In this document: positions 1-24,856 of the stretch, one piece after another | How the letters are laid out: each line of letters starts with the position of its first letter | Numbering within the stretch: position 1 is the stretch's first letter | Source: a virus | Strand: one strand, 5' to 3' | Length of the DNA: 24,856 nt | IMG/VR virus record: IMGVR_UViG_3300017728_000103 | Location: 1-24,856 of that record | The notes under the pieces: generated by a model | What the model was told of the DNA's origin: nothing | The model's database searches: none | What the model saw: only the letters and a program-made list of their open reading frames with translations | Position numbers and translations under genes: made by a program

Positions 1-777
1 CAAGAAATATCAGAAGCAAGACTATATAGGACTTCTAGAAACTTTAATGCTCTCACAGGAGAGGATGTTACAAAATTATTTTACTTAACATCTTTAAGTA
101 CATATATGATGCTCAATGATGATAAACAAATTGATTTTGCTAAAGAATACATAAAACAAACAGTACAATATGGCCCTTATACTTTATTTAGAAGTCATGC
201 AACAGACTTGTATTTGTTAGGGCATGTAATAAGAGACCCAGATACAAGAAGTATTACATTGAAAAATCCTATATCAAGTAAACAGTATTTAAATAAATTA
301 AACTTTGATTCTAGAAAACATTACATGTTTTATATGAGACTTAAAAACACTACAATAAAAAATACAGAATTTAATTCTTACTTTTTAAGATTAGAAAGCC
401 AACTACAAATAAAAGATCAAAAATATAAACAATGGCGTAGGTTAGTTGCAGATTGGGGTAATTTAAAATATACTTCAAGACAATTAGTAGTAACAAGAAT
501 GTTACAAGAATATCGTAGACTAGGAAGAGGCAGTGAAATGGTAGGTCCTTTAAGTACTATGACTAAGTATAGAGACTTTAAACCTTCTAAATATCAAGAA
601 CCTAAAACAAGTTTTGCAAAAAGAGCCGCCGGAACAGTTGCAGGTGCGGCCGCAGGAAGATATGTAGGAAAGAAAGTTGCAAAGAAATTAGGCAAAGATA
701 TTGATAAATATAAAAAGTACGGTACAGGAATAGGTGCAGTAGCAGGTTACTGGGCAAGTGGAAGAAAGAAACAATGA
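1..777 (+). CDS. 5'-truncated probable virion/internal head protein
   Basis: The frame is open from base 1, so the gene starts before the window and the first Met at base 106 is not a convincing start. There are 258 visible codons. The first visible residues are QEISEARLYR; the I-S-E|A at codons 3-6 matches the T4 prohead-protease consensus, so a short N-terminal targeting peptide may lie just upstream. The body is basic and probably helical, with many Tyr and Arg. The last 50 or so residues are rich in Gly, Ala and Lys (GTVAGAAAGRYVGKK, then GTGIGAVAGYWASGRKKQ), a glycine-zipper-like pattern often seen in proteins that contact membranes or pack helices tightly. The stop overlaps the next ATG (ATGA). 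From general familiarity with marine T4-like phages I expect a virion protein; the function is unknown. Confidence 0.75.
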   Translation, partial: QEISEARLYRTSRNFNALTGEDVTKLFYLTSLSTYMMLNDDKQIDFAKEYIKQTVQYGPYTLFRSHATDLYLLGHVIRDPDTRSITLKNPISSKQYLNKLNFDSRKHYMFYMRLKNTTIKNTEFNSYFLRLESQLQIKDQKYKQWRRLVADWGNLKYTSRQLVVTRMLQEYRRLGRGSEMVGPLSTMTKYRDFKPSKYQEPKTSFAKRAAGTVAGAAAGRYVGKKVAKKLGKDIDKYKKYGTGIGAVAGYWASGRKKQ

Positions 778-1475
778 AAATTAATGAAATAATTTTTGAG
801 GCATGGATTAATTTGCCTCCAGAAGAAGCGGCAAGAGAAAAACAATCCGCTGATCAAGAATTTCGTGCTCTTAAAGGCATAGATTCTCCTGACTCCGTAA
901 AACTTGCTGATTTATTTAGAGCCGCATTTGCTGTTACAGGTACTGTGGATTCTGCTTATGAAAAAGCAAGAGCAGATATGCGTAAATTAAATATGGACCC
1001 AATAGCAGTTCGTGATTTTGATAAAGCCGCTAAAGGATATGCAAGTGCAATTAAGGGCGATGTAGATCCAATTGGATTACCTGATAATGCTCCAATTTTT
1101 AGACAAAAGGGCGGTGGAGTTGACATATCAAATATGCCAGTTCCAGGTGGCCCAGGCCCAAGCGGACCAAGAGACAGACGTGGTTCAGATGGAAGATCAC
1201 TACAACACGATAAGTTCTATAGACCAAAAAGTAAGGCTGGACAAGCCGTTGATAATGTAGGAGATTGGGCTGATAAGTATTTCGGTGATTTACCAGGTGC
1301 AGGATTAGTTAAAAAAGCGGCCAAAGGTGCTAAAAAAGTAGGAAGTGCTGTAACGGCACCAGTAAGAGCAATAACAGATCCAGTAAGAAGTGGATATGAT
1401 TTCATGAAGGGCGATGGCGATCTTACTGGTCTAGATGCATTTAGGCAAGGTCGTAGAAGACGTACAATTCAATAA
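774..1475 (+). CDS. Probable capsid-targeted internal protein, 233 aa
   Basis: The start ATG overlaps the previous stop as ATGA, which suggests translational coupling. The N-terminus MKINEIIFE|AWINL carries a 9-residue tag ending in I-F-E|A, an exact match to the gp21-type prohead-protease consensus. The middle (about residues 95-150) is rich in Gly, Pro and Arg and looks disordered (PGGPGPSGPRDRRG). The C-terminus has Gly/Ala/Lys-rich amphipathic stretches (LVKKAAKGAKKVGSAV) and ends in basic GRRRRTIQ. No catalytic domain is recognisable. The tag, basic character and disorder suit an internal head protein bound to packaged DNA; that role is inference. Confidence 0.75.
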   Translation: MKINEIIFEAWINLPPEEAAREKQSADQEFRALKGIDSPDSVKLADLFRAAFAVTGTVDSAYEKARADMRKLNMDPIAVRDFDKAAKGYASAIKGDVDPIGLPDNAPIFRQKGGGVDISNMPVPGGPGPSGPRDRRGSDGRSLQHDKFYRPKSKAGQAVDNVGDWADKYFGDLPGAGLVKKAAKGAKKVGSAVTAPVRAITDPVRSGYDFMKGDGDLTGLDAFRQGRRRRTIQ

Positions 1476-1509
1476 AGGCGTATAATATTAAGATAAATTC
1501 TACTTTTTT

Positions 1510-1517
1510 GATAAATA
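1510..1517 (+). promoter_or_regulatory. Late promoter box GATAAATA
   Basis: GATAAATA matches the T4-like late-promoter consensus NATAAATA. It is intergenic, 44 nt before the ATG at 1562, with a hairpin (1526-1539) and an AGGAG site (1551-1555) in between. Confidence 0.75.
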
Positions 1518-1525
1518 AGTGTAAC

Positions 1526-1539
1526 GCATAAAATTATGC
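1526..1539 (+). promoter_or_regulatory. 5'-leader hairpin
   Basis: The inverted repeat GCATA...TATGC has a 4-nt loop and starts 8 nt after the late-promoter box, so it would sit at or near the mRNA 5' end. Equivalent hairpins at 1984-1998 and 2363-2380 have the same placement, which supports a role in mRNA stability or translation. Confidence 0.5.
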
Positions 1540-1561
1540 TTAAAAAAATTAGGAGATAAAA

Positions 1562-1909
1562 ATGGCACAATCAAAAGGAAACGGAGCAGGTGTAGGCGAT
1601 TTTGCAACAGGTACACTTATCCAAAAACATAACGTAGCATGTATCTTAGTTGATACTGGTGCAGACCTTAGAACAGAAGACGACGCAGAAAGAGAAGCAG
1701 TTGAAAGAGCACTTCAATTCATTCAACCTTTAGCATACGAAATTACTGATGACAACAGTGGTAAAATCCACGCAGTTGTTGACGGAAGTCAATTTGATGC
1801 GGCGGCTTTACAAGCACAAATTAGAGCAATTGGAAGTGTAACAGATCCAACAAGTTATAACTTTAGTAGTGCAACAGTTACAGCAGGATCAGGCTTAGTA
1901 GTAAGTTAA
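1562..1909 (+). CDS. Small, probably abundant virion protein (115 aa, MAQ- family)
   Basis: A strong AGGAG site lies 6 nt before the ATG. The 115-aa protein has no Cys-based motif or membrane segment apart from one Cys, and its second half looks beta-rich, ending in Ser/Thr/Gly-rich strands (NFSSATVTAGSGLVVS). It shares the MAQ- start, the leader design and a weak C-terminal pattern (VDG, then a helix with [QR]A[IL]G[ST]V, then a [FL]xSA strand) with the protein at 2400-2771, so the two may be distant paralogs. Its own promoter, 5' hairpin, strong ribosome site and terminator suggest high late expression, as expected of a decoration or tail-tube-like virion protein. The exact role is unknown. 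Confidence 0.8.
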   Translation: MAQSKGNGAGVGDFATGTLIQKHNVACILVDTGADLRTEDDAEREAVERALQFIQPLAYEITDDNSGKIHAVVDGSQFDAAALQAQIRAIGSVTDPTSYNFSSATVTAGSGLVVS

Positions 1910-1927
1910 GTTTTACTTAAAACATTT

Positions 1928-1957
1928 AAAAAGGCAGTTTATACTGCCTTTTTTTAT
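1928..1957 (+). terminator. Rho-independent terminator
   Basis: The stem AAGGCAGT (1931-1938) pairs with ACTGCCTT (1943-1950) around a TTAT loop and is followed by a T run. It lies just after the stop of the 115-aa gene and closes that cassette. Confidence 0.9.
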
Positions 1958-1966
1958 GATCAATAT

Positions 1967-1974
1967 GATAAATA
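1967..1974 (+). promoter_or_regulatory. Late promoter box GATAAATA
   Basis: The intergenic GATAAATA lies just after a terminator and exactly 44 nt before the ATG at 2019, the same spacing as in the preceding cassette. Confidence 0.75.
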
Positions 1975-1983
1975 AAAGTAACG

Positions 1984-1998
1984 GCGATATAATATTGC
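1984..1998 (+). promoter_or_regulatory. 5'-leader hairpin
   Basis: GCGATA pairs with TATTGC (one G-U pair) around a TAA loop. It starts 9 nt after the late-promoter box and ends 9 nt before the AGGAG site (2008-2012), matching the leaders of the neighbouring cassettes. Confidence 0.5.
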
Positions 1999-2018
1999 TA
2001 AAAAATTAGGAGAATAAC

Positions 2019-2288
2019 ATGGCGCAAACAGATAGAAGAGCGGCTGATAGCGGTGAATTCGTAGGAAAGGATATATTCTTAAAAAGTTTTCAACAACAAT
2101 CAGGAAATATTTCAGCATCACAATTAACAGCATTAGTTAGTTCAGTACAAAACTTTAACCTTACAGTATTAAAAGTTGGTAGTTTTAGTGCAGGTGCACA
2201 GGCAACTGTAAACTTTATACTAGAAGGTGCAGACAACCTAGCAAACGGTGACCTAGCAGGACACGTTATTGCAGACGTCTCATTCTAA
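2019..2288 (+). CDS. Small probable virion protein (89 aa, MAQ- family)
   Basis: The gene has an AGGAG site at 2008-2012 and its own late promoter, leader hairpin and downstream terminator. The 89-aa product starts MAQTDRRAADSGEFVGKD, continues with a Gln/Ser-rich segment and ends in alternating hydrophobic strands (TVLKVGSFSAGAQATVNFIL) typical of a small beta-sandwich. It has no Cys, signal peptide or membrane helix. The cassette design shared with 1562-1909 and 2400-2771 argues for a stoichiometrically abundant structural component. I do not recognise a named family. Confidence 0.78.
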   Translation: MAQTDRRAADSGEFVGKDIFLKSFQQQSGNISASQLTALVSSVQNFNLTVLKVGSFSAGAQATVNFILEGADNLANGDLAGHVIADVSF

Positions 2289-2303
2289 GTTTATAACTTA
2301 TTT

Positions 2304-2334
2304 AAAAAATCCTCACTAGTTGGGGATTTTTTTT
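2304..2334 (+). terminator. Rho-independent terminator
   Basis: AAAAAATCCTC (2304-2314) pairs with GGGGATTTTTT (2322-2332) around ACTAGTT, with a T run to 2334. It is nearly identical to the terminator at 2791-2817. Confidence 0.9.
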
Positions 2335-2346
2335 GACTTTAAAAAA

Positions 2347-2354
2347 GATAAATA
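2347..2354 (+). promoter_or_regulatory. Late promoter box GATAAATA
   Basis: The intergenic GATAAATA follows directly on the preceding terminator and lies 45 nt before the ATG at 2400. Confidence 0.75.
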
Positions 2355-2362
2355 CTTGCATA

Positions 2363-2380
2363 GGATACTTTTAAGTATTC
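2363..2380 (+). promoter_or_regulatory. 5'-leader hairpin
   Basis: GGATACT pairs with AGTATTC (one G-U pair) around TTTA. It starts 8 nt after the late-promoter box and ends 8 nt before AGGAG (2389-2393). The position is shared with the two upstream cassettes but the sequence is not. Confidence 0.5.
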
Positions 2381-2399
2381 AGTAACATAGGAGAATAAC

Positions 2400-2771
2400 A
2401 TGGCACAAACTAAAGTAAATCCTGTATATGTAGATGAAGAAAAGTTTTTTATTGGTCTTAAACCAACGTTTTTTGAAGTAACGTTTGGAGCGGCCGTAAA
2501 CGCAAAAACTGGACCTGAAAGTACAATACAGACAGTTATACATGCTATTTTAAATGAAAATCTTTCAATCCTAGGCATGAGTGCATTGTATGACACAAAC
2601 CAAACAATAGCATTTATGGTTGATGGTGAAAAAGGCACTGACACGTATGACGGTTCAAACAGTGAAACCCTAGCGGTTCACTTAGAAGACGTTATTCAAG
2701 CATTAGGAACAGTTGACGGAATCAACTTAGCAAGTGCTTCATGTACAGCAAAAACATTTGTATTAGCATAA
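2400..2771 (+). CDS. Small probable virion protein (123 aa, MAQ- family)
   Basis: An AGGAG site lies 6 nt before the ATG. The 123-aa product starts MAQTKVNPVYVDEEKFF. The C-terminal half (a VDGEKG turn, a helix containing VIQALGTVDG, and the strand LASASCTAKTFVLA) resembles the end of the 115-aa protein at 1562-1909, suggesting distant paralogy. Together with the matching promoter, hairpin, ribosome site and terminator, this points to cassette duplication followed by strong divergence. A virion role is inferred from the expression signals and surroundings. Confidence 0.8.
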   Translation: MAQTKVNPVYVDEEKFFIGLKPTFFEVTFGAAVNAKTGPESTIQTVIHAILNENLSILGMSALYDTNQTIAFMVDGEKGTDTYDGSNSETLAVHLEDVIQALGTVDGINLASASCTAKTFVLA

Positions 2772-2790
2772 CCTTAAAAAGGTAAAAAAG

Positions 2791-2817
2791 AATCCTCACT
2801 TAGTGGGGATTTTTTTT
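2791..2817 (+). terminator. Rho-independent terminator
   Basis: AATCCTCAC (2791-2799) pairs with GTGGGGATT (2803-2811) around TTA, followed by an 8-T run. It closely matches the terminator at 2304-2334, including the G-U wobble in the stem. Confidence 0.92.
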
Positions 2818-2838
2818 GATCTGGAAATCTGAAATCCT

Positions 2839-2846
2839 GATAAATA
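2839..2846 (+). promoter_or_regulatory. Late promoter box GATAAATA
   Basis: GATAAATA lies 20 nt before the ATG at 2867 and shortly after the terminator. There is no hairpin in the short leader; CGGAG serves as the ribosome site. Confidence 0.72.
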
Positions 2847-2866
2847 GTACAAAGACGGAGACACAC

Positions 2867-3274
2867 ATGAGTTTACCAAATAGAAGTGGAGCAATGGGTA
2901 GCAGTGAAGTGCTATCAAGTAATATAGAATATTACTCGTTATTCACAAAAATAGATATTACCAGTACTGGAGACTTTACTGATAACACACAAAAAGATTT
3001 TGAAAGTGTTGTACAAGTAATAGGATTAAGGGCACAACCAGTTGTTATGAATAATCCTGTTAATCTGAATGGCGCAGGTGCAAATGTATTAGAAAATTAC
3101 GGTGCACCAACACTTACAGGAGCAGGTTGGATTTTTAAATTTGCTTTTGAAAGAGAAGGAGTGCATTCTATACAAACACTTAAAGACGAATTAGATGGAA
3201 TAGTACTGAATGGAGGTACAATAGATACTAAAAGTTCAGTAAATATGGAATTTACTAAACAAGATTTATTATAA
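2867..3274 (+). CDS. Probable virion structural protein, 135 aa
   Basis: The start is set at 2867 (MSLPNRSGAM) rather than the in-frame Met at 2816. A late promoter lies at 2839-2846, a CGGAG site sits just before 2867, and the upstream codons run through the terminator region. The product has 135 residues, is rich in Ser, Asn and Gly, and reads as beta-structured (SSEVLSSNIEYYSLFTKIDI; LTGAGWIFKFAFE). Similar short sequences beginning ...RSGAMGSSEV are familiar to me from marine T4-like phages as uncharacterised structural proteins; this is recall, not a search result. No terminator follows, so transcription probably continues into the next genes. Confidence 0.78.
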   Translation: MSLPNRSGAMGSSEVLSSNIEYYSLFTKIDITSTGDFTDNTQKDFESVVQVIGLRAQPVVMNNPVNLNGAGANVLENYGAPTLTGAGWIFKFAFEREGVHSIQTLKDELDGIVLNGGTIDTKSSVNMEFTKQDLL

Positions 3275-3284
3275 GAGATAAACA

Positions 3285-3524
3285 ATGCCTAAAAAGAACA
3301 AACCGGAACTTAAACCAAAACCTTATGTTGAGAGCGGTAACATAGAGGCACATATAATTGCAGATATGCTTAGAATAGAAAGCATTACCGCAGAACTAAG
3401 AGAATTCAAAGATGTTACAAAAAGTAGATTAGACAAATTAGAAAATTGGATTGTTGCTATTGTTGGATTAACAGTAACAACATTAATATCTACAGTTGTA
3501 GGACTAGTATTAAAAGTATTATGA
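3285..3524 (+). CDS. Small coiled-coil protein with C-terminal membrane helix (XhlA-like)
   Basis: The 79-aa protein has a Lys/Pro-rich head (PKKNKPELKPKP), a charged heptad-like helix at about residues 20-50 (IADMLRIESITAELREFKDVTKSRLDKLE split over two turns), and one hydrophobic segment at about 53-77 (WIVAIVGLTVTTLISTVVGL). This layout, an amphipathic coiled coil followed by a single C-terminal membrane helix with a very short tail, is that of the XhlA/hemolysin-type accessory proteins that work with phage holins. A lysis-accessory or membrane-anchor role is plausible but unproven. The stop overlaps the next ATG (ATGA). Confidence 0.72.
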   Translation: MPKKNKPELKPKPYVESGNIEAHIIADMLRIESITAELREFKDVTKSRLDKLENWIVAIVGLTVTTLISTVVGLVLKVL

Positions 3525-3802
3525 GAATAGACGAGTTTGCAGAAGAACCTATTTACGAAGCCAGAATGGTTTGGCGTAAAGTAGGTAATAAAATAAAACG
3601 TGCTGTCAGATGTACTGCTGGTAGACGTAAGGGTAGAGTTGTCTCTAATCCTAGTCAATGTAATGCACCTATAGACTATAAAAAGAGAATAAATTTGAAA
3701 CGAACCAAAGCACGTTTAGGTGCAAGAATGGCAAAGAAAGCCAGAAGAACAAAAAGATTTAATTCCCTTAGTAAAAGAGTCGCTAAGTTAAATAGGCGTT
3801 AG
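3521..3802 (+). CDS. Basic Cys-pair protein, probable internal head protein (93 aa)
   Basis: The start is set at 3521, which gives an ATGA overlap with the previous stop; the upstream in-frame Met at 3446 would overlap that gene by about 80 nt. The N-terminus MRIDEFAEEPIYE|ARMVW resembles the tags on neighbouring genes, and I-Y-E|A at residues 11-14 fits the prohead-protease consensus. The remainder is strongly basic, with Cys31 and Cys47 flanking GRRKGRVVSNP, followed by Lys/Arg-rich helices up to the end (RMAKKARRTKRF, KRVAKLNRR). DNA or RNA binding inside the capsid is the natural reading. No known enzyme domain is visible. The next gene starts 1 nt after the stop. Confidence 0.75.
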   Translation: MRIDEFAEEPIYEARMVWRKVGNKIKRAVRCTAGRRKGRVVSNPSQCNAPIDYKKRINLKRTKARLGARMAKKARRTKRFNSLSKRVAKLNRR

Positions 3803-3803
3803 A

Positions 3804-6800
3804 ATGAAGTTTTCAGATGTTAAAACATTAGAACATATTTTAAAAGAGTATTCTTATAATAGCTCTGGGCCCCCTCTGCCTTCCGGCAATCAAAAACATG
3901 GACAAGTAGCAAAAGCAGTAGATCAAGTTAAAAAACAGCAACAAGTTCAGCAACAACCTACTATACAACCACCTAGCAACGATAAGGTTGTAATAAATCC
4001 TCAAGCCGCACAACCTGTAAAGAAAAAAACAGGACACCAATTAAAGCGAAATGAAGTAATTAGAGATTTAGAATCAGGTCAACCTTTAGGTGTAGTTATA
4101 AGTCCTAAAGGACAAGGGGAATTTAAAGATAAGGTCACAGTACAAGCAAGTAATGGACAGATTATAAATGTAGATCCACAACTAGAATTTAGTGTAGATG
4201 TAACAGAATCTTCTAAATACAGGAAAAAATTTAAATTAAAACGTAAAATCAAAAAACTTGCAAGAAAAAGACTTAAAGAAGCAGATCAAGAATTATTTGA
4301 AATAAACTTTAATAGAAAAAGTGTAGCATCAGAGGCCTTAGACGCTCCAATCAAATGTGGTTTTGAAGCAGAAACTTTTTGGTATGGTGTTGAAAGTAAT
4401 TCCAGTGACGATGTAGATGGAATGACTATTGGTGACATTGAATACGAATTCGGCGATTTACCAGATCAAGCATATGAAGATTATCAGGACTGGTTATATC
4501 AAAAAGGACAAGATGATTACTTAGAAGATTTAATAGATGAAAAAGTAGATGAGCATAAAGAAGATGAAGATTATTTAAATGATTTCATAGACAGCAGTTC
4601 AGGTCCAAGTTCAGAAGCAATAGAAGTTTACAAAGACAATTTCAAAGATTCTGATCCAGATGAATTTGAAAACCGTGAAGAAGATGGTTGGGAATATATT
4701 AACTGGGTTAGAGAATATGTTGAAGAAGAATACGAAGCAGAATATTTAGACTGGTTAAGAGATGCAATACAAGAAGAATACGATCTAGATGACGAAGCCA
4801 AAGAACTAGCAGAAGGTGACTATAGTATGGACGAATGGGTCTATGAAATGTATAGTTATATGAGTACTTTCTTAGACGAATATGGATATGAATACAGCAG
4901 ACCAGAAGATGGAACAGAAAATGTTGCTAGTGTTTTAAATGGTTGGATAGAAAACAATAGTCAATTTACAGATTATCCTGATCATGGTGATTACGGAGAT
5001 ACATATACAACAACTGCTTGGGCAGTAGAAAGAGACTCCAGTATTGATCCTGATGAGGGTGTAGGAGCAGAAATAATTTCTCCTGTATTTAGTAGTCCTA
5101 GAAAAATGCTTGAAGAAATGAAAAGTTTATTTGAGTGGGGAGAAGATGAATTTGGTACTAACAACTCAACAGGTTTACATGTTACTATGAGTTGGCAGGG
5201 TAATAAAGATGAAAACGGTGAACCATATAGAACAGAACCAAATAAGTTAAAAATGGCATTACTATTAGGAGATCAATATTTACTTTCTGAATTCGGTAGA
5301 TTAAAAAACAGTTACACAAAAAGCCAATATCAAAACGTATTAAAAGCGGCTGAACGTATGAAACGTGGTGATGCAAAAAGTTTTGAAGAATTTGAAAAGA
5401 TGCTTACAAAAGGAATAACAACCGATAAATTCCAAAGCATACATTTTAAAACTGAAAAAGATAAAGATTCAGATAATGAACTTATAGAATTTAGAATTGC
5501 TGGTGGCTCTGATTATCAACAAATGTTACCACAAATAGTTAAAGCAGTAGTAAGATATGCTACAATTATGAAATCAGGTTATGACGAAAATGCATTTAGA
5601 AGCGATTATATAGGTGCAGTAAGCAGAGTTTTGCGTAAAAGTCAGGAAGTAGATCCTGAAAAATTAAAAGATTTACTACATGTTACTCATCCAGTTATAG
5701 ATTCAGCAAAAGATATAGTTGGTAAAAAAGATTACTTTGACGTTGTAAACCTTTTAAGTACTAGTGTTGAAAGTTTGAGATATTATCAAGAATTAAGCAA
5801 ACCAGGTGCTGATAAAAAATGGGAACAAAGTATAAAAGATTACAGAAAAAATACTGGAAGTGATCCAAGTTGGATGGGCGAAAACATCAACGAAGACGAA
5901 ATTACAGGATATATAGAACCTGATAGAATAAAACCCAGTAAAGGCGCGGCAATAGAATTAAAAGGTGCACAGGATAAATTTATATCAGCAATAACTATTT
6001 TATCCAGAGATGTATCAGACGGATTAAATAGAAATCCTGTAAGAGCCAAAGATGTAGGCATATTTAGAAAATTTGCAAATGAAGTAAAATTAGATACACA
6101 AGGTATAGAAAGACTTATTTTATCAAAATTAAATGATTTTAATTTCACTGGCACAGATAAAGAAAACATAGCAAGATTAAAAACTGGAATCAATGTTTTA
6201 TTTAAACAGGACATAATAAAGAATCCTGAATTTCTTATCCCTCAAGAAGTAGATGCTATTGCTTCTAAAATGTGGCAATTTTTCCAAAATGATGATTCTA
6301 AAGACAATACTAAATTAGATAAATTAGCAGAACTACTTATGCAACTTAATCCTGCTAATGAAAAAGCAGATATTTTAGATGTATTAGCTCAACTTTCAGA
6401 CGAAAGAGCTCAGAACGGATTTGTGGCTAAACTAAGAGGTTCAGGTTATCATACCCGTATAGCAATAGTAAAAGACGGTTCTATAAAAACACCTAACTCA
6501 TCAAACAATTTACTTAAATTTTTAGAACCCTATAAAGGTTATAATTATCCAACAGGAAAACAACATCATATTAATATTAGAAGCGATGATAATTATGAAG
6601 AAGTAGCCAAAAGTGCTCTAGTTCAAAAAATGAGATTCAGATTAGATCATTTGGGAGATTTAGAAAGAGATAATAAAGAAAAGTATTTAAAAATAAAAAG
6701 TGATCTTATTAAAATCGCAAATGATTTCTTAAATACCGTTGTAGCAACAGCAATACAACGCGATGAAGTTCTAGATAAATTTGGTAAAGAAGTTTCTGAA

Positions 6801-9800
6801 TATACTGATGAAGAAAGCGGCTGGTGTTTAAGTAGTAGACAAAGAAGAGTTCAAGAGGCATTAGATTTTTTAGTAAGAGTTGAAGATGAAGATGATGATT
6901 TGTATAACTTTATATCTGCATATGACGATTATATAATAAGAAATCAAATGGAAAACATACCAATTTATTATAAAAGTAAACGTGAATTTCCTGGGATACA
7001 TGAAAACCCACAAGTTAAAAAAGTTGTAAAGAAAAATTTTGCAGGATTTAAAAAGTTCTTAAGTTCTTTTGATAAAATTTTTACAGCAGAAGGATTTACA
7101 GATCTTAAAGCAGAAATATCTGATAAAAATAGATACGATAAACGTAACAAAGACTTTGAAACAAATATCAGAGATAATTCAAAGGCAAAATTAAACATAC
7201 CAAGTCACAGTTGGTTTTACATAGACAAAGATTTTTTTGAGACAATAACAGATAAAAGTTATAGTGATAGAGAAGCATATTTAGATAATCATTTAGAACA
7301 TTTTGGCGGTTCAAGTTTAAATAGTACTAAAGTTTATGTAATACCTTCAAGTCACTGGAGCGATGCCGAAGACGCCACTAATGGTTTAGAACTTATAGAC
7401 ACTTTTGAAAAAAATAAAAACTATTATCACAGTTGGAGAAAGAAAGATTATAGACGCATAGTCAATAAGTTCCAAAACAAATATGGGTTTAGTTGGAAAA
7501 AATTAACTAACGGAGAAGATTTTTTATCAGGCGACGGGGACTTGTATTCCACACTTAAAAAACTAGGCATTGAGATTACAAATCAAGGAGACAGTAGAAA
7601 AGGTGCACCCGGACAAGACGATTTAGTTGATGGTGAAGCAACACAAAATCCTACTAGTGGTGAGCCACTAAACAGAAGTAGTGCAATAAGTTGGTCAATG
7701 AATACCGATGGCGCAGAGGAAAGACAATTTAATGCATTTGATTGGAGTGTATATCCAGATAAGATGAAAGACATTGTTGCTAAGGTTATGAAGCAAGATC
7801 GATACGGTAGTTTTAAAGTAGCATTAGAAGATGTACTTAGAAAAGTTTTAGATGGTGACATAGATATACAACCTGAAGATTTAGGTAAACCGTTAGAAAG
7901 GCTTGCTTTTGCGGCTGGTGTAGAGAATATGGACGGAAATTCTTCAAACAGTATAGCAAGTGATACAAATTGGACTAACTTAGCAGACTTTTTAAAAATA
8001 GAACGTGGTGTAAATGATCAAGGTGTAAACTTATTGAAAAAAGTTTATGATCAATACGACGGCAATCACGAATGGAGGCCAAATTCAGAAGATGGCCAAA
8101 ATGTAATTGGATTACAAAGATGGGGTGCCGCAGTCAAGGCCGCACACGAATATATACAAAAGAATTATTCAGTAAGTGGCGGAAACTATTTTAGAGACGG
8201 TGATAATGTAAGTCAAATGTATGGTGGTTCAGAACCTACAGCAGATGATAGATCAGCATATTCATCTGAAGTATCAGAAGACGATTATGCAACAACTAGA
8301 CAAAAATATATAATGTTTAATAATATGATGGCTATGGGTATACAAAACTATATAGTACAATCTGATGTGAACAGACTAGTAGCATTCTTGAAAAATCCTG
8401 ATAATGATGAAGCATTTAAAAGTCATGTACTTTTAGGACTACATAAAAATAAAGAACGTGGTGAAGAAGCAAACGATTTTTACGGTGCATTAGCATACGG
8501 TAGAAGAGAATTAGCACGAAACGAAAGTGCGATAAATAGTAATATGTCTACTATATTTGAAAAATTTGAAGATCTATCTTTTGCAAAACAATTGGATATT
8601 ATATCTAAAATAGATTCTAAAAAAATCAACGAAGCATGGAGCAAAAAATATAAATCAAGTATAGACTGTAATAATCCAAAAGGATTTAGTCAAAAGGCTC
8701 ATTGTGCAGGTAAAAAGAAAAAGAAAAAGGCAAATGAAAGTGTACCAGACAATACAAAGTTAAGAATGTTAAATCATCTACTATCTGATCATATGCCTGC
8801 AAATGATATTAAAAAACAAATGGATGCCTTTTTTGCTTTACCAGATCCTAAAATGATAAAGGCCTTTAGGCACAGACGGGCAGAGGGCGGAGACGATGCA
8901 TGTTTAAGACCTATTTTAAGAAGTTTTATAAAACGTCAAATGCCTGATACTCAACGTAAATTTATAAATCTAAATGAAAACAAACTTAATGAGTATGAGG
9001 ATTTAGAAGCAGAAAAAACAAAAATACAGGATATTGTAAGTAAACTTGATATAGACCAAGAAAAAGACAGAGAACTTATAGACCAAATTTGGAGAATTCT
9101 TAATGCTGATCATATTCAATCTGTAATAGGCAAATTAGTTGTAAAACCAATTGCAGATGAAACTGCTATGAATAAAGAAGCGGCAACAAAAGTTTTAACA
9201 CAGGTAATATATCAAATTGAAAGTAGTTATGATAAGATTAAAGAGTTTTTAGATGATTTAGAAAAAACAGGTTCTGCATATGATGTTGACGCACTAAAGC
9301 AACCAATCAATTCTTTATCAAATATTTTTAAATCAGATGTAGGCTATACAGTATTTAAAACATTACTGCCTTATGGCGTAGGTGCTAACAAAAAAGGCCC
9401 TGGAGAATTTGCTTTAGCCATGTTAAGTGATAGGGTACAATTAAGCGATACTACAGGAGATGTTGTTATAGATGGTGAACTTGTAGAGGTTAAAGCAAGT
9501 AAAAGTGAGACAAGTTCAGGCGGTGGTAGGTTAGGTATGGGCGGTATGCCACAGTTAAAAGCAAGAGATGTTTTATTAAGATATAAAGACACAATACCTT
9601 CAGTAGCAAGTCACTTGGAAAATGAAAATAATAAAACATTAGGTATAGGTAAGTTTGTCGAATATTTAAATCAAGATCTTCCTGTAGGTGATAAAAGAAG
9701 ATATGATATTGCTAAAGATTTTTATAAAGATCTTTTTATTCCTGTAGCAGTAGAAAAAATTGCAAAGGCTTTCCAATCAACAGATGATATACAAGAAATT

Positions 9801-10034
9801 GGAAAACAATATGCAGGTGCTAATTACATTGATTATTTAAATAAAGGAAAATTTGAAGCATTATTGGCAATAGATATGTATACTGGTAAATCAGCATATC
9901 TACCAAGCGAAGAAGAGTTTATAAAATTTGTAGAAGGACCTCACTCTGGTGCTATGGGTATCAGTGTTGTACCTTCTAATTCAGGACCAACAGAATCATT
10001 TGTACAAATGACATTTAGAAAGGGCAAGGTATGA
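3804..10034 (+). CDS. Giant tagged head polyprotein: amidoligase-like domain, long unknown region, PD-(D/E)XK nuclease
   Basis: This 2076-aa protein is by far the largest in the window. Residues 1-15 (MKFSDVKTLEHILKE) resemble the N-terminal tags nearby. A Gln/Pro-rich linker follows, then a basic segment (136-159) bracketed by V-T-E|S and L-K-E|A. Residues about 180-600 match the amidoligase (peptide ligase) pattern: GFEAE at 185-189, a W-x-V-x-x-D-x-S block near 403-412 followed by GAEIISP, GLHV near 459, and a late IEFRIAGGS block; a very acidic insertion sits inside it. Residues 600-1600 are unassigned. A basic segment with Cys1622 and Cys1634 (1611-1645) is bracketed by I-N-E|A and A-N-E|S. 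The C-terminus has a nuclease core, GPGEF at about 1865 and D1886...E1895-V-K1897. I infer a packaged polyprotein cut by the prohead protease. Family calls are by motif only. Confidence 0.85.
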   Translation: MKFSDVKTLEHILKEYSYNSSGPPLPSGNQKHGQVAKAVDQVKKQQQVQQQPTIQPPSNDKVVINPQAAQPVKKKTGHQLKRNEVIRDLESGQPLGVVISPKGQGEFKDKVTVQASNGQIINVDPQLEFSVDVTESSKYRKKFKLKRKIKKLARKRLKEADQELFEINFNRKSVASEALDAPIKCGFEAETFWYGVESNSSDDVDGMTIGDIEYEFGDLPDQAYEDYQDWLYQKGQDDYLEDLIDEKVDEHKEDEDYLNDFIDSSSGPSSEAIEVYKDNFKDSDPDEFENREEDGWEYINWVREYVEEEYEAEYLDWLRDAIQEEYDLDDEAKELAEGDYSMDEWVYEMYSYMSTFLDEYGYEYSRPEDGTENVASVLNGWIENNSQFTDYPDHGDYGDTYTTTAWAVERDSSIDPDEGVGAEIISPVFSSPRKMLEEMKSLFEWGEDEFGTNNSTGLHVTMSWQGNKDENGEPYRTEPNKLKMALLLGDQYLLSEFGRLKNSYTKSQYQNVLKAAERMKRGDAKSFEEFEKMLTKGITTDKFQSIHFKTEKDKDSDNELIEFRIAGGSDYQQMLPQIVKAVVRYATIMKSGYDENAFRSDYIGAVSRVLRKSQEVDPEKLKDLLHVTHPVIDSAKDIVGKKDYFDVVNLLSTSVESLRYYQELSKPGADKKWEQSIKDYRKNTGSDPSWMGENINEDEITGYIEPDRIKPSKGAAIELKGAQDKFISAITILSRDVSDGLNRNPVRAKDVGIFRKFANEVKLDTQGIERLILSKLNDFNFTGTDKENIARLKTGINVLFKQDIIKNPEFLIPQEVDAIASKMWQFFQNDDSKDNTKLDKLAELLMQLNPANEKADILDVLAQLSDERAQNGFVAKLRGSGYHTRIAIVKDGSIKTPNSSNNLLKFLEPYKGYNYPTGKQHHINIRSDDNYEEVAKSALVQKMRFRLDHLGDLERDNKEKYLKIKSDLIKIANDFLNTVVATAIQRDEVLDKFGKEVSEYTDEESGWCLSSRQRRVQEALDFLVRVEDEDDDLYNFISAYDDYIIRNQMENIPIYYKSKREFPGIHENPQVKKVVKKNFAGFKKFLSSFDKIFTAEGFTDLKAEISDKNRYDKRNKDFETNIRDNSKAKLNIPSHSWFYIDKDFFETITDKSYSDREAYLDNHLEHFGGSSLNSTKVYVIPSSHWSDAEDATNGLELIDTFEKNKNYYHSWRKKDYRRIVNKFQNKYGFSWKKLTNGEDFLSGDGDLYSTLKKLGIEITNQGDSRKGAPGQDDLVDGEATQNPTSGEPLNRSSAISWSMNTDGAEERQFNAFDWSVYPDKMKDIVAKVMKQDRYGSFKVALEDVLRKVLDGDIDIQPEDLGKPLERLAFAAGVENMDGNSSNSIASDTNWTNLADFLKIERGVNDQGVNLLKKVYDQYDGNHEWRPNSEDGQNVIGLQRWGAAVKAAHEYIQKNYSVSGGNYFRDGDNVSQMYGGSEPTADDRSAYSSEVSEDDYATTRQKYIMFNNMMAMGIQNYIVQSDVNRLVAFLKNPDNDEAFKSHVLLGLHKNKERGEEANDFYGALAYGRRELARNESAINSNMSTIFEKFEDLSFAKQLDIISKIDSKKINEAWSKKYKSSIDCNNPKGFSQKAHCAGKKKKKKANESVPDNTKLRMLNHLLSDHMPANDIKKQMDAFFALPDPKMIKAFRHRRAEGGDDACLRPILRSFIKRQMPDTQRKFINLNENKLNEYEDLEAEKTKIQDIVSKLDIDQEKDRELIDQIWRILNADHIQSVIGKLVVKPIADETAMNKEAATKVLTQVIYQIESSYDKIKEFLDDLEKTGSAYDVDALKQPINSLSNIFKSDVGYTVFKTLLPYGVGANKKGPGEFALAMLSDRVQLSDTTGDVVIDGELVEVKASKSETSSGGGRLGMGGMPQLKARDVLLRYKDTIPSVASHLENENNKTLGIGKFVEYLNQDLPVGDKRRYDIAKDFYKDLFIPVAVEKIAKAFQSTDDIQEIGKQYAGANYIDYLNKGKFEALLAIDMYTGKSAYLPSEEEFIKFVEGPHSGAMGISVVPSNSGPTESFVQMTFRKGKV
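8531..8546 (+). promoter_or_regulatory. Possible internal late promoter with in-frame start inside the polyprotein gene
   Basis: GATAAATA (8531-8538) is followed after exactly 5 nt by an ATG (8544) in the polyprotein frame, at residue 1581. Four genes in this window have the same box-N5-ATG layout at their starts. If active, it would yield a 496-aa C-terminal product (8544-10034) beginning MSTIFEKFEDLSF and containing the Cys/Lys module and the nuclease. A chance match inside coding sequence is possible. Confidence 0.35.
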
Positions 10035-10852
10035 ACATAAAAGACATTTTAAAAGAAAACTATACATTACCAGATATCACATATGACGAGTATGGTATGC
10101 CTGAATATTCTCAATACTTAGATATGATTTCTAAAGTTTTTAAAAAAGGATTAGGTAAAGTACAAATACAAAGATTTTTACAAAACAAATTAGAAATCAC
10201 TGGAAGTAGTGCTAGAGAACTAATATCAAAATGGGAACAAGTAAATAGACAACAAATTCCTATGAAATTAAATGCAGAAGCCGGAGGCGCCGGAGGCGGC
10301 GGTGCAGGAGCAGGTGGCGGTGCAGGTGCTAGTGCTGGTGCAGGTGCAAGTTCAGGTGGTGACGGTGGTTCAGCAAGTTCAAGTGGAGACAGCGGGTCTG
10401 CAGGCAGTGGTGACACTGGTTCCGCTGATTCCACGCCTAGTGATGCACCTACTATGAGTGCTCCTAGAGGTTATGCATTTTTAGGTAGCATGATGCCAAC
10501 TAAAAAGAAAAAGAAAAAGAAGAAAAAGAAAAGTAAACAATTTAAGTTTGGTGGCGGCATTTACGAAAATGTAGAACAAATGGAAGATAAATTATGGGAC
10601 TTAAAATCTGCATTAGAATCTGTAAGAGCAGAAACTAAAAATATTAAATATGCTGATATGCATATGGATATAATTAACAAAGTCTCTAACATTGCAGAAG
10701 AAAACGATATTGAACTAGATGAATATAATGTAAATCAAGTTTACAGAGCAAAAAATAAATTAGAAAGTGCAATATATCAATTAGAAGAAGATTTTGAAGA
10801 AGCAATTAGAGATATGCAAAACGCAATAGATATGTACGATGAAAATATTTGA
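10031..10852 (+). CDS. Tagged Gly/Ala/Ser and poly-Lys protein, probable internal head protein (273 aa)
   Basis: The gene begins with an ATGA overlap with the polyprotein stop. The N-terminus MNIKDILKE|NYTL has the 9-residue tag form. Residues 30-75 look like a small helical, possibly helix-turn-helix, unit. Residues 84-137 are a low-complexity Gly/Ala/Ser/Asp linker. Residues 158-167 are ten consecutive lysines, soon followed by I-Y-E|N at 177-180, another possible protease site. Residues 180-273 form acidic, heptad-rich helices (EQMEDKLWDLKSALESV; KLESAIYQLEEDFEEAI), probably a coiled coil. The layout, DNA-binding patch, flexible linker and coiled coil, fits an internal or scaffold-like head protein. 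No enzyme motif is seen. It overlaps the SOD gene by 14 nt. Confidence 0.78.
   Translation: MNIKDILKENYTLPDITYDEYGMPEYSQYLDMISKVFKKGLGKVQIQRFLQNKLEITGSSARELISKWEQVNRQQIPMKLNAEAGGAGGGGAGAGGGAGASAGAGASSGGDGGSASSSGDSGSAGSGDTGSADSTPSDAPTMSAPRGYAFLGSMMPTKKKKKKKKKKSKQFKFGGGIYENVEQMEDKLWDLKSALESVRAETKNIKYADMHMDIINKVSNIAEENDIELDEYNVNQVYRAKNKLESAIYQLEEDFEEAIRDMQNAIDMYDENI
10280..10441 (+). repeat. Low-complexity Gly/Ala/Ser coding repeat
   Basis: Irregular GGTGCAGG/GGCGGT-type units encode a flexible Gly/Ala then Ser/Gly/Asp linker (residues 84-137 of the 273-aa protein). It is clearly more GC-rich than its surroundings and could vary in length between relatives. Confidence 0.7.
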
Positions 10853-12281
10853 TGCAATACAGCAAGTAGTACCTTGCCCTAGAACAAAATCAACAGGATG
10901 TCAATGCGATAAACTTGAAGGTATAACTGAGGCTGAAGAAACTATTAAAGCAATAGCACAATTAGAGCATACTGTAGATGATGTACAAGGGTTTGTAAAA
11001 TTTAAACAAAAGCCAGGTCAACCAACTATTATAAAAGGTATAGTTAAAGGTCTAACACCTGGTAAACACGGTTTCCATATACACGAATACGGAGATTTAA
11101 GTGATGGTTGTGCAAGTGCAGGAGGACATTATAATCCTGACGGTGTTGATCATGGTAATATATCTCAAGGACATGTAGGCGATTTAGGAAACATAACAGC
11201 AGACCAAACAGGAACTGCTAGATTTCAAATTAAAGCAGAACGTGTAGAATTATCTGATGTAGTAGGTAGAGCAATAGTAATACATGCAGATGAAGATGAC
11301 TTAGGTAAAGGCGGAGATGAAGAAAGTCTTAAAACAGGTAATGCTGGTGATAGATTAGGTTGTGGCGTAATACGTTTAAGAGAAGTTGTAGAGGAAGATT
11401 ATCAAAGAAAAACATTTGATAAACATTTTGATAGAAATCAACTACCACAAATTAATAGAACAGATGTAGAAAATTCTGATTTTAATTATAAAGAAGGTAA
11501 AATAAGTTTATCTAACTTAAAACCAGTACAATCACAACGTGTACATGGATATGATAAAAAAGCAGAGCAAGTATTTTTACAGGATATAGATAAGCCTTTT
11601 ATAATAGATAAAAACGGATATATTATAAACGGTCATCATAGATATGATGCGGCAAATATTTTAGGTATTAAACGTGTCAAAGCAATAAAAATAGATGCAG
11701 ATATAGAAGATGTAATGAATTATTTTTCCCATACAAGTAGTGATACAAAAGTAATGGGAGAAGATTATTTTAAAAAATTATTGCAAGAAAAAATGGCAGT
11801 AATTGAAGATGTTACAACCTTAAAACCTCAAACAAAAGGCACAAAGTATCCTTTGTTTAGTAAACAGAACATTCAAAAAGCATACAATGAATGGGCAAAT
11901 GGCGCCGAGGTAGACAGAGATATTAACATAGTAGGCAAAGACAACAAAGAGTATGTAATACGCCAAAACTATGATGATGCCAGCCAACACTTTGAGGAAG
12001 GAGAGTGGTATCTCACTAATGCTAATAACGATATTGTAGATACTGAAGGTTATCCGGACCCAGGAGAACTTTTATACGACCATAATTCAGATGAAGAATT
12101 TTATCCAGATGATGAGGTAGAAGAAGCCAAAAGTTCACCAGGCAGAGTAAAACGTGCAGGTGCAAGTTGCAAAGGTTCCGCAACGGAACTTAGAGCAAAG
12201 GCTAAAAAGTACAGTGGTGAAAAAGGCAAAATGTATCACTGGTGCGCCAACATGAAAGGCGGCAAGAAAAATCCTAAATAA
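10839..12281 (+). CDS. sodC: Cu/Zn superoxide dismutase fused to ParB-like domain, probably packaged
   Basis: This is a 480-aa fusion. Residues about 32-180 are a complete Cu/Zn superoxide dismutase, which converts superoxide to hydrogen peroxide and oxygen: copper ligands H80, H82, H149 and bridging H97; zinc ligands H105, H112, D115; disulfide pair C91/C175; and the guiding arginine R172. There is no signal peptide, unlike most bacterial SodC. The N-terminus is instead MKIFDAIQQ, a Cys-containing linker and G-I-T-E31|A32, a prohead-protease-type site just before the SOD fold. Residues about 196-300 carry a ParB/sulfiredoxin-type fold (FIIDKNGYIINGHHRYDAA). The tail (431-480) is a basic module with C444 and C469 (SSPGRVKRAGASC, MYHWCANMKGGKK). 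I infer delivery inside the capsid. The SOD call itself is secure. Confidence 0.93.
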   Translation: MKIFDAIQQVVPCPRTKSTGCQCDKLEGITEAEETIKAIAQLEHTVDDVQGFVKFKQKPGQPTIIKGIVKGLTPGKHGFHIHEYGDLSDGCASAGGHYNPDGVDHGNISQGHVGDLGNITADQTGTARFQIKAERVELSDVVGRAIVIHADEDDLGKGGDEESLKTGNAGDRLGCGVIRLREVVEEDYQRKTFDKHFDRNQLPQINRTDVENSDFNYKEGKISLSNLKPVQSQRVHGYDKKAEQVFLQDIDKPFIIDKNGYIINGHHRYDAANILGIKRVKAIKIDADIEDVMNYFSHTSSDTKVMGEDYFKKLLQEKMAVIEDVTTLKPQTKGTKYPLFSKQNIQKAYNEWANGAEVDRDINIVGKDNKEYVIRQNYDDASQHFEEGEWYLTNANNDIVDTEGYPDPGELLYDHNSDEEFYPDDEVEEAKSSPGRVKRAGASCKGSATELRAKAKKYSGEKGKMYHWCANMKGGKKNPK

Positions 12282-12284
12282 ATA
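12277..12284 (+). promoter_or_regulatory. Late promoter box AATAAATA, 5 nt from ATG
   Basis: AATAAATA overlaps the stop codon of the SOD gene and lies exactly 5 nt before the ATG at 12290, with no room for a ribosome-binding site. A leaderless late transcript is implied if the box is used. Confidence 0.55.
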
Positions 12285-12289
12285 GTCGT

Positions 12290-13312
12290 ATGTCCGACGA
12301 AAGAAAAATTTATATTGATGATGCTTTAGAATATACAGGACAAGCCTGGATTGATAAAGTATTATTGCATCAAGTAGGTAAATTAGAGGGCATAGAAGAA
12401 CACCCTGACGATACTTTACAAAAAATATTCCAGTCTATAACAATGAGTCATTTACACAATGTAGGTGACATAGAGCCTTTAAAATTATCTCAATATTCTG
12501 ATTATTCTAATCAATACAAATGGTATCCTTCTGATACAGAACAACAATTTAATTTACATTTGGAAGATCCAGATACTAGAGGAATACTTTATAAATATGG
12601 CTGGTCTGATAATAATGGCAAGCCAACACCAGTACACTATGACTTAAATGAATTTGGATTTAGATGTAAAAACTTTAGTGATAAAGATGGTATTTTATTT
12701 TTAGGTTGTAGTTTAACATTTGGTGTAGGAGTAAGACGAGAAGATACTTGGACACAGATAGTTGCAGATCATTTTGGATTAGAGAACTGGAACTTAGGAA
12801 TGCCAGGTAGAGGATTAGATTTTATTGCATTGTATTGTAGATTATTTTTAGATAATTTAATACCTAATACAAAAGCAATTTGTATTTATATGCCTCCTCC
12901 AGGACGTAAAAGTATTTTTATAGAAACTAAATTAAAAGGTCCAGATGAAAAAAATACAGCACCATTAGAACTTGCACATCTAAATGGTATGGATTGGAAA
13001 AATGATGATTACTGGGACAACCCTTTGCCTAGACCTATGCATAAAGACTTTATAGAAAATAATGTTTCCGAAAGAGATTTATTTTTAAACTGGATGTGGA
13101 AAAGAGAAAATTCTTTTTTTAATGAACTGGCCGCAGTCTCTATAATTAAAACAGTAGCGGACGAAAGAGGAGTTCCTTTAGTAATCTTAAATGGACTAGA
13201 TAATATTTTTCAAGATCATAAAGACTTAGGTAGAGATTTACTACATCCTGGTATAGATAATCACAAAGCACTCGCTGAGAAATTTATACTCAATTTAGAA
13301 ATAGATAAATAG
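12290..13312 (+). CDS. SGNH/GDSL-type hydrolase, copy 1 (340 aa)
   Basis: SGNH hydrolases cleave ester bonds in lipids or sugar acetates through a Ser-His-Asp triad. Block I is present as GILFLGCSLTFGVG with the nucleophile S141, but the usual GDS is GCS. Block II glycine lies in NLGMPGRG (G170), and block V is D316-L-L-H319 followed by PGIDNH. The Asn of the usual GxND block III is not obvious; that position reads ICIYMPPPGRKS. Residues 1-120 are an N-terminal extension of unknown function ending NEFGFRC. It is a close paralog of 13459-14268. O-deacetylation of host surface glycan or of a phage glycan is possible, but the substrate cannot be told. The last codons and stop (GAT AAA TAG) contain the next promoter box. 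Confidence 0.82.
   Translation: MSDERKIYIDDALEYTGQAWIDKVLLHQVGKLEGIEEHPDDTLQKIFQSITMSHLHNVGDIEPLKLSQYSDYSNQYKWYPSDTEQQFNLHLEDPDTRGILYKYGWSDNNGKPTPVHYDLNEFGFRCKNFSDKDGILFLGCSLTFGVGVRREDTWTQIVADHFGLENWNLGMPGRGLDFIALYCRLFLDNLIPNTKAICIYMPPPGRKSIFIETKLKGPDEKNTAPLELAHLNGMDWKNDDYWDNPLPRPMHKDFIENNVSERDLFLNWMWKRENSFFNELAAVSIIKTVADERGVPLVILNGLDNIFQDHKDLGRDLLHPGIDNHKALAEKFILNLEIDK
13304..13311 (+). promoter_or_regulatory. Late promoter box GATAAATA, 5 nt from ATG
   Basis: The box is formed by the last codons and stop of the SGNH gene (GAT AAA TAg) and lies exactly 5 nt before the ATG at 13317. Confidence 0.62.
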
Positions 13313-13316
13313 TATT

Positions 13317-13475
13317 ATGCTTATAAAAGATGTTATAAACGAAACTTCAGCAGGTGCTATAGCATCAGTGGCTATGCCTATGGGCAAAATGGTTAAGCGA
13401 CCAAATCCTAGTGTTCTTTCTAAATCTAAAACAAAAAAGAAGAAAAAGAAGAAAACTAGTGATAAGACCAAATAA
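13317..13475 (+). CDS. 52-aa tagged poly-Lys peptide, probable internal head peptide
   Basis: This short gene starts exactly 5 nt after a GATAAATA box. The product begins MLIKDVINE|TSAGAIASVA, the same 9-residue tag form as the larger tagged genes, ending in I-N-E|T. It continues with a small Ala/Ser/Met segment and ends in a basic tail with seven consecutive lysines (SKSKTKKKKKKKTSDKTK). If processed, it would release a roughly 43-residue cationic peptide like the small internal peptides of T4 heads. It overlaps the next gene by 17 nt if that gene starts at GTG 13459. Short length limits certainty, but promoter spacing and tag both support it. Confidence 0.68.
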   Translation: MLIKDVINETSAGAIASVAMPMGKMVKRPNPSVLSKSKTKKKKKKKTSDKTK

Positions 13476-14268
13476 ACTCTCCCTACAAAAATTCTATCAT
13501 TCTATTTTAAATAGACATAATGTATTTGAATCAACTATAAACTCTGGTTATACACATTATAAGTTTATGTCTCCTGATGACGAAGATACCTTTAAACGTA
13601 ATTTAGAAATAAACTCAAAAAGATTACTTGATAATAATTGGATAGATTCTAAAAATAATATAGTTGACATAGACTATAAAATCAATAAACAAGGTTTTAG
13701 ATGTGATCATTTTAGTGAAGAAGAAGGTATCTTATTTTTAGGATGTAGTTTTACGTTTGGAATAGGATTACATGAACATCAAACATGGGCTCATAAAGTT
13801 GCAGAGTATTTTGGTGTAAAATGCTGGAATTTAGGAATTCCAGGACACGGATTAGATTTACATTCTTACTTTTTACAATATTATTTAAAAAGCGAACTTC
13901 CAAATATCAAAGCAATTTGTGTTTTAGAACCCCCACCAGATAGAATAAGTTTGATACATGAGCATGGAAAGGAGTTAGTCATACACGATTATTTTACTTT
14001 AATAGATGCCAATGTGCAAGATCAAAAAACATTAACTCATAGAGATTTCCTACATTCTTTAGAACTTACTTACGATATGAATAATTGTAAAAATTTAAAA
14101 ATAATAGAAGACTATTGTGTAAAAGAAAATATTAAATATGCAAATTTTAATCGTAAAGACATGACTATAAGTACATATGAAAAATCTTTTGCGAGAGATT
14201 GTCAGCACCACGGAGAGTTTGAAAATACTTATATAGCAAATAAAGTAATAGAACAACTAGATAAATAG
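13459..14268 (+). CDS. SGNH/GDSL-type hydrolase, copy 2 (269 aa)
   Basis: This is a paralog of the gene at 12290-13312. The core GFRCDHFSEEEGILFLGCS aligns with GFRCKNFSDKDGILFLGCS, and both share TFGxG, a downstream NLGxPGxGLD block and a KAICxxxPPPxR stretch. With the start used here the nucleophile is S97, again in GCS rather than GDS. The terminal D-C-Q-H supplies the Asp/His block. No ATG is suitable: GTG at 13459 follows a purine-rich run and is chosen; GTG at 13411 is the longer alternative, and its extra residues would be basic and overlap the 52-aa gene fully. It lacks most of the N-terminal extension of copy 1. The substrate is unknown. The terminal GAT AAA TAG again forms a promoter box. 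Confidence 0.8.
   Translation: MIRPNKLSLQKFYHSILNRHNVFESTINSGYTHYKFMSPDDEDTFKRNLEINSKRLLDNNWIDSKNNIVDIDYKINKQGFRCDHFSEEEGILFLGCSFTFGIGLHEHQTWAHKVAEYFGVKCWNLGIPGHGLDLHSYFLQYYLKSELPNIKAICVLEPPPDRISLIHEHGKELVIHDYFTLIDANVQDQKTLTHRDFLHSLELTYDMNNCKNLKIIEDYCVKENIKYANFNRKDMTISTYEKSFARDCQHHGEFENTYIANKVIEQLDK
14260..14267 (+). promoter_or_regulatory. Late promoter box GATAAATA, 5 nt from ATG
   Basis: The box is embedded in the last codons and stop of the second SGNH gene and lies exactly 5 nt before the ATG at 14273. No ribosome-binding site fits between them. Confidence 0.62.
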
Positions 14269-14272
14269 TTAT

Positions 14273-14494
14273 ATGAGAGCAGTCAAAGGTAAAAATAATT
14301 TTTTAAGTTTTATAAACAATCCAGAAACAGCATTGTTCAATAAATGCGACATGGAAAGGTTTCTAGATGTAAATACATTAAGCGAAAGAGAATTACATCT
14401 AGCAGAAGAATTATACAAAAGAGATGTATTTAGAAAAGTAAGAAAAGGTGATAAAATTGGCTACAAAACGTACATACAAAAACAAAAAATATAA
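14273..14494 (+). CDS. Small hypothetical protein, 73 aa
   Basis: The gene begins 5 nt after a late box. The product is compact, charged and probably helical (LSERELHLAEELYKRD), with a basic C-terminus (FRKVRKGDKIGYKTYIQKQKI). It has two features of a small nucleic-acid-binding or adaptor protein, high charge and a helical pair, but no recognisable family. Its 3' end overlaps the next gene by up to 46 nt. Confidence 0.65.
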   Translation: MRAVKGKNNFLSFINNPETALFNKCDMERFLDVNTLSERELHLAEELYKRDVFRKVRKGDKIGYKTYIQKQKI

Positions 14495-14870
14495 TAAGCC
14501 ACATCTTGCAAATAAGTTGGACAAGATGGCTACAAATATTGCTAAAAGAGGCGTCTACATAGTAGCAAAAGCAAATCCAGGTTATAATATTATAAACTAC
14601 ATTACAAAAGAAGTAATTATAGAAAGTATTCCTTTTAATAAAGTTGCTAATGACGTTAATAAAACACTTAATAAAAGTAAAGAAAAACAGTCTGTAGGTA
14701 ACTATCAATCACATATAGATAGATATTATAAACATTTTAATGATATTCAATTTTACAAACACACTATAAGAACCAGTAAAGATCTAACAAAAGTTTTTTC
14801 AGCAGGTTGTAGGTTGCAAGATTCTATCAAAATGATGAATACTGCTAGAGAGTACATACGAAGTTTCTAA
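14457..14870 (+). CDS. Hypothetical basic protein, about 137 aa
   Basis: No early ATG exists. TTG at 14457 is chosen because an AAGG (14445-14448) sits about 8 nt upstream and the protein then begins (M)ATKRTYKNKKYNKP; GTG at 14448 and ATG at 14526 are alternatives. The product is Lys/Asn/Tyr-rich and basic, probably helical, with one Cys near the C-terminus (SAGCRLQDSIKMM). It overlaps the 73-aa gene in another frame, suggesting coupled translation. I do not recognise a family. A virion or DNA-associated role would fit its charge and surroundings but is only inferred. Confidence 0.62.
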   Translation: MATKRTYKNKKYNKPHLANKLDKMATNIAKRGVYIVAKANPGYNIINYITKEVIIESIPFNKVANDVNKTLNKSKEKQSVGNYQSHIDRYYKHFNDIQFYKHTIRTSKDLTKVFSAGCRLQDSIKMMNTAREYIRSF

Positions 14871-14887
14871 AAAAATTCCATACAAAT

Positions 14888-14895
14888 GATAAATA
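14888..14895 (+). promoter_or_regulatory. Late promoter box GATAAATA
   Basis: The intergenic GATAAATA lies 34 nt before the ATG at 14930. The leader contains an inverted repeat (ACTATA 14898-14903 with TATAGT 14911-14916) and a weak AGGA before the start. Confidence 0.7.
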
Positions 14896-14929
14896 AGACT
14901 ATATAACAAATATAGTTTAGGATATTATC

Positions 14930-16360
14930 ATGCAAATAAAAGATTTTAATTTAAAGGGTACAGACAAGATTACTAAAATCAATGCTGTGCTGAAAGAAGA
15001 ATTTGGTATGAAAATTTCAGCAGGATTCCCCAAGAAGGAAAAATTGGAAACAATTAAGGAAATGTCTGAAATGGCCATAATCAAGTTGAAAGACACTTCA
15101 AAACATTTCCAATTAGAACCTGAGTACGCAAAGTTCTTAGGTGTAAAAGATGTAATTGAAACTATGCTTTCTGAAGGACAGTACGCAAACTCACCAGCAT
15201 ACCAAGGAATGAAACAAGAACTCTATGCAGATGTTACAAGACTTATGGATAGCGGTTGTACTAATGAAGAAGCAGTAGCAGAAACAATGAACATATTCAG
15301 AAAGAATCCTAAGTATTGTTATGATGATAACCATGTAAAACCTATTGTTATTAAAATGGTTAAAGAATATATGCAAGAAGGCGAAGTAGGAACACTTGCT
15401 GGAGGTATAGGTGGAGCATTGGCGTCACCGGCAATAGGAGCCGCATTAGAGCCTTGGATACCAGGAGCACAAGCGGCCTTATCAGGTACAGGAGGTAGAA
15501 TTGGCACAGCAGTTGCAGGTGGTATCGTAGGTGATAAATTAACTGATTCTGTACTAAGAGGACTATCCGAAGAAATTGGTATTGCTGTAGAAGACTTAGA
15601 AAGTTATGATGCAATAGAAGAAAAACTTAACATGTTTGCAGAAGTATCAGGTAAAAGCAGAGATTCAGTAGTAGGCTTCCTAAACGGCCTAGAAGAAGAT
15701 GCTTTACCACAAGGTATTCAAATGTTTGGTAGAAAAATTGCAGAACGTAAATTAACTGACAGCATCTCATACATGTACAAACTACAAAAAGACGGTAAGA
15801 GTGTTGAGGATATTGCTAAAGAACTTGGTATGAAACCAGAAGAAGTTAAAGATGCAATGAGTAAAACTGCAGAGTCTGTAGAGGAAAATAATATGAATAT
15901 GTTTGACGATATAATAGCAGATATGCTATCAGAAGAAGTTAAAGTAGAAGAAGCAGAAGTCTTAATGGCTGTAAGAGCATTAGCAGATGACATTCAAGAC
16001 CAAGTTGAAAGAGTAGGTAGAATGGTTAACGAAGATTTACCAGCAATAGCAGACCAAATGATGTCTGAAATGGGTGCTCAACAGGCGGCTCAATTTAAAG
16101 ACAGCATGGAAGGAATCTTATCAGGACATTTAGAAGCCACTAAGGCAAGTAAGAATAGCATAGACGGTATTATTGGCGGACTTACAGGAGAAGGCAGTAT
16201 GGGTTCATTAGGTGATTTAGCAGAACCTGATATGGGCGATGAAATGCCAGTAGACTTAGGAAACCAAGAACCAAGTATAGATGATTTAGCAGTAGATGAT
16301 AATGTACCAGCGGCGGCAGGACCAGAAGAAGAGCCACTAGGTAGAGCACCTATAGAGTAA
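14930..16360 (+). CDS. Large probable virion structural protein, 476 aa
   Basis: The start follows a late box and AGGA. The N-terminus MQIKDFNLK resembles the head-protein tags but lacks the Glu cleavage site. Residues 10-150 are helical and charged. Residues about 152-202 are Gly/Ala-rich and hydrophobic (GTLAGGIGGALASPAIGAAL; IGTAVAGGIVGDKL), like a glycine-zipper membrane-active stretch. Residues 286-312 could form a helix-turn-helix (GKSVEDIAKELGMKPEEV). Residues 340-400 are acidic helices (LMAVRALADDIQDQVERVGRM), and the tail is acidic and Pro/Gly-rich. Similar ADDIQDQVERVGRM...LPAI helices are known to me from structural proteins of marine T4-like phages. A head, scaffold or ejected membrane-interacting role is possible; it is not resolved here. 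Confidence 0.8.
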   Translation: MQIKDFNLKGTDKITKINAVLKEEFGMKISAGFPKKEKLETIKEMSEMAIIKLKDTSKHFQLEPEYAKFLGVKDVIETMLSEGQYANSPAYQGMKQELYADVTRLMDSGCTNEEAVAETMNIFRKNPKYCYDDNHVKPIVIKMVKEYMQEGEVGTLAGGIGGALASPAIGAALEPWIPGAQAALSGTGGRIGTAVAGGIVGDKLTDSVLRGLSEEIGIAVEDLESYDAIEEKLNMFAEVSGKSRDSVVGFLNGLEEDALPQGIQMFGRKIAERKLTDSISYMYKLQKDGKSVEDIAKELGMKPEEVKDAMSKTAESVEENNMNMFDDIIADMLSEEVKVEEAEVLMAVRALADDIQDQVERVGRMVNEDLPAIADQMMSEMGAQQAAQFKDSMEGILSGHLEATKASKNSIDGIIGGLTGEGSMGSLGDLAEPDMGDEMPVDLGNQEPSIDDLAVDDNVPAAAGPEEEPLGRAPIE

Positions 16361-16363
16361 TAA

Positions 16364-16696
16364 ATGCGATTACATGAACTTTTACAGGAATCTTACGACG
16401 ATAAATTGATTTCAGCAGTAAGTGATCTTTTGGCTATAGCAATGGCCAAAGATCTAAAAAAGATTTCCATGAAAAAGTTCGAAGAAGTTTTAGCGAAACA
16501 GGGATATCCTGCTAGTGTAGATGAAATTATACAAGCAGTTGACAAGAGCGGGTTTGCATCATCAGTAAATAAATTTGAGATTGTACCTTCTTCAGAACTC
16601 AGTATAGACAATGATAACAAAGAAGAACAACCTGCTGTAAATGTAGGAAACATGGCAGGCAATCAAGCAATGAGCGATATTAAATCGGAGTTATAA
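16364..16696 (+). CDS. Tagged probable internal head protein, 110 aa
   Basis: The N-terminus MRLHELLQE|SYDD is a 9-residue tag ending in L-Q-E|S, a perfect gp21-type site. Residues 15-70 are helical with a possible helix-turn-helix arrangement (KKFEEVLAKQGYPASVDEII). The tail is acidic and polar (SIDNDNKEEQ). It starts 3 nt after the previous stop and its own stop overlaps the next ATG as TAATG, so it belongs to the structural operon. No enzyme motif is visible; the tag is the main clue to capsid packaging. Confidence 0.75.
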   Translation: MRLHELLQESYDDKLISAVSDLLAIAMAKDLKKISMKKFEEVLAKQGYPASVDEIIQAVDKSGFASSVNKFEIVPSSELSIDNDNKEEQPAVNVGNMAGNQAMSDIKSEL

Positions 16697-17037
16697 TGGC
16701 AAGTTATAGTGGAGGCAGTAATAATATTTTTACAAATGCTACTCAGGCAAGAAAAGATACTAGAAATAATGTAGTAGTACATGGTGAAATTACTACTTTA
16801 GAAAGTAAAGTACTTGCTAATATAGATGCCGGTGTTTTATATGCAAACGTATCTGCAAATACAACAATGACAACAAGTAATGTATATTACAATGTATGGA
16901 ATAGCATTATTACAGATCCAACAAAACTAGACCAACTTAACTATGTTAAGAATCATTTTGTAAACTTAGGCTATGGTGTAAGTGTTACTACAAATACGTC
17001 TTCCAATAATACTATAGTCTGGAACATATCCTGGTAA
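16696..17037 (+). CDS. Small virion structural protein, 113 aa
   Basis: The start overlaps the previous stop (TAATG). The product begins MASYSGGSNNIFTNATQARK and ends in a strand pattern typical of phage structural domains: YYNVWNSII, a short helix, HFVNLGYGVSVTTNTSSNN, then TIVWNISW. I recall this layout (...YxVWxxxxxD...FxxLGYxI...TNxxTxxTxxWxIxW) as a repeated module in T4-like marine phage virion proteins. It is rich in Asn, Thr and Ser and lacks Cys. It probably belongs to the tail, neck or fiber; the exact place is unknown. Confidence 0.8.
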   Translation: MASYSGGSNNIFTNATQARKDTRNNVVVHGEITTLESKVLANIDAGVLYANVSANTTMTTSNVYYNVWNSIITDPTKLDQLNYVKNHFVNLGYGVSVTTNTSSNNTIVWNISW

Positions 17038-17066
17038 ATATCTTTACTTAATAAAGTAAAAGATAA

Positions 17067-17735
17067 ATGCTAAAAAACAAATACGATTACCCCAATCTTA
17101 AAAGAATACAAACAAAACAAGGCAGAAGATATGTAGGTGAGGACGAAAAGCCTGTTCCAAGTGTAACTACTATCTTGGGAGACACAGGAGATAAGACAGC
17201 CTTAATAGCCTGGCGTAAAAGAGTTGGTGATGCAGAAGCAACACGCATAAGCACAGAGTCTGCAGGACTTGGAACTAAAGTGCATAATGCTTTAGAAAAA
17301 TATATACTACAAGAAGACTACGAAATCAAAGGCAATAACCATATTAGTATAATGGCAAAAAATATGGTTACAGAAATGATAGATAAAGGATTATCTAAAG
17401 TTGATGAATTATATGGTGTTGAGGTAGGACTTATTGCAGAAGGTTTGTATGCCGGAACGGCAGACGGCATAGGAAAGTGGCAAGGCGAAGAAGCAATCAT
17501 AGATTTCAAGACTGCTAAAAAGATCAAGAAACGTGAGTGGATTGAAGATTATTTTATGCAAGGTTGTGCTTATGCATTAGCACATAACGAAATGTTTGGT
17601 AGTAATATACAAACAGTAGCAATACTAATGATAGACAGAGAAGGCAAATATAAAGATTTTGTTATAGAGGGCGAAGAATTTAATGAATATTGCGATAAAT
17701 GGTCCTCTAGATTAGCAGACTATTATTCCAAGTAA
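17067..17735 (+). CDS. PD-(D/E)XK exonuclease, Cas4/RecB/MGME1-like (222 aa)
   Basis: The nuclease motifs are in order: H73 (GTKVHNALE), E119 (GVEVGL), D133 (YAGTADGIG), D146-F-K148 (IIDFKTAKK) and Q165 (MQGCAYALA). This H...E...D...DxK...QxxxY series is the signature of the RecB/Cas4/MGME1 exonuclease group, which degrades or trims single-stranded DNA ends with Mg2+. The N-terminal VPSVTTIL and AWRK blocks are also typical of the MGME1-like phage enzymes. Likely roles are host-DNA degradation, replication or recombination. There are no Fe-S Cys as in Cas4. It lies among structural genes and has a weak ribosome site (AGATAA); a 7-bp hairpin precedes it at 17043-17060. Confidence 0.88.
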   Translation: MLKNKYDYPNLKRIQTKQGRRYVGEDEKPVPSVTTILGDTGDKTALIAWRKRVGDAEATRISTESAGLGTKVHNALEKYILQEDYEIKGNNHISIMAKNMVTEMIDKGLSKVDELYGVEVGLIAEGLYAGTADGIGKWQGEEAIIDFKTAKKIKKREWIEDYFMQGCAYALAHNEMFGSNIQTVAILMIDREGKYKDFVIEGEEFNEYCDKWSSRLADYYSK

Positions 17736-17746
17736 TACCACAAGAT

Positions 17747-17754
17747 GATAAATA
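17747..17754 (+). promoter_or_regulatory. Late promoter box GATAAATA
   Basis: The intergenic GATAAATACTA lies 23 nt before the ATG of the fiber gene (17778), with TAGGAG at 17763-17768 as a good ribosome site. Confidence 0.75.
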
Positions 17755-17777
17755 CTACTAGTTAGGAGACTTTTAGT

Positions 17778-20285
17778 ATGGCAACATCAAACAATAATGT
17801 AATTGTTTCAAGAATACAAAACAGACGAGGGCTGAAACAGGACCTTCCAAATCCATTACGACCTGGTGAATTAGGATTAGCAACTGATAGTAAGCAACTT
17901 TATATAGGTGCTGATACAGAAATACAAGCAGGTGCTTATAATAAAATATTATCCTTAGAAAATACAACAGGTGCTCAGGATGCCATCAAGAGTATAGCCA
18001 ATAACCAAATAATATCTTTTACCGTTCCACACATTAGATTCCCTTCAGGTAGTTTTAGTGGAACAGAAAAAACTATTAGTTATACACCTGCAACAAGTAA
18101 AACATACACATTACCTAATGCAGGTAGTGATACAAGAACAACATTTAGAAGTTCAGTTACAGATGGTAATTTAATAAACTTAGAAACAAACTTGGCCTTC
18201 ACAGCCAACACAATTACAGTAGTTAAAAATGGAGAAGTATTAAGTGGCTCAGATAATGCCACAGTCGCTAACCTAGTTAGCCATGATTATATATTTTCTT
18301 CTAATACTGCATTAGCAAATACACATACTGCTACATTTAGAAATTTATTAACCTCAACAGACGAAGTTGCACTTACTTATTATGGTAATAGTGCAGTAGT
18401 ACAAGCCTTAGATGGATTTAGTTCGTCAAATACGCAAATAAGTTTTTATAGTACAGCACTAAACTTTTATGATCAGTTTTCAATTCCTGACTATAGAAAG
18501 ATAGATGAAAAATTTATTAGAGTATCTCCTACAACAGGTGTAGGACATATAGGATTAGAATATAAACATATTTCTATTGTTGCAGATAGTTCTGCAAACG
18601 TAACAGTTTCAGGATTAGGTAATTTAAGATCAAGTAATGCTTCTGATATAGAAAACAGCATTACATTTACACCATCAGGTCCATCTAGTGTTGTTGTTAC
18701 AGTTGATAATAGTGGTACGTTATACAATGCAAGTAGTTATTACAACCATATCTATGTTGAAAATATAACAAATAGTTGGGTAAACAACAAAGCAATATCT
18801 TTAACTGCAAGTAATACTACAAGTGTGTCCTTTACATTGCCCTCAGGTAATATTTGGCATACTGCAAGGACATGTACTGCGGCAGTTTCGGTAGGAACAT
18901 CAACAACTATAACAGGTAATGTAGACGGTTTATCAGTAAATGATACTGTGAGATTTATAGGTAGTGGCGCAAGTCAATTCAATGATACAAATAAAAAATA
19001 TGTAGTTCAAAGTTTAACCAGTAGTTCATTTACTGTAACAGAAAATAATGTAACTTCAGAAATTGCAAATAATTTAGATTATATAAATTATGGTAGTGAT
19101 GCATCTGGTGCCAACGTACAGATATTCAGTGCTAATCATGGAGTTCCAGTAGGCGGACAATTTAAACTTGCAGGAAGTACAGCAACAGGACAAGTTGCTA
19201 ATGGTAATGCTACTCTCATAGGTACAGCAACAGATAATACGTTCTTTATGGCGGCGGCTGGAGCAGGTTCATCAAATGTATCAGGTACAGCAAATGTTGT
19301 ATTTGGTAGTGATACTTCAGGAAGTATAACTCGTGTAAGAAGTACAGATCTTAGTAGTGCAACTACTTTATCAGAAGCGGCGGCAATAGTAAACAATTTA
19401 TCAGACGCAGATGCATGGGAAAGTTTACAATTAGTACCAGATAATGCTAATAGAATATATTTTACAAGTAAGGCATCTAAATCATCAACACCTTTTAACT
19501 TTAGACTACATAACGATTCAGCAGATACATTAAGTAAACTACAAATTATAGATAGTGAATATGTGTATGGTAGCAAATTATATGATAGAGATACTACTGT
19601 AAAAGCAAAATTAGAAAAATGGCTAGATGGTACATTAAAATCATCAGAAATAAATTTATTCGAATCAGTAGCAACTAACCAAGTATATGGTAGTAATACA
19701 TTCCTTGGGTCACATGCATTAGAATCTTATCCAGTAGATATAGATAATGAATTCTCAGAAATGTCCTTTACAAGTAACGAAGAAGCAGAAAACTTTGCAT
19801 ATATTCTTAATAACATGTATTTTGCTAAATCAGGTTCTGATGTAAAAGGTTTATTAACAACAAAATTAAATATAGAAATTTTAACATCACTAGGTTCCTC
19901 ATCAGGATTAAAAACAACTTCTTTTGATGTTACAAATACAGCAACAATTAGTAGTGGTAATGTTATAGCAAGTTCAGACTTACCAATATCTACAGCAACA
20001 TATGATACTCATGTATTAGAATATAGTGTAAAGTATGACGGAACATCAGATGGTAATTACAGAAGAACAGGAACAATATATCTCAATGCATTTGAAAATA
20101 GTGTTACTGGTAATTCAGATGTAGTTATTCAAGACATAGCAAGTGATGTTAGTGATACCTTATCAGGTAATGTTTCCTTTGGTGCAACATTTAATTCTGT
20201 TACAAATCTTATTACACTTACAGCACAAAACACAACGAACAAGAATCTTACAATGAATTGGGTTCAAAGACGTTGGACTTCCTAA
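17778..20285 (+). CDS. Fiber-like virion protein, 835 aa
   Basis: The gene has its own late promoter and a TAGGAG site. The N-terminus contains SRIQNRRGLKQDLPNPLRPG followed by ELGLATDSKQLYIG, a conserved head of many phage tail-fiber and adsorption proteins (RxG...LPxPLxxGELGxxTDTxxLYIG) that attaches the fiber to the tail. The other 780 or so residues are Ser/Thr/Asn/Gly-rich beta strands with a low-Cys composition, including Ig-like stretches near residues 270-470 (VTVSGLG; ITGNVDGLSVNDTVRF). The C-terminus ends in TMNWVQRRWTS. It probably contributes to host recognition, so it would be expected to vary among relatives. I see no chaperone or peptidase domain. Confidence 0.83.
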   Translation: MATSNNNVIVSRIQNRRGLKQDLPNPLRPGELGLATDSKQLYIGADTEIQAGAYNKILSLENTTGAQDAIKSIANNQIISFTVPHIRFPSGSFSGTEKTISYTPATSKTYTLPNAGSDTRTTFRSSVTDGNLINLETNLAFTANTITVVKNGEVLSGSDNATVANLVSHDYIFSSNTALANTHTATFRNLLTSTDEVALTYYGNSAVVQALDGFSSSNTQISFYSTALNFYDQFSIPDYRKIDEKFIRVSPTTGVGHIGLEYKHISIVADSSANVTVSGLGNLRSSNASDIENSITFTPSGPSSVVVTVDNSGTLYNASSYYNHIYVENITNSWVNNKAISLTASNTTSVSFTLPSGNIWHTARTCTAAVSVGTSTTITGNVDGLSVNDTVRFIGSGASQFNDTNKKYVVQSLTSSSFTVTENNVTSEIANNLDYINYGSDASGANVQIFSANHGVPVGGQFKLAGSTATGQVANGNATLIGTATDNTFFMAAAGAGSSNVSGTANVVFGSDTSGSITRVRSTDLSSATTLSEAAAIVNNLSDADAWESLQLVPDNANRIYFTSKASKSSTPFNFRLHNDSADTLSKLQIIDSEYVYGSKLYDRDTTVKAKLEKWLDGTLKSSEINLFESVATNQVYGSNTFLGSHALESYPVDIDNEFSEMSFTSNEEAENFAYILNNMYFAKSGSDVKGLLTTKLNIEILTSLGSSSGLKTTSFDVTNTATISSGNVIASSDLPISTATYDTHVLEYSVKYDGTSDGNYRRTGTIYLNAFENSVTGNSDVVIQDIASDVSDTLSGNVSFGATFNSVTNLITLTAQNTTNKNLTMNWVQRRWTS

Positions 20286-20292
20286 GTGGATA

Positions 20293-20715
20293 ATGTTTCA
20301 TAAAAATTTATCAGGATCAGAAAGATTAAATATTTGGCGTAAGGTCAGACAAAAACCTCATAACAATATTATAGAAGTTTTAGAAGATTTTGCTTCTATA
20401 GAAATGTTACCTAGATACTTAGATTATTATACTCCTAAAAGTTGGCCTAATCCTTTTGAAATAGTAAATGAAGGATACTTATGCCAAAGCGGAGTTACCT
20501 TAGTATTACTATCTACATTAATAAATAAAGGTTTCATATCTGAAGATATAATACAACTTCCTGTGATAAGTAATAACATAACAGGGACATCAGGACTAGT
20601 TATATACGATAGAGATTTAGTTTATAATTTTACACCTGGAGAAATAGTTTCTTGGGAATATGTACAAGAGAACGCAACAGTATTCCAAATTCATAATCGG
20701 TTTGAATTAGCATAG
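20293..20715 (+). CDS. Hypothetical protein, 140 aa, downstream of fiber
   Basis: The gene begins 7 nt after the fiber stop and has no clear ribosome site. The product starts MFHKNLSGSERLNIWRKVRQ. It contains WPNPFEIVNEGYLCQSGVTL, a single central Cys region next to a hydrophobic helix (VLLSTLINKGF), and ends in beta strands (GLVIYDRDLVYNF; FQIHNRFELA). The position immediately behind the fiber would suit a fiber-assembly or baseplate factor, but nothing in the sequence proves that. I do not recognise a family. Confidence 0.68.
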   Translation: MFHKNLSGSERLNIWRKVRQKPHNNIIEVLEDFASIEMLPRYLDYYTPKSWPNPFEIVNEGYLCQSGVTLVLLSTLINKGFISEDIIQLPVISNNITGTSGLVIYDRDLVYNFTPGEIVSWEYVQENATVFQIHNRFELA

Positions 20716-20722
20716 AAACTTA

Positions 20723-20751
20723 TTGACATTTATATAGTTTTATATTACAAT
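20723..20751 (+). promoter_or_regulatory. Sigma70-type promoter for the nrd operon
   Basis: TTGACA (20723-20728) and TACAAT (20746-20751) are separated by 17 bp, a textbook host vegetative promoter. It is intergenic and directly upstream of nrdA, so host RNA polymerase could transcribe the operon early. It differs from the late boxes elsewhere in the window. Confidence 0.82.
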
Positions 20752-20759
20752 GATATAGA

Positions 20760-20767
20760 AATAAATA
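20760..20767 (+). promoter_or_regulatory. Possible overlapping late box AATAAATA
   Basis: AATAAATA sits at the expected start region of the sigma70 promoter, 29 nt before the nrdA ATG. It may keep nrdA expressed late, or may be a chance AT-rich match. Confidence 0.4.
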
Positions 20768-20796
20768 TATCGTATATAAACAGACTAAGGACACAC

Positions 20797-23085
20797 ATGC
20801 AAGTTAAAAAAAGAGACGGCACACTTGAAGACTTAAACATAGACAAACTACACAAAGTCGTTATGTATGCTTGTGAAGACATCACAGGGGTCAGTGCTTC
20901 AGAAGTAGAAATAAATAGTCAAATACAATTCTTTGAATCTATCGCTACAGAAGACATTCAAGAAACACTTATTAAAAGTGCGGCAGATTTAATATCAGAA
21001 GAAACACCAAACTACCAATATGTAGCAGGTAGGCTTATTAACTATCATTTGCGTAAGCAAGTTTATGGAACATTTGAACCTCCTTGTCTTTGTGATATTA
21101 TACAAGACAATATAGATGCTGGGTTCTATGATTCTGAATTTACAGAATTATATACTAAAGATGAGATCAATGAACTTAACTCTCATATTAAGCATGAAAG
21201 AGATGAAGTATTAACTTATGCGGCCATGGAACAATTTCGTGGTAAGTATCTAGTACAGAATAGAGCAACTGGCAAAATATTCGAAACACCACAAGTAGCA
21301 TATATGATGATTGCGGCTACATTGTTCAGCAAGTATCCAGCAGAAACTAGAATGAGTTATGTGAAAGCATACTATGATGCTATCAGTACATTTAAAATTT
21401 CCTTGCCTACGCCAGTTATGGCAGGTGTTAGAACACCGCAAAGGCAGTTTAGCAGTTGTGTACTAATAGAAACAGATGACAGTTTAGATAGTATAAATGC
21501 AACAAGTAGCAGTATTGTTAAGTATGTGAGTCAAAAAGCAGGTATAGGTATTGGTGCTGGTAGTATTAGAGCAGTAGGTTCTAAAATTAGAAACGGAGAT
21601 GCTACTCATACAGGAGTTATTCCTTTCTATAAAATGTTCCAGTCAGCAGTTAAGAGTTGTTCGCAAGGTGGTGTAAGAGGCGGAGCGGCTACTCTATACT
21701 ATCCTATTTGGCATTTAGAAGTTGAGGATTTATTAGTACTTAAGAATAATAAGGGCACAGAGGACAACAGAGTGCGTCACATGGACTATGGTGTACAGTT
21801 TAATAAACTTATGTACGAAAGACTTATTAGTGGTGGAAATATAACATTGTTTAGTCCACACGAAGTTCCTGAATTATATGAAGTATTTTTTAATGATCAA
21901 GATAGGTTTCAAGAACTTTATGAGAAAGCAGAACGTATGACAAGTATTAGTAAGAAAAGTATTCCAGCAATAGAATTGTTTAGTTCTTTTGTTACAGAAA
22001 GAAAGGATACAGGTAGAATATATCTAATGAATGTTGATCATGCAAATACGCACGGTTCTTTTATAGAAGAAGTTGCCCCTATTAGGCAAAGTAATTTATG
22101 TTGTGAAATTAATCTCCCAACAAAACCATTAAATGATGCCAAAGATGAAGAAGGTGAAATTAGTCTATGTACATTAAGTGCTGTCAATTGGGGTGTAATA
22201 AAAGATTTATCTGAAATGGATAAGATATGCAATTTAGCAGTAAGAGGTCTAGATGAATTATTAGACTATCAAGAGTATCCTGTTTTAGCGGCAGAACTTA
22301 GTACAATGAAAAGACGTCCACTAGGTATAGGTATTATAAATTTTGCATACTGGTTAGTAAAAAACGATACAAATTATCAAGACCCTAATTTAGAACTTGT
22401 AGATGAATGGGCAGAAGCATGGAGTTATAGTTTAATAAAAGCAAGTGCAGATCTGGCTGTGGAAAAAGGTGCAATATTAGGTAATGAAGAAACAAAATAT
22501 GGATTAGGTATCACTCCTAATCAAACGTACAAGAAAGATGTAGACGAATTAGTAAAACATAAAGAACGACAAGATTGGAAAGGACTAAGACAACAATTAA
22601 AAGATACAGGTATCAGAAACAGTACACTAATGGCACTAATGCCAGCAGAAACATCAGCACAAATTAGTAATAGTACAAACGGTATTGAGCCACCACGTAG
22701 TTATGTAAGTATTAAACAAAGCAAACACGGAGTATTGAAACAGGTAGTACCAGGATATCCTTATTATAAAAATAAATATGACTTGCTATGGGACCAAAAG
22801 TCTCCACAAGGCTATTTAAAGATAATGGCGGTCCTACAAAAGTACATAGATCAAGGAATTTCGGTAAATACATCTTATAATCCAGAACATTATGAAGATG
22901 AGAAAGTTCCAATGAGTGTGCTGATACAAGATATCTTAATGTTTTATAAATATGGTGGTAAACAATTATACTATAATAACACCTATGATGGACAAGGTGA
23001 AATAGATATACATAAAGAGGATAATCAAGACCAGTTAGAAATAACTGAAATAGATGACGAAGATTGCGAGAGTTGTAAAATATAA
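20797..23085 (+). CDS. nrdA: Class Ia ribonucleoside-diphosphate reductase, alpha subunit
   Basis: This is the large subunit that reduces NDPs to dNDPs for phage DNA synthesis, working with NrdB and a thioredoxin or glutaredoxin. It has 762 aa, close to the 761 of E. coli NrdA. An N-terminal ATP cone (residues 1-92, VKKRDGTLEDLNIDKLHKVV) indicates allosteric activity control. Active-site residues are present: redox pair C221 (FSSCVL) and C458 (SLCTLS), and N433, C435, E437 in QSNLCCEINLPTKPL. The C-terminal shuttle pair is C757/C760 in CESCKI. The start follows AAGGA with good spacing. The stop overlaps the nrdB start (TAATG), so the two are co-translated. The enzyme looks fully functional. 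Confidence 0.97.
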   Translation: MQVKKRDGTLEDLNIDKLHKVVMYACEDITGVSASEVEINSQIQFFESIATEDIQETLIKSAADLISEETPNYQYVAGRLINYHLRKQVYGTFEPPCLCDIIQDNIDAGFYDSEFTELYTKDEINELNSHIKHERDEVLTYAAMEQFRGKYLVQNRATGKIFETPQVAYMMIAATLFSKYPAETRMSYVKAYYDAISTFKISLPTPVMAGVRTPQRQFSSCVLIETDDSLDSINATSSSIVKYVSQKAGIGIGAGSIRAVGSKIRNGDATHTGVIPFYKMFQSAVKSCSQGGVRGGAATLYYPIWHLEVEDLLVLKNNKGTEDNRVRHMDYGVQFNKLMYERLISGGNITLFSPHEVPELYEVFFNDQDRFQELYEKAERMTSISKKSIPAIELFSSFVTERKDTGRIYLMNVDHANTHGSFIEEVAPIRQSNLCCEINLPTKPLNDAKDEEGEISLCTLSAVNWGVIKDLSEMDKICNLAVRGLDELLDYQEYPVLAAELSTMKRRPLGIGIINFAYWLVKNDTNYQDPNLELVDEWAEAWSYSLIKASADLAVEKGAILGNEETKYGLGITPNQTYKKDVDELVKHKERQDWKGLRQQLKDTGIRNSTLMALMPAETSAQISNSTNGIEPPRSYVSIKQSKHGVLKQVVPGYPYYKNKYDLLWDQKSPQGYLKIMAVLQKYIDQGISVNTSYNPEHYEDEKVPMSVLIQDILMFYKYGGKQLYYNNTYDGQGEIDIHKEDNQDQLEITEIDDEDCESCKI

Positions 23086-24182
23086 TGACAGTTTTAAATA
23101 CAAAAAATAGAGCAGATCATACTAAAGTAAAAATGTTCTTAGATCCAACAGGAGGGCCTGTAGTCCAAAGATATGATACTTTAAAGTATAAACAGTTTGA
23201 TAAACTAACAGACAAACAGTTAGGATTCTTTTGGCGACCAGAAGAAGTTGATATACTTAAAGATGCAACTGACTTTAAAAATTTAACAGATCATGAACAG
23301 CATATTTTTACAAGTAATTTAAAAAGACAAATTTTATTAGATAGTGTACAGGGTCGTTCACCTAATATTGCTCTTCTGCCTGTGGTTAGTCTTCCTGAGT
23401 TAGAAACATGGATTGAAACATGGGCATTCAGTGAAACTATACATAGTAGAAGTTATACACATATTATAAGAAACGTATATTCTAACCCTAGCAAAGTGTT
23501 TGATGAAATGCTAGACATACAAGAAATATGTGATTGTGCAGATAGTATTACAGAAAACTACGATAGACTAATAGAGTATAATACATTAAGAGATGTAGAA
23601 AGTAAAAAATACGATCTATATGAGCATAAGAAAAGAATATGGATGTGTTTGATGAGTGTAAACATATTAGAAGGTGTACGTTTTTATGTTTCTTTTGCAT
23701 GTAGTTGGGCATTTGCTGAACTTAAAAGAATGGAAGGTAATGCTAAAATTATAAAACTTATTGCTAGAGATGAGAATGTTCATTTAGCAAGTACACAACA
23801 AATGCTAAAGTTTTTACCTAGAGAAGATAAAGACTTTGCTAAAATACAAAAAGAAACATATGATGAATGTACCCAAATGTTTGTAGAAGCAGTAGAGCAA
23901 GAAAAAGCCTGGGCAGAATATTTGTTCAAAGACGGTAGTATTATAGGACTAAATGCAGAACTACTAAAGCAATATGTAGAATATATTGCGGCCAAACGAA
24001 TGCATGCCGTAGGGCAGGAAAAGATATATAATAGTGGTACCAATCCTTTACCCTGGACACAACAATGGATAACAGGTAGTTCAGTACAGGTTGCACCACA
24101 AGAAACAGAAATTTCATCTTATGTTATAGGCGGTACAAAACAAGACGTAGATGGAGACACATTTAAAGGCTTTAGTTTATGA
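23085..24182 (+). CDS. nrdB: Class Ia ribonucleoside-diphosphate reductase, beta subunit
   Basis: This 365-aa subunit makes the diiron-tyrosyl radical needed by NrdA. All iron ligands are present by comparison with E. coli NrdB: D86 (LLDSVQGRSPN), E117 and H120 (SETIHSRSY), E196 (NILEGVRF), and E230 and H233 (ARDENVHL). The radical tyrosine Y124 is in HSRSYTHII. The C-terminal tail SSYVIGGTKQDVDGDTFKGF ends FSL, corresponding to the peptide that docks on NrdA. It overlaps nrdA by TAATG and the next gene by ATGA, giving a tightly coupled three-gene unit. Confidence 0.97.
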   Translation: MTVLNTKNRADHTKVKMFLDPTGGPVVQRYDTLKYKQFDKLTDKQLGFFWRPEEVDILKDATDFKNLTDHEQHIFTSNLKRQILLDSVQGRSPNIALLPVVSLPELETWIETWAFSETIHSRSYTHIIRNVYSNPSKVFDEMLDIQEICDCADSITENYDRLIEYNTLRDVESKKYDLYEHKKRIWMCLMSVNILEGVRFYVSFACSWAFAELKRMEGNAKIIKLIARDENVHLASTQQMLKFLPREDKDFAKIQKETYDECTQMFVEAVEQEKAWAEYLFKDGSIIGLNAELLKQYVEYIAAKRMHAVGQEKIYNSGTNPLPWTQQWITGSSVQVAPQETEISSYVIGGTKQDVDGDTFKGFSL

Positions 24183-24508
24183 TAATAGAATTAAAACAAT
24201 TTCTTAATAAAGTAGTTACAATTAAAACATTAACAGGATTAGAAATTATAGGTAAATTTATAGGTACCAATGACGATAATAATTTAATTGTACTTACACA
24301 TCCTAGGATGGTAGTATTAGGCAATGCAGGTGATAATGAAAATAATTCAATTGCAGTAGTACCATTTACATTTACTTCTAAAACAGAACAAATAGATTTT
24401 ACAACAGATAAGATTTTATCTATTAGTGAAACTATAGAAGAAAGTGCAGAAGATTATTTAAAAATAGTAGAAGAAAAACCAGAAGAGACGCCAGAAGACG
24501 ATAGTTAA
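24179..24508 (+). CDS. Small Sm-like (LSm/Hfq-fold) protein, 109 aa
   Basis: The pattern matches the Sm fold: a short N-terminal helix (MIIELKQFLNKVV), strand-rich Sm1-like block VTIKTLTGLEIIGKFIGTND followed by DNNLIVLTHPRMVV, then a loop (GNAGDNENN) and an Sm2-like end (VVPFTFTSK...KILSI). An acidic tail (EEKPEETPEDDS) follows. Sm-like proteins form rings that bind U-rich or A-rich RNA. The gene is translationally coupled to nrdB by an ATGA overlap, so it belongs to the nrd operon. The RNA-binding function is inferred from fold pattern only; a generic SH3-like barrel is the main alternative. Confidence 0.62.
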   Translation: MIIELKQFLNKVVTIKTLTGLEIIGKFIGTNDDNNLIVLTHPRMVVLGNAGDNENNSIAVVPFTFTSKTEQIDFTTDKILSISETIEESAEDYLKIVEEKPEETPEDDS

Positions 24509-24511
24509 TTA

Positions 24512-24519
24512 GATAAATA
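24512..24519 (+). promoter_or_regulatory. Late promoter box GATAAATA, 5 nt from ATG
   Basis: GATAAATACTATT matches the extended T4 late consensus apart from its first base and runs straight into the ATG at 24525. It is intergenic and not embedded in the previous stop codon, which makes it the cleanest example of the 5-nt class. Confidence 0.75.
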
Positions 24520-24524
24520 CTATT

Positions 24525-24791
24525 ATGGCACAATTGGCAAAACAATTTAGTATGGTAGGCCCTGGTATGGTTATGGGACCTTGTGCCGCTACCGTATTTT
24601 GCGAAGGAATGCCAGTATCACTAATAGGAGATAGTGTCTCACCGCACGGCGAACCCCCTCATTCAAGTTCTATGATTTTGTTAGGTAGTTTTTCTGTTTT
24701 TGCTGAAGGGAAAAATGTAGCAAGAGTAGGAAGTCCTACCACTTGTGGACACTCTGTATCATTTGGTGCTATCTCAGTATTCACTCCTTAA
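24525..24791 (+). CDS. PAAR-repeat tail spike tip protein (T4 gp5.4-like)
   Basis: This 88-aa PAAR protein would cap the membrane-piercing spike of the contractile tail. The repeat pattern is clear: an early block with P-x-x-V-x-G-P-C-A-A-T-V, SLIGDSVSPHGEPPHSS with its metal-binding histidines, FAEGKNVARVGSPTTCGHS, and the C-terminal SFGAISVF. The final Cys-Gly-His is typical of the zinc site at the cone tip. The length is close to T4 gp5.4 (97 aa). It is expressed from its own late promoter and marks the return to structural genes after the nrd operon. Confidence 0.92.
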   Translation: MAQLAKQFSMVGPGMVMGPCAATVFCEGMPVSLIGDSVSPHGEPPHSSSMILLGSFSVFAEGKNVARVGSPTTCGHSVSFGAISVFTP

Positions 24792-24792
24792 C

Positions 24793-24856
24793 ATGCCTAA
24801 CCTGGTCTCGGTAAAAGGCCCTCACGCCAGAAACGACAATAATCATATTAGAATAC
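24793..24856 (+). CDS. Start of the next gene, 3'-truncated
   Basis: An ATG 1 nt after the PAAR stop opens a frame that runs to the window end (21 codons, MPNLVSVKGPHARNDNNHIR). No ribosome site of its own is evident. Its position after a PAAR protein suggests a baseplate or spike gene, but too little is present to identify it. The local sequence is more GC-rich than the rest of the window. Confidence 0.5.
   Translation, partial: MPNLVSVKGPHARNDNNHIRI

Follow-up and report, generated by a model that had tools for sequence, protein, structure and literature searches.

Hairpins of fixed position and variable sequence in late-gene leaders of uncultured T4-like phages: candidate 5' stabilisers of single-gene mRNAs

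Why should three neighbouring phage genes begin with leaders of the same geometry, each carrying a hairpin of a different sequence? The question is raised by the IMG/VR record IMGVR_UViG_3300017728_000103, of which positions 1 to 24,856 were analysed on one strand; this whole stretch of 24,856 nucleotides is referred to here as the window. An earlier note on this DNA took the hairpins to be a device for mRNA stability.

Layout of the leaders and their transcription units

Each of three tandem genes (1562-1909, 2019-2288 and 2400-2771) is preceded by the box GATAAATA, a hairpin, the motif AGGAG and the start codon ATG, in this order. The features of the region are the following.

1510-1517, plus strand: late-promoter box 1, GATAAATA, a T4-type late box
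1523, plus strand: predicted transcription start (+1, A) of unit 1, by the T4 rule
1526-1539, plus strand: 5' hairpin 1, 5 bp, loop of 4, starting at +4 (by folding, -4.2 kcal/mol)
1551-1555, plus strand: Shine-Dalgarno AGGAG 1
1562-1909, plus strand: p1, 115 aa
1928-1953, plus strand: intrinsic terminator 3' of p1, read from the sequence (one scan called the stem on the minus strand)
1967-1974, plus strand: late-promoter box 2, GATAAATA
1980, plus strand: predicted +1 (A) of unit 2, by the T4 rule
1983-1999, plus strand: 5' hairpin 2, 7 bp including G-U pairs, loop of 3 (by folding, -5.0 kcal/mol)
2008-2012, plus strand: Shine-Dalgarno AGGAG 2
2019-2288, plus strand: p2, 89 aa
2304-2332, plus strand: intrinsic terminator 3' of p2, from a terminator scan
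2347-2354, plus strand: late-promoter box 3, GATAAATA
2360, plus strand: predicted +1 (A) of unit 3, by the T4 rule
2363-2380, plus strand: 5' hairpin 3, 7 bp, loop of 4 (by folding, -5.6 kcal/mol)
2389-2393, plus strand: Shine-Dalgarno AGGAG 3
2400-2771, plus strand: p3, 123 aa
2791-2817, plus strand: intrinsic terminator 3' of p3, a 7-bp stem and then a T run, read from the sequence
2839-2846, plus strand: box 4, GATAAATA, with a short leader without a hairpin (internal control)
2867-3274, plus strand: p4, with further genes directly after it

The box-to-ATG distances are 44, 44 and 45 nt, as in the earlier note, and folding recovers the hairpins at the places claimed for them; the second extends by an outer G-U pair beyond its claimed core of 1984-1998. 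The fourth box, at 2839, was absent from that note; it is the same promoter box, and there is no hairpin in its leader. The terminator of p3 was not called by the stricter terminator scan.

T4 late promoters carry their box at -13 to -6 relative to the start, according to the available text of PMC1524935. By this rule, the hairpin starts at +4, at about the ninth base past the box. As in a T4-type late unit, GATAAATA is an 8-bp TATAAATA-like box located about one helical turn before the predicted start. Moreover, a gp55-like late sigma factor occurs in a 250-kb relative (E 3.5e-7, 31% identity), the one positive among six uncultured records searched, the other five being shorter and possibly fragments. 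The predicted +1 is an A in 64 of 64 leader clusters from four gene families. ATGs that open a frame of at least 50 codons stand exactly 5 nt after an ATAAATA box in five cases within the window, and no other spacing shorter than 20 nt occurs. This box-N5-ATG peak is what one would see if transcription began at the A of the ATG, and it would back the predicted start site independently. Together, the T4 rule, the conserved A and this peak are the basis on which the start site is predicted.

The window leaders were folded up to the ATG and again with approximately 11 nt of coding sequence added. Folded to the ATG, leaders 1-3 have z-scores of -2.40, -2.13 and -1.59, which are modest singly, and the Shine-Dalgarno sequence is unpaired in all three. 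With the coding sequence, the same hairpins remain in the best structures, and the z-scores are -1.12 (leader 1), -0.84 (leader 2) and -2.33 (leader 3); the best structure of leader 2 then makes up 0.079 of the ensemble, and its hairpin is missing from the centroid, and in leader 3 part of the ribosome site pairs, separately from the 5' hairpin. Stems of at least 5 pairs beginning at +4 or +5 arose in 2.8%, 2.1% and 7.7% of the dinucleotide shuffles of leaders 1-3, which corresponds to a joint probability of approx. 4.5e-5 for a criterion chosen post hoc.

Several other identities of the hairpins were rejected. They are not terminators, since no T run follows any of the three and none was seen by eye on the other strand; the terminator of each unit is separate from its 5' hairpin. 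Sequestration of the Shine-Dalgarno sequence, or control of the gene e type, was dismissed because the 5' hairpin leaves that sequence free. A host sigma-70 promoter inside the hairpin is represented only by weak matches over leaders 1 and 2 (6 in the region versus 8.2 in shuffles), and it is also contradicted by the unrelated stems in the leaders of relatives. A cmscan search of window positions 1-3400 against Rfam returned just two matches, of 23.9 and 23.8 bits against gathering scores of 56 and 55.

Hairpins and terminators in related leaders

Computation across relatives establishes the structures, their conserved position, the free exchange of their sequences and their restriction to terminator-ended families. 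Four gene families carry the hairpin, namely those of p1, p2 and p3 and an 80-aa family, in which it was found in 55 of 64 leader clusters. Shuffles were beaten at p<=0.05 by 50 of these 64 clusters, and by 32 of 39 in an earlier set. These hairpins have short stems, averaging -4.8 kcal/mol, with individual energies between the -1.5 threshold and about -9; the GC content of the stems is 0.51, compared with 0.19 in the remaining leader. The hairpin-free exceptions are L124 (p2) and L038 (p1 and p3).

The earlier note had argued that structure, not sequence, is kept and that the hairpin lies next to the predicted mRNA 5' end, and both points are supported. The 55 hairpin clusters contain 48 distinct 5' arms, and the loops of the common hairpin form are unrelated in sequence among relatives. 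In an arm-swap control on the 34 hairpin-bearing clusters of the earlier set of 39, the arms' own pairing yielded -4.3 kcal/mol, as opposed to -0.65 for swapped arms (0 of 20,000 permutations). Given the predicted start site, and with a scan that permitted starts from +1 to +10, the hairpin begins at +4 in 39/55 clusters, at +5 in 10/55 and between +2 and +7 in 55/55. In the one tightly alignable p2 group (12 rows, 2 of them out of register), pairing showed no excess over column shuffles, with 86.1% paired versus a column-shuffle mean of 87.4, but it was above that of slid versions. A symmetric mismatch count of G-U versus A-C, intended to distinguish an RNA from a DNA constraint, was even (6 to 8); the consensus folds contain 12 G-U, 4 A-C and 17 other mismatches, folding itself favouring G-U. 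Several consensus folds of mixed clusters are without structure because MAFFT cannot align unrelated stems.

The occurrence of the hairpin parallels the architecture of the gene. An intrinsic terminator follows the gene in all 125 testable leaders of the hairpin families (31/31, 55/55, 10/10 and 29/29 by family, 10/10 being the p3 family) and in 0/56 testable leaders of three other families (0/41 in the p4 family, 0/10 and 0/5). In two families with the same box and no terminator, that of p4 and a 228-aa family, the hairpin occurs in none of 19 clusters; these leaders have a Shine-Dalgarno sequence and are shorter, and for that reason alone there is less space in them for a hairpin. For the p4 family, the count is 0 of 44 distinct leaders. 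With a 5' hairpin and a terminator after the gene, the transcripts of the hairpin families therefore resemble single-gene mRNAs that are structured at both ends, and the coincidence of hairpin families with terminator-ended families fits a role in mRNA stability.

Small families of 2-3 members and 17 singletons were left out of the main analysis; hairpin counts in such small families were 1/3, 0/3, 0/2, 0/2 and 1/2. One small family, whose box lies within the gene before it (window 703), reached the hairpin threshold in 3/5; the loops there are large, and the sequences do not have the character of leaders. In the 250-kb relative, the capsid gene seems to be without the feature, since no ATAAATA box lies in the 137 nt upstream.

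Proposed role in mRNA decay and its alternatives

The hairpin is probably a 5'-terminal stem-loop that slows the 5'-end-dependent decay of a short, single-gene late mRNA. According to the proposed mechanism, each small gene would form a separate late transcription unit with a T4-type (gp55) late promoter, followed by the stem-loop about 3 nt past the first base, an AU-rich single strand, a strong Shine-Dalgarno sequence, the gene and an intrinsic terminator. The stem-loop would serve as a cap independent of sequence and would impede decay by an RppH-type pyrophosphohydrolase and the 5' sensor of RNase E, or by RNase J, depending on the host. The ribosome site beside it would stay largely accessible, and the short mRNA, structured at both ends, would have a longer lifetime.

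The available text of PMC3997798 describes a 5' hairpin that stabilises bla mRNA and hinders RppH, and that of PMC2254391 describes 5' stem-loops that protect ompA and T7 gene 10 mRNA whatever their sequence. In the same portion of PMC3997798, the lacZ and rpsO mRNAs are not stabilised by a 5' hairpin, and B. subtilis RppH is stated to require two unpaired 5' nucleotides and to prefer three or more. The predicted unpaired 5' tail is 3 nt in most hairpin leaders, at the edge of this published requirement; as the tail is not flush, protection may be partial. Both a stabilising effect and a high demand for the products are presumed in this mechanism. Codon bias ranks p1 highest among 25 genes, p2 4th and p3 19th, and p3 is not marked by it as highly expressed.

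The hairpin could instead act on translation, by insulating the Shine-Dalgarno sequence from upstream pairing or by providing a 30S standby site, with mRNA lifetime being secondary. Such a function would suit the unpaired Shine-Dalgarno sequences of the three window leaders and the hairpin end lying on average 9.1 nt upstream, but it is unlikely. In particular, the position of the hairpin start has an sd of 0.88, versus 1.99 for the distance from the hairpin to the Shine-Dalgarno sequence, and this smaller variation ties the hairpin to the predicted 5' end; moreover, the short leaders of p4 and of the 228-aa family have a Shine-Dalgarno sequence without a hairpin, and the link with terminator-ended units would be left unexplained. 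An action on transcription, in which the hairpin blocks back-tracking or R-loops at the promoter exit and raises promoter output, would be compatible with the constant spacing from the promoter and with the freedom of sequence. It is nevertheless improbable because the same box stands before p4 and the 228-aa family with no hairpin in the 19 clusters, and we know of no parallel for gp55 promoters.

Even less is to be said for an operator bound by a regulatory protein, for example in feedback by a gene product or by a phage translational repressor. In its favour, the p2 leader of one subclade folds into a composite hairpin of greater size, the inner loop of which is conserved (6 sequences, 48/48 pair cells); however, hairpins of the common form show no sequence relationship in either stem or loop and precede the genes of four families, and profile comparison finds p1 and p2 unrelated (probability 2.4%) and p1 and p3 weakly similar (22%, E 0.00096). 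On these two comparisons, paralogy of p1-p3 was also rejected as the source of the shared leader.

As for the products themselves, p1, p2 and p3 had no family match in PHROG or Pfam at E 0.01, and the p1 and p2 profiles had no significant match in the PDB; AlphaFold models of p1 and p2 have mean pLDDT values of 57.6 and 48.7, too low for a fold search. A search for relatives of p2 among 50,697 phage records was negative at E 0.1, as was a scan by pattern of contigs from bacterial genomes. For p1, one relative out of 16 had a borderline match to a baseplate-wedge family (E 0.035).

A very improbable alternative is that the hairpin protects late mRNA not from ordinary decay but from one particular ribonuclease that enters at the 5' end and is either part of host defence or encoded by the phage; in its favour, RNase LS of the host attacks T4 late mRNAs and is counteracted by Dmd (PMC3014915, available text). 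Finally, palindromes arising by chance, or remnants of terminators, in AT-rich DNA between genes are scarcely credible: the window z-scores are modest singly, and more so with coding sequence, but chance is excluded by the shuffles, the arm-swap control and the control families across relatives, and remnants are opposed by window hairpins without a T run and by a separate terminator in every unit.

Wider reading and comparison with known systems

A literature search of titles and abstract openings, in which subscription papers were thinly covered, found no earlier description of such hairpin leaders. Protection by a 5' stem-loop may belong to a broader design, and it can be suggested, tentatively and with some doubt, that a serial cassette is a general route to long-lived single-gene late mRNAs in T4-like uncultured phages. 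Such a cassette would consist of a late promoter, a sequence-free 5' hairpin, a strong Shine-Dalgarno sequence, one small gene and a terminator; its hairpin would be modular and freely replaceable, selected on shape and on distance from the first transcribed base alone. Late mRNAs of other genes would be leaderless (box-N5-ATG), and leader design would therefore be set gene by gene. The larger structure of the p2 subclade, with its conserved inner loop, could bind a ligand or a protein.

In these uncultured phages, an RNA shape is tied to one gene architecture, that of terminator-ended units, and it is strongly conserved although the sequence is hardly conserved at all; a search for sequence motifs of the ordinary kind would overlook such cases. 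If the stabilising role is true, the leaders would be an independent, T4-like counterpart of the T7 gene 10 leader. They would also form a natural library in which dozens of differing hairpins occupy a single fixed position and the genomes that carry them supply hairpin-free controls; it could be used to test how near the 5' end a stem must be for protection.

In T7, the gene 10 unit (phi10, 5' stem-loop, major capsid gene, T-phi terminator) likewise produces a late mRNA with the stem-loop first and the terminator after the gene. The phi10 promoter and similar ones constitute class III, and Mertens et al. 1996, judging by the title, reportedly found that either terminal stem-loop stabilises g10 mRNA. 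Among five T7 leaders folded, four (phi10, phi9, phi13 and phi17) have a stem at +1; the z-scores are -3.00 (phi10), -2.29 (phi13), -1.16, -1.13 and +0.64. The T7 leaders share a GGGAGA start as the 5' arm, whereas here both arms vary freely; their stems lie at +1 and not at +4, and the polymerase, promoter, phage group and genes also differ.

Another 5'-terminal stabilising stem-loop is, judging by a title cited in PMC3997798, that of bacterial papA. Compared with ompA, papA and bla, the leaders described here belong to a serial set of short phage late genes, have a 3-nt 5' tail, and are predicted to confer stabilisation. Their likeness to ompA and to hairpin-added bla lies in a stem-loop near the 5' end, the sequence of which is unimportant in those mRNAs (PMC3997798 and PMC2254391, available text) and varies freely here.

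With the T4-type late promoters (gp55/gp33/gp45) and the NATAAATA of cyanophages, the units share the box GATAAATA, the leader position and, in a relative, a gp55-like sigma factor. However, the ATAAATA leaders of four cultured phages are mostly without such hairpins: an energy of -2 or lower was reached by 1/8 leaders in T4, 1/10 in S-PM2, 3/12 in HTVC008M and 5/27 in 121Q, counting those long enough and taking boxes as sequence matches, not individually confirmed promoters. Leaders of the T4 gene e type likewise have a hairpin close to a late promoter and 5' of a phage gene; as far as the available text of PMC3014915 goes, it blocks translation from early transcripts and late transcripts lack its 5' part. 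In contrast to gene e, the hairpins described here leave the Shine-Dalgarno sequence free in the leader fold and lie within the predicted late transcript.

The three leaders and their phage group

Three small tandem genes each follow a box GATAAATA, a hairpin, AGGAG and an ATG; the leader is the stretch from box to ATG.

1562-1909, p1: hairpin at 1526-1539, box-to-ATG gap 44 nt
2019-2288, p2: hairpin at 1983-1999, gap 44 nt
2400-2771, p3: hairpin at 2363-2380, gap 45 nt
2867-3274, p4, the gene after p3: same box, short leader without hairpin

When the sequence was re-read and the leaders were folded, the gaps and hairpin positions of the earlier note proved correct (for p2 it had given the core, 1984-1998), as did the 8-11 nt between hairpin and AGGAG in all three. 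Against shuffled sequence, leaders 1, 2 and 3 gave z-scores of -2.40, -2.13 and -1.59, each singly only moderate; with some coding sequence included these were -1.12, -0.84 and -2.33, and leader 2 with its coding sequence formed the hairpin in only part of the ensemble. The chance of finding all three hairpins at the same place is approx. 4.5e-5 as judged from shuffles, the geometry having been picked after the fact.

The 24,856-base IMG/VR window has a GC content of 33%. Among the best-scoring records listed, the closest to its nrdA and nrdB come from Stenotrophomonas phage DLP_6 and from phages that infect Xanthomonas, Cronobacter, Erwinia and others (approx. 58-62% identity), and p2 has no close cultured relative (zero matches at E 0.1 among 50,697 phage records). 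T4-type genes for tail sheath and tail tube are present in related uncultured contigs. One of these, of 250 kb, further encodes a gp23-type capsid protein (E 2.9e-81) and a late sigma factor resembling gp55 (E 3.5e-7), which allows GATAAATA to be interpreted as a late promoter box of the T4 type. The window also encodes a 480-aa phage protein containing a Cu/Zn superoxide dismutase domain (10839-12281; Pfam Sod_Cu, E 2e-44) and a 2076-aa protein (3804-10034) whose matches among phage records, 6 in all and from Atu_ph07 and two cyanophages, cover short stretches only.

Occurrence and pairing of the hairpin in relatives

Protein searches of uncultured loci yielded 31 loci for p1, 14 for p3 and 80 for p2 (kept of 135), and a p1 profile search yielded 63; many contigs were shared between searches. 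From these loci and the window, every GATAAATA was taken that precedes a Shine-Dalgarno sequence (SD) and an ATG opening a frame of at least 40 codons, giving 237 distinct leaders. At a cut-off of -1.5 kcal/mol or lower, a simple hairpin is present in 29/31 distinct leaders of p1, 46/58 of p2, 9/12 of p3 and 22/31 of a fourth, 80-aa family (MAQANPN...). Behind the same box it is absent from p4 (0/44) and a 228-aa family (0/13); tail tube and tail sheath leaders have it in 1/5 and 1/3 cases, respectively.

In a later set, clustered at 80% identity with loops of up to 10 nt permitted, 55 of 64 clusters bear the hairpin (p2 19/24, p1 16/18, 80-aa family 13/13, p3 7/9), and 50/64 clusters of the four families reach p<=0.05 against shuffles. 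None was found in p4 (0/13) or the 228-aa family (0/6), whose shorter leaders themselves limit hairpins. Among the nine exceptions, three carry a larger composite hairpin instead, L101 has a 4-bp stem slightly short of the threshold, L016 and the p3 leader L118 show weak alternative hairpins only, and L124 (p2) and L038 (p1 and p3) have none, their leaders being shortened to 39-40 nt.

The claim that structure rather than sequence is kept holds across these relatives: 48 of the 55 5' arms are distinct, yet the hairpin persists, and exchanging halves between leaders abolishes pairing. In particular, in an earlier, smaller set (hairpin in 34/39 clusters) the best hairpin averaged -4.34 kcal/mol, as against -0.65 kcal/mol when the 5' half of one leader was joined to the 3' half of another, and the observed mean was reached by 0 of 20,000 half-swap permutations. 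One of those 34, L024, was out of register by 4 nt, as its box overlaps a second match; it is placed correctly in the later set. The covariation analysis proposed in the earlier note went against the pairing in the tight, alignable p2 group: pair counts do not exceed those of column shuffles, though they exceed those of slid structures. Most variation in this group falls within the loop, and two of its rows do not line up with the rest. Counts bearing on RNA versus DNA constraint are even (6 G-U vs 8 A-C mismatches); a second count gave 12 G-U, 4 A-C and 17 other, by a method that itself favours G-U.

The composite hairpin, which replaces the simple one in six p2 leaders (L017, L056, L077, L080, L083 and L098; box to ATG 70-73 nt when the box is counted), consists of a covarying outer stem round a conserved inner loop, GACA..UGAAGAA. 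All 48 pair cells are paired, with 12 double changes, in a structure chosen from the same sequences; its covariation score was reached by 0/500 shuffles. The exact core occurs in 19 viral stretches, of which six with GATAAATA are contigs of this group and the other 13 have no box within the part shown.

Predicted start site and role of the hairpin

The T4 late box spans -13 to -6 (excerpt of PMC1524935). Under this rule the predicted +1 is A in 64/64 clusters, preceded by T or C in 38/39 clusters of the earlier set. In the 55 clusters that bear it, the hairpin begins mostly at +4 (39 clusters) or +5 (10 clusters) and always within +2 to +7, leaving an unpaired 5' tail that is mostly AUA (24) or AAC (10). 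Its start varies less (sd 0.88, in a scan confined to starts at +1 to +10) than its distance to the SD (sd 1.99). Stems are 4-8 bp with loops mainly of 3-5 nt, and GC is 0.51 in the stem vs 0.19 in the remaining leader. A further GATAAATA leader in the window (14888-14930) has an inverted repeat, ACTATAT/ATATAGT, that begins at -3 and spans the predicted start, unlike the other leaders.

A further count took ATGs that open a frame of at least 50 codons and lie no more than 30 nt from an ATAAATA box. In the window five lie exactly 5 nt past the box and zero at other spacings below 20. The peak recurs in uncultured loci, where 6 distinct contexts have GATAAATA and 21 have a box that begins with a different letter (homologues kept in), and in Pelagibacter phage HTVC008M (8 cases), but not in T4 or 121Q (0 each); S-PM2 has 1 case. 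Since spacing 5 under the T4 rule places +1 on the A of ATG, the peak fits a transcription start 6 nt past the box. It also suggests that other genes may have late mRNAs without a leader, candidates being those of the window boxes at 12277, 13304, 14260, 24512 and 8531. Box 8531 lies inside the 3804-10034 gene, and its predicted product is the in-frame 496-aa C-terminal part of the 2076-aa protein.

Terminators were sought within 110 nt past the stop codon where sequence sufficed (p1 31/31, p2 55/58, p3 10/12 and 80-aa family 29/31 leaders). An intrinsic terminator follows every testable gene of p1 (31/31), p2 (55/55), p3 (10/10) and the 80-aa family (29/29), and none follows p4 (0/41), the 228-aa family (0/10) or the tail tube gene (0/5). 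Thus, the hairpin-leader units look like single-gene transcripts with both ends structured. They occur in the tandem orders p1-p2-p3-p4, p1-p2-p4 and p5-p2-p4 (p5 being the 80-aa family) in overlapping loci with redundant counts.

Place and shape kept without sequence, anchoring to the predicted 5' end, a position outside the ribosome site and restriction to the terminator-bearing families are best fitted by a predicted 5'-terminal stabilising stem-loop. According to an excerpt of PMC3997798, a hairpin at the 5' end hinders RppH and makes bla mRNA more stable, but lacZ and rpsO mRNAs are not stabilised; an excerpt of PMC2254391 describes protection of T7 gene 10 and ompA mRNAs by 5' stems regardless of stem sequence. 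With a 3-nt tail the RppH block may be incomplete. The earlier note had the device serving abundant virion mRNAs. By codon adaptation, with tail and capsid genes as the reference, p1 ranks 1st, p2 4th and p3 19th of 25 window genes, so the abundance of these mRNAs is putative. A place of the proteins in the virion is putative too.

Comparison with cultured T4-like phages and T7

Cultured phages were scanned with any first box letter, an energy of -2 or lower and leaders of sufficient length. Hairpin leaders number 1/8 in T4, 1/10 in S-PM2, 3/12 in HTVC008M and 5/27 in 121Q, with p<=0.05 in 2, 1, 2 and 4 leaders, respectively; with counts this low, the leader hairpin does not look general among T4-like phages, although single cases exist. 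The tail sheath leader of HTVC008M (L257, L291; CDS from 66853) has a 7-bp hairpin from the predicted +1, and in this cultured phage it offers a tractable test site. Among the uncultured phages, four of five tail tube leaders (L135, L137, L143 and L154; not L149) have the SD inside a short inverted repeat of the type GTTC..AGGAGAAC that might occlude the site of ribosome binding.

Among five T7 late leaders folded, phi10, phi9, phi13 and phi17 have a stem from +1, which phi6.5 lacks; only phi10 (z -3.00) and phi13 (z -2.29) fall well under their own shuffles. The T7 leaders share the initial sequence GGGAGA, which forms their 5' arm, whereas in the leaders of the uncultured phages both arms are free.
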